This document shows, piece after piece, positions 1 through 64,000 of a DNA stretch of 64,000 nucleotides; within the stretch, counting starts at the first letter, position 1, and each line of letters begins with the position of its first letter. Position numbers and translations under genes: made by a program. Below the pieces are notes generated by a model. That model was not told the origin of the DNA, did not search any database, and saw nothing but the letters and a program-made list of their open reading frames with translations. Origin of the DNA: Bacteroidota bacterium (GTDB lineage: Bacteria; Bacteroidota; Bacteroidia; Flavobacteriales_F; PHOS-HE28); the NCBI GenBank assembly GCA_014584605.1, contig JACTMO010000062.1, positions 62,001 to 126,000 of the forward strand, given 5' to 3'.

Positions 1-11
1 GGAGAACCGTC

Positions 12-503
12 ATGAGACACGGCAACAAGAACAACGCCCTGAGCCGCAAGAAGGCCCACCGCGACGCCCTGCTGAGCAACATGGCCTGCTCGCTGATCGC
101 CCACAAGCGCATCAACACCACCCTGGCCAAGGCCCGCGCCCTGCGCCGCTACGTGGAACCCCTGATCACGCGCAGCAAGGACGACAGCATGCACAACCGC
201 CGCACGGTGTTCACCTACCTGCAGAACAAGGAGGCCACCGCCGCCCTGTTCCGCGACGTGGCCCCCAAGGTGGCCCAACGCCCCGGCGGCTACACCCGCA
301 TCATCAAGCTGGGCAACCGCCTGGGCGATGCCAGCGAGATGGCGATGATCGAACTGGTGGACTTCAACACGGTGTACACCAAGGAAAAGCCCGCCGGCGC
401 CGAGGTGAAGAAGACCCGCCGCAGCCGCCGCCCGGCCGGTGCCGCCAAGGCTGAAGGCAAGACCCCCGAAGCGCCCAAGGCCGACGAGCAGGCCGCCGAC
501 TGA
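12..503 (+). CDS. rplQ: 50S ribosomal protein L17
   Basis: L17 is a structural protein of the large ribosomal subunit. The N-terminus ([20 protein letters not shown]) and the [14 protein letters not shown] and [20 protein letters not shown] segments are classic L17. The body of about 120 residues is followed by a 40-residue Lys/Ala/Pro-rich tail, which makes the protein longer than E. coli L17 (127 aa). A GGAG run lies about 8 nt before the ATG, unusual in this window, where most genes lack a Shine-Dalgarno sequence. In bacteria this gene normally closes the rpoA operon, so rpoA probably lies just outside the left edge. A strong hairpin terminator follows. Confidence 0.97.
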
Positions 504-529
504 AGACACCCCGTCACAGGATCGCATGG

Positions 530-558
530 ACGGCGCCCGCGGGCGCCGTTCTGCTTTC
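530..558 (+). terminator. Rho-independent terminator after rplQ
   Basis: A perfect 20-nt palindrome, ACGGCGCCCGCGGGCGCCGT, is followed by TCTGCTTTCCT. It sits 27 nt after the rplQ stop codon and ends the ribosomal-protein operon. Confidence 0.8.
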
Positions 559-598
559 CTCAACCATCCGGCCGCCCTCCTCTCCCCCATGCCCGATC

Positions 599-606
599 TA
601 CCTTCG
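599..606 (+). promoter_or_regulatory. -7 promoter box TACCTTCG
   Basis: Matches the Bacteroidota -7 element TAnnTTTG with one change. It lies 24 nt before the chosen ATG at 631 and supports that start over the longer ORF-track start. Confidence 0.55.
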
Positions 607-630
607 CGCCCCCTTTCCGTCGCAGTCCCG

Positions 631-2802
631 ATGCCCCTGTTCCGCACGTTCCTTCCGCTGCTGCTGTTGCTGGCCCTCCGCGCCCCCGCCCAACCGCCCG
701 GTTTCTCCGTCACCACCATCGCCTCCGGCATCAACGCCCCCACCGCAGCCGCCTTCCTGCCCGATGGCCGCATGCTGGTGGCCAGGAAGGACGGCCATGT
801 CCTGATCTCGACCACCTCCGTGGACCAGGCCCCGGTAACGCTGGTCACCTATGCGGTGCTGCCCGTGGACAACAGTGCCGAGCACGGCCTGGTCGGGCTT
901 TGGACCAGCCCCTACTTCGCCACGGATTCGCTGTTGTTCGTGTACCGGTCCACCGGCGACCAGCGCAACCGGCTCTCCACCTTCAAGCACCTGGGCAGCA
1001 ACACCCTGCTGACCAGCGAAACGGTGATCTGGGAAACCCCCGTGTACACCGGTTGCTGCCACACCGGCGGCGCCTTCGCCTTCCTGCCGGACAGCACCAT
1101 CCTGCTGGCCGTGGGCGATGACTACACACCGGCCAACGGGCAGAACATGGCCAGTGCCTTCGGCAAGTTGCATCGCTTCCGCTGGGACGGCACCGCCCCG
1201 GACGACAACCCCTTCGCCGATGCCACCCCCGGGCCTTTGAACGCCAACGGCGTGTTGAAGACCATCTACTGCAGCGGCCTGCGCAACCCCTTCCGAGGCC
1301 ATCTGGACCCGGAGACCGGTCGCTTCCTGATCGGGACGGTGGGCGCGAACAACCACGCCCTGGCCTGGGAGGACGTGCACCTGGCCATGCCCGGCGCCAA
1401 CTTCGGCTGGCCCCTGTGCGGCGAGTTGGGCCGGCTGCCCGACGGCACCTGTGACGACCCCGCCTTCACCGATGCGCGGATCTCCTATCCCCACCAGGGA
1501 CTGGGCGCCTCCGTCACCGGTGGAGCGACCTACCGCGGCAGCAACTACCCCGGCATCTGGAACGGCCGTTATTTCTACGGCGACTTCATCCGCGGCTGGG
1601 TGAAGTGGGCCCAGCTGGACGCCTTGGGCGCGGTGGTGGCCGAAGGGACCTTCATGGACACCACCCTCTACGGCGGCACCCAGGCCAACTTCTGCACGCA
1701 GTTGCTGCCCGGCCCCGGCGGCGATCTCTTCTACCTCTCCTATTACGACACGCCCGCGTTCACCGGTGCGGTGAAGCGCATCATCCACACGCCCACCTCG
1801 GGGCCACAGTGCGTGAACGCCGGGGCCGACCTCAGCCTTGGGGTTGGGCCGCAGCTCACCGTGAACTTCACCGCCCAGGCGGTGGACCCCCTGGGTGGCA
1901 CGCCCACCTATACCTGGACCTGGTCGGACGGAACGCCCGCCACCACGGGCGCCGCGGTGCAGCACAGCTTCACCGGTCCCGGCAGCTTCCTCGCCGAGCT
2001 CCACGTGGCGAACGCGGTGGATACCGTGCAGTGCGCCAGCATCCCCATCACCGTGCTGCCGCATGCGCTGGAAATGGATGTGGACCTGCTGCTGGACGGG
2101 CCGTTCGACCCGCTGTCGGGCTGGATGCGCGACGACCTGCGCCTCCAGGGCCTCATCCCCGACCTCGAGCCCTACTCCGCACTGGGCCTGCCCCCGACCA
2201 CCGGGCCCGGTGCGACGCTGATGCCCGGCGCCCTGGCCAACGGAGGGCCCGAGGCCGTGGTGGACTGGGTGCTCGTGGAACTGCGCGATGCGGCCGACCC
2301 GGCCGTCCTGCTCCACCGCGTGCCCGGCCTGCTCCAACGCAATGGCCAGGTGGTTTCGCTGGACGGGGTGTCGCCCCTGACGCTGACCGCACCCGTGCGC
2401 TTCGCCTACGTGGCCCTTCGGCACCGCAACCACCTGGGGGTGATGACCGCCGCACCGCTCGACCTGGGCACCTCTGTCCTGGCCCTGGACCTGCGCGCGC
2501 CCGCATCGCCCTGCCATGGGACCATGCCGCGGCGTGAACGCGGCACCCAACGGACCCTGTGGGCCGGCAACGCCACGCTCGATGGCATGGTGAGCTATGT
2601 GGGCGGCAACAACGACCGCGATGCCGTGCTCGTTTCCATCGGCGGCACCCCACCCACGGCCGTGAGCGCCGGCTATCTTCAGGCCGACGTGAACCTGGAC
2701 GGCCTGGTGAAGTACACCGGGGCGCGCAACGACCGCGATCAGGTGCTGGTCACCATCGGTGGCCTGTCCATCACCGCCGTGCGCCCCGAGCAACTGCCTT
2801 GA
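631..2802 (+). CDS. Exported glucose/sorbosone dehydrogenase-like protein with PKD and C-terminal NDRD-repeat domain
   Basis: The 723-aa protein starts with a signal peptide (MPLFRTFLPLLLLLALRAPAQ). A six-bladed propeller of the GSDH/soluble aldose dehydrogenase type follows, with typical pieces GLVGLWTSP, LRNPFRGHLDPETG and GANFGWPLCGE. Then come a PKD-type Ig fold (YTWTWSDGT...HSFTGPGSF) and a C-terminal region with two copies of a YxGxxNDRDxVLVxIGG motif, ending in EQLP. Family members oxidise aldose sugars using PQQ, but some homologues are non-enzymatic, so substrate and activity are unproven. The start at 631 was chosen from the signal peptide and the upstream -7 box; the ORF track begins earlier at 439 inside rplQ. 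Likely periplasmic or secreted. Confidence 0.85.
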   Translation: MPLFRTFLPLLLLLALRAPAQPPGFSVTTIASGINAPTAAAFLPDGRMLVARKDGHVLISTTSVDQAPVTLVTYAVLPVDNSAEHGLVGLWTSPYFATDSLLFVYRSTGDQRNRLSTFKHLGSNTLLTSETVIWETPVYTGCCHTGGAFAFLPDSTILLAVGDDYTPANGQNMASAFGKLHRFRWDGTAPDDNPFADATPGPLNANGVLKTIYCSGLRNPFRGHLDPETGRFLIGTVGANNHALAWEDVHLAMPGANFGWPLCGELGRLPDGTCDDPAFTDARISYPHQGLGASVTGGATYRGSNYPGIWNGRYFYGDFIRGWVKWAQLDALGAVVAEGTFMDTTLYGGTQANFCTQLLPGPGGDLFYLSYYDTPAFTGAVKRIIHTPTSGPQCVNAGADLSLGVGPQLTVNFTAQAVDPLGGTPTYTWTWSDGTPATTGAAVQHSFTGPGSFLAELHVANAVDTVQCASIPITVLPHALEMDVDLLLDGPFDPLSGWMRDDLRLQGLIPDLEPYSALGLPPTTGPGATLMPGALANGGPEAVVDWVLVELRDAADPAVLLHRVPGLLQRNGQVVSLDGVSPLTLTAPVRFAYVALRHRNHLGVMTAAPLDLGTSVLALDLRAPASPCHGTMPRRERGTQRTLWAGNATLDGMVSYVGGNNDRDAVLVSIGGTPPTAVSAGYLQADVNLDGLVKYTGARNDRDQVLVTIGGLSITAVRPEQLP

Positions 2803-2856
2803 GGGTCGATCCCACAGCTGTGGACAATCGGTCCGGGCGGCGAAGCACGAGCCCGG

Positions 2857-2864
2857 TATCTTTG
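2857..2864 (+). promoter_or_regulatory. -7 promoter box TATCTTTG for carA
   Basis: Perfect TAnnTTTG, only 7 nt before the carA ATG, implying a very short or absent 5' leader. Confidence 0.65.
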
Positions 2865-2871
2865 GCGCCCG

Positions 2872-5350
<2,479 letters not shown>

Positions 5351-5355
5351 GCGGC

Positions 5356-5363
5356 TACCTTCG
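5356..5363 (+). promoter_or_regulatory. -7 promoter box TACCTTCG
   Basis: TAnnTTnG match 23 nt before the ATG at 5387, directly after the eno stop. Confidence 0.55.
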
Positions 5364-5386
5364 CGGGAGCCCCTCGGGGCCGCCCC

Positions 5387-6247
5387 ATGCACCGCGCCCC
5401 GCTGTTCCTGCTCGCCCTCCTGCTGGCACCGGGCATCGGGCAGGCACAGGACCGGGCCGACACCACCGCGTGGCACCAGCCCGTGCGAGGCCCGCTGAAA
5501 CTGCGGGCCATCGGCGGCATGCTGGGCATCACCCTGGAGAACCACGGGCCCATGGGCCTGGAGCGCTTCCTGCAGTTCGCACGGCAGGCGCCCCCCACCT
5601 TGCCCGGCCGTCCTTCGGACTACTACTTCGGCTACTCCAGCACGGCCGTCGGCGGCCTCCTCGGGCCCCGGGCCGCCCTGGCCCGCCTGCGTACCGAGGG
5701 ACCCGCGCCCCGCAACACCGCCGACCGCCGCGGTGTGGAGGACCGCAACAACGAGCACGGATGGACCTTCCATCTGGCCCTCCAACCCCGGCTCTTCCAC
5801 CTGTTCTTCCACACCGACAGCCTGCTGGGCGACACCGCACGCACCGTGGAATACCTGTACACCATCGCACAGACCGAGATCGCGGTGGGCGGCGGCCCCT
5901 ACTGGACGCTCTTCCTGACCAACAACCTCTTCCTGCGCCCCGGCCTGCTCGCGGAACTGGGGCATGCAGGCTCCGGGACGCTCACCGCCACCGGCACCCG
6001 CACCGACGCGTTCCATGGCAGCAGCACCGAGACCAGCATCCTGGACCAGAGCGTGCCCGTGCGTGCCTGCACCTACCTGCGCGCTTCGGCCGCTCTGCAG
6101 GCCGGTTTCCGCATCGCCAAGCGCGTGGACCTGAGCGCACGCGCCCAGTGGGGCACCGGGCTGATGTGGCTGCACGGCGTGGACCTCACGGCCCTGCGCA
6201 GCAGCACCCTGTACGCGCTGGACCTGGCCTTCCTGGTGCGGCGGTGA
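5387..6247 (+). CDS. Exported protein of unknown function, possible outer-membrane barrel
   Basis: The 286-aa protein has a signal peptide (MHRAPLFLLALLLAPGIGQAQ). The mature part has alternating hydrophobic/aromatic stretches and ends in YALDLAFLVRR, which resembles an outer-membrane beta-barrel but has no motif I can name. It lies between eno and a helicase gene with its own promoter, so context gives no function. Confidence 0.75.
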   Translation: MHRAPLFLLALLLAPGIGQAQDRADTTAWHQPVRGPLKLRAIGGMLGITLENHGPMGLERFLQFARQAPPTLPGRPSDYYFGYSSTAVGGLLGPRAALARLRTEGPAPRNTADRRGVEDRNNEHGWTFHLALQPRLFHLFFHTDSLLGDTARTVEYLYTIAQTEIAVGGGPYWTLFLTNNLFLRPGLLAELGHAGSGTLTATGTRTDAFHGSSTETSILDQSVPVRACTYLRASAALQAGFRIAKRVDLSARAQWGTGLMWLHGVDLTALRSSTLYALDLAFLVRR

Positions 6248-6263
6248 AGCCTGTGGGAGGACC

Positions 6264-6272
6264 TACCTTTCG
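6264..6272 (+). promoter_or_regulatory. -7-like box TACCTTTCG upstream of the helicase
   Basis: TACCTTT followed by CG, about 7 nt before the ATG at 6280; another near-leaderless arrangement. Confidence 0.4.
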
Positions 6273-6279
6273 GACCTTC

Positions 6280-8676
6280 ATGGAACATCTCAAGGGCCTC
6301 AACGAGGCGCAGCACGCCGCCGTGGTGCATACCGACGGCCCCAACCTGGTGATCGCCGGTGCCGGATCGGGCAAGACCCGGGTGCTCACCGTGCGCATCG
6401 CCCACCTGCTGGCCGCCCGGGGCGTGGACGCCTTCCGGGTGCTGGCCCTCACCTTCACCAACAGGGCGGCCCGCGAAATGAAGGAGCGCATCGCCCAGGT
6501 GGTGGGGCGGAGCGAGGCCGCGAACCTGTGGATGGGCACCTTCCACAGCGTGTTCGCCCGCATCCTGCGTGCCGAGGCCGAAAAGATCGGCTACCCGAAG
6601 GACTTCACCATCTACGACACCGACGACAGCCGCTCGCTGATCAAGACCATCCTCAAGGAATGGCAGCTGGACGACAAGCTGTACAAACCCAACCAGGTGC
6701 ACGGCCGCATCAGTATCGCCAGGAACAACCTGATCGGTCCGACCGACTACCTGAACAACGCCGAGCTGATGTCCGCCGATGCCGCCGCCCTGCGCCCAAA
6801 GCTCGGCGAGCTCTACAAGGCCTACGCCGAGCGCTGCTTCCGCGCCGGCGCCATGGACTTCGACGACCTGCTGTTCAACACCAACCTGCTCTTCCGCGAC
6901 CACCCCGATGTGATGCTGAAGTACCAGCAGCGCTTCCAGTACATCCTGGTGGACGAGTACCAGGACACCAACCTGGCGCAGTACAACATCGTGCGCACCC
7001 TGGCCGCACGGCACGAGAACCTCACCGTGGTGGGTGACGACAGCCAGAGCATCTACGCCTTCCGCGGCGCGAACATCCAGAACATCCTCAACTTCCGGAA
7101 GGACTGGCCCGAGCATACGCTCTTCAAGCTGGAACAGAACTATCGCAGCACCAAGGTGATCGTGGGGGCCGCCAACTCGGTGATCGAGCGCAACCGCGAC
7201 CAGATCCGCAAATCGGTGTGGACCGACAACAGCGACGGGGAGCGCATCCTGGTGCACCGTGCCATGAGCGACAACGAGGAGGGAGCCTTCGTGGCCAACC
7301 GCATCTTCGAGACCCGCATGCGGCACCAGGTGCCCAACAAGGAGTTCGCCATCCTGTACCGCACCAATGCGCAGAGCCGCAGCATGGAGGAGGCGCTGCG
7401 CAAGCTCAACATCCCGTACCGGATCCACGGCGGTCTGAGCTTCTACCAACGCAAGGAGATCAAGGACCTGCTGGCCTACTTCCGGCTCACCTGCAACCCC
7501 AACGACGAGGAGGCCCTCAAACGGGTCATCAACTACCCGGCGCGCGGCATCGGGCAGACCACCGTGGAGAAGCTCATGGTGGCCGCCGCCGACCGCTCCC
7601 TCAGCGTGTGGGACCTGATGAACGGACACCTCGGGGAGCTCGATGTCCACGACGGCATGCGCAAGCGGCTGGCCGAGTTCGTGCTGATGGTGCGCAGCTT
7701 CCGCACCATGCTCGGCGACCACAGTGCACACGCCCTGGGCGAGCACATCGCCCGCAGCACCGGCCTGCTCAACGACCTGTTCGCCGACCGATCGCCCGAG
7801 GGTGTGAGCCGCTACGAGAACATCCAGGAGCTGCTCGCCGGCATGAAGGCCTTCAGCGACGCTTCCGAGGGGGTGGACAGCCCGCGCACCCTGTCCGACT
7901 TCCTGATCGACGTGGCCCTGCTGACCGACGCCGACAACGAGGACCCGAACGATACCGACCGGGTGAGCCTGATGACCATCCACAGCGCCAAGGGCCTGGA
8001 GTTCGACCACGTCCACATCGTGGGCCTGGAGGAGGAGCTCTTCCCCAACGCGATGAGCCTGACCACACGCGCCGACCTGGAGGAGGAACGCCGCCTGTTC
8101 TACGTGGCCCTCACCCGTGCCCGGGTACGGGCCACGTTGAGCTATGCCATGAGCCGGTACAAGTGGGGGCAGTTCACCAGCGCCGAGCCCAGCCGCTTCA
8201 TCGAGGAGATCGACCCGAAGTACCTTGAGCCGCCCTCCACCAGCCTCCGGGGCCCGCTGTTCCCGGGCGGAGAGCGCCGCAGCACGACAGCGCCCTGGGT
8301 CGGCAAGGCACACGCCTTCGACCGGCCAGCGTCGGAGCGGTCCGGCCATCCGCATCCCGGTACGGAGCGCCCTTCCGCCCGCCCCGCCCCGGGCCGACCG
8401 ACCACACCCCCACCGGCCACGCCGCCTCCCCCACGCCGGAACCTGAAGCGCATCGCCGGCGACGGCGCACCGCTGGAGGCCACTGGCACGCTCGGCCATA
8501 CCGCCCCCGAAGGCATCCACGAGGGTGCCATGGTGGAGCACGAGAAGTTCGGCAAAGGCAAGGTGGTGCGGGTGGAGGGCCGCGCGCCCGACCTCAAGGC
8601 CACGGTGTTCTTCCCCAGCGCCGGGCAGAAGCAACTGCTGCTGCGCTTCGCTAAGTTGCGGGTGATCGAGGGTTGA
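6280..8676 (+). CDS. uvrD: UvrD/PcrA-type superfamily 1 DNA helicase
   Basis: ATP-dependent 3'-5' helicase expected to act in excision repair and clearing of protein-DNA or recombination intermediates. The 798-aa protein has Walker A AGAGSGKTRVL near residue 25, motif II VDEYQDTN, motif III VGDDSQSIYAFRGA, motif IV EQNYRS, motif V MTIHSAKGLEFDHV and motif VI LFYVALTRAR. A Pro-rich linker leads to a C-terminal VEHEKFGKGKVV module typical of PcrA/UvrD. The ORF track begins at 4894 inside eno in a shadow frame. The start MEHLKGLNEAQ at 6280 fits the family N-terminus and the promoter box. Confidence 0.95.
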   Translation: MEHLKGLNEAQHAAVVHTDGPNLVIAGAGSGKTRVLTVRIAHLLAARGVDAFRVLALTFTNRAAREMKERIAQVVGRSEAANLWMGTFHSVFARILRAEAEKIGYPKDFTIYDTDDSRSLIKTILKEWQLDDKLYKPNQVHGRISIARNNLIGPTDYLNNAELMSADAAALRPKLGELYKAYAERCFRAGAMDFDDLLFNTNLLFRDHPDVMLKYQQRFQYILVDEYQDTNLAQYNIVRTLAARHENLTVVGDDSQSIYAFRGANIQNILNFRKDWPEHTLFKLEQNYRSTKVIVGAANSVIERNRDQIRKSVWTDNSDGERILVHRAMSDNEEGAFVANRIFETRMRHQVPNKEFAILYRTNAQSRSMEEALRKLNIPYRIHGGLSFYQRKEIKDLLAYFRLTCNPNDEEALKRVINYPARGIGQTTVEKLMVAAADRSLSVWDLMNGHLGELDVHDGMRKRLAEFVLMVRSFRTMLGDHSAHALGEHIARSTGLLNDLFADRSPEGVSRYENIQELLAGMKAFSDASEGVDSPRTLSDFLIDVALLTDADNEDPNDTDRVSLMTIHSAKGLEFDHVHIVGLEEELFPNAMSLTTRADLEEERRLFYVALTRARVRATLSYAMSRYKWGQFTSAEPSRFIEEIDPKYLEPPSTSLRGPLFPGGERRSTTAPWVGKAHAFDRPASERSGHPHPGTERPSARPAPGRPTTPPPATPPPPRRNLKRIAGDGAPLEATGTLGHTAPEGIHEGAMVEHEKFGKGKVVRVEGRAPDLKATVFFPSAGQKQLLLRFAKLRVIEG

Positions 8677-8717
8677 GGAACAGGCCCAGGCCAAGGAGCG
8701 GTTCGCCGATATCGCCG

Positions 8718-8725
8718 CATCTTCG
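8718..8725 (+). promoter_or_regulatory. -7-like box CATCTTCG
   Basis: Weak TAnnTTnG match (C for the first T) 9 nt before the ATG at 8735. Confidence 0.35.
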
Positions 8726-8734
8726 TTCGCGCCG

Positions 8735-10297
8735 ATGTTCGACAGCTACTTCACCGCAGGCCAGCAGGCCACCATCGCCCTCGCCACCGCGCTGGGCCTG
8801 GGCGCCCTGGCGCTGCACGTGCGCCACCGCGACCGCTGGGCGCTGCTCCTGCTCACCCTGGCGGCCTTCGTGCTGCGCCTCTTCGCCGCCTGGCTCGATC
8901 CCTTCCTCAACGACTGGGACGAGGTGTTCCACGCCGTGGTGGCCAAGAACCTGATCACGGACCCGTTCACGCCCATCCTGTACCGCGAAACGGCCCTACC
9001 GCTCACCGACAGCTGGGCCCGCAACCACGTGTGGCTGCACAAGCCGCCCTTCTTCCTGTGGCAGATCGCCCTTTCGCTGAAGGTCTTCGACCTGGAATAC
9101 TGGGCGGTGCGCCTGCCCAGTGCCCTGTGGATGACCGCCCTGGTGCCCGTGACCGCCCGCATGGCCTGGTTGTTCACCCACGAACGCCGCGTGGCCTTCG
9201 GCGCAGCGTTGCTCACCACCTTCAGCTTCTACATCCAGGAGCTCACCGCCGGGGCGCTCAACACCGACCACAACGACGCCATCTTCATCCCCGTGGTGGC
9301 CTGTAGCTGGTGGGCCCTGCTGGAGCACTGGTGCAGCCGCCGCATGGGCTGGGCCCTGCTGGCCGGGGTGTTCAGCGGATGCGCGCTGCTCACCAAATGG
9401 TACGTGGGCCTCAGCGTGTTCCTGCCCTGGGGGCTCGTGGTGCTCGGTGCCCGCCTGCGTTGGCCGGCGCTGCGGCCGATGCTCATCGCGCTGCTCGTGG
9501 CCTGCACCATCGTCGGCGCTTGGCTCGCCGCCATGTTCATCCGCTTCCCCGCGCTGGCCGCGTTCCAGTGGGGCTTCAAGGTGCAGCATTTCAGCGTGCC
9601 GATCGACGCGCATGAAGGCACGTGGACCTTCCACCTGGACCTGATCGCCGACCTGCTGCCGCCCTATGCCTGGTGGGTGGTGCTGCCCGCCCTGGCCTGG
9701 CTCGTGTTCCGCCTGCCCGCCCCGCGGCACCGTGTGTTCGTGGGCGCCCTCGTGGTCGGTGTGCACGCCTGCTTCGCCGTGGCCGCCACCAAGATGGTGA
9801 GCTACACCCTGGTGCTGCTGCCCCTGTACCTGATCGCCCTGGCCCACGCGCTGTTCACGCTGGTGGATGCGCTCGTGGGCGAGCGGTGGAGCAGCGCCGT
9901 CGGCACTACGGCGCTCGCCCTGTTCGGCGTGCTCGGGCTCGACCTCGAACACACACAGTTCCGCCACAGCAGCTACCGCGGGGACCTGAAGGCGCAGGAC
10001 CCCTGGCGCGAGCGGATGCGTGCGCAGGCCTTCGAGGACACGCTCGTGGCGAAGCTTGAAGGACCCGGTCCGTTCGTGCTCTTCAACGTGCCCTCGCAGC
10101 GCGGCTTCGAGCTCATGTTCCGCTTCGGCATCGAGTGCATCGACGCGATCCCGCCGCAGGAGGTGGTGGACCGCCTGCGCGCCAAGGGCTACACCGTGGC
10201 GGTGCTGCAGGACACCCACCCACCCGATCAGCTGCCGCAAGGCATCCAGCTGGTGCCCGACAGCGTGCTGCTGTACCCGCGCATCCCGAGGGACTGA
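8735..10297 (+). CDS. Polytopic membrane glycosyltransferase (GT39/ArnT-PMT-like)
   Basis: The 520-aa inner-membrane protein has about ten hydrophobic segments. The first extracytoplasmic loop carries the Asp-Glu motif (NDWDEVFHAVVAKNL) typical of lipid-linked-sugar glycosyltransferases of the GT39/ArnT fold; LLTKWYVGLSVFLPW is also typical. A soluble C-terminal domain of about 100 residues follows. The likely role is transfer of a sugar from a polyprenyl-phosphate donor to lipid A, protein or another envelope acceptor; the acceptor cannot be read from sequence. Confidence 0.82.
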   Translation: MFDSYFTAGQQATIALATALGLGALALHVRHRDRWALLLLTLAAFVLRLFAAWLDPFLNDWDEVFHAVVAKNLITDPFTPILYRETALPLTDSWARNHVWLHKPPFFLWQIALSLKVFDLEYWAVRLPSALWMTALVPVTARMAWLFTHERRVAFGAALLTTFSFYIQELTAGALNTDHNDAIFIPVVACSWWALLEHWCSRRMGWALLAGVFSGCALLTKWYVGLSVFLPWGLVVLGARLRWPALRPMLIALLVACTIVGAWLAAMFIRFPALAAFQWGFKVQHFSVPIDAHEGTWTFHLDLIADLLPPYAWWVVLPALAWLVFRLPAPRHRVFVGALVVGVHACFAVAATKMVSYTLVLLPLYLIALAHALFTLVDALVGERWSSAVGTTALALFGVLGLDLEHTQFRHSSYRGDLKAQDPWRERMRAQAFEDTLVAKLEGPGPFVLFNVPSQRGFELMFRFGIECIDAIPPQEVVDRLRAKGYTVAVLQDTHPPDQLPQGIQLVPDSVLLYPRIPRD

Positions 10298-10313
10298 ATT
10301 CCATCGTTCCGCC

Positions 10314-10321
10314 TACCTTTG
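10314..10321 (+). promoter_or_regulatory. -7 promoter box TACCTTTG
   Basis: Perfect consensus 85 nt before the DUF4290 start at 10407, implying a leader of about 75-80 nt, longer than usual in this window. Confidence 0.55.
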
Positions 10322-10406
10322 GCCGAGGCCAGGCCGGAGCGATGTCACCGTTGCTCCATCGCGATCGCCGATCGTAGTGTCCGGCCCCAACGACCTTCCG
10401 CACCGC

Positions 10407-11075
10407 ATGAGCACGCTTCCCGCCGTTCCGTACGACTACAACACGCGCCGTCCGCGCCTGATCATCCCCGAATACGGCCGCCATGTGCAACGCATGGTGG
10501 AGCACTGCATGGCCGTGGAGGACCGCGCCGAGCGCACCCGCCTGGCCAGGGCCATCATCCAGGTGATCGGCCGGCTCAACCCCCAGCTCCGCAGCAGCGA
10601 GAACGCCGACCGCACGCTGTGGGACCACCTCCACATCATGAGCGATTTCAAGCTCGATGTGGACAGCCCCTTCCCCAAGCCGTCGCCTGAGGAGCTCGAC
10701 TCCAAGCCCGCGCGCGTGCCCTACCCGCAGCAGCCCGTCCGCTTCGGCCACTACGGCAAGCTGGTGGAACGCATGATCGAGCAATGCGCGGCCCTGGAGC
10801 CCGGGGAGAAGCGTGATGCCTATGCCCACCTGATCGCCAACCTGATGAAGCGCCAGTTCCTGAGCTGGAACCGCGACACGGTGCCCGACGGGGTGATCCT
10901 CAAGGACCTGCACGACCTGAGCAAGGGGCGCTTGAGGCTCAAGGAGGACCAGCAGCTGGCCAGCACCGACGCCTTGCTGCAGGCCCAGCGCAACGGCCCC
11001 CGCAACGAGGCCGAGGTGCGCAAGCGCGGCAAGAAGCGGCACCGCAACCGCAACAAGAAGGGCGGCCGGTACTGA
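10407..11075 (+). CDS. DUF4290 family protein
   Basis: The 222-aa soluble protein has PYDYNTRRPRLIIPEYGRHVQRMVEHC, the hallmark opening of the Bacteroidota-restricted DUF4290 family. A second YGKLVERMIEQCAALE repeat occurs near residue 115, suggesting internal duplication. The C-terminus is very basic (RKRGKKRHRNRNKKGGRY), which suggests nucleic-acid or ribosome binding; that is inference. It is directly upstream of murA, and DUF4290 is often found next to murA. Function unknown. The ATG at 10407 begins the conserved region; the track's earlier start is a shadow. Confidence 0.85.
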   Translation: MSTLPAVPYDYNTRRPRLIIPEYGRHVQRMVEHCMAVEDRAERTRLARAIIQVIGRLNPQLRSSENADRTLWDHLHIMSDFKLDVDSPFPKPSPEELDSKPARVPYPQQPVRFGHYGKLVERMIEQCAALEPGEKRDAYAHLIANLMKRQFLSWNRDTVPDGVILKDLHDLSKGRLRLKEDQQLASTDALLQAQRNGPRNEAEVRKRGKKRHRNRNKKGGRY

Positions 11076-11179
11076 AGGCCCCCGCGCCGTTGTGAGGCCG
11101 TGGTTGTTAGCAGCCCGGCGCACATGGCCTGCGCGACAGCGTTCCCACGCCCTTGCTTCGCGGCAAGAAGTGCCATGCC

Positions 11180-12487
11180 ATGGGAAGTTTCCGCATCGAA
11201 GGCGGCCGACGGCTGAAGGGTGAGCTGGTGCCGCAGGGCGCCAAGAACGAGGCCCTCCAGATCCTGTGCGCCGTGCTGCTCACCAGCGAGCCGGTCACCC
11301 TCCACAACGTGCCCGACATCGTGGACGTGAACAAGCTCATCGACCTGCTGAAGGCCATGGGCGTGACCGTGGAGAAGCTCGGCACGGGCAGCTATCGCTT
11401 CCAGGCGAGGACCGTGAACCTGGAGTTCTTCCTTGAACCGGAGTACAAGCGCCTTGGCGGCAGCTTGCGCGGCAGCGTGATGGTGGCCGGTCCGGCGCTC
11501 GCCCGTTTCGGCCGCGGGTACATCCCCAGCCCCGGGGGTGACAAGATCGGCCGACGCCGGATGGACACGCACTTCACGGGCTTCGAGAAGCTGGGCGCCA
11601 CCATCAAATACGACGAGAACGACGCCTTCTACCGCGCGGAAGCCAAGCAGCTCAAAGGCTGCTACATGCTGCTCGATGAGGCCAGCGTGACCGGCACGGC
11701 CAACATCGTGATGGCCGCCTCGCTCGCCGAGGGCCGCACCACGATCTTCAACGCGGCGTGCGAACCCTACCTGCAGCAGCTCTGCGGCATGCTCGTGCGC
11801 ATGGGGGCCAGGATCCAGGGCATCGGCAGCAACCTGCTCGTCATCGACGGGGTGAAGGAGCTCGGCGGCACCGAGCACCGCATGCTGCCGGACATGATCG
11901 AGATCGGTTCCTTCATCGGCCTGGCCGCCATGACGCGCAGCGAGATCACCATCAAGGACACCGGCTACGACCACCTCGGTGTGATCCCTGACGTGTTCCG
12001 GAAGCTCGGCATCACCGTGGTGCGCCGGGGCGACGACATCCACATCCCCTCGCACGACCATTACACCATCGAGCCCTTCCTGGACGGCAGCAACCGCGTG
12101 ATCAGCGACCATCCCTGGCCGGGCTTCACCCCGGACCTGCTGAGCATCGTGCTGGTCACCGCCACCCAAGCCCGCGGGCACGTGCTCATCCACCAGAAGA
12201 TGTTCGAGAGCCGCCTGTTCTTCACGGACAAGCTGATCGAGATGGGCGCGCAGATCACGCTTTGCGACCCCCACCGCGCGCTGGTGATCGGCAAGGACTT
12301 CGAGAAACCCCTGCGCGCCATCCGCATGACCAGCCCCGACATCCGGGCGGGCGTTTCACTGCTCATCGCGGCCCTGAGCGCCGACGGCACCAGCACCATC
12401 GACCACATCGAGCAGATCCGGCGTGGCTATCAGGACATCGAAGGACGGCTGAACGCCATCGGGGCAAGGATCAGCGTGGTGGACTAA
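11180..12487 (+). CDS. murA: UDP-N-acetylglucosamine 1-carboxyvinyltransferase (Asp-type active site)
   Basis: First committed step of peptidoglycan synthesis: enolpyruvyl transfer from PEP to UDP-GlcNAc. The 435-aa protein has the standard opening (FRIEGGRRLKGELVPQGAKNEAL) and end (DHIEQIRRGYQDIEGRLNAIGA). The catalytic loop reads PSPGGDKIGRRRMD, so Asp121 stands where E. coli MurA has Cys115, the residue alkylated by fosfomycin. MurA enzymes with Asp here are active but fosfomycin-insensitive in other bacteria. The start at 11180 (ATG, MGSFRIEGG) was preferred over the TTG at 11153. Confidence 0.95.
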   Translation: MGSFRIEGGRRLKGELVPQGAKNEALQILCAVLLTSEPVTLHNVPDIVDVNKLIDLLKAMGVTVEKLGTGSYRFQARTVNLEFFLEPEYKRLGGSLRGSVMVAGPALARFGRGYIPSPGGDKIGRRRMDTHFTGFEKLGATIKYDENDAFYRAEAKQLKGCYMLLDEASVTGTANIVMAASLAEGRTTIFNAACEPYLQQLCGMLVRMGARIQGIGSNLLVIDGVKELGGTEHRMLPDMIEIGSFIGLAAMTRSEITIKDTGYDHLGVIPDVFRKLGITVVRRGDDIHIPSHDHYTIEPFLDGSNRVISDHPWPGFTPDLLSIVLVTATQARGHVLIHQKMFESRLFFTDKLIEMGAQITLCDPHRALVIGKDFEKPLRAIRMTSPDIRAGVSLLIAALSADGTSTIDHIEQIRRGYQDIEGRLNAIGARISVVD

Positions 12488-12654
12488 GGGTGCCATGCCG
12501 GCGTGGGAGGCGGCGCGCGCCGGCCGGTCCACCCTCGCACCAGCAAGTGCCGCCACACCCGGCCGGTTGCTTGAGCCGGGGCGCCCCGACCGCCCTACGG
12601 CGCGAGCGTCCGGCCTGCGGCATGATCTTGGCAGCGGTCGGCACAACGTTCGCC
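12488..12654. other. Intergenic region murA-tlpA
   Basis: About 180 bp, GC-rich, no credible ORF. It ends in the -7 box of the next gene; no terminator with a T-tract is evident. Confidence 0.5.
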
Positions 12655-12662
12655 TAAATTCG
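12655..12662 (+). promoter_or_regulatory. -7 promoter box TAAATTCG
   Basis: TAnnTTnG match only 4 nt before the ATG at 12667, so transcription should begin at or next to the start codon. Confidence 0.6.
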
Positions 12663-12666
12663 CACC

Positions 12667-13239
12667 ATGAACACCCGTTCCACCATGAGCAAGCTGCGCG
12701 TGACCATCCTGGCTGCCGTGGCCCTGCTGGCCATCTACGGTTTCACCGAGCGCATGGAACAGAAGGCCGGCAAGGGGGCCAAAGTGGGCACCGCCATCGG
12801 CGACCTGGCCCCGGACCTCGCCTTCATGAACGTGGACAGCACCAAGGTGCTGAAGCTCTCCGAACTGCGCGGCAAGTACGTGCTGATCGACTTCTGGGCC
12901 AGCTGGTGCGGGCCCTGTCGGCGCGAGAACCCCAACGTGGTGGCCGCCTACCAGAAGTACAGCCAGGCCAAGTTCAAGGACGGCAAGGGCTTCGAGATCT
13001 ACAGCGTGAGCCTGGACAAGAGCCGCGAAGCCTGGCGGAGGGCCATCGAGCAGGACAAACTGAGCTGGAAATACCATGTGAGCGACCTGAAGTACTGGGC
13101 CTCGGAGGCTTCGCGGCTGTACGGCGTCTCCGGGATCCCCATGAGCTTCCTGGTGAACCCCGAGGGCATCATCGTGGGCAAGAACCTGCGGGGCCTGGCC
13201 CTGCACCAGGAGCTGGACAAGTACGTGAAGAGCCTTTGA
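12667..13239 (+). CDS. TlpA-like thiol-disulfide oxidoreductase, membrane-anchored
   Basis: The 190-aa protein has an N-terminal hydrophobic anchor or signal (residues ~10-25) and a thioredoxin-fold AhpC/TSA-TlpA domain with active-site WCGPC (Cys81, Cys84). The cis-Pro region SGIPMSFLVNPEG is conserved. It probably reduces disulfides or handles peroxide in the periplasm. The first Met fits the promoter spacing; a second in-frame Met lies at residue 7. A strong terminator follows. Confidence 0.88.
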   Translation: MNTRSTMSKLRVTILAAVALLAIYGFTERMEQKAGKGAKVGTAIGDLAPDLAFMNVDSTKVLKLSELRGKYVLIDFWASWCGPCRRENPNVVAAYQKYSQAKFKDGKGFEIYSVSLDKSREAWRRAIEQDKLSWKYHVSDLKYWASEASRLYGVSGIPMSFLVNPEGIIVGKNLRGLALHQELDKYVKSL

Positions 13240-13261
13240 TCGCATCACCGACCGCCCTGGG

Positions 13262-13287
13262 GCCCCGCTGCGGCGGGGCTCTTTTCT
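13262..13287 (+). terminator. Rho-independent terminator after tlpA-like gene
   Basis: GCCCCGC-TGCG-GCGGGGC stem-loop followed by TCTTTTCT, 22 nt after the stop codon. Confidence 0.85.
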
Positions 13288-13341
13288 ATACGCCGCCCTG
13301 TCATTTTGTCCCCGGAAACCGCCCGGCACTGTCCTTGACCC

Positions 13342-14013
13342 ATGCGCAGCATCTTCGGAAAATCACGAAAACCCATGACGGAACGCCCGGAAACCGCCGC
13401 TCCGCCCGAGCATGCTGCCAAAGCTGCCGCACCTGGCCTGCCAAACGATGGTGAGGGACAGGACCAGATGGACCCCCTGACCGCCGCCTCGGAAGCAGCC
13501 GCGGAGCACGCCCTGCGCGACGCCCGGCCCGATGGCGTGAACGAGGCCGAAAGCCTGCGGTCCGAATTGGAGCGCGCCCGTGCCGAGGTCGCCGACCTGA
13601 AGGACCGGTGGCTGCGCCTCAACGCCGACATGGACAACTTCCGCAAGCGCACGGCCCGGGAGCGGCTCGACCTCATCCAGTTCGCCGCCGAGAACACCGT
13701 GCGCAACCTGCTGCCCGTGCTGGACGACATGGAGCGGGCCATCGCCAACAACGCCCGCGCCGAGGACCTGGGGGCCGTGAAGGAGGGCTTCCACCTGATC
13801 CAGACCAAGCTGCTCCACATCCTCGGCAGCCAGGGGGTGAAACCCATGACCGACATGGTGGGCAAGCCCTTCGACGTGGACCGCCAGGAGGCCGTGAGCA
13901 AAACTCCTGCACCCGATCCCGCGCAGAAAGGATGCGTGCTGGAGGTGCTGGAGAACGGCTACACCCTGCACGACAAAGTGATCCGCTACGCCAAGGTGCT
14001 GGTGGGCGAGTGA
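13342..14013 (+). CDS. grpE: Nucleotide exchange factor GrpE
   Basis: Releases ADP from DnaK in the Hsp70 chaperone cycle. The 223-aa protein has a poorly conserved acidic N-terminal tail of about 70 residues, a long coiled coil ([30 protein letters not shown]) and the C-terminal beta domain ([10 protein letters not shown]...[21 protein letters not shown]...[14 protein letters not shown]). dnaJ follows after 49 bp, presumably in the same operon; dnaK is elsewhere. Confidence 0.95.
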
Positions 14014-14062
14014 GCCCGGCATCCGCCGTACATCCCCTGCCTGCCGCAAGCCGAACCCACCG

Positions 14063-15190
<1,128 letters not shown>

Positions 15191-15210
15191 GCCCCACCGC
15201 CGGACGTGGC

Positions 15211-15218
15211 TACCTTGC
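15211..15218 (+). promoter_or_regulatory. -7-like box TACCTTGC
   Basis: Variant -7 box 8 nt before the ATG at 15227. Confidence 0.4.
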
Positions 15219-15226
15219 CTGTCCGC

Positions 15227-15823
15227 ATGCTGCCCGCCCGCCGATCCGATCCGCGCAGCCAGGTGCCGCCCCGTGCCGCACCCGCACCTCGTTCGCCCTT
15301 CGAGCGCCTGCGTTGGGGGCACCTGGTTCCCCTCTGGTTCGTCGGCGTGCCGTGCGTGGTGCTGCTTGCCCGCACCACCCTGCTCAGCACCGACGGCTGG
15401 CTGCGCTGGCTCGGTGCCCTGGTGGCCCTGATCGCCCTGGTGGCCCGCCTGCTGGACCGCCGCTACCGCTTCGGGCCCTGGGCCTCCCTGATCGCCGGCC
15501 TCTTCGGCGGCCTGCCCCTGCTGGCCACCCTCGCCCTGAGCCTCAACCGCATGGCGGGGCGCGAGCGCACCGAGGAGCTGCGCATCCTCGGCATCGAGCG
15601 CCGCAGGGACCTCGACGGGCTGCTGCTCCACCTGGAGGGCGATGCCTATGCCGAGTTCCCCGGAAAGCTGCGCACGGCCCCGCTGGACCCCGTGGTGTGG
15701 TCGGCGGACAGGCTGCGGACCACCTTCCGCGACGGGCTGCTGGGGGTGCCGGTGGTCCTGGAACAGGAACTGTTGCCCGGGCCGGAGGGCCACCGCCTGC
15801 CCGACCTCACACGGACCCCCTGA
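15227..15823 (+). CDS. Small membrane protein of unknown function
   Basis: The 198-aa protein has a basic N-terminus, then about three hydrophobic segments (LVPLWFVGVPCVVLLA; WLRWLGALVALIALVARLL; WASLIAGLFGGLPLLATLAL), and a soluble C-terminal part of about 90 residues. I do not recognise a family. The ORF-track start (15206, GTG) lies inside the promoter box, so the ATG at 15227 is preferred. It sits between dnaJ and a desaturase gene; no clear functional link. Confidence 0.65.
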   Translation: MLPARRSDPRSQVPPRAAPAPRSPFERLRWGHLVPLWFVGVPCVVLLARTTLLSTDGWLRWLGALVALIALVARLLDRRYRFGPWASLIAGLFGGLPLLATLALSLNRMAGRERTEELRILGIERRRDLDGLLLHLEGDAYAEFPGKLRTAPLDPVVWSADRLRTTFRDGLLGVPVVLEQELLPGPEGHRLPDLTRTP

Positions 15824-15862
15824 GCCTGCTGCCGCGCGGCGGACCCCCCTGCCGCTGCGGAG

Positions 15863-15870
15863 TACCTTCG
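15863..15870 (+). promoter_or_regulatory. -7 promoter box TACCTTCG
   Basis: 8 nt before the ATG at 15879. Confidence 0.55.
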
Positions 15871-15878
15871 TGCCAGCC

Positions 15879-16652
15879 ATGACCTCCATCCTGCTCTTCT
15901 TCCTGCTGCACTGGTACCTGAGCCTGTTCGTGCAGACCTTCTACCTGCACCGCTATGCGGCGCACCACATGTTCACCATGAGCCCGTTCTGGGAGAAGGC
16001 CTTTCATGTGCTCACCTTCCTGGCCCAGGGCAGCAGTTACCTGAGCCCCTATGCCTACGGGGTGCTGCACCGGCTGCACCATGCCTATGCCGATACCGAG
16101 CAGGACCCTCACTCGCCCCGGTACGACCAGAGCCTCTTCAGCATGATGTGGCGCACCAAAGGCATCTACCACAGCCTGTTCGAACGCAGCATGCCGGTGG
16201 AGGAGCGATTCACCAAGGGGGTGCCGCAGTGGCCCGTCTTCGAACGCTTCGCCGATGCCTGGCCCACGCGCATCGCCTGGATGCTGGGCTACACGGCCTT
16301 CTACTTCGCCCTTGCGCCCAATGCCTGGTGGTTCCTGCTGCTGCCGCTCCACTGGGTGATGGGCCCGCTGCACGGTGCGATCATCAACTGGTTCGCCCAC
16401 AAATACGGCTACCGCAACTACCAAGTGGACGACACCAGTCGGAACATGTGGCCCGTGGAGGTGCTGGTGATGGGCGAGGGGCTGCACAACAACCACCATG
16501 CCCACAGCGGCCGTGCCAACTTCGCCGCCAAGTGGTGGGAGTTCGACCCCACCTGGCCCATCATCCGCCTGCTGGACGCGCTACACATCATCCGGCTGCG
16601 GGCGGCGGCAGTACCGGCGCAAGCCGTCAAGCCCCGTCGTCAAGCCGCCTGA
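15879..16652 (+). CDS. Membrane fatty acid (acyl-CoA/acyl-lipid) desaturase
   Basis: Di-iron membrane desaturase expected to introduce a cis double bond in acyl chains and tune membrane fluidity. The 257-aa protein has the three His boxes: HRYAAHH (24-30), HRLHHAYAD (from 64) and HNNHHAH (C-terminal third), with hydrophobic pairs between them. The length is at the short end for this family and lacks long N-terminal extensions. Its last 26 bp overlap the convergent gluQRS gene. Confidence 0.9.
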   Translation: MTSILLFFLLHWYLSLFVQTFYLHRYAAHHMFTMSPFWEKAFHVLTFLAQGSSYLSPYAYGVLHRLHHAYADTEQDPHSPRYDQSLFSMMWRTKGIYHSLFERSMPVEERFTKGVPQWPVFERFADAWPTRIAWMLGYTAFYFALAPNAWWFLLLPLHWVMGPLHGAIINWFAHKYGYRNYQVDDTSRNMWPVEVLVMGEGLHNNHHAHSGRANFAAKWWEFDPTWPIIRLLDALHIIRLRAAAVPAQAVKPRRQAA

Positions 16653-17508
16653 GCATCGCCTCCGCCCGTTGCACCAGGGGCTGCGGCCCCTGGCCCGCCA
16701 GGCGCATGGCACGCAGGCTGTCCGCGCCCTCCGACTTGCTGAGCTTGGCCCCGTCGGCGCCGGTGAGCAGTGGATGGTGCACGAAGCGCACGGCCGCGAA
16801 CGTCGAAAGGCCGAGCACGCCGGCCAGGTACAGCTGCAACAGGGTGCTCGGGAAGAGGTCGGCACCGCGCACGATGAAGGTGGTGCCGTGGTCCACGTCG
16901 TCGGCCAGGGAGGCCAGCTGGTAGGCCGGTCGGCGCGGCCGCCCGTGCATCGACCGTCCGAGCACCACGGGGTCCGGTAGGTGGTCGAAGGGGCGCCCGG
17001 TCTGCGGTGCCCCGAACAGGGAGACGATCGTCACCGAGGCCCCGGGGTCCACCCGCAGGCGCCACGCCAGCACCGGGTCGTCCAGGTCGTGCCCGGCGGA
17101 ACGGCAGGGGCAGGTGGAGCTTCCTGCAGCGTGCAGCGCCGCCCGCTGCTGACGCGAGCAGCCGCAGCCGTAGACCGCACCGGCGGCGCGCAACGCGTCG
17201 GCCAGCTCCAGGTATCGCGGGATGCGTGCCTGCTGCGACCAGTGGAGCCGATGGTCTTGCGCATCGCGCGGTCCGACATCCGGGTGTACCCCCAGCCATT
17301 CCAGCGCCTCGAAGATGTCCTGTACATAGGCCTCCCGTTCGCGCTCGGCGTCCAGGTCGTCGATGCGCAGGCGCAGGCGGGCGCCCATGCGGCGTGCCAG
17401 CCGGTCGGTGATCAGGAAGTTCACCGCATTGCCCGCATGCAGCAGGCCGCTGGGCGTGGGGGCCAGCCGGGTGCTTGCCGGGGCGGGTCGCACGGCGGGA
17501 ACGGGCAT
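16627..17508 (-). CDS. gluQ: Glutamyl-Q tRNA(Asp) synthetase / truncated GluRS paralogue
   Basis: GluQ-RS attaches glutamate to the queuosine base of tRNA-Asp. The 293-aa length (no anticodon-binding domain) fits GluQ-RS rather than full GluRS. The class I signature appears as TPSGLLHAGNA (HIGH-like) and KLSKSEG (KMSKS-like); the Cys-rich insert (GCGCSR...CPC) is the GluQ-RS zinc site. The start at 17508 (MPVPAVRP) was chosen because the longer ORF-track start runs through the tRNA-Leu gene. It ends convergently with, and overlaps, the desaturase gene. Confidence 0.88.
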   Translation of the reverse strand: MPVPAVRPAPASTRLAPTPSGLLHAGNAVNFLITDRLARRMGARLRLRIDDLDAEREREAYVQDIFEALEWLGVHPDVGPRDAQDHRLHWSQQARIPRYLELADALRAAGAVYGCGCSRQQRAALHAAGSSTCPCRSAGHDLDDPVLAWRLRVDPGASVTIVSLFGAPQTGRPFDHLPDPVVLGRSMHGRPRRPAYQLASLADDVDHGTTFIVRGADLFPSTLLQLYLAGVLGLSTFAAVRFVHHPLLTGADGAKLSKSEGADSLRAMRLAGQGPQPLVQRAEAMLRRLDDGA

Positions 17509-17518
17509 GGACGACGGG

Positions 17519-17604
17519 TGCCCGGGGCGGGACTTGAACCCGCACGGCCCTTGCGGGCCAAGGGATTTTAAGTCCCTCGTGTCTACCGGTTCCACCACCC
17601 GGGC
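17519..17604 (-). tRNA. tRNA-Leu (anticodon TAA)
   Basis: 86-nt cloverleaf on the minus strand: acceptor GCCCGGG/CCCGGGC with discriminator A, anticodon stem AGGGA/TCCCT with loop CTTAAAA (anticodon TAA), a long variable arm typical of tRNA-Leu, T-arm GCGGG-TTCAAGT-CCCGC. CCA is not encoded. It reads TTA codons, which are rare in this GC-rich genome. Confidence 0.95.
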
Positions 17605-17683
17605 GGGCTCCACCGGCATGGACGCCGGCGGATGGGAACGGCCCAAAATAGCGATGCCTCCACCGACCGGTGAAGGCATCGTG

Positions 17684-17756
<73 letters not shown>

Positions 17757-17824
17757 TTGGAGCCCGCCCACATCCGGACGGGGCTGCAAATATAGCGTGT
17801 CCTCCGATCCGTGCAACGCAAGGG

Positions 17825-20479
17825 TCACGCCTTGCGCAGCTTCGCGGTGCGGGCCCCGGCCAGGCGTTTGATCTCGTTGAGCTTCAGCAGGGCCTCCACC
17901 GGCGTCAGCGTGTCGACGTCCAGGGCCTCCAGCTGTTCGCGGATGCCCTCCAGCGCCGGGTCGTCCAGCTGGAAGAAGCTCAGCTGCACGTCGCGGTCCA
18001 GCCCTTCCACGCTGCGGCGGCCCTGGGTGGTGGGCAGCGCGCCGTCCCGTTCGCCGAGGTCGCCCGCATGGCTGCGTTCCAGATGGGCGAGCACCTTTCC
18101 GGCGCGGTGCACCACGCTGGCCGGCATGCCGGCCATGCGGGCCACATGGATGCCGAAGCTGCGGTCGCTGCCCCCGGGCAGCAACTTGCGCAGGAAGAGC
18201 ACCCGTCCGTCCACCTCGCGCACGGCGACGTTGGCGTTGCGGATGCGCGGGTAGGAGGCCGCCATCTCGTTGAGTTCGTGGTAGTGGGTGGCGAACAGGG
18301 TGCGGGGTCGTCCGGGATGTTCGTGCAGGTGCTCGGCGATGGCCCAGGCGATGGAGATGCCGTCGTAGGTGCTGGTGCCGCGGCCGATCTCGTCGAGCAC
18401 CACCAGGCTGCGCGCCGTCAGGTTATTGAGGATGCTCGCCGTCTCGTTCATCTCCACCATGAAGGTGCTCTCTCCGGTGCTCAGGTCGTCGCTGGCCCCC
18501 ACCCGGGTGAAGATGCGGTCCACCACCCCGAGGCGGGCGGCTGAGGCCGGTACGAAGCTGCCCGCCTGCGCCATGAGCGCGATGAGCGCCGTTTGCCGCA
18601 GCAAGGCCGATTTGCCGCTCATGTTGGGACCGGTGACCACCAGCAGCTGGTGCTCGGTCGGGTCCAGCAGCAGGTCGTTGGCCACATAGGGCTCGCCGGG
18701 GGGCAGTTGCTGTTCGATCACCGGATGGCGGGCATCGCGCAGGTCGATCGTGCCGCTGTCGTCGAGCTCGGGCCGCACGTAGCCCCAGCGCACGGCGGTG
18801 AGGGCCAGGCCGCGCAGCACGTCGAAGGCGGCCAGGGCGGCGGCGGTGGCCTGCACCTGCTGCACCTGTGCGCAGACGGCGTCCACCAGCTCCGCGAAGT
18901 GCCGCGCCTCCAGCTCCTGGATGCGTTCCTCGGCCCCCAGAATGCGTTCCTCCAGGGCCTTCAGCTCGTCGGTGATGTAGCGCTCGGCGCCCACCAGGGT
19001 CTGCTTGCGCACCCATTCGGCGGGCACCTTGGCCTTGTGGGTGTTGCGCACCTCCAGGTAGTAGCCGAACACGTTGTTGAAGCCCACTTTGAGGGAGGGG
19101 ATGCCGGTGCGTTCGCTCTCGCGCATCTGGGCCTCCAGCAGCAGGTCCTTGGCGCGGCCGTTGTCGTTGCGCAGCTGGTCGAGCTCCGGGTCGATGCCGG
19201 GGCGGATGACCCCGCCCTTCTGGAGCGTGGCGGGGGCTTCGGCCTCCAGGGTGCGCGCCAGCCGTTCGGCCAGGGCGTTGTTCTCGTCGATGCCCCGGGC
19301 CAGGTGGGCCATGGCCTCGCCGGCCTGCAGCAGTTCGGCGCGCAGCGTGCGGCCGGCCTCCAGGGCGATGCGCACCTGGTTCAGTTCGCGCGGGGTGATG
19401 CGGCCGGCCGCGGCCCGGCCGGCGGACCGTTCCAGATCGCCGATGGCCTGCAGGTGGACCGCACAGCGCTCCAGCAGGGCCTGATCGCGCACGCCCTGCT
19501 CCACCACCGCGTGGCGGGCGGCGATGGCCTGGCGGTCCACCAGGGGGAAGGTGAGCCAGCGCTTCAACAGCCGCGAGCCCATGGGGGTGGTGCAGCGGTC
19601 CAGCGCACCGCACAGGGTGCGCCCGCCCTCGTTCACCGGGGCCAGCACCTCCAGGTTGCGCAGGGTGAAGCGGTCCAGCCCCACGTGGGCCTCCGGCCGC
19701 AGGCGGGCGATGGCCGTGATGTGCGCCAGCCGCTCGTGCCGCGTGTCGCCCAGGTAGTGCAGCACCGCTCCGGCGGCGCGTTGCCCCAGCGGAAGGTCCT
19801 CCACCCCGAAGCCCTTCAGGCTGCTGGTGCCGAACTGCCGCAGCAGGAGGTCCCGGGCCAGGTCGTCCGTGAAGGCCCAGTCCTCCAGGGCGTAGCTGTA
19901 TTGGCGGCCGGCGAGCTCGGCCACCAGCGCATCGTCGGTCCCCTTCGGGTACAGCAGCTCGCTGGGGGCATGGCCCTCCATGAACTTGCGCACCCCCTCG
20001 CCCCCCTCCTCGCCGACCAGGAACTCGCCCGTGGTGACGTCGAGGAAGGCCGCCCCGTAGCGTCCCCGTTGCGCACAGACCGCGGCCAACCAGTTGTTGC
20101 TGCGGTGGTCCACCACGCGGTCGCTGAAGGCCACGCCCGGGGTCACCACCTCGGTGACGCCGCGTTCCACCACGGTCTTGGCCTGCTTGGGGTCTTCCAG
20201 CTGGTCGCACACGGCCACCCGGTGGCCCGCACGCACCAGGCGCGGCAGGTAGGTCTCCAGGGCGTGGTGGGGGAAGCCGGCCAGGGGCACCTCGCCGGCG
20301 GCCCCGTTGTTGCGGCGGGTGAGGGTGATGCCAAGCACCTGTGCGGCACGCACCGCGTCCTCCCCGAAGGTCTCGTAGAAGTCGCCCACCCGGAAGAGCA
20401 GCACCGCATCGGGGAACCGGCCCTTGATCCGCTGGTATTGCTGCATCAGCGGCGTTTCGCCGCGCCCCGCCTTGCCCAT
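17825..20479 (-). CDS. mutS: DNA mismatch repair protein MutS
   Basis: Recognises mismatches and small loops and starts repair with MutL. The 884-aa protein has the N-terminal mismatch-binding Phe-x-Glu (GDFYETF), the connector, lever and clamp regions, and the ATPase with Walker A (TGPNMSGKSALLRQ), the STFMVEM segment, Walker B (LVVLDEIGRGTSTYDG) and the conserved ATHYHEL. It is full length. The terminal ~80 residues contain the helix-turn-helix dimer region. It is divergent from the TrmH-type gene, with about 85 bp between the starts. Confidence 0.97.
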   Translation of the reverse strand: MGKAGRGETPLMQQYQRIKGRFPDAVLLFRVGDFYETFGEDAVRAAQVLGITLTRRNNGAAGEVPLAGFPHHALETYLPRLVRAGHRVAVCDQLEDPKQAKTVVERGVTEVVTPGVAFSDRVVDHRSNNWLAAVCAQRGRYGAAFLDVTTGEFLVGEEGGEGVRKFMEGHAPSELLYPKGTDDALVAELAGRQYSYALEDWAFTDDLARDLLLRQFGTSSLKGFGVEDLPLGQRAAGAVLHYLGDTRHERLAHITAIARLRPEAHVGLDRFTLRNLEVLAPVNEGGRTLCGALDRCTTPMGSRLLKRWLTFPLVDRQAIAARHAVVEQGVRDQALLERCAVHLQAIGDLERSAGRAAAGRITPRELNQVRIALEAGRTLRAELLQAGEAMAHLARGIDENNALAERLARTLEAEAPATLQKGGVIRPGIDPELDQLRNDNGRAKDLLLEAQMRESERTGIPSLKVGFNNVFGYYLEVRNTHKAKVPAEWVRKQTLVGAERYITDELKALEERILGAEERIQELEARHFAELVDAVCAQVQQVQATAAALAAFDVLRGLALTAVRWGYVRPELDDSGTIDLRDARHPVIEQQLPPGEPYVANDLLLDPTEHQLLVVTGPNMSGKSALLRQTALIALMAQAGSFVPASAARLGVVDRIFTRVGASDDLSTGESTFMVEMNETASILNNLTARSLVVLDEIGRGTSTYDGISIAWAIAEHLHEHPGRPRTLFATHYHELNEMAASYPRIRNANVAVREVDGRVLFLRKLLPGGSDRSFGIHVARMAGMPASVVHRAGKVLAHLERSHAGDLGERDGALPTTQGRRSVEGLDRDVQLSFFQLDDPALEGIREQLEALDVDTLTPVEALLKLNEIKRLAGARTAKLRKA

Positions 20480-20497
20480 GTGCCCGTGCCGGCCCCC

Positions 20498-20505
20498 TAT
20501 TTTCG
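20498..20505 (+). promoter_or_regulatory. -7-like box TATTTTCG in mutS/trmH divergent region
   Basis: TAnnTTnG match on the + strand 59 nt before the ATG at 20565. On the minus strand TACTTTTC at 20523-20516 could serve mutS. Confidence 0.4.
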
Positions 20506-20564
20506 CCAGCCCGGAAAAGTACGGCCCGCCGCACGTCCGTCCGCCGCCCGGTTATCCACGATCC

Positions 20565-21098
20565 ATGCCCATTGGCGACCGCAGACTGCGCACCGAGGAG
20601 CTGGGGCGGCCCGCCCCCGGCGACCTGCGCTGGCTGACGCGGCGGCCGGTGCGCGTGCTGCTGGACGATGTCCGCAGCCGCCACAACGTGGGGGCGGTCT
20701 TCCGCACGGCCGACGCCTTCGCCATCGAGGGCATCACCCTGTGCGGCTTCACCCCCCGGCCGCCGCACCGCGAGATGGAGAAAACAGCCCTGGGGGCCAC
20801 GGCCACCGTGCCCTGGGACCATGCTCCGGACGCCGCTGCGGCCGTGCGGTCGTTGCAAGCCCGGGGCTACCGGGTGCTGGCCGTGGAGCAGACCCTGAAG
20901 GCCCTCTCCCTGCCCGATCTGACGCAGCCTCCCGCTGCACCCCTGGCCCTGGTGTTCGGCAACGAACTGCACGGGGTTAGCGACGCGGTGATCGAGGCGT
21001 GCGACGAATGCGTGTCCATCCCCCAGCAGGGCGCCAAACACTCCCTCAATGTGTCGGTATGCGCCGGGGTGGTGCTGTGGTGGTTCGCCGGCCGTTGA
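20565..21098 (+). CDS. SPOUT-family RNA 2'-O-methyltransferase (TrmH type)
   Basis: The 177-aa protein has the three SPOUT/TrmH motifs: NVGAVFRTADAF (motif 1), LALVFGNELHGVSDAVIE (motif 2) and IPQQGAKHSLNVSVCAGVVLW (motif 3), which form the knotted SAM pocket. It lacks the N-terminal substrate-binding domain of RlmB, so it is closer to TrmH/TrmL-like small methyltransferases; the RNA target is not decidable. The start at 20565 follows the divergent promoter region; the longer ORF-track start is upstream shadow. Confidence 0.87.
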   Translation: MPIGDRRLRTEELGRPAPGDLRWLTRRPVRVLLDDVRSRHNVGAVFRTADAFAIEGITLCGFTPRPPHREMEKTALGATATVPWDHAPDAAAAVRSLQARGYRVLAVEQTLKALSLPDLTQPPAAPLALVFGNELHGVSDAVIEACDECVSIPQQGAKHSLNVSVCAGVVLWWFAGR

Positions 21099-21208
21099 GC
21101 TGCCGAACCCGCCCGCAGGCGCCGCGTACAAAGGCAACCCTTGGGCGTTCAACAGGTCTTGGGGGAAAGGACCCCTCGGCCTCCGGTTGTCGGAACCGTC
21201 CGAGCGGA

Positions 21209-21216
21209 TACATTTG
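21209..21216 (+). promoter_or_regulatory. -7 promoter box TACATTTG
   Basis: Perfect consensus 21 nt before the ATG at 21238. Confidence 0.6.
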
Positions 21217-21237
21217 AACGGAAACCTGGACGCACGC

Positions 21238-22209
21238 ATGAAGGGACCTTATACGCTGCGCATCGCCTGGCTGCTGCTGCCCGTGCTCCTCGGAAGTACG
21301 CCGCTCCAGGCCCAGTACTTCCGCAAGTCGAACTACTGGAAGACCAACCGCAACGAGATCACCTTCGGGGTGGGCGCCTCGAACTTCCTGGGTGAGCTGG
21401 GCGGACGTGACCAGATCGGCACCTCCTTCATCTGGGACCTGGAGGTGAGCCAGACCCGCCCGGCGGTGAGCCTGGGCTGGCGCTACCATGTCCGGGAGAA
21501 GATGTCCCTGCGCACCTCGCTGGCCTATGGCGTGCTGGCCGGCAACGACAACCTCACGGCCGAGACCTTCCGCCGCAACCGCAACCTCAACTTCCGCAGC
21601 GACCTGTTCGAGTTCAGCGTGCTGTTCGAGCTGCACGCCTTCAAAGAGGAACTGGGCCACATCTACGACCTGCGCGGGGTGAAGGGCCAGAAGGCGAGCC
21701 GTGTGGGCCTCTATGGTTTCGTCGGCGTCGGTGGTTTCTACTTCGACCCGCGAGGCAAGTTCAACAACACCTGGGTGCGGTTGAAGCCGCTGCGCACCGA
21801 GGGTCAGGGGCTGCCGGGCGGAGCGCAGGAGTACAGCAACTTCGGCTTCTGCATCCCCATGGGCTTCGGCATCCGCAAGGCCCTCACCAAGCAATGGAGC
21901 GTGGGCCTGGAACTGCAGCACACCACCACCTTCACGGACTACATCGACGATGTGAGCACCGTGTACTACGACCCGGAGGCCATCCGTGCGGTGAGCGGCG
22001 ATGTGGGCGTGTACCTGGCCGACCCCAGCCTGGGCGTGGGCGACGGCATCAGCGAGTTCACCACGAGCCCCGGTCAGCAACGCGGGGACAGCAGCGACAA
22101 GGACGCCTATCTCTTCCTGCGCCTACAGGTGCATCACAAGCTGTACAAGTACAAGAGCGGCAGCAAGAAGTACCGCACCCGCATCCGCCGCCAGAAGATC
22201 ATCTTCTGA
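21238..22209 (+). CDS. Exported outer-membrane beta-barrel protein (DUF6089/PorT-like)
   Basis: The 323-aa protein has a signal peptide (KGPYTLRIAWLLLPVLLGSTPLQAQ). The mature part has many alternating strands, with ITFGVGASNFLGELGGRDQIGTSF near the start and AVSLGWRYHVREKMSLRTSLAYG, resembling the Bacteroidota DUF6089 outer-membrane barrel group; GFGIRKALTKQWSVGLELQ is a typical strand pair. It is Lys/Arg-rich at the C-terminus. Function unknown; it probably sits in the outer membrane. Confidence 0.8.
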   Translation: MKGPYTLRIAWLLLPVLLGSTPLQAQYFRKSNYWKTNRNEITFGVGASNFLGELGGRDQIGTSFIWDLEVSQTRPAVSLGWRYHVREKMSLRTSLAYGVLAGNDNLTAETFRRNRNLNFRSDLFEFSVLFELHAFKEELGHIYDLRGVKGQKASRVGLYGFVGVGGFYFDPRGKFNNTWVRLKPLRTEGQGLPGGAQEYSNFGFCIPMGFGIRKALTKQWSVGLELQHTTTFTDYIDDVSTVYYDPEAIRAVSGDVGVYLADPSLGVGDGISEFTTSPGQQRGDSSDKDAYLFLRLQVHHKLYKYKSGSKKYRTRIRRQKIIF

Positions 22210-22311
22210 TCCCGTCGGCGCCGCCGCCGCCACACATCCGCGCGTGCCAGGGCCCGGGGTGGGCCCGTTGTCCCATGGGGTTCCGTCATTCCCGTCCAAG
22301 CGCAAGGCCCC

Positions 22312-22319
22312 TATCTTGC
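22312..22319 (+). promoter_or_regulatory. -7-like box TATCTTGC
   Basis: Variant box 53 nt before the ATG of the DUF2249 gene at 22373. Confidence 0.35.
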
Positions 22320-22372
22320 CGGCATCTGAAGCACCGGTATCCACCGCACGACCGTCCTTTCCGACGAAGCCC

Positions 22373-23128
22373 ATGAACGCCACCGACCCGCACCCCACCG
22401 CGCTCGATGTCCGCGTCCTGGTCCCCATCGACCGGCACACCACCCTGCTGAAGCTGTTCCAGGAGCTGCCCGTGGGCGGGAGCTTCGTGTTCATCAACGA
22501 CCACGACCCGCTGCCGCTGTACTACGAGTTCCGCTCCATCCACGGCGACGTGGTGGGCTGGGAATACCTGGTGCGCGGCGGCCACGATTGGAAGGTGAAG
22601 GTCACCCGCACGGAAGCGTCCCAGGGCCGCACGTTCACCGACATCGCCACCCTGATGGACCTGCGCAAGGTGGACCCCGCCCACTGGAAGCACGTGGTGT
22701 TCCACCGCTACGGCATGATGAAGGAAGGCGACACCATGGAGATCATCGCCGCCCAGGAGCCGGAGGAGATCCACCGGATCTTCAATGAAAAGTTCGCTTC
22801 CCGAATGGCATGGAGCTTCAGGAAGCAGGCGCCCGGTGAATGCGTCGTTCACGTGAAGAAGCTCCAGCAGGGCGACATGCCCGACCTGGACCTGCTGGTG
22901 GTGCAAGCCTTCGATGTGCGCCCCCACCACCCGGCGCGGCGGCACGAGATGGTGTTCGACGCCTTCGATGCCCTGAAGCCGGGCGAGGCCTTCGTCTTCA
23001 CCAACGACCACGACCCCAAGCCGCTCTACTACCAGATCGAAGCGGAAAGCGGTGTGCCGTTCCAGTGGGACTACCTGGTGAACGGGCCCGAGGAATGGAA
23101 GGTGCGGGTGGCGAAGTTGAAAGGTTGA
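22373..23128 (+). CDS. Protein with three tandem DUF2249 domains
   Basis: The 251-aa soluble protein is made of three consecutive DUF2249-like units (~residues 10-80, ~93-165, ~170-250). The first and third have the hallmark INDHDPLPLYYEF / TNDHDPKPLYYQI and end in WEYLVRGGHDWKVKV / WDYLVNGPEEWKVRV. The middle unit keeps the fold pattern (EIIAAQEPEEIHRIF...WSFRKQAPGECVVHV) but has lost NDHDP. DUF2249 proteins are often linked with hemerythrin and nitrogen-oxide metabolism; the role here is unknown. It is the last gene before the island. Confidence 0.82.
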   Translation: MNATDPHPTALDVRVLVPIDRHTTLLKLFQELPVGGSFVFINDHDPLPLYYEFRSIHGDVVGWEYLVRGGHDWKVKVTRTEASQGRTFTDIATLMDLRKVDPAHWKHVVFHRYGMMKEGDTMEIIAAQEPEEIHRIFNEKFASRMAWSFRKQAPGECVVHVKKLQQGDMPDLDLLVVQAFDVRPHHPARRHEMVFDAFDALKPGEAFVFTNDHDPKPLYYQIEAESGVPFQWDYLVNGPEEWKVRVAKLKG

Positions 23129-23502
23129 TGGCGGATCCACGGTCGCCCACGCCCCGGCGAAGTGCCGCCGCGCAGACCCGCTCGAAGCAGGACCGGTGGC
23201 GGCGGTCGTGCCAGGCGATCCGGATGTTCTCGCTCGGCTCCGCCTGCGGGAGGGCTGCGTTCGTGCGTGCCGAGTGAGGTCGGCCTAGGGCCTCCGGCCC
23301 GCCTTTGCTTCAAGGCCGCTCACGACGCACGGCCCGTCACACCCGCTGACCCGAGCGGCAAAGAAGCGGGATGCCGTGTTGCGGCCGGAGGCCGCGATGG
23401 GTCTTGCACAAACATCCGGGATCCGTGGCAGGCACTCGGCCCCCGCATGCCCAGCCCCACGCGCCGAACACTTGCGCGATTTGGGCGGCCCGCTCTGGGG
23501 CC
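23129..23502. other. Non-coding island edge
   Basis: About 375 bp, GC-rich, with no credible protein. It has short palindromes (GCGGCC-GGA-GGCCGC near 23394; GGGCC-TCC-GGCCC near 23288) and ends in a hairpin (GCGGCCC-GCTCTG-GGGCCGC at 23485-23504) that abuts the CGCAACAG repeat of the first toxin gene. Confidence 0.5.
23470..23488 (+). repeat. Left copy of 19-bp inverted repeat around the TA block
   Basis: ACTTGCGCGATTTGGGCGG. The reverse complement of 24871-24889 matches it at 18 of 19 positions; similarity continues outward about 14 bp with gaps. Confidence 0.6.
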
Positions 23503-23526
23503 GCGCAACAGAACCGCATTCTCTTC
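23503..23526 (+). repeat. Cassette-end repeat, copy 1
   Basis: CGCAACAGAACCGCATTCTC plus TTC; identical to the copy at 24243-24265. It runs to the edge of the 3' end of the first toxin gene. Confidence 0.65.
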
Positions 23527-23529
23527 AGG

Positions 23530-23823
23530 CTATGGCCCGTACTTCGGGTGCGGCTTGCGCTTGACGTGGATCACACGGTAGATGAACACTTCCTGCCCGT
23601 CGATCTCATAGACCACGCGGTAAGGGAACTTACGTAGCATCGCGTGGCGGAAGTCGCCTTTGCGGACCTGATAGCCGCGCGGATCGGCTTCGATCGAGTC
23701 GTAGCATTCCTTCAGCGCCACCATGAACCGGTCGCCCAACTGCGGGCGGATGGTGTGGTACCAGAAGAAGGCTTCGAGCACATCCTTGGCAGCGCTGCTG
23801 CGCACGACCATGCGATAGCTCAT
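23530..23823 (-). CDS. ParE/RelE-type toxin (TA pair 1)
   Basis: The 97-aa basic protein has the ParE/RelE-fold pattern: helix (AAKDVLEAFFWYHTIRPQLGDRFMVAL), then beta-rich HAMLRKFPYRVVYEIDGQEVFIYRVIHVKRKP. The YRVVYEIDG core and basic tail are typical. ParE proteins poison gyrase and RelE relatives cleave mRNA; the target cannot be told here. Its start overlaps the antitoxin stop by 4 bp, a classic translational coupling. About half of its residues match the second toxin at 24270. Confidence 0.87.
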   Translation of the reverse strand: MSYRMVVRSSAAKDVLEAFFWYHTIRPQLGDRFMVALKECYDSIEADPRGYQVRKGDFRHAMLRKFPYRVVYEIDGQEVFIYRVIHVKRKPHPKYGP

Positions 23824-24053
23824 TTCTTGATCATCTCGCGGGCCATGCGCTGCACTTCCTCCCAGGTGTAGGAACTGCCTTCTCCGCGCAAGCGTTCGGC
23901 CCGCAAGGATTCCAGTTCGGCCAGTTCTTCCTCACTGATGTCGCTGTCCTCCACTTCGGTGTCGATCACTTCGCGCACCCGGTCAAGGATGGCCGTGTCG
24001 CGAACGGCCAGCATGCGCTGCACCAGTTCGAGCTTGATCGCTGCGATGTCCAT
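23820..24053 (-). CDS. Antitoxin of TA pair 1
   Basis: The 77-aa acidic protein (MDIAAIKLELVQRMLAVRDTAILDRV...) has an N-terminal helical segment and an acidic ISEEELAELESLRAERLRG stretch typical of the addiction-module component family next to ParE toxins. It is transcribed first, overlaps the toxin by 4 bp, and has a TAACTTTA box 19 nt upstream. It is expected to neutralise the toxin and autoregulate the operon. Confidence 0.82.
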   Translation of the reverse strand: MDIAAIKLELVQRMLAVRDTAILDRVREVIDTEVEDSDISEEELAELESLRAERLRGEGSSYTWEEVQRMAREMIKK

Positions 24054-24072
24054 GGCTTCTTGATTGGTCCGG

Positions 24073-24080
24073 TAAAGTTA
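24073..24080 (-). promoter_or_regulatory. -7-like box TAACTTTA of TA pair 1
   Basis: Within CTAACTTTACCGGAC on the minus strand, 19 nt from the antitoxin ATG. TA pair 2 has the same box at the same spacing. Confidence 0.55.
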
Positions 24081-24088
24081 GGGCGGCT

Positions 24089-24244
24089 CTATCCGATCGG
24101 GTGGAACCGGGCCACGTCTTCGGCCAAGCCTTCCAGGTCATTGATCAAGTAGGCTTCCGTGCTGCTCACGTAACGGTGACCCGCTCTGTGCTGCGCTTCC
24201 CGCAGGTTCAGCGTCTTGATCCAGTGCGTGATCACGCTGGCCCG
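24089..24244 (-). pseudogene. 3'-terminal fragment of a tyrosine recombinase gene (copy 1)
   Basis: About 50 codons encoding SVITHWIKTLNLREAQHRAGHRYVSSTEAY...RFHPIG-stop match the C-terminus of the intact recombinase at 28391-29428, including the catalytic His (AGHRY) and Tyr (EAY). Nothing upstream of the SVITHW region is present; the sequence switches abruptly into the cassette-end repeat at 24243. A remnant, or a duplicated attachment region. Confidence 0.8.
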
Positions 24245-24265
24245 CAACAGAACCGCATTCTCTTC
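24243..24265 (+). repeat. Cassette-end repeat, copy 2
   Basis: Same 23 bp as at 23503 (CGCAACAGAACCGCATTCTC...). Here it joins the recombinase fragment directly to the 3' end of the second toxin gene. Confidence 0.65.
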
Positions 24266-24269
24266 CGTG

Positions 24270-24563
24270 CTACGGCCCGAACTTCCTGCTGGGCCTGCGG
24301 CTCGTGTGCCGCACTTGGTACACGAACACCGTGCTGCCTTCAACCTCATACACCACGCGGTATTTCAGCTTGTGCAGCATCGCATGGCGGTAGCCGCCCT
24401 TGCGGACCTGGTAGCCGTACGGATTGGCCTTGATCCTCGCGTAGCAGTCCACCAACGCATCCATGAACCGGTCGCCCGATCCCTTCTTCCCGCGCTCGCG
24501 GTAATGGTAGACCTTCCGCACTTCCTTGATGGCCTTGGGATCGACCTGCAACGTGTACTTCAT
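24270..24563 (-). CDS. ParE/RelE-type toxin (TA pair 2)
   Basis: The 97-aa protein is paralogous to the toxin at 23530 (shared GDRFMDAL, YGYQVRKGGYRHAMLHKLKYRVVYEVEG). It has the same fold signature and a basic C-terminus. It overlaps its antitoxin by 4 bp. The two toxins have diverged well past recent duplication, so the array is old or was assembled from related cassettes. Confidence 0.87.
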   Translation of the reverse strand: MKYTLQVDPKAIKEVRKVYHYRERGKKGSGDRFMDALVDCYARIKANPYGYQVRKGGYRHAMLHKLKYRVVYEVEGSTVFVYQVRHTSRRPSRKFGP

Positions 24564-24796
24564 GCCTTGCGTCCCGTGCGGATCATGCGGATGGATTCCT
24601 CCTCGCTGATGAACTTCACTTTCCCGCTGATCCGGTCGGCACGTTGGGCGTCCAGTTCCGCCACCTCCTCATCGGTCAGGTCGTCCTCCTGCGGCTCTTC
24701 CCGGCGCAGAAGCATGCGGATCGCTTCGAGCACCGTGATGTTCTTCTCCTTGCGGAGCAGCTGCTGGATCTCTGTCCGTAGATGGAGCGCGGTCAT
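24560..24796 (-). CDS. Antitoxin of TA pair 2
   Basis: The 78-aa protein (MTALHLRTEIQQLLRKEKNITVLEAIRMLL) has an acidic DDLTDEEVAELDAQRADRISG segment that aligns with the corresponding part of antitoxin 1. It is first in its operon with a 4-bp overlap into the toxin. Expected partner and repressor of toxin 2. Confidence 0.82.
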   Translation of the reverse strand: MTALHLRTEIQQLLRKEKNITVLEAIRMLLRREEPQEDDLTDEEVAELDAQRADRISGKVKFISEEESIRMIRTGRKA

Positions 24797-24815
24797 GGCC
24801 TGTTGTCTCGTCCGG

Positions 24816-24823
24816 TAAAGTTA
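24816..24823 (-). promoter_or_regulatory. -7-like box TAACTTTA of TA pair 2
   Basis: Same box and same 19-nt spacing to the antitoxin ATG as in TA pair 1, within a shared TCCGGTAAAGTTAG block on the + strand. Confidence 0.55.
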
Positions 24824-24852
24824 GCCCTTCGATAAAGCTCAGGGTGACGGCG

Positions 24853-24875
24853 CTATCCGATGGGATGGAACCGCC
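24853..24875 (-). pseudogene. Extreme 3' end of a tyrosine recombinase gene (copy 2)
   Basis: Encodes only GRFHPIG-stop, the same terminal residues as at 24089 and 28391 (DNA CTATCCGATGGGATGGAACC). Upstream the frame is broken. It sits just upstream of the TA pair 2 promoter, exactly as copy 1 sits upstream of pair 1. Confidence 0.55.
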
Positions 24876-24889
24876 CCAATCGCGCAAGT
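24871..24889 (-). repeat. Right copy of 19-bp inverted repeat around the TA block
   Basis: CCGCCCCAATCGCGCAAGT, inverted partner of 23470-23488; together they bound 1.42 kb holding both TA operons. Confidence 0.6.
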
Positions 24890-24983
24890 CTTCCCGCGCC
24901 TGGGTTCGCGCGGGGCGACTTGTGCGGAGGCTACCTGTCGCCAAGCCACGAATGAGGCTCGCGAAGTCTGCGTCTTCGCTCGT

Positions 24984-25199
24984 TCAGGTGTCCTGCAAGG
25001 GCGGCAGACGGTCGGCATGTGCGGAGGAATAAAGGTGGTCCTCTGGTGAGGCCACGTACCCCTCCACCACGGGGTTCTCGCGGATATGGTCGGTCACCCG
25101 GTCGATCTCCTCGGTCCGCTCCAGCAGCAGCGGCTTGTTGTGTTGCTGCCAGACCTGGTACGTGGTGTTGTTGCTGTTGCGCTCGCCCGCTTCGCCGAA
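24984..25199 (-). pseudogene. C-terminal remnant of a REP-associated (Y1/IS200-like) transposase
   Basis: Open frame without a start. It encodes NNTTYQVWQQHNKPLLLE...IDRVTDHIRENPVVEGYV...HLYSSAHAD, the standard C-terminal region of RAYT/Y1 transposases (usual form QVWQQHN, IHNNPVEAGWV, YLYSSA). The catalytic HUH and most of the Tyr domain are missing. It is not in the ORF track because it has no start. REP-like palindromes lie 110-450 bp to its right, the expected companions of a RAYT. Confidence 0.75.
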
Positions 25200-25311
25200 C
25201 TCAGCGACTTCGACCGCGCGGCCATCAAGCGGACGATCGCCAGGGCGTTGGGCGAGAAGTGATCAGAGACCGCCGGACCTGCCTGCCGGAGGCAGGGGCC
25301 GACGACACTAT

Positions 25312-25335
25312 GGGCACTCGCTGCAAGCGAGCGCC
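25312..25335. repeat. REP-like palindrome R0
   Basis: GGGCACTCGCTGCAAGCGAG...: arms CTCGCT/AGCGAG around GCA. Both arms are changed relative to the other copies (CGAGCT/AGCTCG), yet pairing is kept. Confidence 0.55.
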
Positions 25336-25371
25336 GGAGCTACCTACGGCCTCGCGCTACCCGAGCGCGGG

Positions 25372-25581
25372 ATGGAGAACGCCAAGAAGATGGCCGACGT
25401 GCTCGGTGCCAGCCTGGACTACTTGATGAGCGAGGACGATACCCAGGAGGTGATCGACAACGCCATGCTGCAACGCATCAAGGAGATCCAGCGCCTGGCC
25501 AAGGATGACCAGAACACGATCATCAACGTGATCGATGCCTTCATCCGGGACACCAAGACCAAGAAGGCCTACGCGACGTAA
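25372..25581 (+). pseudogene. C-terminal half of an XRE-family regulator
   Basis: Encodes MENAKKMADVLGASLDYLMSED followed by LQRIKEIQRLAKDDQNTIINVIDAFIRDTKTKKAYAT-stop. This aligns with the C-terminal two thirds of the intact XRE protein at 32374 (VSLDYLVG...IKRITEIQQLSEADRQ...RDAKARKAYT). The first two helices and recognition helix of the HTH are absent and the upstream sequence is unrelated, so DNA binding is probably lost. Confidence 0.7.
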
Positions 25582-25588
25582 TCTTCAA

Positions 25589-25671
25589 GGGCACGAGCTA
25601 CATGCTCGCGCCAGTTAGGGGGCTCGCGCCAGTTTCAGGGGCACGAGCTACAAGCTAGCGTCAGTTATGGG
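25589..25671. repeat. REP-like palindromes R1 and R2
   Basis: Two copies of GGGCACGAGCTACA(T/A)GCT(C/A)GCG(C/T)CAGTTA, with a partial copy (GGCTCGCGCCAGTTTCAGGG) between. The core is an inverted repeat CGAGC...GCTCG. It lies between the XRE fragment and the convergent lipoprotein gene; an equivalent element is at 32713. Confidence 0.65.
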
Positions 25672-26122
25672 GAATTAGATGGAATATGGAATCGGCACCT
25701 AGTTCTAACTCCCAAGTGTACCAGTCCAGCATCACATCCTGATCCACCCCAACTACAGCACAAGTCTCTCCCGTTGCCGAATCGAACAGCCATTCCGCGT
25801 TCGGCTTATAGTAGTAGTATATGCAATGACCGGCATGCAGGGCTGTCTTTGACGGTTGCGATTGATTGAACGGCGGCCTGTACTCCAGGAAGATAGAAAC
25901 TGAGTCTCCAAGTACTTCTGCGGTGACAATCACCGCGTTTGGTCGGTCGTATGCGTATGGTGATGCGGCTTGGATGAACAAGTCCGTAACGCTGTCTAGG
26001 CTGAGTGAAGCAGCGTTCTTGCGACATGCGATTGGTGCGCTTGGTCCGCATCCGGCCAGTAACGCAACAACACCTAGCGCAAGTCCGATTTTACCTTGTG
26101 ACCTCAACAGCAGGGAGTTCAT
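25661..26122 (-). CDS. Lipoprotein, candidate immunity protein of RHS tip 1
   Basis: The 153-aa protein has a signal peptide and lipobox (LALGVVALLAGC), predicting a lipidated periplasmic or outer-membrane protein. The mature part has no family I recognise. Its start overlaps the end of the RHS tip by about 32 bp. In polymorphic toxin loci the gene directly after the toxin tip usually encodes the cognate immunity protein, so that role is inferred. AT-richer than the host. ATG at 26122; a GTG at 26128 is possible. Confidence 0.6.
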   Translation of the reverse strand: MNSLLLRSQGKIGLALGVVALLAGCGPSAPIACRKNAASLSLDSVTDLFIQAASPYAYDRPNAVIVTAEVLGDSVSIFLEYRPPFNQSQPSKTALHAGHCIYYYYKPNAEWLFDSATGETCAVVGVDQDVMLDWYTWELELGADSIFHLIPHN

Positions 26123-27011
26123 GGACACGCATCATTTCGCGGTCATTGTACATGACCATTAGGCGTGGATTACTCGGAATGAAAATCTCGAAGTAGTCAG
26201 GCACCCGACCGGGATTGTGCTTGTGAAGACTTAGATAGTTCCCACGATCACCGGAAGCCCCAGCTAAGGGCTTGCCGCTAGGACTGAAGCCTGAGGGATA
26301 CGCAGGCCAACCAGTAGTGGAATCGAAAGCGCCAGGATGGCTGTGTGATGTTCGCGTCAGAAGGAGCGTCGGGGATTTACCTAGTACTTTGGATGCCAAG
26401 CTGGCCGTAGGATTGTCAATTGTGCCTTCATCAAATGTTGTTGCCAAGGTTCCTACAAGGGAGCTATTCTCTGCAGTTCCAAACACATTCAATTGCCACT
26501 CTACATTCGTGTGCGTCGCGAAGAATCGATAAGCATCTTCTAGCCCTCGGACATTGCGATTAACGAAGATCGAGTTCGATTTACCTTCAGAAGGTTTCGA
26601 CATTGAACCGAAGTGGCTCTTTATAAAGTCCTTGCTCACCGTCAGAGATTCACCTCCAACTATGCCATCTCCAAAGTCATCGGTAGCGAAGATTCTATCA
26701 AAGGCATCGTCTGTTTCTCGAATAAGAGTAAGCGAACCATCCTGCCCGAGTGAGTAGTCATCTTCGAATGCCCCGTTGGGATCCACATGCTGAATAGGGG
26801 AATCAAAGAAGGCCCTATATGGGGACCAATCTGGCGCATTTGCACTCAAAGGATCCACATTCCACCTTCTCGCCACTCTAGGATCATATTGCCAAAACTC
26901 CGCCGTATAGCTGGTCCCTTCCGCTCCGTATATCTCATTGTCCTTCTCCTGTCCCTGGAACCCGAACCGGTAGCTGTCTGAGGAGTAATTCCTCCCGGGC
27001 AGCAGGGAGCC
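26091..27011 (-). pseudogene. Orphan RHS-core C-terminal tip 1 (JAB-like toxin domain)
   Basis: The reading frame opens at GSLLPGRNYSSDSYRFGFQGQEKDNEIYG and continues with the RHS-associated core (FWQYDPRVARRWNVDPLS...SPYRAFFDSPIQHVDPNG), then a variable tip of about 215 residues. The tip contains SHSHPG...ASGDRGN, resembling the HxHP-x-SxxD metal motif of JAB-like toxin domains. The large RHS repeat body and secretion leader are absent. The ORF-track start at 26876 is an internal GTG. The frame is intact from the core to the stop, so expression of a tip is conceivable. AT-richer than the host, suggesting transfer. Confidence 0.75.
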
Positions 27012-27025
27012 AAATGTGAAGCAGC

Positions 27026-27298
27026 CTACCGCACTTTTTCCTGTAATGGCGGGGCTTTCACCCGGCGGGGGTAAAGATTCCGGCGTGGGTCGGTATGTGC
27101 TGCTTCGGTTGTTTCCTTGGCGCGGATCTCCTTGTCGATGGCCAAGGCTTTGGCATTGATCCGCTCCTTGATCTCTTCGGGTGTCTTGTTCTCGATCCTG
27201 GCCACCACTTCGCAGTAATCTTCAAGGATCGCTTTGGAGAGAACGAAGCCCGAACGGAAGCGGGTAAAGTGCATCATTAGTTGATCCATTGGTTCCAT
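27026..27298 (-). CDS. Small hypothetical protein
   Basis: 90 aa, helical and charged (HFTRFRSGFVLSKAILEDYCEVVARIENKTPEEIKERINAKALAIDKEIRAKE). The first ~65 residues look like a real soluble protein; the tail is Arg/Pro-rich and runs over the region just before the RHS tip. No family recognised and no clear promoter. Confidence 0.45.
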   Translation of the reverse strand: MEPMDQLMMHFTRFRSGFVLSKAILEDYCEVVARIENKTPEEIKERINAKALAIDKEIRAKETTEAAHTDPRRNLYPRRVKAPPLQEKVR

Positions 27299-27474
27299 GT
27301 GCGTGTGTTGTTGTTCGGGTAAAGATCCGCATGAGCTGCGACCTGGCAGCGTTGCACGGACCTCGCTCGGAGCTTCCCCCCGTAGAGTAAAGAGCTACGC
27401 CCGGAGCGCATTGCTTGCTGCTTGCACTACGGGTCGATCGAAGAGCGCCGGTGAGTGTCGAGCATGCAAGCACA

Positions 27475-27529
27475 CCATGCGGCACAGCAATAGGCGGCGC
27501 ATTTGGCCGCCTGTTGCTGTGCCGCGTGG
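27475..27529. repeat. Long hairpin with 24-bp stem
   Basis: Arms 27475-27498 and 27506-27529 pair with only two G-T wobbles around the loop GCATTTG; the core arms are GGCACAGCAA/TTGCTGTGCC and AGGCGGC/GCCGCCT. No T-tract follows on either strand, so it is not a standard terminator. Confidence 0.75.
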
Positions 27530-27696
27530 GCCTGCCGGTGCATTCAACCGGCAGGGGTCGCGTGCTTGGCGCGTGGGCTTCTTCGAGCGGCGATGTGTGC
27601 AGGCGTATTTCTGCCCCGGCCCTGCGGGGCACATGGAGGGCCGGTAGAGCGACGAAGGAGCGGAGACGGACCAGTGCGCGCGTTACGGCGGCCGCC

Positions 27697-27733
27697 GCTG
27701 GCCTTTAGGCAACCCAGCGGGTTGCTGGCCAGC
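27697..27733. repeat. Nested hairpin
   Basis: Outer arms GCTGGCC/GGCCAGC enclose an inner GCAACCC-AGC-GGGTTGC stem. Confidence 0.65.
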
Positions 27734-28003
27734 GCTGCGAGGAGGTCCGAGGAGCGACGGCGCGATCCCTTGCCTGTGCGATGGGTCGGCGCACTTCGTG
27801 GGCGCGTGGATCTCTTCTCGCGTTGGCGTCCACGATGTGCGTGTGCGGGCCTGACGCTGGCCGATCGACAAGGGAGCGAACATCCGGCGTCTTCGACGGT
27901 GGAGCCGACCGCGGAGAGAGGCGAGCGGCTGGCCATGGATGCAAGGGGCGTGACGGAGCGAACGGACGCCGACGGCCGGGCGCGCGCAAGCCAGGCGCGC
28001 CGA

Positions 28004-28055
28004 ACCCCTGCGAGCAAGTCCGCGCATCAGCGCGACCGCTATGGGTTGCAGGGGT
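28004..28055. repeat. Nested hairpin
   Basis: Outer ACCCCTGC/GCAGGGGT with inner CGCGC-ATCA-GCGCG. Confidence 0.6.
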
Positions 28056-28141
28056 GAGTAAAGCGGCGACTGAGGGAGTGACGGCCACGGGCCGATCCGT
28101 AGCGTGAAGGACCGAAGGAACGAGGGCCGAACGCGGTGCGA

Positions 28142-28194
28142 TGCAAGGGGCAACCCGCCTCGGGTTGAGCGGGATCTTGGCCGCGACCCTTGCA
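28142..28194. repeat. Nested hairpin
   Basis: Outer TGCAAGGG/CCCTTGCA with inner CAACCCG-CCT-CGGGTTG. Confidence 0.6.
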
Positions 28195-28286
28195 GCGCAA
28201 CGGACGGCACAGGGTGCCGGAACGACCGAAGACCTTTTGGAGGCTACTGCTGCGCCAGAGCTTCAGCGGCGGCGTAGCGTAACGAC

Positions 28287-28313
28287 GCGCGGCCCGCATT
28301 TGGGGTCGCGCAA
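28287..28313. repeat. Hairpin related to the one before TA pair 1
   Basis: GCGCGGCCC-GCATTTG-GGGTCGCGC followed by AACACAAGG. The copy at 23485-23510 has GCGGCCC-GCTCTG-GGGCCGC then GCAACAGAA: same position, same flank, with a wobble-preserving difference in the stem. Confidence 0.55.
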
Positions 28314-28390
28314 CACAAGGCATTTCCCTTGGCTGTTGAGAACTTTTCCAGAGCGCGTATCCGCAACACTTGGTAGCGGATGCGATGCTT

Positions 28391-29428
28391 TCACCCGATG
28401 GGATGGAACTTCCCGATGTCCTCTTGCAACTCGTCCAGGTCGTTGATCCGGTAGGCTTCCGTGCTGCTCACGTAACGGTGCCCGGCCATGTGCTGCACTT
28501 CGCGCAGGTTGTAGAGCTTCAACCAGTGCGTGATCACGCTGGTGCGGATCTGCTTCATGCTCTTCACGCTCTTGTCCTGCTGGTGCAACTTCTCCGTCAA
28601 CTTGAACATGGCGTTATTGATCCCTTGCCCGCTGCCGGTGCTCACGATGAACCGATCACTTGCCTTGCGCGTCAAGGCCAGCAACGCGGGCCGCGCCTTC
28701 AGTTGGTACTCCATCAGGTCCAGGATCTGCGCCGCTTCGAGGATCAGCTCGCGTTCGTTGCTTCTGCGGGTTCCCGCGATGTACACCCTGCCTTCTCTCA
28801 ACTTCAGGTCCTTCTCTTCCAGCCGTGCGATCTCCATCACGTTCAAGCCCTGGAACACCAACAGCCCCACGATCGCCTTGTTGCGCTGATGAGTGAGCGC
28901 ACTGGCGCGGTACCAGTTCTGGTTCTTGTGCTTCTCGTCCTCGGTCCAGGTGTGTTGGTGGTAGAGCTTGTCCAGCCGCTGCCGGTCCAGGATGTCGTAC
29001 AGATGCTTGCGCTGCACGCCTTTGATCGCGACCTGTCGCGTGGGGTTCTCCATCGCTTCGCCGCTGCCCACCAAGTGATCGAACCAATGCCGCAAGCTGT
29101 TCACCGTGGTGCTGATGCTGCGTTGCTTCACCTTGCCGCGCATGCCTTGCACGTAGTGCAGGATGTCCGCGTAGCCCACGTGCTGGATCCCCACGTTCTG
29201 CTGTTCCGCCCATTGCATGAACCGCAAGCTGTCCCGTACGTAACGCTCCGTCGTGCTGCCGCTGTAGCCCTTCCCCAGCAGGTGGTCCACGTAGTCCTCG
29301 ATCGGCCCCGCACTGCGTAACACATCCGCTTCCTTCAACCGTGCCTTGAGTCGCTGGGCTTCTTCCGATCCTACGGCTGTGCGTGCTCGCCCTCGTGTGC
29401 GGCTGTCGCTGCTCTTGCCCAGCTTCAT
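28391..29428 (-). CDS. Tyrosine recombinase 2 with non-canonical catalytic residues
   Basis: The 345-aa protein has a SAM-like core-binding domain (~40-135) and a catalytic domain. The terminal signature AGHRYVSSTEAY supplies His317 and the nucleophile Tyr326, and R295 (QIRTSVITHW) supplies the second Arg. The first catalytic Arg position reads GLNVMEI (Asn196) and the His of HxxR is Lys292. It may therefore be a structural or regulatory partner of recombinase 1, whose stop it overlaps by 4 bp. Two extra copies of its 3' end lie at 24089 and 24853. Confidence 0.9.
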   Translation of the reverse strand: MKLGKSSDSRTRGRARTAVGSEEAQRLKARLKEADVLRSAGPIEDYVDHLLGKGYSGSTTERYVRDSLRFMQWAEQQNVGIQHVGYADILHYVQGMRGKVKQRSISTTVNSLRHWFDHLVGSGEAMENPTRQVAIKGVQRKHLYDILDRQRLDKLYHQHTWTEDEKHKNQNWYRASALTHQRNKAIVGLLVFQGLNVMEIARLEEKDLKLREGRVYIAGTRRSNERELILEAAQILDLMEYQLKARPALLALTRKASDRFIVSTGSGQGINNAMFKLTEKLHQQDKSVKSMKQIRTSVITHWLKLYNLREVQHMAGHRYVSSTEAYRINDLDELQEDIGKFHPIG

Positions 29429-30471
29429 AGCTCGTCCTCGTGCAGTTGCAGGTACTGGCGGCGCGGGATCTTCTTGTAGGGCTGCGGCTTGTGGCTCGGC
29501 TCGATCCGCTCCACCGTCACCGCTTCCTCGTTCCGTTCTGCGGCCACCAAGTGCGTGTAGACCTGCGTACTCTCCAAGCTGCTGTGTCCCAAGAAGCGCC
29601 CGATCTTCTCCAGGTCCATCCCGTTCTGTAGCAGGTGCGTGGCGATCGAGTGGCGCAGCACATGCAGCCGCACGTTCTTGCTCTGTAGTTCGATGTTGTC
29701 GCTGCGCTGTTGCAGGATCTTCAAGCGTAGTGCCATCGTCTGCGTGTCCATGCGGGTTCCCTTCTGGCTGATGAACAAGGCTTCTTCACGCGGCGCTTTG
29801 AGCATCGCGGGCCGGTGGTCGTAGATCCAGCTTTGCAGGTGGCCGCTCGCCGTCTTGTTGAACGGCACCAGACGTTCCTTGTAGTTCTTGCCCTTGCGCA
29901 CGTGCAGCACCTGCTTGTCCAGGTTGATGTCCCCCAGATCCAGGTGGTAGCCTTCGTTCCTCCGTAGCCCACACCCGTAGAAGATCGTGAGGATGGCGCG
30001 GTCACGCGCGGCGATGGCCTCGGGCTGCCACACGCCCGGCGCGGGCGTTCCCGGATCGGTCACGCGGTAGAGCTCGTGGATCTCCTCCTGGCTCAGGTGC
30101 TCGATCGTGCGCGTGTCGTCGTTCTCCCATTCGATCTTCAGGTGCGGCAGCACCAGCCGCCCGCTCTCGCGCAAGTACTGAGTGAACTTGTAGAGCGCCT
30201 GCAGGTGCTTGTTCAAGGATCCGTTGCTGAGCCCTCCGCCGGTGCGCGTGTTGGTGCGCTCGCGCAAGTGCGCGAAGTGGTCGTGGAAGTCCTGCACGTC
30301 GATCTGTTCGATCCCCGTGGTGCCCGTGCTTTCCAGGTAGTGCAGGAACTCGCGTGCATGCAGGGGCAGCTTGTACACCGTGCGCGGCGCGTAGCCCAGC
30401 ACGTCCAGCCATTCGCGGAAGGACTGTTCCACGTAGCGGAACGCCTCGCTTTCAACGCTCAGTTGCTTCAT
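29425..30471 (-). CDS. Tyrosine recombinase 1 (XerC/D-like, complete active site)
   Basis: The 348-aa site-specific recombinase has an N-terminal core-binding domain (~1-100). Catalytic residues are visible as R170 (CGLRRNE), K193 (VRKGK), H270 and R273 (LHVLRHS), H296 (FLGHSS) and Y305 (TQVYTH). Middle gene of the ATPase-Rec1-Rec2 operon. The start at 30471 (MKQLSVESE) is preferred; the ORF track allows 15 more residues to 30516. It likely catalyses integration, excision or cassette exchange together with recombinase 2. Confidence 0.93.
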   Translation of the reverse strand: MKQLSVESEAFRYVEQSFREWLDVLGYAPRTVYKLPLHAREFLHYLESTGTTGIEQIDVQDFHDHFAHLRERTNTRTGGGLSNGSLNKHLQALYKFTQYLRESGRLVLPHLKIEWENDDTRTIEHLSQEEIHELYRVTDPGTPAPGVWQPEAIAARDRAILTIFYGCGLRRNEGYHLDLGDINLDKQVLHVRKGKNYKERLVPFNKTASGHLQSWIYDHRPAMLKAPREEALFISQKGTRMDTQTMALRLKILQQRSDNIELQSKNVRLHVLRHSIATHLLQNGMDLEKIGRFLGHSSLESTQVYTHLVAAERNEEAVTVERIEPSHKPQPYKKIPRRQYLQLHEDEL

Positions 30472-30562
30472 GTAAAAAGTTCGATCATGGAGCGTTTCCG
30501 CTCCGGTGTGTCTCACTGGCTGCTGCCCCTACGCTGGCAAGGACTTCAGTACGACAAGCCGC

Positions 30563-32215
30563 CTATTGTCCAACTGATGGCATACTGTCCGGCCCAGCTT
30601 CGTCCTTCTTCTTCCTGGACCGCTTGGGCTGTGGCTGCTCCTTCACTTCTTCCGCCTGTGCTTGTCGTGTTGCATGCGTGTGCTTCACTTGCTCGACCAC
30701 GCGTTGCACCTGCGTCTGTATGCTCTGCTGCAAGCCTTGGTAGCTCTTCACGTCGCGCACCTTGTAGCTGTAGCCGCCCCGGTACTTGTTGCCTCCGGTG
30801 ATCTCCAATAGACCGAACTCGCACAACTCGTTCAGGTAGCGGCCCAAGGTGCGCGGGTGGATCCGAAGCTCCTCGCGCACCGTGCTGGCGAAGAAGCCGC
30901 CTTGCTTGGGATCCGTGGCCCTGCTTCGCTGGCCATCCCAGTTCTTCAGCAGTTGGAAGAACACACGCGACGCGCCGCTCAACTCATCCGCCTTGCGGAA
31001 CAGCACATCCTCCAACAGGTCGAACGCCGCTTCCACGTCCTCCGGGCTGCTCTCGATGAACACTTCCCCGGTCCGCTGGTCCACCTGGTGCTCGCGCTGG
31101 TACTGGTGGAAGAAGGTGATCGCCTCGATGAAGCCCAGCAGCAGCGGCAAGGTGCGGCGCGGCTTGAACACTTCGGCGGGCAGGTCGATCAAGGGCGCGT
31201 AGGGGTTGATCACCGTCACCGGTTCCAAGGCCTGTTGCATCCGCCTCAGCTTCGCTTGCAGCAACGCTTCCTTGCCGGTGTCGATCAGCCCCGCCCGCCG
31301 TTGCTTCTGGTAGTGCATGATCCGCGCGTCCTGCTCCTTGCTGCCGTCCAGGTGGATCAACAGGCTCCGGTTCGCGTTGTCCTCATAGACCTTCTCCCGC
31401 GTGGTGCAACCGATCACGCACACCGGACCTTCCACCACCAGCGTCACCGTCTTCAACGCGCCGCTCTTCTCCTTCACCGTCATGGTCTTGCTGATCCGCT
31501 TCTTGCTCTGCAGCTCCCGGATCGGGAACATCACTTCCTGCGCCCCGTCCAAGTCCTCTATCAAAAACACCTTGCCCTTGATCTCTTCGCGCTCGAAGTG
31601 GTAGAAGCTGGCCCCGGTAAAGGCGGTGTTCTCGCGGATCTCCTCGCTGGGCATGCACCCGGCCACCTTCTCCATCAGGTAGCTCTTGCCCGTGCCGCTT
31701 CCTGCCAGGCAGATCACGCTCAACGGATCATGGCGCTTGCGGCTGCCCATGGCGTACCACAGGATCAGCACGTTCTTCTCTTCGCCCAGGATCCCCGTGC
31801 CGTGCAGGTCTTCCAAGGTGCGTTGCTGCAAGTGCTCGTGTTGCAGGTCTTCGATCGCCGCTTGCCGTTCTTCCGCGCTCAAGGTGCTCACGGGCTTCTT
31901 CTCCTGCGCGGCCTCGATCTTCCCCAGCCGGTGGCCTTCGAGTTGCGCGGTGAGCTCGCTCAGGCTCGCCGCCAGCACGCTGGTGCCCACCTCCAGGCGC
32001 TCGGCCGCCTTGCGGATGAACTTCTCCAGCTGCGTGTCATTGTACAGGTCCAGGTTGTGCCGCATCGGCGGGCGCGGGTTGTCCGGGATCGCCACCTTCA
32101 GCGTCACCCGCATCCGGTCCAGGCCTTCCAGCTTGATCCCGCCCAGCACTTCCAGGTGCAACAGCGGGTTGTGCAATGCCAGCGTGCCGGCGGGTCCTTC
32201 GATCAGGTTGGACAT
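30563..32215 (-). CDS. AAA-type ATPase of the mobile element (primase/helicase-associated family)
   Basis: The 550-aa protein has Walker A AGSGTGKS (171-178), Walker B-like KVFLIEDLDG (~215-224) and a later conserved CVIGCTTREKVYEDNANRSLLIHLD (sensor/arginine-finger region). A winged-helix-like segment lies at ~430-500 (REELRIHPRTLGRYLNELCEFGLLEI), followed by a basic tail. It resembles the ATPase half of primase-like proteins in mobile elements but lacks the CHC2 zinc finger and toprim. First gene of the operon; probably assists replication or recombination of the element. Exact role unknown. Confidence 0.72.
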   Translation of the reverse strand: MSNLIEGPAGTLALHNPLLHLEVLGGIKLEGLDRMRVTLKVAIPDNPRPPMRHNLDLYNDTQLEKFIRKAAERLEVGTSVLAASLSELTAQLEGHRLGKIEAAQEKKPVSTLSAEERQAAIEDLQHEHLQQRTLEDLHGTGILGEEKNVLILWYAMGSRKRHDPLSVICLAGSGTGKSYLMEKVAGCMPSEEIRENTAFTGASFYHFEREEIKGKVFLIEDLDGAQEVMFPIRELQSKKRISKTMTVKEKSGALKTVTLVVEGPVCVIGCTTREKVYEDNANRSLLIHLDGSKEQDARIMHYQKQRRAGLIDTGKEALLQAKLRRMQQALEPVTVINPYAPLIDLPAEVFKPRRTLPLLLGFIEAITFFHQYQREHQVDQRTGEVFIESSPEDVEAAFDLLEDVLFRKADELSGASRVFFQLLKNWDGQRSRATDPKQGGFFASTVREELRIHPRTLGRYLNELCEFGLLEITGGNKYRGGYSYKVRDVKSYQGLQQSIQTQVQRVVEQVKHTHATRQAQAEEVKEQPQPKRSRKKKDEAGPDSMPSVGQ

Positions 32216-32246
32216 GGTTCGGAGTGATCAGAAAAAGTTCGTTCAG

Positions 32247-32267
32247 CACTTATCTGCTGCAAGTGTA
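32247..32267 (-). promoter_or_regulatory. Candidate promoter/operator of the recombinase operon
   Basis: CACTT-ATCTGCTGC-AAGTG inverted repeat overlapping a TACACTTG -7-like box (32267-32260, minus) upstream of the ATPase start at 32215. Confidence 0.4.
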
Positions 32268-32324
32268 GCATATCGGCTTGATACGACCAAGCACACCCGC
32301 TTCTTCCTGCACCCATCTGCTTCG

Positions 32325-32332
32325 TAGTTTCG
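32325..32332 (+). promoter_or_regulatory. -7 box TAGTTTCG of the XRE gene
   Basis: 42 nt before the XRE ATG. A palindrome CTGCATTTGCAG at 32341-32352 lies just after the expected transcription start and is a candidate autoregulatory operator. Confidence 0.5.
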
Positions 32333-32373
32333 CGCTGCTGCTGCATTTGCAGTGCATTCAACAACACTTCGGT

Positions 32374-32706
32374 ATGAGCACCTTCGGCAAGCGCATCACC
32401 GCCGCACGCAAGGACAAGGGACTTTCCCAAGGCGACCTGGCCAAGAAGATCGGCACCATGGGCGTGGTCCTGGGACGCTACGAACGCGATGAGGTGAAGC
32501 CCTCCATCGAAGTGGCCGCCAAGATCTCCCAGGCCCTGGGGGTCTCCCTCGATTACCTCGTGGGCAACTCCGAGGTGCTCCTGGACAAGGACCTGATCAA
32601 GCGCATCACCGAGATCCAGCAGCTATCCGAGGCCGACCGACAAGGCATCTTTTTCGCCCTCGATGGGCTCCTCAGGGATGCCAAGGCCAGGAAGGCCTAC
32701 ACCTGA
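32374..32706 (+). CDS. XRE-family transcriptional regulator
   Basis: The 110-aa protein has an N-terminal HTH_3 domain (FGKRITAARKDKGLSQGDLAKKIGTMGVVLGRYERDEVKPSIEVAAKISQALGVSLDYL) and a C-terminal tail IKRITEIQQLSEADRQ...RDAKARKAYT. It is divergent from the ATPase-recombinase operon with 158 bp between starts, the usual layout for a repressor that controls element excision or transfer. A truncated relative lies at 25372. Start at 32374 by the HTH boundary; the ORF-track start is upstream of the promoter. Confidence 0.88.
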   Translation: MSTFGKRITAARKDKGLSQGDLAKKIGTMGVVLGRYERDEVKPSIEVAAKISQALGVSLDYLVGNSEVLLDKDLIKRITEIQQLSEADRQGIFFALDGLLRDAKARKAYT

Positions 32707-32712
32707 TCTGTT

Positions 32713-32747
32713 GGGGCACGAGCTGCAAGCTCGCGCCAGTTTCGGGG
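32713..32747. repeat. REP-like palindrome R3
   Basis: Core GCACGAGCTGCAAGCTCGCG flanked by GGGG on the left and CCAGTTTCGGGG on the right. Perfect CGAGCT-GCA-AGCTCG inverted repeat, 7 bp after the XRE stop and before the convergent lipoprotein gene, mirroring R1/R2. Confidence 0.7.
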
Positions 32748-32793
32748 AAGGCGTATGCGTAGCTGGATCGCCCATCCGCGATAGCGGTGGGGG

Positions 32794-33327
32794 TCACATG
32801 ATAGTTTCAGCAATCCACAGCACACGATTGCGTTTGTCCAATATATACGTTCTAGCCTTGCTCGGATTGTTGATGTCGGGCCAATAATGAGCTGCGTGTA
32901 CGACTTGGGCGGTGTCGCTTAGTAGTAATCTGATAGTCGCAAGCTTATCGCTTAGAACGGGAGATCTGGTAAAGTATCTAGCTGTCAAAGCGTAGACCTG
33001 GTTACTATCTAAGTTGATGAGGCCTATGCTCCAGGGTATGGAGTGCCATGAACCCAGCCTTGACAATGATGGGTCTGTGTGAAAGTTGACAAGGAAGCTA
33101 TCTACAACGGCAGGTTCAAGCACATAGCGCTCCAAAGTGAACCCTTCGCCTTGAAGGCCTATACCATCTGACCATGAGGTTTCGTCAATCGGTTGAACAT
33201 CCGGGACACCAAGTACGACTGGCAATGTGTCTTTGAAGTGACCCTGTTGGCACGAAACAGAACACAATACCAGTAAGATGAGAACCCAAAGACGCAAAGC
33301 ACCCAAGGCTAAAATTTCGGCCCCCAT
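32794..33327 (-). CDS. Lipoprotein, candidate immunity protein of RHS tip 2
   Basis: The 177-aa protein has a hydrophobic leader and lipobox (LVLCSVSC). No family recognised. The mature part is mixed alpha/beta and AT-richer than host genes. Its start overlaps the RHS tip 2 stop by 19 bp, the same arrangement as at 26122. Immunity or accessory role inferred from position only. Confidence 0.6.
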   Translation of the reverse strand: MGAEILALGALRLWVLILLVLCSVSCQQGHFKDTLPVVLGVPDVQPIDETSWSDGIGLQGEGFTLERYVLEPAVVDSFLVNFHTDPSLSRLGSWHSIPWSIGLINLDSNQVYALTARYFTRSPVLSDKLATIRLLLSDTAQVVHAAHYWPDINNPSKARTYILDKRNRVLWIAETIM

Positions 33328-34214
33328 AAGCCTGGATTATGGACTGGTGCAGGCGGCCGTTGACGAACTCTTCCTGTCCCATAGCCGCGTATTTGGAACC
33401 CTATGCCGTTACCCGCAACCGCGCCACCAATGGCTGTTGCGATATTTCGACCTGTTCGCCCAGGTTGCTGCTCAAAATCATAGGTATCGATGAGTCCGTT
33501 GTTACTCCCTATGCGAACATCAGTTGCCGTAGTCCTCGTCAATAGGATAGTGCCGTAAACCAGTCCGGTTTCCAAATTAGCGTTCGAGAGAGAGGCGAAA
33601 TTCACAGGTACTCCTTGTCCCAGCGGGAGTTCATCGCTAAAGACAGGAGAAAGATCAATCTGGGCGGCATCCACAAACAGAGGCTGGCCATTACCCGTTC
33701 TAAACCATTCGTTTGCCTCTTCCAAGGTTAGCTGTCCATCGTAGTCGGGTCGGGAGTTGAGCGAAGTATGAGTCCGAACCATACTCATCCTCGCTTCCGC
33801 ACTCGCAAAGCCATTGAGCCAGCCCTTATCAAGCTTCTGAGCATCCTCATGCTTCATGCCCTGCTTGAAGTCCTTACTGTCCATCACTATCGCGTCCCCT
33901 TGAAGACCCTGGTCATCCGTACCTAAAAGGTCGCCAGTTGCAGAGTCGTATATTGGTGAGTCATTCGCACCGTTGGGATCGATGTTGGTGATGAACTTGT
34001 TGCTGAAGGCGTGGTAGGGGGACATCCAGGGCTTGTCCACCGGATCCAGGTTCCACCTCCGGGCGATGCGCGTATCGTACTGCCAGTACTCGGCGGTATA
34101 GCTGGTGCTTGTGGCCCCGTAGATCTCATCGTCCATTTCCTGCCCGCCTGCCGCACCGAAGCGGTAGGTATCGCTTTGCCAATTGCGCCCGGGTAAAAGA
34201 GACCCGCCCCGCAT
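33309..34214 (-). pseudogene. Orphan RHS-core C-terminal tip 2
   Basis: Begins at GGSLLPGRNWQSDTYRFG, the same point of the RHS core where tip 1 begins. It continues through EIYGATSTSYTAEYWQYDTRIARRWNLDPVDKPWMSPYHAF into a tip of about 200 residues (…LIDTYDFEQQPGRTGRN…) that differs from tip 1 and that I cannot assign. An ATG happens to precede it, so a 301-aa product is possible. It stops at the terminator of the OmpA/TPR gene, marking the island edge. Confidence 0.7.
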
Positions 34215-34224
34215 GCCCCGAAGC

Positions 34225-34257
34225 TAACGAAAAGCCCCCGGCCGGGGCCGGGGGCTT
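34225..34257 (-). terminator. Terminator of the OmpA/TPR lipoprotein gene
   Basis: Perfect AAGCCCCCGGCC-CC-GGCCGGGGGCTT hairpin with TTTTCGTT on the minus strand, 22 nt after the stop at 34279. Confidence 0.85.
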
Positions 34258-34278
34258 GGCGAACGATCGGGGCCTGGC

Positions 34279-35982
34279 TCAGATGCCCAGGTTATCCTTG
34301 AAGGCCCGGAATTCCAGGTCCTTGCGGGCCTTGTCGGCCAGCTTGGGATCCTTCTGCACGGCCAGGGCCAGTTGGTTGCGCACCATGTCGCCGTTGTTCT
34401 GGCGGGCGCCGCAGATGGCCATCAGGTAGTGGCCCTCGGCGGTGTCCTTGTCGGGGCTGGCCTCCAGCATGCGCTGGGCGGCGGCGGCATCGCCGCTGAG
34501 CAGCTTGGCCAGGGCGCTGTTGAAGTCGTTCACCCCGCTGAAGCTGCTGTTGGCGCTGCCGTAGTCCCCGTTCTGGATGTGCACGATGCCCATGTTGTAG
34601 TTCACCTCCGGACCGGCGGCACCGGCCTTCTTGTAGAGTTCCATGGCCTTCTTGCGGTCGCCTTTCAGGCGGGCGCAGGCACCGAGGTTGTTGGTGCTGA
34701 TGGGGTTGTCCTGGATGCTGTTGGCCTTCTGGAACTGGGCCTCGGCCTCGGCCAGGCGGTTCTGCTGGTAGTGGATGTAGCCCACGTTGTTGGCCCCGCG
34801 GTGGTCGTTGGGGTAAATGCGCTCGGCCTCCTTGTAGATGCGCAGCTGCTCGTTGAGGTCGGTGGTGAGCGTGGCCGCGAAGAGCAGCTCCTCGATGGTG
34901 AGGCTGTCGGGCATGGTGCGGCTCATGGCGGTGAGCTGCTCGTCGGTCTTGCCCACGCGCTCGTAGTTGAGCTTCACCTCGCTGCGGCGCAGCTGCGGCA
35001 GGATGCTCTCGCGGATCTCCTGGTAGGTGGCGGCCATGTTCTTGATCTCGGCCTCGCGCTTGTTCACATCGGGGTACATGCCCAGCACGCGCAGCACCAG
35101 GTCCTTGTCGCCGAAGCTGCTGGCCTTCATGGCACGCTCGAAACCGTCCCAGTCCTCGCCGTGGCTGGTGCTGCTGAAGAGCGAATCGCCCTTGGCCAGC
35201 TTGTTGCGGCCCAGCTCGGTTTGCAGCCAGCGCATGGCATGCTTGTCGCGCTTGTTGGCCAGCCCCTCGTTCATGTCCACCTCCCCTTCGGGCGAGGCGT
35301 AGGCATCGATGCGGATGCTCTTGATCACCACGTTCGGGTTCTTGGCGTTGGCCTTGAGGAAGTCCTGCATGGCCTTCACATCCGCGTCCTTCAGGTCTCC
35401 GCTGACGGGCACATCGCTGGCCACGTTGTAGTTGAGCTGCAGGTCCTGGCTGTGCTGGGTGATGCGCTGGAAGGCATCCTTGGCCAGGATGACCTTGTCG
35501 TCACCCTTCACCAGGAACGGGGTGGTGATGACGCCATCGGCGATCTTCACCGGGTCGAAGGGCTTCTCCTTCTTGCCCTGCTTGCCCAGGATCCGGACCA
35601 TCAGTTCGCTGGTCTCCATGCCGGGCACGTAGGCCACCTTGTCGGCGTAGTTGAAATCCTTGCCGCTCTCGTAGGGGATCACGGTGTAGTTGCCCGCCGC
35701 GCCCTCGCCTTGGAAACCGGCCATCTTCAGCGGGGTCTCGCCACCGGCGTAAGTGATGGCGGGGGTGAGCTCCACCAGGGCTTTCTTGTAGAAATACTTG
35801 CCCGGGAAGTTGCCCCGGATGTTCACCGCCACGCTGTCGCCTTGAACGATGAGCGGGTTGGGATCGACCGTGTACTTGATGTTCTCGGCGTACTTGGTCA
35901 TTTTGCCCAATCCGCCGCAGCCGGCAAGAAGGAGGGCTGAACCGGCCAGGAGGGCCGCACCGCGCAGGGGGACGTGCTTCAT
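34279..35982 (-). CDS. OmpA-like/TPR outer-membrane lipoprotein
   Basis: The 567-aa protein has signal peptide and lipobox (AALLAGSALLLAGC). A beta-rich N-terminal half, an OmpA-like segment with AYASPEGEVDMNEGLANKRDKHAMRWL around residues 225-255, and a C-terminal TPR region (IYPNDHRGANNVGYIHYQQNRLAEAEAQFQKA…) follow. It probably links the outer membrane to peptidoglycan or works with a Bacteroidota OM complex; partner unknown. The start at 35982 follows a perfect -7 box. Confidence 0.85.
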   Translation of the reverse strand: MKHVPLRGAALLAGSALLLAGCGGLGKMTKYAENIKYTVDPNPLIVQGDSVAVNIRGNFPGKYFYKKALVELTPAITYAGGETPLKMAGFQGEGAAGNYTVIPYESGKDFNYADKVAYVPGMETSELMVRILGKQGKKEKPFDPVKIADGVITTPFLVKGDDKVILAKDAFQRITQHSQDLQLNYNVASDVPVSGDLKDADVKAMQDFLKANAKNPNVVIKSIRIDAYASPEGEVDMNEGLANKRDKHAMRWLQTELGRNKLAKGDSLFSSTSHGEDWDGFERAMKASSFGDKDLVLRVLGMYPDVNKREAEIKNMAATYQEIRESILPQLRRSEVKLNYERVGKTDEQLTAMSRTMPDSLTIEELLFAATLTTDLNEQLRIYKEAERIYPNDHRGANNVGYIHYQQNRLAEAEAQFQKANSIQDNPISTNNLGACARLKGDRKKAMELYKKAGAAGPEVNYNMGIVHIQNGDYGSANSSFSGVNDFNSALAKLLSGDAAAAQRMLEASPDKDTAEGHYLMAICGARQNNGDMVRNQLALAVQKDPKLADKARKDLEFRAFKDNLGI

Positions 35983-36018
35983 TTGTTCGGGATGCTGATG
36001 GTCAGGAGGTTCCGGGCG

Positions 36019-36026
36019 CAAACATA
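36019..36026 (-). promoter_or_regulatory. -7 promoter box TATGTTTG
   Basis: Perfect consensus on the minus strand 36 nt before the ATG at 35982. Confidence 0.6.
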
Positions 36027-36067
36027 ACAAGCGCTCCACGGACGCTCCAGCACGATCCGGCCAATTC

Positions 36068-36715
36068 TCAACGGCGGCCTGTGGATCCAAGTTCCAGCAC
36101 GTCGAACGGCTTGGACTGGGGCGCTTCCAGCCTTTCGCACAACACGCCGAAGGCGCGTTCGTCGTGCAACAGGTCGTGCCCGCCCAGGTCCACCACCAGC
36201 ACCTGCGAGCCCTCGGTCTTGTGCAGATGGTCCATGTACAGGCCGCGCAGGCGCTCCAGGTAATCCGGCCCGATGTCCTGCTCGTAGCTACGGCCGCGCT
36301 GGCGGATGCGCTCGCGCACGCGCTCCAGCGGCAGGTGGAGGTACACGATGAGCCCCGGGCTCGGCAACGAGCCGTACATGATGCGGTAGAGGTCGCGGAA
36401 GAGGCTGTTCTCCTCGGGGTTCAGCGTGGCGCTGGCGAACACGAGCGATTTGCCGATGGAATAGTCGGCCACGGTGCGCGGGGCGAAGAGCTCCTGTTCA
36501 CTGGCGCGTTTCAACTGGTGGTAGCGCTGGGCCAGGAAGCTGAGCTCCACGGCGAAGGCGTAGCGCTGCGGGTCGGCGTAGAACCGGGGCAGGAAGGGGT
36601 TCTCGTCGAACTCCTCGAGCACCAGGCGGGCGCCCCAACGCTCGGCCAGGCGCCGCGCCAGGGTGGTCTTGCCCGCCCCGATGAGACCTTCCAGGGCGAT
36701 GTAGCCGTGATGCAT
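36068..36715 (-). CDS. Deoxynucleoside kinase (first of two)
   Basis: The 215-aa cytosolic kinase phosphorylates deoxynucleosides for salvage. P-loop GLIGAGKTTLA near residue 11, EEFDENPFLPRFY, the TVADYSIGKSLVFA segment, LIVYLHLPLERVRERIRQRGRSYEQ (LID Arg cluster). Another member lies at 42605. The start MHHGYIALEG at 36715 fits the family; a CAACTTCG box is 6 nt upstream. Confidence 0.9.
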   Translation of the reverse strand: MHHGYIALEGLIGAGKTTLARRLAERWGARLVLEEFDENPFLPRFYADPQRYAFAVELSFLAQRYHQLKRASEQELFAPRTVADYSIGKSLVFASATLNPEENSLFRDLYRIMYGSLPSPGLIVYLHLPLERVRERIRQRGRSYEQDIGPDYLERLRGLYMDHLHKTEGSQVLVVDLGGHDLLHDERAFGVLCERLEAPQSKPFDVLELGSTGRR

Positions 36716-36721
36716 GGGCCG

Positions 36722-36729
36722 CGAAGTTG
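36722..36729 (-). promoter_or_regulatory. -7-like box CAACTTCG
   Basis: Minus strand, 6 nt before the dNK ATG at 36715. Confidence 0.35.
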
Positions 36730-36794
36730 CACGATCGCCGGGGCCCATGGGCCAGGGGGGGGCGAACGCGGACCGCCATGGGGCGTCCGCACCG

Positions 36795-37283
36795 TCAGGC
36801 GCCCGCTCCGGAGGCCGGGGGGGCGGTCACGCGGTCCAGCAGTTGCAGCAGGTTGTGGTCCCGGCCCGGCGGCACGGCCCGCGGCCACAGGTCGGCCGCA
36901 GGGGCAAGGGCGAAGGCACGCTCGTGCAGGCGCGGGTGGGGCACCTGCAGGCCCGGCAGGTCGATGCGCCGGTCGGCCCACAGCAGCACGTCGATGTCGA
37001 TGGGCCGCGAGGCATAGCCGCCCCCGCCGCGTACGCGCCCCAGCTGGCGCTCGATGTCCAGCAGGCGGTCCATGAGCTCCAGCGGCGCCAGGGTGGTGGC
37101 GAGCAGGAGGGCGCGGTTGAGAAAGAGCCCCGGCCCGGCGAAGCCCCAGGGCTCGGTCCAGTGGTCGCGGCTGCGCGCCAGCACCGTGCCGCAGCGCCGG
37201 GCGAGGGCCTCCTGCGCCCGGGCGAAGCTGGCCTGCACGTCGCCCTGATCGGCCCCCAGCAGCAAGAGCACTTCGGCGGCCAT
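36795..37283 (-). CDS. folK: 2-amino-4-hydroxy-6-hydroxymethyldihydropteridine pyrophosphokinase
   Basis: Transfers pyrophosphate from ATP to hydroxymethyl-dihydropterin in folate synthesis. The 162-aa protein has VLLLLGADQGD, EPWGFAGPGLFLNRALLLAT and the HPPK signature GGGGYASRPIDIDVLLWADRRI, then VPHPRLHERAFALAPAADL. The start at 37283 is set by a TACCTTCG box 4 nt upstream; the longer ORF-track start is unsupported. thyA and folA elsewhere in the window use the same cofactor. Confidence 0.94.
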   Translation of the reverse strand: MAAEVLLLLGADQGDVQASFARAQEALARRCGTVLARSRDHWTEPWGFAGPGLFLNRALLLATTLAPLELMDRLLDIERQLGRVRGGGGYASRPIDIDVLLWADRRIDLPGLQVPHPRLHERAFALAPAADLWPRAVPPGRDHNLLQLLDRVTAPPASGAGA

Positions 37284-37287
37284 GGGG

Positions 37288-37295
37288 CGAAGGTA
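37288..37295 (-). promoter_or_regulatory. -7 box TACCTTCG of folK
   Basis: Minus strand, exactly 4 nt (CCCC) before the folK ATG; predicts a leaderless mRNA. Confidence 0.6.
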
Positions 37296-37364
37296 TCCGG
37301 TGCCTTCCATCCCCCGCCCCCGCCGCTGGTGTGATCGCCCGGCCGCGCCGCGCGCGCCACCGGG

Positions 37365-37372
37365 TACATTCG
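37365..37372 (+). promoter_or_regulatory. -7 box TACATTCG of sppA
   Basis: TAnnTTnG 26 nt before the ATG at 37399. Confidence 0.55.
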
Positions 37373-37398
37373 ACCCCAGAACGAACCTCCTCCATCCC

Positions 37399-39198
37399 AT
37401 GGGACAATTCCTGAAATACGTCTTCGCCTCGATGCTGGGCTTCCTGCTGGTGTGCGCCCTGCTCTTTGTCCTGCTGCTGGGCCTGGTGGCCGCCGCCGGT
37501 GCCTCCTTCGGCAAGGAAGCGCCCGAGGTGAAGAAGGGGTCGGTGCTGCACCTGCGGCTGAACAACGAGATCGTGGACCGGGGCCGCAAGGACGACCTGG
37601 ACCTGGACTTCGGCCCCTTCCAGAGCGTGGGCCGCACCGGGCTGGACGAGCTGCTGGAGAACATCGACAAGGCGGGCCGCGATGAACGCATCGCCGGCAT
37701 CTTCCTGGAACCCACGATGCTGAACGCCGGCAGCGCCACGGCGCAGGAGATCCGCCGCAAGCTGCTGGAGTTCCGCAGCAAGAGCGGCAAGCCCATCTAC
37801 GCCCATTCGGAGTTCTACACCCAGGGCACCTACTTCCTGAGCAGCGCGGCCGATTCGGTGTTCGTGGTCCCGGAAGGCGACGTGGACTTCCGCGGCCTGC
37901 AGGCCCAGCTCACCTTCTTCAAGGGGCTGTTCGACAAGGCCGGGGTGGACATCCAGTTCGTGAAGGGCAGCAACAACAAGTACAAGAGCTACGGGGAGAT
38001 GTACACCGAGACGGAGATGACCCCGGCCAACGAGGAGCAGCTCGGGGCCCTGATCGAGGGCATCTGGGACCAGTACCTGGAGGCCGTCGCCACCGCCCGT
38101 CATCTGGACCGGGCCCGCCTGGAGCGGATCGCGGACAGTCTGGAGATCCGCGATGGGCGCGATGCCCAGCGGCTGGGCCTGGTGGACGGCGCACTCTATC
38201 GGGACGAGGTGATGGCCCTGCTGAAGAAGCGTTTCGGGGTGGCCGAGGACAAGGACCTGGAGCTGGTGTCGCTGTCCACTTACAAACGCACGAGCGTGAC
38301 GGGCGATGGCGTGGTGGGCGGCAGCTCCTCGGCCAAGGAGAAAGTGGCCGTGGTGTACGCCTCGGGCGGCATCAGCAGCGGCCAGGGCGACGAGGAGAAC
38401 ATCGGCAGCGAAACGCTCTCGGAGGCCATCCGCAAGGCGCGCGCGGACAGCGCAGTGAAGGCCATCGTGCTGCGGGTGAACAGCCCCGGCGGCAGCGGCC
38501 TGGCCAGCGATGTGATCTGGCGCGAACTGGAACTGGCGCGCGCGGCCAAACCGCTGGTGGTGAGCATGGGCGACGTGGCCGCCAGCGGCGGTTACTACAT
38601 CAGTTGCAACGCCAACAGCATCTACGCCGAACCCAACACCATCACCGGCAGCATTGGCGTGTTCGGCATCATCCCCAACGCCCAGGAACTGCTCAACCAA
38701 CACCTCGGCATCACGGTGGACGGGGTGAAGACCAACCACTACGCCGACCTGTTCGACGTGTCGCGCCCGCTGCGCCCCGACGAGCAGGCCCTGATCCAGG
38801 GCATGGTGGACCGCTTCTACGAGACCTTCAAGGCGCGCGTGGCCCAGGGACGCAAGATGAGCGTGGCCCAGGTGGACAGTGTGGGCCGCGGCCGGGTGTG
38901 GACGGGCACCGACGCCAAGCGCGTGGGCCTGGTGGACGAACTGGGGGGTCTGGAGGACGCCATTGCCGCCGCCGCCCGCATGGCCGGCCTGGAGAAATAC
39001 CGCACCGTGGGCTACCCCGAGCAGGAGGACCTGTTCAAGAGCCTGCTGAAAGGCCTGAACGCCAAGGCGGCCACCTATGTGGAGCGCGAGGTGCTGGGCT
39101 TGGACCCCGAGGTGGTTGGCCAGGCCCGCGAACTGCAGCGCGTGAAACAGGCCACTGGCATCCAGGCCCGCATGCCCTTCTCCATCCGGGTGCACTGA
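37399..39198 (+). CDS. sppA: Signal peptide peptidase SppA, 67K type
   Basis: Membrane-bound serine protease that degrades cleaved signal peptides. The 599-aa protein has an N-terminal membrane anchor ([20 protein letters not shown]), a first S49-like domain (~60-280) and a second with the nucleophile Ser in [28 protein letters not shown] is typical, and the general-base Lys comes from the first domain as in E. coli SppA. The length fits the tandem 67K form. Confidence 0.94.
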
Positions 39199-39307
39199 AC
39201 CGGCCAGGAACAGCGAAGGGCCGTTCGGATGAACGACCCCTCGACTGCCCTAACGATCGGTCCACTGACCAAAACCTGCCTTCTGTACGGCCGGTGCCGA
39301 CCGCGGG

Positions 39308-40138
39308 TTACGATCGCGCTGCGGCCAAGGGGCGTGGTCCGTTCAATTCGATGTGGAACCCGCTGTGGTTGCGCACGTTGAGCACCCGCCCATCCGTCCA
39401 GACCAGGTATTGCCCCTTGATGGCCGCCAGCGTACCCGCGACCTCCGCTTCCTTGTCCAGGTTGATGCTGCGGACCTTGGGCGGCAGGTGGTCCACGGGG
39501 TAGTGCAGGTCCACCGCACGTTCCGCCGGCAGGGCGAACTCCCGCAGCGCGGCCGGGATGGCGTCGAGCGCGCGGGGCCGTTGGAGCGAAAGGACATCGG
39601 GCGCCGGTCGCACCGGCCGCAGCATGGCGCGCCAGTCCGTGCGGTCGGCGAACACGTCCTTGAGGGCCACCTCGATGAGGCCGGCGAGCTGCCGGTGGGG
39701 CGTGCGTGCGATGGGCAGGGCCTGCACCGCCCCCTGGTCGATCCAGCGCACGGGCACCTGGGTGCTGCGCGTCACACCCACCTTCACCCCGCCGGTGAAG
39801 CTGAGGTACACGATGTGCTCCTGCAGATGGTGCGTGCGCTCCCAGTCCGGGTCGCGGCCCTCGCCCAGGTGCGCACGGCAGAGCTCGGGCCGCACGATGC
39901 ACGCGGAGGCCTCGGGCGAATCGCGGAAGCAGGGGTAACAGAAGCCCTGGCCGAAGAACTTGCCCACCTTCCGCCCGCAGACGACGCAGGTCCTGATGCC
40001 CGTGGCCCGCACCGTGAGGTCGCCGCCCAGCCGCCCGTTGAGGTCGATGGACCCTTCGCCGAGCTGCATGGTGTAGCGCACCTCCCCGGTATCCGGCAGG
40101 AGGACGGCGTGCATCTTGCGCAGGGGTCCGCTGTGCAT
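39308..40138 (-). CDS. DUF2797 family zinc-ribbon protein
   Basis: The 276-aa protein has an N-terminal CxxC...CxxC zinc ribbon (CVVCGRKVGKFFGQGFCYPCF) and the DUF2797 core (EHIVYLSFTGGVKVGVTRSTQVPVRWIDQGA; ALPIARTPHRQLAGLIEVAL). Function unknown; the core resembles a GIY-YIG-like small domain. Divergent from the GH3-like gene. Confidence 0.85.
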   Translation of the reverse strand: MHSGPLRKMHAVLLPDTGEVRYTMQLGEGSIDLNGRLGGDLTVRATGIRTCVVCGRKVGKFFGQGFCYPCFRDSPEASACIVRPELCRAHLGEGRDPDWERTHHLQEHIVYLSFTGGVKVGVTRSTQVPVRWIDQGAVQALPIARTPHRQLAGLIEVALKDVFADRTDWRAMLRPVRPAPDVLSLQRPRALDAIPAALREFALPAERAVDLHYPVDHLPPKVRSINLDKEAEVAGTLAAIKGQYLVWTDGRVLNVRNHSGFHIELNGPRPLAAARS

Positions 40139-40154
40139 GTCGGCGCCGGTTGCT

Positions 40155-40164
40155 TACCTTTTCG
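40155..40164 (+). promoter_or_regulatory. -7-like box TACCTTTTCG
   Basis: Between the divergent DUF2797 and GH3-like genes, 42 nt before the ATG at 40207. Confidence 0.45.
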
Positions 40165-40206
40165 GCACAAGATAGCCGCGCCAACGGACCCCAGCCGCCC
40201 ATCGCC

Positions 40207-41718
40207 ATGCCCGTCAACGCGCTGTTCTCCTTCCTGATCAAGAAGCGGCTGCAGCAGATCCACCTGTTCCGCGACAACCCCCACGAGGCCCAGCTCGAGG
40301 TGTTCCACCAGCTGGTGCGCAGCGCGCGCCACACCGAGTGGGGCAAGCGCCACGAGTACGCCACGGTGCGCGACCCCGACGTGTTCCGCGAGCGGGTGCC
40401 CCTGCAGGACTACAACGACGTGCGGCCCTATGTGGAGCGCATGCGCCAGGGGCAGCAGAACCTGCTGTGGCCCACGGATGTGAAGTGGTTCGCCAAGAGC
40501 AGCGGCACCACCCAGGACCGCAGCAAGTTCATCCCGGTGACGCGCGAGGCCCTGGAGGACTGCCACTACAAGGGGGGCAAGGACCTGATCGCGCTGCACT
40601 ACGAGCAGTTCCCGCAGAGCAAGCTCTTCATGGGCATGAGCATGGTGGTGGGCGGCAGCAGCACCATCGAACGCTTGCGTCCGGACGCCTATGCGGGCGA
40701 CCTCTCGGCCATCATCATCCGCAACCTGCCCCTGTGGGTGGAGCTGCGGCGCACCCCGGCGATCGAGGTGGCGCTGATGGACAAGTGGGAGGACAAGATC
40801 GAACAGATGGCGCGCGAGACCATGCGCGAGGACGTGCGCTGCATCGCCGGGGTGCCCAGCTGGACCCTGGTGATCCTTCGTCGCATCCTGGAGCTCACCG
40901 GCCGCCGCCACATGCTGGAGGTCTGGCCCAACCTGGAGCTCTTCATGCACGGGGGCGTGAGCTTCCGCCCCTACCGCGAGCAGTTCGCCGCGCTCTTCCC
41001 CTCGCCCACCATGAACTACCTGGAGAGCTACAACGCCAGCGAGGGCTATTTCGCCATCCAGGACCGGCACGGTGCCGACGACCTGCTGCTGATGCTGGAC
41101 TACGGCATCTTCTTCGAGTTCATGCCGATGGACCAGGTGGGCCAGGAACGGCCCGGGACCAGGTTGCTCCACGAGGTGGAGGTGGGCTGCCAGTATGCCC
41201 TGGTGGTGAGCACCAACGCGGGGCTGTGGCGCTACATGCCGGGCGACACGGTGCGGTTCACCAGCGTGCGCCCCTACCGCATCCAGGTGAGCGGCCGCAT
41301 CCGCAGCTACATCAACGCCTTCGGCGAGGAGCTCATCGTGGAGAACGCCGACCGCGCCATCGAGGCCGCATGCCGGGCCCATGGGGCCGTGGTGCAGGAG
41401 TACACCGCCGGTCCCATCCACCAGGACGACTCCGGGCGCGGCGGGCACGAATGGCTGATCGAGTTCGAGCGTACGCCGGCCGACCTGGACGCCTTCGTCG
41501 CCACGCTGGACGGCACGCTGCGCGAGGTGAACTCGGACTACGACGCCAAGCGCACCGGCGACCGCATCCTGGCCCGGCCGCTGGTGCATGCCCTGCCGAC
41601 GGGCACCTTCCACGAGTGGATGAAACGACGCGGCAAGCTCGGCGGCCAGCACAAGGTGCCCCGCCTGGCCAACGACCGCAGCTACGTGGAACAGTTGTTG
41701 CCCCAGCCGGTGCCGTGA
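40207..41718 (+). CDS. GH3-family acyl-adenylating enzyme
   Basis: The 503-aa ANL-superfamily protein of the GH3 type forms acyl-adenylates and, in plants, amino-acid conjugates of hormones; bacterial substrates are unknown. ATP-binding loop KSSGTTQDRSKFIPVT (~97-112), NYLESYNASEGYF and LWRYMPGDTVRFTS are diagnostic. Full length. The next gene starts within its stop codon (GTGA, 4-bp overlap), so the two are translationally coupled. Confidence 0.9.
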   Translation: MPVNALFSFLIKKRLQQIHLFRDNPHEAQLEVFHQLVRSARHTEWGKRHEYATVRDPDVFRERVPLQDYNDVRPYVERMRQGQQNLLWPTDVKWFAKSSGTTQDRSKFIPVTREALEDCHYKGGKDLIALHYEQFPQSKLFMGMSMVVGGSSTIERLRPDAYAGDLSAIIIRNLPLWVELRRTPAIEVALMDKWEDKIEQMARETMREDVRCIAGVPSWTLVILRRILELTGRRHMLEVWPNLELFMHGGVSFRPYREQFAALFPSPTMNYLESYNASEGYFAIQDRHGADDLLLMLDYGIFFEFMPMDQVGQERPGTRLLHEVEVGCQYALVVSTNAGLWRYMPGDTVRFTSVRPYRIQVSGRIRSYINAFGEELIVENADRAIEAACRAHGAVVQEYTAGPIHQDDSGRGGHEWLIEFERTPADLDAFVATLDGTLREVNSDYDAKRTGDRILARPLVHALPTGTFHEWMKRRGKLGGQHKVPRLANDRSYVEQLLPQPVP

Positions 41719-42533
41719 TCCCCCGCCTCCCCCCGGCGCTCCTGGCGCTCCTCCTCCTATGCACCGCGGCCGTGGCCCAGCCCACCCTCCCTACGGAGGC
41801 CGTGATCGACGGGCATTTCGATGCGTTCACCACCGATGAACTGGGCAACGTGTACGCGCTGCGCGGCGACGAGCTCGTCCTGTTCGGTCCGAACGGCGGG
41901 AGCTGGCTGCGCAACAGCGTGAAGACCTTCGGCCGCATCGCCGTGCTGGACGCCTTCTACAGCCTGAAGCCCCTGCTCTTCAGCGCCGAGCAGGGCCAGC
42001 TGGCCATGCTGGACAACACCCTGAGCCTGCAGGGCAGCGTGATCAACCTGCCGCGCAGCGGCTTCCCCCAGGTGGTGCTGGCCTGTGCCAGCGTCCAGAA
42101 CCACTTCTGGTTCTTCGACCAACGCGAGGGCGAGCTGGTGCGGGTGGACGCCCAGCTGCGCCGCACGGCCTCCACAGGCCGCATCGACCAGCTCATCGGA
42201 CACACCCCGGAGCCCGTGCAGATGCTGGAGTTGGACAACTGGCTCTATGTGAACTCGCCCCGGCACGGCATCCTGGTGTTCGACCTCTTCGGCACCTATG
42301 CCCGCACCATCCCCCTCACCGGTGTCGAACGCTTCGAGGCCCGGAACCGCTCGCTGTACCTGGTGCGCGAGGGCCGTTTCGAGCGGTTCGACCTGCGGAC
42401 CCTGGAGACCACGACCATGCCGCTGCCGCCGCTGCGCCCGGGCGAGGTGCTGCGCGACGCACGGGTGGAACAGGGCCGTATGATGCTCCTGCTCCCCGAC
42501 CGCATCGTGATCGCCCGCCTCCCCGCTCCCTGA
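41715..42533 (+). CDS. Exported beta-propeller-like protein of unknown function
   Basis: The 272-aa protein begins at a GTG overlapping the GH3 stop. It has a signal peptide (IPRLPPALLALLLLCTAAVAQ) and repeated strands of about 40-45 residues (ELGNVYALRGDELVLFGPNG; NSPRHGILVFDLFGTYARTIPL) suggesting an incomplete six-bladed propeller. No family named. The coupling suggests a shared envelope-related role with the GH3 enzyme, but that is inference. Confidence 0.72.
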   Translation: MIPRLPPALLALLLLCTAAVAQPTLPTEAVIDGHFDAFTTDELGNVYALRGDELVLFGPNGGSWLRNSVKTFGRIAVLDAFYSLKPLLFSAEQGQLAMLDNTLSLQGSVINLPRSGFPQVVLACASVQNHFWFFDQREGELVRVDAQLRRTASTGRIDQLIGHTPEPVQMLELDNWLYVNSPRHGILVFDLFGTYARTIPLTGVERFEARNRSLYLVREGRFERFDLRTLETTTMPLPPLRPGEVLRDARVEQGRMMLLLPDRIVIARLPAP

Positions 42534-42570
42534 CTTTTCCACAAGCACACCCGGCACCGGCGGCGGCGGG

Positions 42571-42578
42571 TATCTTCG
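42571..42578 (+). promoter_or_regulatory. -7 box TATCTTCG of the second dNK
   Basis: 26 nt before the ATG at 42605. Confidence 0.55.
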
Positions 42579-42604
42579 CCATCCCGCTTCAGTACCGCCT
42601 CCCC

Positions 42605-43306
42605 ATGCACATCGCGATCGCCGGCAACATCGGTTCGGGCAAGACCACCCTCACGCAGCTCCTGGCCAAACACTACAAATGGGACCAGCTCCAGGAGGCC
42701 GTGGACAACAACCCCTACCTGTTCGACTTCTACAAGGACATGCAGCGCTGGAGCTTCAACCTCCAGATCTTCTTCCTCAACTCGCGCTTCGAACAGCTGC
42801 TGGAGATCCGCAGGAGCGGCCGCAACGTGATCCAGGACCGCACCATCTACGAGGACGCCTTCATCTTCGCACCCAACCTGCACGCGATGGGGCTGATGAC
42901 CACCCGCGACTTCGAGAACTACTTCCGCCTGTTCCAGAACATGGACAGCGCCATCACCCCGCCGGACCTGTTGATCTACCTGCGCGCCAGCGTGCCCAAC
43001 CTGGTGGCGCAGATCGCCGAACGCGGCCGCGAGTACGAGAACGGCATCAGCATCGACTACCTCAAGCGCCTCAACGAACGCTATGAGGCCTGGATCAGCA
43101 CCTACGACAAGGGCAAATTGCTGGTGATCGACGTGGACGACAACGCTTTCCATACCAACCCCGAGCACCTGGGCCGCATCATCAACGCGATCGATGCGGA
43201 GATCCACGGCCTGTTCCCGGCGGACACCCCGTCCACCAACGGACACGGCAAACCGGCGAAAGCGCCGGCCAAGGCTCCCACCAAGGCCCCCGCGAAGAAG
43301 CGCTGA
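42605..43306 (+). CDS. Deoxynucleoside kinase (second copy)
   Basis: The 233-aa kinase has P-loop GNIGSGKTTLT, DNNPYLFDFY, the DRTIYEDAFIFA motif and LIYLRASVPNLVAQIAERGREYE. Compared with the copy at 36068 it has a C-terminal Ala/Pro/Lys repeat tail (KAPAKAPTKAPAKKR). The two are probably dA/dC- versus dG-directed as in other bacteria with paired dNKs; specificity not readable. Confidence 0.92.
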   Translation: MHIAIAGNIGSGKTTLTQLLAKHYKWDQLQEAVDNNPYLFDFYKDMQRWSFNLQIFFLNSRFEQLLEIRRSGRNVIQDRTIYEDAFIFAPNLHAMGLMTTRDFENYFRLFQNMDSAITPPDLLIYLRASVPNLVAQIAERGREYENGISIDYLKRLNERYEAWISTYDKGKLLVIDVDDNAFHTNPEHLGRIINAIDAEIHGLFPADTPSTNGHGKPAKAPAKAPTKAPAKKR

Positions 43307-43527
43307 GTCTGCCGCCCGGTGAAGCCATCGCCGAGCTCATCGGTGAGGTGCTTGCACAGGGTGTCCTGGAAGGTCTGTTCGGCCTTCCCCGCAGGCTTGG
43401 TGCCGTGGTGCGAAGCCTGTTCCTCCCCAAGCTGACCTACCGTTCTGCCTTACGCGGAAGCTGGAACAAGCGGGTGGGTGTGTTGGTCCTTCTGCTTATC
43501 GGTGCGGTCGTTGCATTGATCACCTGA
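43303..43527 (+). CDS. Small single-TM protein (start uncertain)
   Basis: Frame missed by the ORF track because it lacks ATG. It encodes about 60-74 residues: GEAIAELIGEVLAQGVLEGLFGLPRRLGAVVRSLFLPK...GSWNKRVGVLVLLLIGAVVALIT. An amphipathic N-terminal part is followed by a clear TM segment. Best start GTG at 43348 (59 aa); CTG codons at 43303/43309 would extend it. It sits right behind the dNK stop and may be coupled to it. Confidence 0.45.
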   Translation: MSLPPGEAIAELIGEVLAQGVLEGLFGLPRRLGAVVRSLFLPKLTYRSALRGSWNKRVGVLVLLLIGAVVALIT

Positions 43528-43558
43528 ACAGGTGCGCGGAGCACATGATGCCTGAACG

Positions 43559-43590
43559 GCGAACGCCACGCTGGTGAGCGCGGCGTTCGC
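43559..43590. repeat. Hairpin between convergent genes
   Basis: GCGAACGCC (43559-43567) pairs with GGCGTTCGC (43582-43590), extended by GAAC/GTTC outside. It has no T-tract but sits where both the small + gene and hppA (-) end; possible shared terminator. Confidence 0.45.
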
Positions 43591-43608
43591 ATGTTCGGGC
43601 GGACCCGA

Positions 43609-45876
<2,268 letters not shown>

Positions 45877-45941
45877 CGCTTTCTATGTTGTGTACGGTCT
45901 TGTCCTTCAGTGCTTTCCACCAGGCCGGTCGAAAGCGGGCG

Positions 45942-45949
45942 CGAAAATA
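45942..45949 (-). promoter_or_regulatory. -7 box TATTTTCG of hppA
   Basis: Minus strand, about 65 nt before the hppA ATG. Confidence 0.45.
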
Positions 45950-46019
45950 GCCGAAGGCCCGGAATTCCGTGTTATGCCCGATCTCCCCTCCGGGAATTGC
46001 CCATGAGCGGATGCCCGGA

Positions 46020-47003
46020 TCAAGCCTTGGCGTAGGAAACCGACTTCACGGCCTCCACCACCCGCTTCACACTGGGCAGCGACTCCTCAATGAGGTTGGG
46101 CGCGAAGGGCAACGGTGTATCGGCCTGGGTCACCCGCACCACCGGGGCATCCAGGTGGTCGAACGCATGGCGTTGCACCCGGTAGCTGATCTCGCTGGCG
46201 ATGCTGCCATAGGGGAAGTTCTCGTCCACCACCACCAGGCGGTTGGTCTTCTTCACCGAGGCGATGATGGTGGCCTCGTCCAGCGGGCGGATGGTGCGCA
46301 GGTCGATCACTTCGGCATTGATCCCCTCCTTGGCGAGTTCTTCCGCAGCGCCCAGGGCCACCTTCATCATCTTGTTGAAGGAGACGATGGTGACATCCGT
46401 GCCTTCGCGCTTCACATCCGCGACCCCGATCGGTAAAAGATACTCGCCATCGGGCACCTCGCCCTTGTCGCCGTACATGCGTTCGCTCTCCATGAAGAGC
46501 ACGGGGTCGTTGTCGCGGATCGCGGCCTTCAACAGTCCCTTTGCATCGTACGGCGTGCTGGGGCTGATCACCTTGAGACCCGGGATGTTGGCGTAGAAGG
46601 CCTCGAAGCTCTGGCTGTGCGTGGCGGCCAGCTGGCCGGCGCTGCCATTGCCGCCGCGGAACACGATGGGCACATGAAACTGGCCGCCGCTCATCTGCAG
46701 CATCTTGGCGGCGTGGTTGATGATCTGGTCGCTGGCCAGGATGGCGAAGTTCCAGGTCATGAACTCCACGATGGGGCGCAGGCCGTTCATGGCGGCGCCC
46801 ACGCCGATGGCCGCGAAACCCAGCTCGCTGATGGGCGTGTCGATCACGCGCTGCGGGCCAAACTCGGCCAGCATGCCCTTGCTCACCTTGTAGGCCCCGT
46901 CGTATTCGGCCACCTCCTCGCCCATGAGGAACACGTTCGGGTCACGGCGCATCTCCTCGGACATGGCCTCGTTGAGGGCTTCGCGGTACTGGATGGTGCG
47001 CAT
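46020..47003 (-). CDS. pdhB: Pyruvate (2-oxoacid) dehydrogenase E1 component, beta subunit
   Basis: E1-beta of the thiamine-diphosphate dehydrogenase that feeds acetyl-CoA to the TCA cycle. The 327-aa protein has REALNEAMSEEMRRDPNVFLMGEEVAEYDGAY, DTPISELGFAAIGVGAAMNGLRPIVEFMTWNFA and GGNGSAGQLAATHSQSFEA. The E1-alpha and E2 genes are not adjacent, as in other Bacteroidota. The start at 47003 follows a perfect -7 box. Confidence 0.94.
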   Translation of the reverse strand: MRTIQYREALNEAMSEEMRRDPNVFLMGEEVAEYDGAYKVSKGMLAEFGPQRVIDTPISELGFAAIGVGAAMNGLRPIVEFMTWNFAILASDQIINHAAKMLQMSGGQFHVPIVFRGGNGSAGQLAATHSQSFEAFYANIPGLKVISPSTPYDAKGLLKAAIRDNDPVLFMESERMYGDKGEVPDGEYLLPIGVADVKREGTDVTIVSFNKMMKVALGAAEELAKEGINAEVIDLRTIRPLDEATIIASVKKTNRLVVVDENFPYGSIASEISYRVQRHAFDHLDAPVVRVTQADTPLPFAPNLIEESLPSVKRVVEAVKSVSYAKA

Positions 47004-47021
47004 GGGCGTGGGAATGGGCTC

Positions 47022-47029
47022 CAAAAGTA
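47022..47029 (-). promoter_or_regulatory. -7 box TACTTTTG of pdhB
   Basis: Perfect TAnnTTTG on the minus strand, 18 nt before the ATG. Confidence 0.6.
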
Positions 47030-47087
47030 GGCCGCGCGGGCAGGCGGCGGTACACCGAAGGAAAAGGTGCGGAAGCATCGCCGGCCT

Positions 47088-47095
47088 TACTTTCG
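47088..47095 (+). promoter_or_regulatory. -7 box TACTTTCG of etfB
   Basis: 52 nt before the etfB ATG, in the divergent pdhB/etfB region. Confidence 0.5.
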
Positions 47096-47147
47096 CGCCC
47101 CACTACCGGCCCACGCCGACCCAATGCGTGGGCCGCATGCCCCGACC

Positions 47148-47891
47148 ATGAAGATCCTCGTTCTGATCAGCCAGGTTCCCGACACCACCGCGCGCATCGC
47201 CTTCACGGCGGACCAGACGCAGTACGACGGCACCGGCGTCACCTTCATCGTGAACCCGTACGACGAGTGGTACGCCCTGGTGCGCGCCCTGGAGCTGAAG
47301 GAAGCTGCGGGCGCCGGTAGCGTCACCACCATCACCGTGGGCCCTGCGGACACCGAGGCCACGATCCGCAAGGCCCTGGCCATCGGCGCCGACGAGGCGG
47401 TCCGGGTGGACGCGCGCCCCATGGACGCCTTCCAAGTGGCCGCCGAAGTGGCCGCGTACGCCAGCGGGAAGGGCTTCGACCTGGTGCTGGCCGGCAAAGA
47501 GACCATCGACCACAACGGGGGCCAGGTGGGGGCCATGGTGGCCGAACTGCTGGAACTGCCCTATGTGCCGGTGGTGAGCAAGCTGGAGGTGGCGGGCGGC
47601 ACGGCCACGATGGAACGGGACGTGCCCGGCGGGACCGAGGTGGTGGAGGTGGCCCTTCCCTGCGTGGTGGGTGCCGCCAAGGGCATGGCCGAGCAGCGCA
47701 TCCCCAACATGCGCGGGATCATGGCCGCGCGCACCAAGCCCCTGCAGGTGCTGCCCGCCACGGGGCAGGCTCCGCTGGCCAGCACCGTGCGCTTCGAACT
47801 GCCCCCCGCCAAGGGTGCCGTGAAGCTGATCCCCGCCGATGAGGCCGGCAGGCTCATTGAACTGCTGCACACCGAGGCCAAGGTGATCTGA
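47148..47891 (+). CDS. etfB: Electron transfer flavoprotein, beta subunit
   Basis: Binds AMP and part of the FAD; accepts electrons from acyl-CoA dehydrogenases. The 247-aa protein has MKILVLISQVPDTTARI, NPYDEWYALVRALELKE, the AGKETIDHNGGQVGAMVAELL segment and the recognition loop (VVGAAKGMAEQRIPNMRGIMAA). Followed by etfA after 81 bp. Confidence 0.95.
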   Translation: MKILVLISQVPDTTARIAFTADQTQYDGTGVTFIVNPYDEWYALVRALELKEAAGAGSVTTITVGPADTEATIRKALAIGADEAVRVDARPMDAFQVAAEVAAYASGKGFDLVLAGKETIDHNGGQVGAMVAELLELPYVPVVSKLEVAGGTATMERDVPGGTEVVEVALPCVVGAAKGMAEQRIPNMRGIMAARTKPLQVLPATGQAPLASTVRFELPPAKGAVKLIPADEAGRLIELLHTEAKVI

Positions 47892-47972
47892 GCCGCCGGG
47901 TCCACGAGAGGAACCAAAGAGCAAGCAACAAGGAAGGATGGCCGGACGCCCCCTCCCGAAAAGAAGATCCTG

Positions 47973-48911
47973 ATGAGCACGATCGTTTTCATCGACACCC
48001 GGGGAGAGAGGCTCCCCAAGACCGCCCAGGAAGCCGTGACCTATGCCGCCCAACTGGTCGGCGGGCCCGTGACGGCGGTGACCTTCGGCGATGCGCAGGG
48101 CCTTGAACAGCTGGGCGCCCATGGCGCCGGCAAGGTGGTCGTGGCGCGGGGTGTGAAGTCCGTGGACGGCCAGCAGCTCACCAAGCTGGTGTGCGCCGTG
48201 GCCGAGGCGGAAAAGGCCGATACCATCGTTTGCGTGGCCGATGCCACCGGCAAGGCCGTCGCCCCCCGGGTGGCCGTACGGCTCAAGGCCGGTCACGTGG
48301 CCGGCGCCACCGGGCTTCCCGAGGGAGGCAGCTTCCGCCGCAACGTGTTCAGCGGCAAGGCCCGCGCCTTCGTGCAGGTGGGCAGCGCGGTGCGCGTGGT
48401 GAGCCTCAGCCCCAACAGCGTGCCCATCGCCGGAGGGGGTGCGCCGGCCACCGTGCAGGAGTTCAGCGGCGACCTGGGGTCGGCGCGCGTCACGGTCAAG
48501 GAACTGCGCAAGGCCGGCGCGGGCATCCCGTTGCCCGAGGCCGAGCGCGTGGTGAGCGGGGGCCGCGGCATGAAAGGACCGGAGAACTGGGGCCTGATCG
48601 AGGACCTGGCCCGCGAGCTGCACGCCGCCACCGCCTGCAGCAGGCCCGTGGCCGACGACCATTGGCGCCCGCACCACGAGCACGTGGGGCAGACCGGCGT
48701 GGCCATCCGGCCCGACCTTTACATCGCCATCGGGATCAGCGGCGCCATCCAGCACCTGGCAGGCGTGAACCAGAGCAAGGTGATCTGCGTGGTCAACAAG
48801 GACCCCGAGGCCCCCTTCTTCAAGGCGGCCGACTACGGCATCGTGGGCGATGCCTTCGAGGTGCTGCCCCGGCTGATCGAGGCCGCCAGGAAGCTGAACG
48901 CCGAGCGCTGA
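47973..48911 (+). CDS. etfA: Electron transfer flavoprotein, alpha subunit
   Basis: FAD-binding partner of EtfB. The 312-aa protein has an N-terminal alpha/beta domain and the C-terminal FAD domain with VVSGGRGMKGPENWGLIEDLA, QTGVAIRPDLYIAIGISGAIQHLAG and KVICVVNKDPEAPFFKAADYGIVGD. Likely co-transcribed with etfB; delivers electrons to the quinone pool via ETF-QO, not seen here. Confidence 0.96.
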   Translation: MSTIVFIDTRGERLPKTAQEAVTYAAQLVGGPVTAVTFGDAQGLEQLGAHGAGKVVVARGVKSVDGQQLTKLVCAVAEAEKADTIVCVADATGKAVAPRVAVRLKAGHVAGATGLPEGGSFRRNVFSGKARAFVQVGSAVRVVSLSPNSVPIAGGGAPATVQEFSGDLGSARVTVKELRKAGAGIPLPEAERVVSGGRGMKGPENWGLIEDLARELHAATACSRPVADDHWRPHHEHVGQTGVAIRPDLYIAIGISGAIQHLAGVNQSKVICVVNKDPEAPFFKAADYGIVGDAFEVLPRLIEAARKLNAER

Positions 48912-48927
48912 ACTGGCCGCCGCACCC

Positions 48928-48935
48928 TATCTTCA
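48928..48935 (+). promoter_or_regulatory. -7-like box TATCTTCA
   Basis: 18 nt before the ATG of the bifunctional nuclease gene. Confidence 0.4.
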
Positions 48936-48953
48936 CGGCCCCGCACGGAGAGG

Positions 48954-49547
48954 ATGGACAAGGTCGAGCTGAAGTTCCTGCGCATCACCTACAGCCACAC
49001 GCACGCCGGTGCCTACGCACTGATCCTGGCGGAGGCGCAGGGCGAACGGCGGCTCCCCATCATCATCGGCGGGGTGGAGGCCCAGGCCATCGCCATCCAG
49101 GTGGAGAACATTAAACCTGCGCGGCCCCTCACACACGACCTGTTCAAGAACCTCAGCGACACCCTCGGGGTGGGGCTCAAGGAAGTGGTGATCAACGACC
49201 TGGTGGAAGGCATCTTCCACGCCAAACTGGTGCTGGAGCAGAACGGTCAGGAAGTGGAGATCGACGCGCGCAGCAGCGATGCCATCGCCCTGGCCCTGCG
49301 CTTCCAATGCCCCATCTTCACCTACGAGTTCATCATGGGCGCTGCCGGGCTGAAGGTGGAGGAAGGCGAGGAAAGCAAGGAGGAGCGCCCCGCCGAACCC
49401 GTGGAGCGCGGCAAGCCCGCCAAGGGCATCAAGGGCAGCAGCACCGAGGAGCTCCAGGAAATGCTGGATAAGGCGTTGCGGGAGGAGGACTACGAGCGCG
49501 CCAGCAAGATCCGGGACGAGATCAAGCGGCGCGAACAGACCAACTGA
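48954..49547 (+). CDS. Bifunctional nuclease domain protein with C-terminal UVR motif
   Basis: The 197-aa protein has a DUF151/BFN domain (~1-135; LPIIIGGVEAQAIAIQVENIKPARPLTHDLF and EIDARSSDAIALALRFQCPIF), a charged linker and a UvrB/UvrC-type motif (LQEMLDKALREEDYERASKIRDEIKRR). BFN-fold proteins have been reported to cut DNA and RNA; the UVR helix pair suggests interaction with Clp or Uvr partners. This fusion is common in Bacteroidota. Confidence 0.9.
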   Translation: MDKVELKFLRITYSHTHAGAYALILAEAQGERRLPIIIGGVEAQAIAIQVENIKPARPLTHDLFKNLSDTLGVGLKEVVINDLVEGIFHAKLVLEQNGQEVEIDARSSDAIALALRFQCPIFTYEFIMGAAGLKVEEGEESKEERPAEPVERGKPAKGIKGSSTEELQEMLDKALREEDYERASKIRDEIKRREQTN

Positions 49548-49625
49548 TCGCGTTCCGCACACGGCGCAGCGGGGAACCGGGACCGACAGGACCGCGGCGG
49601 CCGTCCGGGTCCGCCTGTACGACGC

Positions 49626-51050
49626 TCAGGCTTCCATGCCCGGATCCGGCGCGGTGCGGCCCCGGTGCATGCCGGTGGCGAAATACACCACCGCGCCCAG
49701 GGCCACGATCACCAGGCTGCCCAGGGTGAAGGTCGGCTTGAAGACCAGCAGGTTGAGGCAGAAGGCCAGCGCACAGACGATGTACAGCGCGGGCACCCAC
49801 GGGTAGCCCACGGCCCGGTACGGGCGCTCCGCATCGGGCTCGCGTTCCCGCAGCATGAAGATGCCTGCGATGGTGACCACGTAGAAGAGCAACGAGGCGA
49901 AGGTGGCGTAGTCCAGCAGGTCGCCGTAGGTGCCGCTGAAACACAGCACGCAGGCCCAGAGGCATTGCACCCACAAGGCCCATTGCGGCACCCCTTTCGC
50001 GCTCAGCCTGCCGGCCTGCCGGAAGAAGAGCCCCTCCTTTGCCATCGCGTAGTACATGCGCGGGCCCACGAGCACGTAGCCGTTGATGCAGCCGAAGGTG
50101 CTCACCATGATCAGCGCGGCCATCACCGCCACGGCCGAAGGCCCCATGATGACCTGCGCGGCGGCCGTGCCCACGCGGTCCGCCTCGGCGTGCATGATGT
50201 CCGCGGCCGGAAGCAGGGCCAGGTAGGTGATGTTGGCCAGCACGTACAGCACCGTGACCAGGAAGGTGCCGAGGGCCAGGCTGCGCGGCAGGTCGCGCCG
50301 GGGGTCCTTGATCTCGCCGGCGATGAAGGTGACGCTGTTCCAGCCGTCGCTGCTGAAGAGGGAGCCCACCATGGCCACGCCGAGCATGCTCAGGAGCGCC
50401 GCGCCCGTCAGCGGCACGGCCGTCCCCTGCGCATCGAGCTGCGCCGCGCTCCACCCCGCTTCGAAGTTGGCGGTGAGCACCCCGGTACCCAGCCCCACCG
50501 AAAGGCCCGCCGCGATGAGCGCCAGCACCGCCACCACCTTCGCCGTGGTGAAGACGGTGGTGAAGGTCTTGCTGCCCTCCACCCCGCGCGTGTTGAACAG
50601 GGTGAGCAGCACGATGGCCGCCACGGCATAGACCTGTGCGGCGCCCACCTTCACCGGGCCGAGCTCCAGCAGAACGTTATCCGGCGAGAGCACCGGGAAG
50701 AAGACCGCGCTGAACTTGGCGAAGGCCACCGCCACCGCCGCGATGATGCCGGAGGTGATCACCGTGAAGGCCGTCCACCCGTAAAGGAAAGCCGTGAGCC
50801 GGCCGTAGGCGCGCTGCAGGTACACGAACTGCCCCCCGGCCCTGGGCATCATGGCCGCCAGCTCGCCGTAGCTGAGCGCCGCGAGCACCGTGAGCACCCC
50901 GGCCACCACCCAGGCCACCAGCATCCAGGCCGCCGAGCCCAGGTCGCGCAGCATGCCCGCGCTCACGATGAAGATGCCGGAGCCGATCATGGAACCGGCC
51001 ACCAGCATCGTGGCGTCCCACAGCCCGAGCGAACGATGAAAGCCGCTCAT
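49626..51050 (-). CDS. APC-superfamily amino acid permease 1
   Basis: 474 aa, 12 predicted TM segments. TM1 signature LWDATMLVAGSMIGSGIFIVS, GELAAMMPRAGGQFVYLQRAYG, and FSSDGWNSVTFIAGEIKDPRRDLPRSLALGT match the LAT/amino-acid exchanger subgroup. Substrate unknown. The start is 4 bp from the stop of the upstream permease gene (51055), suggesting one transcript. Confidence 0.9.
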   Translation of the reverse strand: MSGFHRSLGLWDATMLVAGSMIGSGIFIVSAGMLRDLGSAAWMLVAWVVAGVLTVLAALSYGELAAMMPRAGGQFVYLQRAYGRLTAFLYGWTAFTVITSGIIAAVAVAFAKFSAVFFPVLSPDNVLLELGPVKVGAAQVYAVAAIVLLTLFNTRGVEGSKTFTTVFTTAKVVAVLALIAAGLSVGLGTGVLTANFEAGWSAAQLDAQGTAVPLTGAALLSMLGVAMVGSLFSSDGWNSVTFIAGEIKDPRRDLPRSLALGTFLVTVLYVLANITYLALLPAADIMHAEADRVGTAAAQVIMGPSAVAVMAALIMVSTFGCINGYVLVGPRMYYAMAKEGLFFRQAGRLSAKGVPQWALWVQCLWACVLCFSGTYGDLLDYATFASLLFYVVTIAGIFMLREREPDAERPYRAVGYPWVPALYIVCALAFCLNLLVFKPTFTLGSLVIVALGAVVYFATGMHRGRTAPDPGMEA

Positions 51051-51054
51051 GCGC

Positions 51055-52524
51055 CTACCGGCCCTTGCCTGCGGTGAGGTGGCTGTGCTTGCGGCCGTAG
51101 CCGAAGAAGATCAGCACCCCGATCGCCATCCAGATGATCAGCCGCAGCCAGGTGTCCACAGGAAGGAAGGCCATCTGCACCAGGCAGATCAAGGCGCCCA
51201 GGATGGGCACCACCGGCACCCACGGTGTGCGGAAGGGGCGCGGCATGTCCGGCTGTGTGCGCCGCAGCACGATGATGCCCACGCACACGATGACAAAGGC
51301 GAGCAGGGTGCCGATGCTCACCAGCTCGCCCAGCAATCCGATGGGGAACAGCCCGGCGATGATCGCGGCCACCGTGCCGGTGAGCAGGGTGGTGACGTGG
51401 GGGGTCTTGAAACGGGGATGCACCTTGGCGAAGACCGGCGGCAGCAGACCGTCGCGGCTCATGCTGAAGAAGATGCGGGGCTGGCCCATGAGCATCACCA
51501 GGATCACGGAACTGAGGCCGGCCAGGGCGCCCACCTTGATCAGTGGCGCCAGCCAGGCCAGCGCTCCGCCCGCCGAATCGATGGCCAGGGCGATGGGCGC
51601 CGGAACGTTCAGCTCGGTGTAGTGCACCATGCCGGTCATCACCGCAGCGGTGATGACGTACAGGACCGTGCAGATGAGCAGGGAGTACAGGATGCCCTTG
51701 GGCATGTCCCGCTGCGGGTTCCTGGCCTCCTGGGCCGCCGTGCTCACCGCATCGAAACCGATGTAGGCGAAGAAGATGACCCCGGCCCCCGCCAGGATGC
51801 CCTGCCAGCCGTACCGGCCCACGCCGGTGGCCTCGGTGATCCGGTCGGGCACGTAGGGGAACCAGTTGGCCGTGTCCACATACGACAGGCCGAAGAAGAT
51901 GAAGAGCAGGATCACCGCCAGCTTCACCAGCACGATGATGTTGTTGAACCGGGCCGACTCGCGGATGCCGCGCACCAGCAGCCAGGTCATCACCGCCACG
52001 ATCAGCACCGCCGGCAGGTTGAGGATGGCCCCCGTGGTGTGCCAGCCCTGGGCGTCGTGCACCAGCGGGGCCGAGGTGAGGGCCGCCGGCAGGTGGACCC
52101 CGAAGCCCTCCAGGAAGCTCACCATGTAACCGCTCCAGCCCACGGCCACCGTGCTGGCCCCGAACAGGTATTCCAGGATCAGGTCCCAGCCGATGATCCA
52201 GGCCAGGAACTCGCCCAGCGTGGCGTAGGAATACGAATAGGCGCTGCCGCTGATGGGCAGCATGGCCGCGAACTCCGCATAGCAAAGCCCGGCGAACAGG
52301 CAGCCGAGACCCGAGACGATGAACGAGATGGTGAGCGCCGGCCCCGCGTGGTTGGCCGCCGCCGTGCCCGTGAGCACGAAGATCCCCGTGCCGATGATGG
52401 CCCCGATGCCCAGGGCCACCAGGTTGGTGGCCGTGAGCGTGCGCCGCAGGCCGTGCTCGCCCTCGGCGGAACCGGAGGCCATGATCTGTTCGACGGACTT
52501 GGTGGCGAAGAGCTTGTTGGCCAT
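51055..52524 (-). CDS. APC-superfamily amino acid permease 2 (cationic transporter type)
   Basis: 489 aa, 12 or more TM segments. The N-terminus [45 protein letters not shown] and the loop [23 protein letters not shown] are typical of the CAT/YfnA-like group. The start [13 protein letters not shown] at 52524 is preferred over the track start at 52548. It is transcribed ahead of permease 1; paralogous but clearly distinct. Confidence 0.92.
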
Positions 52525-52634
52525 GCGAAGGGGGCTTCGGGCCGACAAGATGGGGCTTTTGGACCATCACCACCAAGCGCGCCGCCGCCGACCCGACTTT
52601 CGCGCCCCCATGCGGCCGATGTCGGCGCCATGGG

Positions 52635-52642
52635 TACTTTGG
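52635..52642 (+). promoter_or_regulatory. -7 box TACTTTGG
   Basis: 7 nt before the ATG at 52650. Confidence 0.5.
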
Positions 52643-52649
52643 GCACCGC

Positions 52650-53714
52650 ATGACGGACGATGCCCGCCCCTTTCTCCGCTCCTTCAGCCTGGGCAAGATG
52701 CTGCTGCCGGTCTTCATCGGGCTGGGCATCACGGCGGTGCTCATCCTGCGCAACAGCGACCTGAGCGCCCTGCGGCACGTGCGCTGGACCTGGGTCAGCT
52801 CCGTATGGATCGCCCTGGCCTTCGGCAGCGTGGTGGTCCGCGACTACGCCTACATGGTGCGCATCCGGCACCTCACGGACCGCGACCTCACGTGGTGGCG
52901 GAGCTTCGTGGTGATCATGCTCTGGGAATTCAGTTCGGCGCTGGCTCCGGGCCTGATCGGCGGGGGCTTCCTCTTCGCCATCTTCATCCTCAACCGCGAA
53001 GGCATCGACGCGGGCCGCAGCATCACGGTCATCACCTTCACCAGTTTCCTGGACGGCATCTTCCTGGCCGTGATGGCCCCGCTGATGGTGCTGTTGCGGG
53101 GGCAGGACGCCCTCTTCAGCGGCGTGGGCGTGGGCAGCAGCCTGTGGGGCAGCAGCGTCTACGTGGCCTTCTGGGCCGTGTACATCATCATCCTGGCCTA
53201 CAAGCTCTTTGTGGCCTATGCCCTGTTCATCAACCCGGTGATCGTGAAACGCTGGCTGGTGGGCCTCTTCAGCATGCCCGTGCTGAGGCGCTGGCGCCGC
53301 CATGCCGTCAAGACCGGCGACCAGCTGATCGTCGCCGCCACCGGCCTGCGCCACAAGGGCTGGGGCTACTGGTGGCCCGCGCTGCTGGCCACCTTCGCCA
53401 GCTGGACCGCCCGCTACAGCATCGTCAACTGCCTGGTGCACGCCTTCCACGACGGGCGGCCCATGGACGACCTGCTGCTCTTCGGCAAGCAGGTGATCAT
53501 GGGCATCCTGGTGCTGGTGAGCCCCACCCCGGGCGGCAGCGGCCTGGCCGAGTTCCTGTTCAACGACTTCCTGGCCGTCTTCATCCCCCTGGGCCTGGCC
53601 CCGGCGCTGGCCCTGCTGTGGCGCCTGATCAGCTACTACCCCTACATCCTGGCCGGCGCCGTCCTGCTGCCGCGCTGGGTACGCCGCAACCTGCTGCCCC
53701 TCGGCAAGACCTGA
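52650..53714 (+). CDS. Lysylphosphatidylglycerol synthase TM region / UPF0104 flippase-like protein
   Basis: 354 aa, about 8 TM segments. WWRSFVVIMLWEFSSALAPGLIGGGFLFAIFILNREGI and the late SPTPGGSGLAEFLFNDF are hallmarks of the UPF0104/MprF-like flippase domain. No catalytic LPG-synthase domain is attached, so it is likely a lipid-handling membrane protein of unknown substrate. Confidence 0.87.
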   Translation: MTDDARPFLRSFSLGKMLLPVFIGLGITAVLILRNSDLSALRHVRWTWVSSVWIALAFGSVVVRDYAYMVRIRHLTDRDLTWWRSFVVIMLWEFSSALAPGLIGGGFLFAIFILNREGIDAGRSITVITFTSFLDGIFLAVMAPLMVLLRGQDALFSGVGVGSSLWGSSVYVAFWAVYIIILAYKLFVAYALFINPVIVKRWLVGLFSMPVLRRWRRHAVKTGDQLIVAATGLRHKGWGYWWPALLATFASWTARYSIVNCLVHAFHDGRPMDDLLLFGKQVIMGILVLVSPTPGGSGLAEFLFNDFLAVFIPLGLAPALALLWRLISYYPYILAGAVLLPRWVRRNLLPLGKT

Positions 53715-53734
53715 ACCCCCGCACCCCACCACCC

Positions 53735-54997
53735 ATGGAACGATTCACCGGGCTCCTCGGCATCCTGCTCATCCTCGGCCTCGCCTTCCTGGCGAGCAAC
53801 AACAGGAAGGCCATCAACAAGCGGCTCGTCGTGAGCGGCCTGCTGCTGCAGACCACCATCGCTCTGCTCGTGATGAAGGTCCCTCCGATCACCGCTTTCT
53901 TCCAATGGCTGGGCAAGGGCATGGAGAAGATCGAACACTATTCCCGACAGGGCGCGTCCTTCGTTTACGGGGGGATCATCGCCCAGCAGCCCGATGGTAG
54001 TATGGGCAACTACTGGGGCGGTGGGTTCGTGTTCGCCTTCAACATCACGGCCACGATCATCCTGGTGTGCGTGCTGGTGGCGATCCTCTATCACATCGGC
54101 TTCATGCAGCGCGTGGTGGCCATCATCGCGAAGGGCATGAACTTCATCATGCGGGTGAGCGGTGCCGAAGCCCTGAGCAACGTGGCCAGCGCCTTCGTGG
54201 GCCAGGTGGAGGCGCAGGTGATGATCCGCCCCTACCTGAAAGGCATGACGAAGAGCGAGCTGCTCGCGAGCATGAGCGGATCGCTCGCCTGCATCGCCGG
54301 AGGCATCCTCATCGTGTACGCCAACATGGGCGCGGCCGCAGGCATGGACCTCGCCCCCAAGCTGATCACCGCCAGCCTCATGGCCGCTCCCGGCGCGCTC
54401 GTGATCAGCAAGATCGTCTTCCCCGAGACCGAGAAGAGCGAGACCATGGGCACCGTGAAGCTGGAGGTGAAAAGCAACTACACCAACGTGATCGATGCCA
54501 TCGGCCACGGCGCCGGCGATGGGTTCAAGATCGCCATGAACGTGATCGCCATGCTGATCGGGTTCATCGCCCTGATCGCATTGATCGATGGCGTGCTCGG
54601 CTGGGCCGGGCACCTGTTCAGCCCCGACCTCCACCTGAGCCTGAACTGGATCTTCGGCAAGGTCTTCACCCCCTTCGCCTGGGCCATGGGCGTGCCGATG
54701 CAGGATGTGAACAGCGTGGCCACCCTGCTGGGCCAGAAGCTCACCGTGAACGAGTTCGTCGCCTTCAAGAGCCTTACCGACAAGACCGTGCCGGTGCTCA
54801 CCGAGAAGGGCCTGCTCATCACCAGCTTCGCCATCTGCGGCTTCGCCAACTTCAGCAGCGTGGGCATGCAGATCGGCGGCATCGGCGAACTGGCGCCCAT
54901 GCGCCGGGCGGACCTCGCACAACTCGGATTGAAAGCCCTGTTCTGCGGGACGCTCGCCAGCTACCTGAGCGCCACCATCGCCGGCATCGTGATGTGA
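53735..54997 (+). CDS. Concentrative nucleoside transporter (NupC/CNT family)
   Basis: The 420-aa inner-membrane symporter has the CNT pattern GAEALSNVASAFVGQVEAQVMIRPYL (GxxE), SGSLACIAGGILIVYANMG, EAFVGQ-like and ICGFANFSSVGMQIGGIGELAP. It would import nucleosides using H+ or Na+, fitting the two dNKs in this window. Starts 20 bp after the flippase-like gene. Confidence 0.94.
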   Translation: MERFTGLLGILLILGLAFLASNNRKAINKRLVVSGLLLQTTIALLVMKVPPITAFFQWLGKGMEKIEHYSRQGASFVYGGIIAQQPDGSMGNYWGGGFVFAFNITATIILVCVLVAILYHIGFMQRVVAIIAKGMNFIMRVSGAEALSNVASAFVGQVEAQVMIRPYLKGMTKSELLASMSGSLACIAGGILIVYANMGAAAGMDLAPKLITASLMAAPGALVISKIVFPETEKSETMGTVKLEVKSNYTNVIDAIGHGAGDGFKIAMNVIAMLIGFIALIALIDGVLGWAGHLFSPDLHLSLNWIFGKVFTPFAWAMGVPMQDVNSVATLLGQKLTVNEFVAFKSLTDKTVPVLTEKGLLITSFAICGFANFSSVGMQIGGIGELAPMRRADLAQLGLKALFCGTLASYLSATIAGIVM

Positions 54998-55034
54998 ACC
55001 ACAGCGGCCCGCGAACCGGCCCCACCCTTCCCCC

Positions 55035-56651
55035 ATGACCCGCACCCTGCACCTGCCCCTGGCCGCCCTGCTGGCCACCGGCGCCCTCGGCCAACCCGCC
55101 GCCCAGGTCGGCGAGGCCTTCACCCGGAACTTCAAGAACACCCAGGGCGACCAGCACAGCGTGGTGGACGGGCTGCTGCCCCCGGACGGCCGCGCCCTGC
55201 TGTACGTGGAGGAGGGCGGCAGCCACAAGGTGGTGCGACTGGACGCGCAATTGCGGCCCGCCGAGGAGGTGGTGCTGAAGGACGTGGAACTGGACGGCGC
55301 CCGGTGGAACGGGGTGATACCCGTGCTGCGCGGCGAAGCGATGGACGTGCTGCTGGTGAGCCCGGGGCGCAAAGGCGCCGAACTGGCCGTGGCCGCCGTG
55401 GGCGGATCGCCCCTCGCCCTCTCGGGCCTGCGCCGCGTGGCCACCTTCCCCCAGCCCTGGACCATGGACCCGGCCACCAGCCTGGCCCGCCGCCCCCTGC
55501 CCGACCCGATCCTCTTCAGCCTCGGCCTGACCGGCGCCCTGAACGAGCGCCTGCTCCGCTCGCCCGACGGCGCCCACCAGCTGCTGAACATGTACGACGG
55601 CAAGGGGAAGGACCCCAAGCAGCTGTGGATGACCTGCCTGGACAGGGACCTCCACGAGGAATGGAGCGCCGTGGCCACCCTGCCGTATCCCGCCGCACAG
55701 GCCCGCATCCACCAGATGGCGTTCACCAACGACGGGCGCCTGCTCCTGCTGGCCTACGTGTTCCGTTGTGCGGAGGAACAACAGGGCGACAAGAACTGCC
55801 ACGAGCTGCACTTCACCATCGTGAGCGACCAGGGCCGCACGGTGAAGGACGTGCTGGTGGACAAGGACTTCGTGAGCACCGCCCGCTTCTGCGAAGGCGC
55901 CGAGGGACGCATCCGCCTGGCCTTGCGCTACGGCGCGCTCACCGGCATCCCGGGCCAGGTGATCGACTTCGACCCGATGGACCCCAAGCTGAAACCCACC
56001 CCCCTGGTGGACCAGCGGCTGGCCGACCTGCGCCGGACGAAGCTCAGCGGCTTCGGCAGCGTGGACGGCGAGCCGGACAAGCCCGCCTCGGCCCGCGCCA
56101 AGCTGCCCGACGAGGTGGTGACCCTGCTGCCCGCGTGGGACGGTGGAAGCCTGCTCGTGGAAGCCTTCGTGGACAACGAGTTCCAACTGCCGGTGGGCGA
56201 TGCCGTGGCCATGCGCCATTTCTGCGGCATGCTGCGGGTGAGCTACCTGGACGCCACCGACACGGTGCGCTGGCAGCAAAAGATCGACCGCGCCTACCTC
56301 AGCACCGGCGGTCAGACCTACGAGACCGCTGGTCTGCGGGCCGACAGCCAGGGGATCACGCTGCTGTTCGGCCACACCCCGAAGGGACTGGCTGGCATCC
56401 TGGCCAGCGGTGCCGGTGGCGACAGCCGTTCGCCCCTGCCGGAGCCGGGCGTGCTGAAGACCGTGCGGATCGACCGTACCGGGCACCTGGTGCGCCAGGG
56501 CACCGCCTGGGTGCCCGAGGGCGACCTCGCCGCCTGCCCCATGACGGCCGTGTTCGACGCCAACGGTACGCGTGTGCTCCTCAAGGCCTACGACCGTGGC
56601 AGCACCTACCGCTACGTGCTGGTGGACCTGGCGCGTGCAGGAGCCGAGTGA
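55035..56651 (+). CDS. Exported protein of unknown function
   Basis: The 538-aa protein has a signal peptide (TLHLPLAALLATGALGQPAAQ). The mature part has repeated short strands with Asp/Gly turns (LLLAYVFRCAEEQQGD; VTLLPAWDGGSLLVEAFVDNEF) suggesting a beta-propeller-like or periplasmic reporter fold. No family recognised. Probably envelope-located; its neighbours are transporters. Confidence 0.75.
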   Translation: MTRTLHLPLAALLATGALGQPAAQVGEAFTRNFKNTQGDQHSVVDGLLPPDGRALLYVEEGGSHKVVRLDAQLRPAEEVVLKDVELDGARWNGVIPVLRGEAMDVLLVSPGRKGAELAVAAVGGSPLALSGLRRVATFPQPWTMDPATSLARRPLPDPILFSLGLTGALNERLLRSPDGAHQLLNMYDGKGKDPKQLWMTCLDRDLHEEWSAVATLPYPAAQARIHQMAFTNDGRLLLLAYVFRCAEEQQGDKNCHELHFTIVSDQGRTVKDVLVDKDFVSTARFCEGAEGRIRLALRYGALTGIPGQVIDFDPMDPKLKPTPLVDQRLADLRRTKLSGFGSVDGEPDKPASARAKLPDEVVTLLPAWDGGSLLVEAFVDNEFQLPVGDAVAMRHFCGMLRVSYLDATDTVRWQQKIDRAYLSTGGQTYETAGLRADSQGITLLFGHTPKGLAGILASGAGGDSRSPLPEPGVLKTVRIDRTGHLVRQGTAWVPEGDLAACPMTAVFDANGTRVLLKAYDRGSTYRYVLVDLARAGAE

Positions 56652-56718
56652 GCCGCTGTCCATGCCGCGTTGTTGGTAGCGCGCGCGCGCCCCACGCGAT
56701 ACCTGTGCCGGGGCCGGG

Positions 56719-56726
56719 CACCTTTG
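56719..56726 (+). promoter_or_regulatory. -7-like box CACCTTTG of the ClC gene
   Basis: 4 nt (CCCC) before a GTG at 56731; the spacing supports GTG as the true start. Confidence 0.45.
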
Positions 56727-56730
56727 CCCC

Positions 56731-58227
56731 GTGCCGTCCACTGTTCCGCCCACCCCGTCCCGCTTTGGCCGGCGCCTGCAACGGCAGGTGACCGCCGCGC
56801 TCGCCTGGCTGGGCCGCAAGGTGATGAACAGCCGCATGAAGGAGCTCACCCTGCTGACGCTCCCCTACCAGGTGGCCGCCGTGATCACCGCCCTGGTCGC
56901 CGTGGGCTACGCCAAGCTCTTCGCCCTGGTGGAGCAGGTGCAGGTCTGGATCATCGGCCTGCAGCCCGACCGCGTCTTCATCAGCGCTCCGCTCGCGTTC
57001 CTGCTGAGCTGGTGGCTGGTGCGTCGTTTCGCCCCCCTGGCCGCCGGCAGTGGCATACCCCAGCTGATGGCCGCCATCGACGTGGCGGACGACCGGGGCA
57101 CGGACCGCAGCTGGCGTTTCCTCAACGTGCGCATCATCCTGGTGAAGGTGGCCAGCAGCCTGGCCATGGCCATGGGCGGCGGTGCCGTGGGTCGCGAGGG
57201 GCCCACCCTACAGATCGCCGGTAGCGTGTACCGCAGCGTTCACAAGCTGCTGCCCCCCTTCTGGCCCCGGGTGAGCCGCAAGGTGATGATGATCACCGGC
57301 GGAGCCGCCGGCCTCAGCGCCGCCTTCAACACCCCCCTGGGCGGCATCGTCTTCGCCGTGGAGGAGCTCACCCGTACGCACATCGCCCAGTTCCGCACCG
57401 CCGTGCTCACCGCCGTGATCCTGGCCGGCATGACCGCCCAGCTGCTGCTGGGCACCTACCTCTTCCTGGGCTACCCCAAACTGGAACCCGTCGGCTTCAG
57501 CTTCATGTACAAGGTGCTCGCCATCGGCCTGTGCGCCGGTGCGACCGGGGCCCTCTTCTGCAAGGCCGTGCTGCTGCTGGACAAATGGCGCCGGGCCCTG
57601 AAGGGCGCGATGGCCCAGGCCCTCTTCGCCGTGGGCTGCGCGCTGGCCTTCGCCTGCACCGTCAAGCTCACGGGCACCATCGCCCTGGGCAGCGGCAAAC
57701 ACCTGCTGGAGAGCTACCTCTTCGATGCTGCGGTGGACCCCGGATGGCGCGACATCGCCGCCCGGACCCTCGGTCCCCTCTTCAGTTTCAGCGCCGGTGG
57801 CGCAGGCGGCATCTTCGCCCCCAGCCTGGCCGGCGGCGCGGCCGTCGGCGGGTGGATCGCGCAGTGGTTCGAGCCCAGCCGCGGTGAGCTCAACGTGCTG
57901 GTCCTCGCCGGCATGACCGCCTTCCTCACCGGTGTGTCCCGATCGCCCTTCACCAGCGCCATCCTGGTGCTGGAGATGACCGACCGCCACAGCGTGATCT
58001 TCCAGCTGATGTATGCTGCCATGGTGGCCTATCTCATCAGCCACACCATCGACAAACGCAGTTACTACGAGCGCATGAAGCTCCGCCTGCTGGCCGCCAT
58101 GCCCGGCAACGGCGGTCGTGACCCGGGCGCGGAGCACAGCACCGGCAACGGGGCCCGGCGGCCCACCCCCATCCCGCCGCCCGACGACCCACCGCCCTCC
58201 CCCACCGCCGGCTACGGGCTGGGCTAA
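56731..58227 (+). CDS. ClC-family chloride channel/antiporter
   Basis: 498 aa, ClC fold with about 18 helices. Anion-site motifs [17 protein letters not shown] (gating Glu kept), and [14 protein letters not shown] Pro-rich C-terminal tail replaces CBS domains. GTG start supported by the promoter spacing; an ATG at 56824 would remove about 31 residues before the first helix. It probably acts as a Cl-/H+ exchanger. Confidence 0.93.
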
Positions 58228-58232
58228 CTTCG
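58225..58232 (+). promoter_or_regulatory. -7 box TAACTTCG of thyA
   Basis: Overlaps the ClC stop; 42 nt before the thyA ATG. Confidence 0.5.
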
Positions 58233-58274
58233 CGGCGACGCCCAGGGCCCCGGCATGGGCGTACCACCGATCCG

Positions 58275-59069
58275 ATGAAGCAATACCATCAACTGCTGCG
58301 CCGCATCCTGGACGAAGGGACGCCCAAGCACGATCGCACCGGCACCGGCACCCTGAGCTGCTTCGGCCACCAGATGCGCTTCGACCTGGCCGAAGGCTTC
58401 CCCCTGGTGACCACCAAGAAGCTGCACCTGAAGAGCATCGTGCATGAGCTGCTCTGGTTCCTGGCGGGCGACACCAACGTGAAATACCTCCAGGACAACG
58501 GGGTGCGCATCTGGGACGAGTGGGCCGACGCCGAGGGGAACCTCGGCCCGGTGTACGGGTACCAATGGCGGAGCTGGCATGCGCCCGATGGACGCGTGAT
58601 CGATCAGATCGCGAACCTGGTGGAGGCGATCCGGAAGAACCCGGACAGCCGCCGCCTGATCGTCAGCGCCTGGAACCCCGCTGATGTGGACCGCATGGCC
58701 CTTCCGCCCTGCCACGCCCTCTTTCAGTTCTACGTGGCCGACGGGAAGCTCAGCTGCCAGCTCTATCAGCGCAGCGCCGATGTGTTCCTGGGTGTGCCCT
58801 TCAACATCGCCAGCTATGCGCTGCTCACCCTGATGGTGGCCCAGGTGTGCGGGCTGAGGCCGGGAGCGTTCGTGCACAGCTTCGGCGACGTGCACCTCTA
58901 CAACAACCACCTCGAGCAGGCCCGCCTGCAGCTCTCGCGCGATCCGCGCCCGCTGCCCACCATGGAACTGGACCCCGCCGTGAAGGACCTCTTCGCCTTC
59001 CGCTACGACCATTTCACGCTGAAGGACTACGATCCGCACCCGCACATCAAGGCGGAGGTCGCCGTATGA
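58275..59069 (+). CDS. thyA: Thymidylate synthase
   Basis: Methylates dUMP to dTMP with methylene-THF. The 264-aa protein has [19 protein letters not shown], the nucleophile Cys146 in [35 protein letters not shown] and [16 protein letters not shown]. Size identical to E. coli ThyA. Overlaps folA by 4 bp (ATGA). Confidence 0.98.
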
Positions 59070-59605
59070 TCGTCAGCGCCATCGTTGCCGCAAGCGCCAA
59101 CGGGGTCATCGGCCGCGAGGGCGACCTGCCCTGGCACCTGCCGGACGACATGGCGTACTTCCAACGCACCACGCGGGGCCATTGCGTGATCACCGGGCGG
59201 CGCAACTGGGAGAGCATTCCACCCCGCTACCGGCCGTTGAAGGGCCGCACCAACATTGTGGTGAGCCGCAACCCCGCCTATGTAGCGCCCGGCGCCGCGG
59301 TGGTCGGCAGCCTGGAAGCCGCCCTGGAGCACGCCCGAAGCCTTGGCGAGCTGGAGGTCTTCGTGATCGGCGGCGGGCAGCTTTACCGCGAGGCCCTGGA
59401 CGCTGGGCTGGTGGACCGTGTCCACCTCACCCGGGTGCACGCGGTGCTGGAGGGCGACACCCATTTCCCCGCCCTGGGCCCCGGCTGGCGCGAGGTATGG
59501 CGGCAGGAACACCCGGCCGACGAGCGGCACGCCCACGCCTTCACCTTCCTGCTTCTGGAACGCGAGGCCCCGGAGCGTGAACGGATCGAACCTTTTCCGC
59601 GTTGA
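59066..59605 (+). CDS. folA: Dihydrofolate reductase
   Basis: Regenerates THF after ThyA. The 179-aa protein has [60 protein letters not shown] and [15 protein letters not shown]. Asp (LPDDM) is the substrate acid. Translationally coupled to thyA. Confidence 0.97.
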
Positions 59606-59636
59606 AGCGTCATACCCACGCCGCAACCCACCAGCC

Positions 59637-60434
59637 ATGAAACGCATCCTGCTCCTCACATCCGCCATAGGCCTGCTGGCCCTCACGGCCTGTCGCAAGG
59701 AGAACGACGACCCGGTGAACAACGATTACACGTCCGCCGTGGACAACAGCCTGGCGGAGGCCCTGTTCAACGACCTGCTGAAGCAGGCCGACCAGGCCGC
59801 CGAGGAAGGCGGGGTGCGGGGCATGATGGACGCCTGCATCGATACCATCCTCATCGACACCACCTCCATGCCCCACACGCTGCTGATCGACTTCGGGCCG
59901 GTGAACTGCACCGGGCAGGACGGTCGCACGCGGCGGGGCAGCATCCTGGTGACCTTCACCGGGCCCTATCGCGCCACCGGCACGGTGATCACCATCACCC
60001 CGCAGGACTACTACGTGAACGACCATCACGTCCAGGGCAGCAAGACGGTGACCAACCTGGGCCCCGATGGCGACGGGCACACCCATTTCAGCATCGCGGT
60101 CAACGGCACCATCACCGGCCCGAACAACGCCTGGACGAGCACGCACACCGCGAACCGCGTGCGCACCTGGATCGCGGGCGAGGAAACGCTCACCCCGTGG
60201 GACGACGTGTACCTCATCACCGGCAACGGCAGCGGCACCACGCGGCAAGGTCTGCCCTACACCCTATCGATCACCCAGGCCCTGCGCGTGGAAGTGGGGT
60301 GCTGGTACGTGGTGAGCGGCAAGCTGGAGATCACCCCGCAGGGGCTCGCCACCCGTTATGTGGACTTCGGCACGGGTTCCTGCGACGGCACCGTCACGGT
60401 CACCGTCAACGGGCTCACCTTCACCTTCGGTTAG
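59637..60434 (+). CDS. Lipoprotein of unknown function
   Basis: The 265-aa protein has signal and lipobox (LLLTSAIGLLALTAC) followed by an acidic linker. The mature part has repeated beta strands (HFSIAVNGTITGPNNAWTSTHTANRVRTWI; GTVTVTVNGLTFTFG) suggesting a beta-sandwich or barrel-like domain. No family recognised. Ends at a terminator. Confidence 0.75.
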   Translation: MKRILLLTSAIGLLALTACRKENDDPVNNDYTSAVDNSLAEALFNDLLKQADQAAEEGGVRGMMDACIDTILIDTTSMPHTLLIDFGPVNCTGQDGRTRRGSILVTFTGPYRATGTVITITPQDYYVNDHHVQGSKTVTNLGPDGDGHTHFSIAVNGTITGPNNAWTSTHTANRVRTWIAGEETLTPWDDVYLITGNGSGTTRQGLPYTLSITQALRVEVGCWYVVSGKLEITPQGLATRYVDFGTGSCDGTVTVTVNGLTFTFG

Positions 60435-60458
60435 CGCCGGCCCTCCGGGACGGCGACA

Positions 60459-60487
60459 GGAAGGCCCTTCGGGGCCTTCCGCGTTCT
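60459..60487 (+). terminator. Hairpin terminator
   Basis: GGAAGGCCC-TTCG-GGGCCTTCC, a 9-bp stem with UUCG-type tetraloop, then GCGTTCT; weak T-tract. Confidence 0.65.
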
Positions 60488-60570
60488 CCGGCCATCCTCA
60501 CCGTTCGTCCCTGTCCGTCCCATCCGGAGCCGTTCATCACGATCGCGTGGGGACGGCCGGTTGGGGGGGA

Positions 60571-60578
60571 TAGCTTGC
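60571..60578 (+). promoter_or_regulatory. -7-like box TAGCTTGC
   Basis: Variant box 38 nt before the GTG start at 60617. Confidence 0.3.
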
Positions 60579-60616
60579 CTGCGGTCGCCGGCCCAGGTCC
60601 GGCGTGAGCGCCTCCG

Positions 60617-61744
60617 GTGAACTACTTCCAGCGCACCCCGATCAGCTACCGCATTGTGCTGGTGAGCGCCCTGGTGATGGCCACGCTGTTCCTGCTGCAG
60701 GCCTACATGCACCACTATGTGTACGCCGAGCTCAAGGCCATGGGCGAGTTCCGGTGGTGGCGCGAGGCGCCGGTGCCCTACCTCAACTTCCTGTTCTGGG
60801 CACTGCTCACCCCCCTGGTGTACAGCATCCTCAAGCGCTGGCCCTTCAGCCAGCGCCCGTGGGGCCCCATGCTGCTGCTGCACGTGGGGGTGGCCGTGCT
60901 GATCGCCGCCTTCCACGAAGCCTCCACCTCCTGCATCTACTACGCCATCCTGCACTGGCGGGGCGAGTTCGATTTCAGCGATCCCGGCATGCGCAACTGG
61001 GCCCTCAGCGCGCTGCCGCCGGCCATCCTCAGCCGCTTCATGGAGTACGGCGTGCTGATGGGCGTGCTGGTGGCCCTGGACAATGCGCGGATCATGCGCG
61101 AGCGGCAGACCCAGGTGATGCAGTTGCGCAACGAGCTCCAGGCCAGCCAGCTCGACGCCCTCCGCAAACAGCTGCAACCCCACTTCCTGTTCAACACCCT
61201 CAACACGGTGAGCGCACTCATGGACATGGACAGCGGCCGGGCCCGCACCGTGCTGAGCCGGCTCGGCCAGTTGCTGCGCATCACCCTGGATAAGGAACAG
61301 CGCGACCGGGTACCGCTCTCCCGCGAGATCGACCACGTGGGGCACTACCTCGGCATCGAGGCCGTGCGTTTCCAGGACCGAGTGCGCGTGAGCTACGACA
61401 TTCCGGCCTCCTGTGCCGATGCCGAGGTGCCCAGCATGATCCTGCAACCCCTGGTGGAGAACGCCATCAAGCACGGGCCCGGCCTCAGCAGCGACCGTGT
61501 GGACATCGCCGTCACCGCCAAGCGCCACAACGGCGACCTGTGCCTCGCGGTCCGGGACAACGGCTGCGGCTGTGCCGATGTGGAGGCTGCCACGGCAGGC
61601 AGCGGGATCGGCCTGCGCAACGTCCGGGAGAGGCTTCGGCTGCTCTACGGCGGGGCGGCGCGCATGCAGGTCTCCTCCCCGGGCGGTCAAGGATTCTCCG
61701 TGCAGCTCACCATCCCCTACAAGCGCAACGATCACGTCCCATGA
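60617..61744 (+). CDS. LytS-type sensor histidine kinase
   Basis: The 375-aa protein has four N-terminal TM segments (1-~160), a short coiled coil, the His_kinase domain with QLQPHFLFNTLNTVSALMD (phospho-acceptor His) and an HATPase region (LQPLVENAIKHG…GSGIGLRNVRERL). GTG start by position after the promoter. Its stop overlaps the regulator start by 4 bp. Signal unknown. Confidence 0.93.
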   Translation: MNYFQRTPISYRIVLVSALVMATLFLLQAYMHHYVYAELKAMGEFRWWREAPVPYLNFLFWALLTPLVYSILKRWPFSQRPWGPMLLLHVGVAVLIAAFHEASTSCIYYAILHWRGEFDFSDPGMRNWALSALPPAILSRFMEYGVLMGVLVALDNARIMRERQTQVMQLRNELQASQLDALRKQLQPHFLFNTLNTVSALMDMDSGRARTVLSRLGQLLRITLDKEQRDRVPLSREIDHVGHYLGIEAVRFQDRVRVSYDIPASCADAEVPSMILQPLVENAIKHGPGLSSDRVDIAVTAKRHNGDLCLAVRDNGCGCADVEAATAGSGIGLRNVRERLRLLYGGAARMQVSSPGGQGFSVQLTIPYKRNDHVP

Positions 61745-62517
61745 AACACATCCGTACCCTGGTCGTCGACGACGAACCCATCGCCCGCGAACGCCTCCTT
61801 CGCCTCCTGGCCCAGGACCCCGAGATCGAGGTGGTGGGCGAATGCCGCAACGGGCAGGAGGCCCTGGGCGCCATTGACCGGAACCGGCCCGACCTGCTCT
61901 TCCTCGATGTGCAGATGCCCCAGATGAACGGCTTCGAGGTGGTGCAGCAGGTCTCCCGCGACCGCATGCCCTTCGTGGTCTTCGTCACCGCCCACGACCA
62001 GTACGCCCTGCAGGCCTTCGACATCAACGCCGTGGACTACCTGCTGAAGCCCTACGACGACGAGCGCTTCTTCACCTCCCTGGAACGCGCCAAGCGGCAC
62101 CTGGACATGAACGTCAGCCGCCGCCTCACCGGCAAACTGATGGACCTGGTGCGCGAGCACATGCACGCCAACAGCGAGTTCATCGAGCACTTCACCCTGC
62201 GGGAAAAGGGGCGTGAGCACAAGGTGAACGTGGCCGACATCGCGTTCATGCGCGCCGAGGGCAATTACATCTGCCTGCAGCTCAGGGACCGGCACTTCCT
62301 GCACCGGATGACGATGAACGCCGTGGAGACCGAACTGGACCCCGCCCGGTTCCTGCGCATCCACCGCAGCTACATCGTGAACCTCGCCCACGTGCGCAAC
62401 AACCGCTACAGCGGCAACAACGAGTTCATCTTCACCATGTCCAACAACGAGCGCATCGTGAGCGGACGCAGCTACAAGGAGCAGATCGCGCGGGCCCTGC
62501 AGGAGCAGTCGGTGTGA
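61741..62517 (+). CDS. LytTR-family response regulator
   Basis: The 258-aa protein has a receiver domain with Asp9/Asp10-Asp56 (VVDDE…LLFLDVQMP), VFVTAHDQYALQAFDINAVDYLLKP, and a C-terminal LytTR DNA-binding domain (~150-258; MRAEGNYICLQL, FLRIHRSYIVNLAHV). Partner of the overlapping LytS gene. Target genes unknown. Confidence 0.95.
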   Translation: MKHIRTLVVDDEPIARERLLRLLAQDPEIEVVGECRNGQEALGAIDRNRPDLLFLDVQMPQMNGFEVVQQVSRDRMPFVVFVTAHDQYALQAFDINAVDYLLKPYDDERFFTSLERAKRHLDMNVSRRLTGKLMDLVREHMHANSEFIEHFTLREKGREHKVNVADIAFMRAEGNYICLQLRDRHFLHRMTMNAVETELDPARFLRIHRSYIVNLAHVRNNRYSGNNEFIFTMSNNERIVSGRSYKEQIARALQEQSV

Positions 62518-62551
62518 TCGCGCTGCCGGCCGCAGGCCCGTTGTGCGTTCC

Positions 62552-62559
62552 TACCTTGG
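62552..62559 (+). promoter_or_regulatory. -7 box TACCTTGG of the PIG-L gene
   Basis: 4 nt before the ATG at 62564; leaderless-type spacing. Confidence 0.5.
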
Positions 62560-62563
62560 GCCC

Positions 62564-64000
62564 ATGCACTTCGGTCCCTTCCGCATCCTGCGCCTCTGCG
62601 CAGTGGTGCTAACTCCCTTCTCCGTTCCCGCCCTCCCCCTTTCCGCCCAGCGCCCTCCCGCACAGCCCAACGCCGCCGAGATCCTGCACCGCATGCAGAA
62701 ACTCAACGTGCTGGGCAGCGTGCTCTACATCGTGGCGCATCCCGATGATGAGAACACCCGCCTGATCGCCTGGCTGGCCAACGGCAAGAAGGTCCGCACC
62801 GGCAACCTCAGCCTCACCCGCGGCGATGGCGGCCAGAACCTGATCGGCCCCGAGCTGGGCGACGCGCTCGGCATCATCCGCACGCAGGAACTTCTGGAGG
62901 CGCGGCGCATCGATGGCGGCGAGCAGTTCTTCACCCGCGCGGTGGACTTCGGCTACAGCAAGAGCGCGGCGGAGAGCTTCGAGAAATGGGGCGAGCAGGA
63001 AGTGCTGAGCGACGTGGTGCGCGTGATCCGCATGTTCCGACCGGACATCCTCATCACCCGCTTCGCCCCCGACCGCAGCGCGGGCCACGGCCACCACGAG
63101 GCCAGCGCCATCCTCGCCGAGAAGGCCTTCGACCTGGCCGGGGATCCAAAAGCCTTCCCGGAACACCTGCAAGAAGGGCTGGAGGTGTGGCAACCGCGCC
63201 GCCTTTTCTTCAACGGCAGCATCTGGTGGAAGAAGGACCTGGCCGAGCTCGCGAAGAACGATCCCGACTGGTTCACCGTGGACGTGGGCGGTTACGACCC
63301 GCTGCTGGGCCTGAGCTACACGGAGATAGCCGGGCGCAGCCGCAGCATGCACAAGAGCCAGGGCTTTGGAGCGGCGGAAACGCGCGGGGAACAACTGGAG
63401 TACCTCAAGCTGGTGAAAGGCGACCGGCCGAAGACGAAGGACATCTTCGAGGGGATCGATATGACTTGGGGCAGGGTGAAATCCGGAAAGAAGATTCAAG
63501 GCATGGTTGACGCACTTATCACAGCATATGACCCAAACTCACCATCAGCTATTACTGATGAGCTGGGACGATTAATGCAGTGCCTAATTGCCGATAATAG
63601 CGGCACGCTTCCAGTTTACGGCGACAAAGACGCTTGGGTCAAACACAAGGTGAAGCAAGTTGACCAATTGTGGTTCAACACTCTCGGTCTAGTGCCTGAG
63701 GCTTTGGCAACCCAGGCCATGTACTCTACCATCGATTCATTGAACCTTACGGTCAGCGTGCTGTCCAGAGCACCAGTCCGCCCAAGTGTGGATATCGCGC
63801 TCAGCTCCTATCATCGCTTCCTTGGCAGTTGGACAACCGACGCCAAATGGTCCGGCAGTTCTGATGGTCGAAGCAACGCTTCACTCTCTTGCCGAGCGAT
63901 CGCAGGCGAGAACTGCTTTTGGCTAGACCAGCCTCATTCCACCTTGTACGTCGTACCGCCAGCAGCCATCGGGGTGCCTGACCAGGGTGCATCGAGCGAG
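62564..64000 (+). CDS. PIG-L family deacetylase, exported, 3'-incomplete
   Basis: At least 479 aa, open to the window edge, so absent from the ORF track. It has a signal peptide (RLCAVVLTPFSVPALPLSAQ) and zinc-binding AHPDDE (58-63) and GHGHHEAS, in the PIG-L/LmbE fold, followed by a long C-terminal part (WFNTLGLVPEALA…). The family removes acetyl from N-acetylglucosaminyl groups. Codon and GC use drop sharply after about 63455 although the frame and family match continue. Confidence 0.85.
   Translation, partial: MHFGPFRILRLCAVVLTPFSVPALPLSAQRPPAQPNAAEILHRMQKLNVLGSVLYIVAHPDDENTRLIAWLANGKKVRTGNLSLTRGDGGQNLIGPELGDALGIIRTQELLEARRIDGGEQFFTRAVDFGYSKSAAESFEKWGEQEVLSDVVRVIRMFRPDILITRFAPDRSAGHGHHEASAILAEKAFDLAGDPKAFPEHLQEGLEVWQPRRLFFNGSIWWKKDLAELAKNDPDWFTVDVGGYDPLLGLSYTEIAGRSRSMHKSQGFGAAETRGEQLEYLKLVKGDRPKTKDIFEGIDMTWGRVKSGKKIQGMVDALITAYDPNSPSAITDELGRLMQCLIADNSGTLPVYGDKDAWVKHKVKQVDQLWFNTLGLVPEALATQAMYSTIDSLNLTVSVLSRAPVRPSVDIALSSYHRFLGSWTTDAKWSGSSDGRSNASLSCRAIAGENCFWLDQPHSTLYVVPPAAIGVPDQGASSE

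What the first reader, a model, noticed from the sequence alone, without database searches (positions are those of the whole stretch)
28391..32706. Element core: ATPase plus two overlapping tyrosine recombinases, divergent from an XRE repressor
The ATPase, recombinase 1 and recombinase 2 are consecutive on the minus strand. The two recombinases overlap by 4 bp, and all three are divergent from an XRE gene with palindromes in the shared 158-bp region. It lacks the zinc finger/toprim of primase-type elements, and the layout differs from the three-recombinase RIT elements. I believe related recombinases occur in other Flavobacteriia, but I know of no named system with exactly this gene set. A paired-recombinase mobile element is the simplest reading.
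Basis: partly seen in the sequence, partly recalled or inferred. Interest (0 to 1): 0.72.

Follow-up and report, generated by a model that had tools for sequence, protein, structure and literature searches.

The report
Mobile cassette that swaps toxin tips
The two recombinases and the ATPase are the engine of a mobile DNA cassette that inserts inside Rhs-type bacterial weapon genes and replaces the toxin end together with its antidote, which gives a testable answer to how bacteria swap these toxins.

Summary
The trio and the divergent XRE gene are real and at the stated coordinates, but they are only part of the element. Across 80+ related loci the repeated unit is: Rhs core + toxin tip, immunity gene, divergent XRE, ATPase (with or without a CHC2/toprim primase), Rec1, Rec2, then an older Rhs tip. 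Units are often in tandem and run with the Rhs gene. Homology between the Rhs gene and the displaced tip starts, in frame, at one of a few conserved Rhs-core motifs (mainly DYYPFG, YGFNGKE, YGARFYDP), and the motif follows the recombinase tree. Modules 85-95% identical carry unrelated tips in 24 of 24 pairs. A natural E. coli allele pair at rhsE (single-XerC relatives) shows the event: flanks 99.6% and 99.8% identical, a shared 15-bp core inside the rhs gene, a new tip attached and the old one pushed downstream. The window holds one intact unit (28391-34214) and decayed ones (to about 23457), with no full-length Rhs gene at this locus. Integrases near orphan toxins were noted before; I found no description of a defined element, its sites or this tip-replacing insertion. 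Activity of the window copy is unproven.

The parts
33309..34214 (-). Tip B: Rhs-core start (MRGGSLLPGRNW...IDPNG) plus variable C-terminal tip; cargo of the intact unit
   Evidence: Rhs-core motif, no known toxin family, position and orientation as in relatives
32794..33327 (-). Putative immunity gene of tip B (small, possible lipoprotein signal)
   Evidence: ORF directly downstream of the tip, the place of the immunity gene in relatives; no family; inference
32374..32706 (+). XRE/RstR-type repressor, divergent from the module (longer TTG start possible at 32278)
   Evidence: NF041951 over cut-off; divergent XRE in 79/84 relatives
32216..32373 (.). 158-bp divergent regulatory region with a 14-nt inverted pair and TGATCA
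   Evidence: operator function inferred
30563..32215 (-). AAA+ ATPase, MCM/RuvB-like fold with a winged-helix-like C-terminus; primase-less version of the CHC2/toprim-ATPase
   Evidence: AlphaFold2 pLDDT 79, Foldseek best MCM2-7, E 1e-10; homologues; variants
29425..30516 (-). Rec1, tyrosine recombinase with the full catalytic set (R185, K210, H285, R288, H311, Y320 of the 363-aa protein)
   Evidence: invariant or nearly so in 89 homologues (numbered there +4)
28391..29428 (-). Rec2, divergent tyrosine recombinase: Tyr326, R295 and H317 kept; Arg I (N196) and HxxR His (K292) lost
   Evidence: numbered there +119; 85 homologues
27024..28390 (-). Element right end (spacer after Rec2) with a 24-nt hairpin at 27475-27529 and an A-tract arm next to the site
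   Evidence: spacer of 0.15-3.2 kb in relatives
27005..27045 (-). Right junction: element arm GGAAAAAGTGCGGTAGGC joined to TGCTTCACATTTGG (YYPFG codon position of the Rhs core)
   Evidence: same pattern in L066 and L102
26091..27023 (-). Tip A: displaced Rhs-core start plus tip with a weak Toxin-JAB1 match
   Evidence: PF15659 19.8 bits, below its cut-off of 21
25661..26128 (-). Putative immunity gene of tip A
   Evidence: position only; inference
25372..25581 (+). Decayed XRE of an older unit
   Evidence: tblastn 39%, E 5e-13
24092..24247 (-). Decayed Rec2 C-terminus of an older unit; another Rec2 end (GRFHPIG*) at about 24851-24875
   Evidence: 73% identity, E 3e-22; second end read from sequence
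23530..24053 (-). ParE/RelE-type toxin-antitoxin pair after a Rec2 remnant; a second pair at 24270-24796
   Evidence: PF05016 and weak PF09720 for the second pair; TA pairs after the recombinase also; membership of the element inferred
34197..34214 (-). Left junction: chromosomal ATG leader joined to Rhs-core codons (ATG CGG GGC GGG TCT CTT)
   Evidence: G005 has a different sequence after GGGGCATGCGG

Best explanation
The trio is the recombination/replication module of a self-mobilising toxin-tip cassette. An excised circle carries [Rhs-core start + toxin tip, immunity, XRE, ATPase, Rec1, Rec2]. Rec1 (full active site), with Rec2 as partner, recombines a short core at the cassette's junction with the same core in the conserved Rhs coding sequence just before the variable tip. 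The incoming tip is joined in frame to the resident Rhs delivery part, its immunity gene comes with it, and the former tip and immunity gene are pushed downstream beyond the module. Repeated insertion builds tandem arrays; decay of modules leaves orphan tips. The AAA+ ATPase (primase-fused in about a third of relatives) probably replicates or opens the circle, and XRE probably represses the operon. Shown by comparison: unit architecture, junctions, in-frame fusion, tip displacement, link of site to recombinase, natural empty and occupied alleles in E. coli. Inferred: circle as intermediate, which enzyme cuts, ATPase, XRE and Rec2 roles, activity of the window copy.
For: Same order and orientation at 80+ loci: XRE 79/84, Rec1+Rec2 83/85, Rhs on the same strand upstream 57/65 and downstream 42/53, never opposite; upstream Rhs ORFs up to 2973 aa, downstream at most 597 aa. 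Junctions start at conserved Rhs-core codons in frame. Site class follows the recombinase tree: 4 changes, minimum 3, shuffled mean 14.1, 0/200 as low; ATPase tree 8. Near-identical modules carry unrelated tips: 0 of 24 pairs homologous at 85-95% ATPase identity. Displaced tips follow tandem units. E. coli rhsE: Ec-U9-1 without and strain 4314 with the array, flanks 99.57%/99.77%, shared core GACCCGATAGGGCTG, old tip and immunity gene at the far end. Window array absent from sister G005.
Against: No experiment. The clean allele pair is from the single-XerC branch, whose XerC and ATPase are only about 27-31% identical to the window's. The window locus has no full-length Rhs gene, so the window copy may be a stranded or inactive array. 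Rec2 lacks two catalytic residues. Unit-sized circular records may be assembly products of tandem arrays.
Confidence: 0.87

Rival explanations
1. Rhs tips are exchanged by ordinary homologous recombination between long core repeats (Jackson 2009 model); the recombinase module is a passenger that happens to sit between tips.
For: Orphan tips carry Rhs-core fragments that could serve as homology; exact tandem copies can be made or lost by RecA; Jackson et al. favour this model.
Against: Breakpoints sit at fixed motifs, with a shared core of about 15 bp; the motif follows the recombinase clade; the module is present between tips in nearly every locus in one orientation.
Confidence: 0.07
2. An ordinary paired-recombinase mobile element whose Rhs neighbours are chance or a preferred landing neighbourhood without functional link.
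For: Gene content of module and XRE; patchy distribution.
Against: Rhs on both sides in the same orientation at most loci; in-frame joints inside Rhs codons; exchange of tips with constant modules.
Confidence: 0.03
3. A resident array-management system: the recombinases mainly shuffle or resolve tips within local arrays, like a shufflon or cassette array, and are rarely transferred.
For: Frequent tandem arrays and deletion-derived cassettes without a module (G365; G645).
Against: Patchy distribution: absent from 44 congeners, in 55/5426 E. coli, in 13 of 396 phylum genomes, and on plasmids, so it also spreads horizontally. The two roles are not exclusive.
Confidence: 0.12

Closest known systems
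Rhs C-terminal tip displacement (Jackson et al. 2009, PMC2935791)
   Same: Old tips displaced downstream with a piece of core; a circular intermediate was proposed.
   Different: [quoted passage not shown] here a dedicated recombinase module and a short fixed core.
Rhs-associated integrases of bee gut bacteria (Steele 2017, PMC5727410) and integrases in orphan cdiA-CT arrays (Ruhe 2016, PMC4927057)
   Same: Integrase genes near orphan toxin tips; site-specific recombination or transfer suggested.
   Different: No element, ends, core site, second recombinase or ATPase defined in the passages read; possibly the same Proteobacterial branch, not tested.
Single-XerC, CHC2 primase cassettes of Proteobacteria (E. 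coli rhsE, P. aeruginosa TpsA2, Lonsdalea; unnamed)
   Same: Tip, immunity, XRE, primase-ATPase, recombinase in the same order; tip displacement.
   Different: One recombinase, often SymE, primase always present in those seen, other core site; the window form has two recombinases and no primase.
RIT elements (three recombinases)
   Same: Consecutive, overlapping tyrosine recombinase genes.
   Different: RIT has three recombinases; here there are two plus ATPase, XRE and toxin cargo.
rAID systems of Bacteroidales (PMC12247911)
   Same: Tyrosine recombinase beside interbacterial immunity genes.
   Different: Array of orphan immunity genes without toxin tips; no ATPase/XRE unit.
Shufflons (Rci) and integron cassettes (own knowledge)
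   Same: A tyrosine recombinase changes the C-terminus of a protein (shufflon), or gathers mobile gene cassettes (integron).
   Different: Shufflon inverts resident segments; integrons need IntI and attC sites. Here each cassette brings its own recombinases and its site is scaffold coding sequence.

Membership tests
RIT elements | Three consecutive tyrosine recombinase genes | tested here: not met
   Two recombinases in 83/85 loci
Rhs C-terminal displacement loci | Displaced tips with Rhs-core fragments downstream of an Rhs gene in the same orientation | tested here: met
   Family level. Window level: two tips, but no full-length Rhs gene at the locus
Rhs C-terminal displacement loci | Exchange by long homology (original model) | tested here: not met
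   Fixed motifs and 15-bp shared core
Integrons | IntI-type integrase with attC sites on cassettes | tested here: not met
   IntI models far below cut-off; core lies in Rhs codons. No dedicated attC search was made
Conjugative or mobilizable elements | Relaxase or conjugation genes in the unit | tested here: not met
   None among the unit's ORFs or annotated units; partners elsewhere not excluded
rAID | Recombinase followed by an array of orphan immunity genes without toxins | tested here: not met
   Units carry a toxin tip plus one downstream small gene
Temperate phages | Relatives in phage or viral genomes; virion genes | tested here: not met
   No match in 50,697 phages or IMG/VR
Active site-specific integrative element | Excision, circular form and recombinase dependence | not testable with these tools
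   Only indirect: circular records of unit size and natural alleles

The most novel reading that the evidence does not exclude
A broad, previously undescribed class of mobile element (Bacteroidota, Proteobacteria and possibly Spirochaetota) whose attachment site is the conserved coding motif of polymorphic-toxin scaffolds, so that each insertion is an in-frame exchange of toxin and antidote; many silent Rhs/CdiA orphan arrays would be its fossil record, and deletion cassettes its non-autonomous offspring.
Probability: 0.6. Interest if true: 0.92.

Novelty: new variant of a known kind. Interest (0 to 1): 0.86.

Why it matters
How polymorphic toxins change their C-terminal toxin together with the antidote has been an open question since tip displacement was described: the 2009 proposal needed an unexplained circular intermediate. 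A cassette with its own recombinase, a fixed core in the Rhs coding sequence and natural empty and occupied alleles makes the process directly testable, also in E. coli. It explains why orphan tips keep a short piece of Rhs core, links mobile elements to bacterial warfare and kin recognition, and gives markers (Rec1/Rec2/ATPase) for finding new toxin-immunity pairs.

Tried and rejected
ATPase in the window's genus and order: none in 44 relatives. Phages and IMG/VR: none. ATPase by family: no Pfam/NCBIfam/PDB sequence match; only the fold is informative. Rfam in 23000-35000: nothing; no tRNA at the site, so no tRNA attachment. Rec2 as an ordinary second Xer partner: rejected, since Arg I and the HxxR His are lost family-wide. 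RIT, integron and rAID membership: rejected (table). Direct repeat at the outer ends (GGGCATGCGG near 34209 and 23450): considered, but both copies also occur in the sister genome without the array, so not used as evidence. Circular contigs: only 2 short contigs have exact terminal overlaps (59 and 127 bp), which tandem arrays could also produce.

Full report
Observation. Both recombinases match XerC/XerD models, XRE passes the RstR model, the ATPase has no family. The 158 bp hold one 14-nt inverted pair and a TGATCA palindrome.

The unit is larger. Beside both the intact XRE and a decayed XRE (25372-25581) lies an Rhs core fragment with a variable tip and a small putative immunity gene on the minus strand (33309-34214 with 32794-33327; 26091-26876 with 25661-26128). 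Decayed Rec2 ends lie at 24092-24247 and about 24851. Read on the minus strand the window is: tip B, immunity, XRE, ATPase, Rec1, Rec2, tip A, immunity, decayed XRE, decayed Rec2 ends with two ParE-type TA pairs. The tip-to-tip period is about 7.2 kb.

Relatives. Searches in plasmids found the ATPase as the C-terminal part of CHC2/toprim proteins, in the order RHS gene, hypothetical gene, XRE, toprim-ATPase, two recombinases, orphan RHS tip, in tandem (Aureispira; Aureibacter pAT2). After the last unit follows a different tip. In 396 genomes of the phylum 13 had it. A scan of GTDB genomes gave at least 510 confirmed relatives, 77 loci kept. None were found in phages or viral contigs. On these loci: divergent XRE 79/84, Rec1+Rec2 83/85, Rhs on the same strand upstream 57/65 and downstream 42/53, none in opposite orientation; 30 of 57 upstream Rhs ORFs have 750 aa or more, the largest downstream one 597 aa. 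Caveat: the Rhs profile was seeded from motif hits in these loci, but the public annotation of L004, L005, L128, L129, L229 and L231 agrees.

Junctions. Where units are in tandem, identity between the full Rhs gene and the orphan tip begins at codons of a conserved Rhs-core motif: TATTATCCTTTTGG or close variants (YYPFG) in G132 and G388, TATTACCCGTTTGG in G109, TATTATCCGTTTGG in G121, with the same reading frame on both sides. A profile of full-length Rhs proteins covers 60 or more residues upstream of this motif in nearly all full-length genes, while orphan tips start at YYPFG, at YGFNGKE or at YGARFYDP; a few apparent earlier starts run through stop codons or element sequence. DNA alignments show an element-side arm with an A-tract followed by the core; tip A of the window fits (GGAAAAAGTGCGGTAGGC TGCTTCACATTTGG). 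On the recombinase tree of 46 loci the site class needs 4 changes (minimum 3; shuffled mean 14.1; 0 of 200 as low), on the ATPase tree 8. The recombinases, more than the ATPase, predict the site. Site classes were assigned by me.

Cargo exchange. Of 24 pairs of units with ATPases 85-95% identical none has homologous tips; of 8 pairs at 95-100%, the 4 with homologous tips are exact tandem copies. Within loci, 32 of 39 comparisons of tip and displaced tip show no homology, 6 are exact copies and 1 is a 12-residue match. In two Flavobacteriia genomes the same displaced tip has different upstream DNA and the alignment begins exactly at TTAxTATCCTTTTGG; one of them holds a cassette from which ATPase, Rec1 and most of Rec2 are deleted while the element end remains.

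Natural empty and occupied alleles. A single-XerC branch (SymE, XRE, CHC2 primase-ATPase, XerC) is present in 55 of 5426 E. coli genomes. At the rhsE locus (ansP to nhoA) strain Ec-U9-1 has an uninterrupted Rhs gene, and strain 4314 has an array of units with the Ec-U9-1 tip and immunity gene at its far end. Flanks are 99.57% and 99.77% identical. Both strains share GACCCGATAGGGCTG at the crossover: the left junction equals the empty allele up to it, the right junction from it on. All unit boundaries in 4314 have this core (to its 14th base), and an 8,758-bp circular record matches one array period at 98%.

The enzymes. Rec1 has the complete R-K-H-R-H-Y set in practically all 89 homologues. 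Rec2 keeps the second Arg, the later His and the Tyr but lacks Arg I (R in 5/85) and the HxxR His (H in 6/85), so it is probably a specialised partner; inference. The ATPase model (pLDDT 79) resembles MCM helicases and RuvB (TM-scores about 0.4, so fold class only). A primase-size N-terminal extension is fused in 34 of 104 units, absent in 70; those printed show CHC2 and toprim motifs. A replication-type role for the circle is therefore likely but inferred.

The window locus. The array lies between 34208 and about 23457, directly after a TPR-protein gene. In sister genome G005 (97% identity of that gene product) the array is absent except for a 40-50 bp Rhs-core scar; G008 and G041 lack it. 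Four other congeners have Rhs tips at this very place behind an ATG leader and GYEPFG-type codons, and a fifth reaches the same leader before its contig ends, so this is a secondary, scaffold-less landing or reservoir site. The only other Rhs gene of the genome (C65) has GYEPFGSLLPGR, a candidate target. The ATPase was found in no other member of the genus.

Literature. [quoted passage not shown] Zhang 2012 mentions XerC/D only beside polyimmunity loci in the passages found. Steele 2017 and Ruhe 2016 noted integrases near orphan modules and suggested a role. Ten searches of the open-access library found no description of the element; subscription papers and most preprints are not held, so novelty is provisional.

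Verdict. The finding is real and more interesting than stated: a toxin-tip cassette with its own recombinases. Shown: architecture, junctions, allele pair, recombinase-site link. Inferred: circle intermediate, catalysis, roles of ATPase, XRE and Rec2, and activity of the window copy.

Noticed in passing
L042 (G365:C7:1-20000): Array of about eight Rhs tips separated by XRE genes and only the first 30-75 residues of the ATPase: deletion-derived, non-autonomous cassettes, at places 86-93% alike.
   Followed up: partly
L224 (G645:C86, 10438-13195): Cassette with the module deleted between XRE and the Rec2 stop codon while the element end is 92% identical to G388.
   Followed up: partly
L007 (P. 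aeruginosa plasmid pPA1609-475) and L006/L127 (Lonsdalea 11,289-bp circle): Same cassette plan with TpsA/CdiA-type scaffolds or nuclease tips, one XerC, and a toxin-antitoxin pair after the recombinase.
   Followed up: partly
window 34215-34280 and the same place in G042, G004, G030, G017, G034, G005: Hotspot of Rhs tips behind a short ATG leader directly after a conserved TPR-protein gene, without Rhs scaffold.
   Followed up: partly
L048-L124, upstream of orphan tips: Element ends often encode an in-frame start such as MGCLKLTY... leading into the Rhs core, which may be the origin of this N-terminus in orphan Rhs proteins.
   Followed up: no
window 25580-25670 and 32713-32750: REP-like repeats GGGGCACGAGCTRCAAGCTCGCGCCAGTT right after both XRE genes.
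   Followed up: no
window 27475-27529: 24-nt, 92% complementary hairpin with a 7-nt loop in the non-coding spacer after Rec2; no Rfam match.
   Followed up: no
L126 (Leptospira noguchii plasmid p6, 13,148 bp): Small circular replicon with an ATPase relative followed by a tyrosine recombinase; cargo not examined.
   Followed up: no
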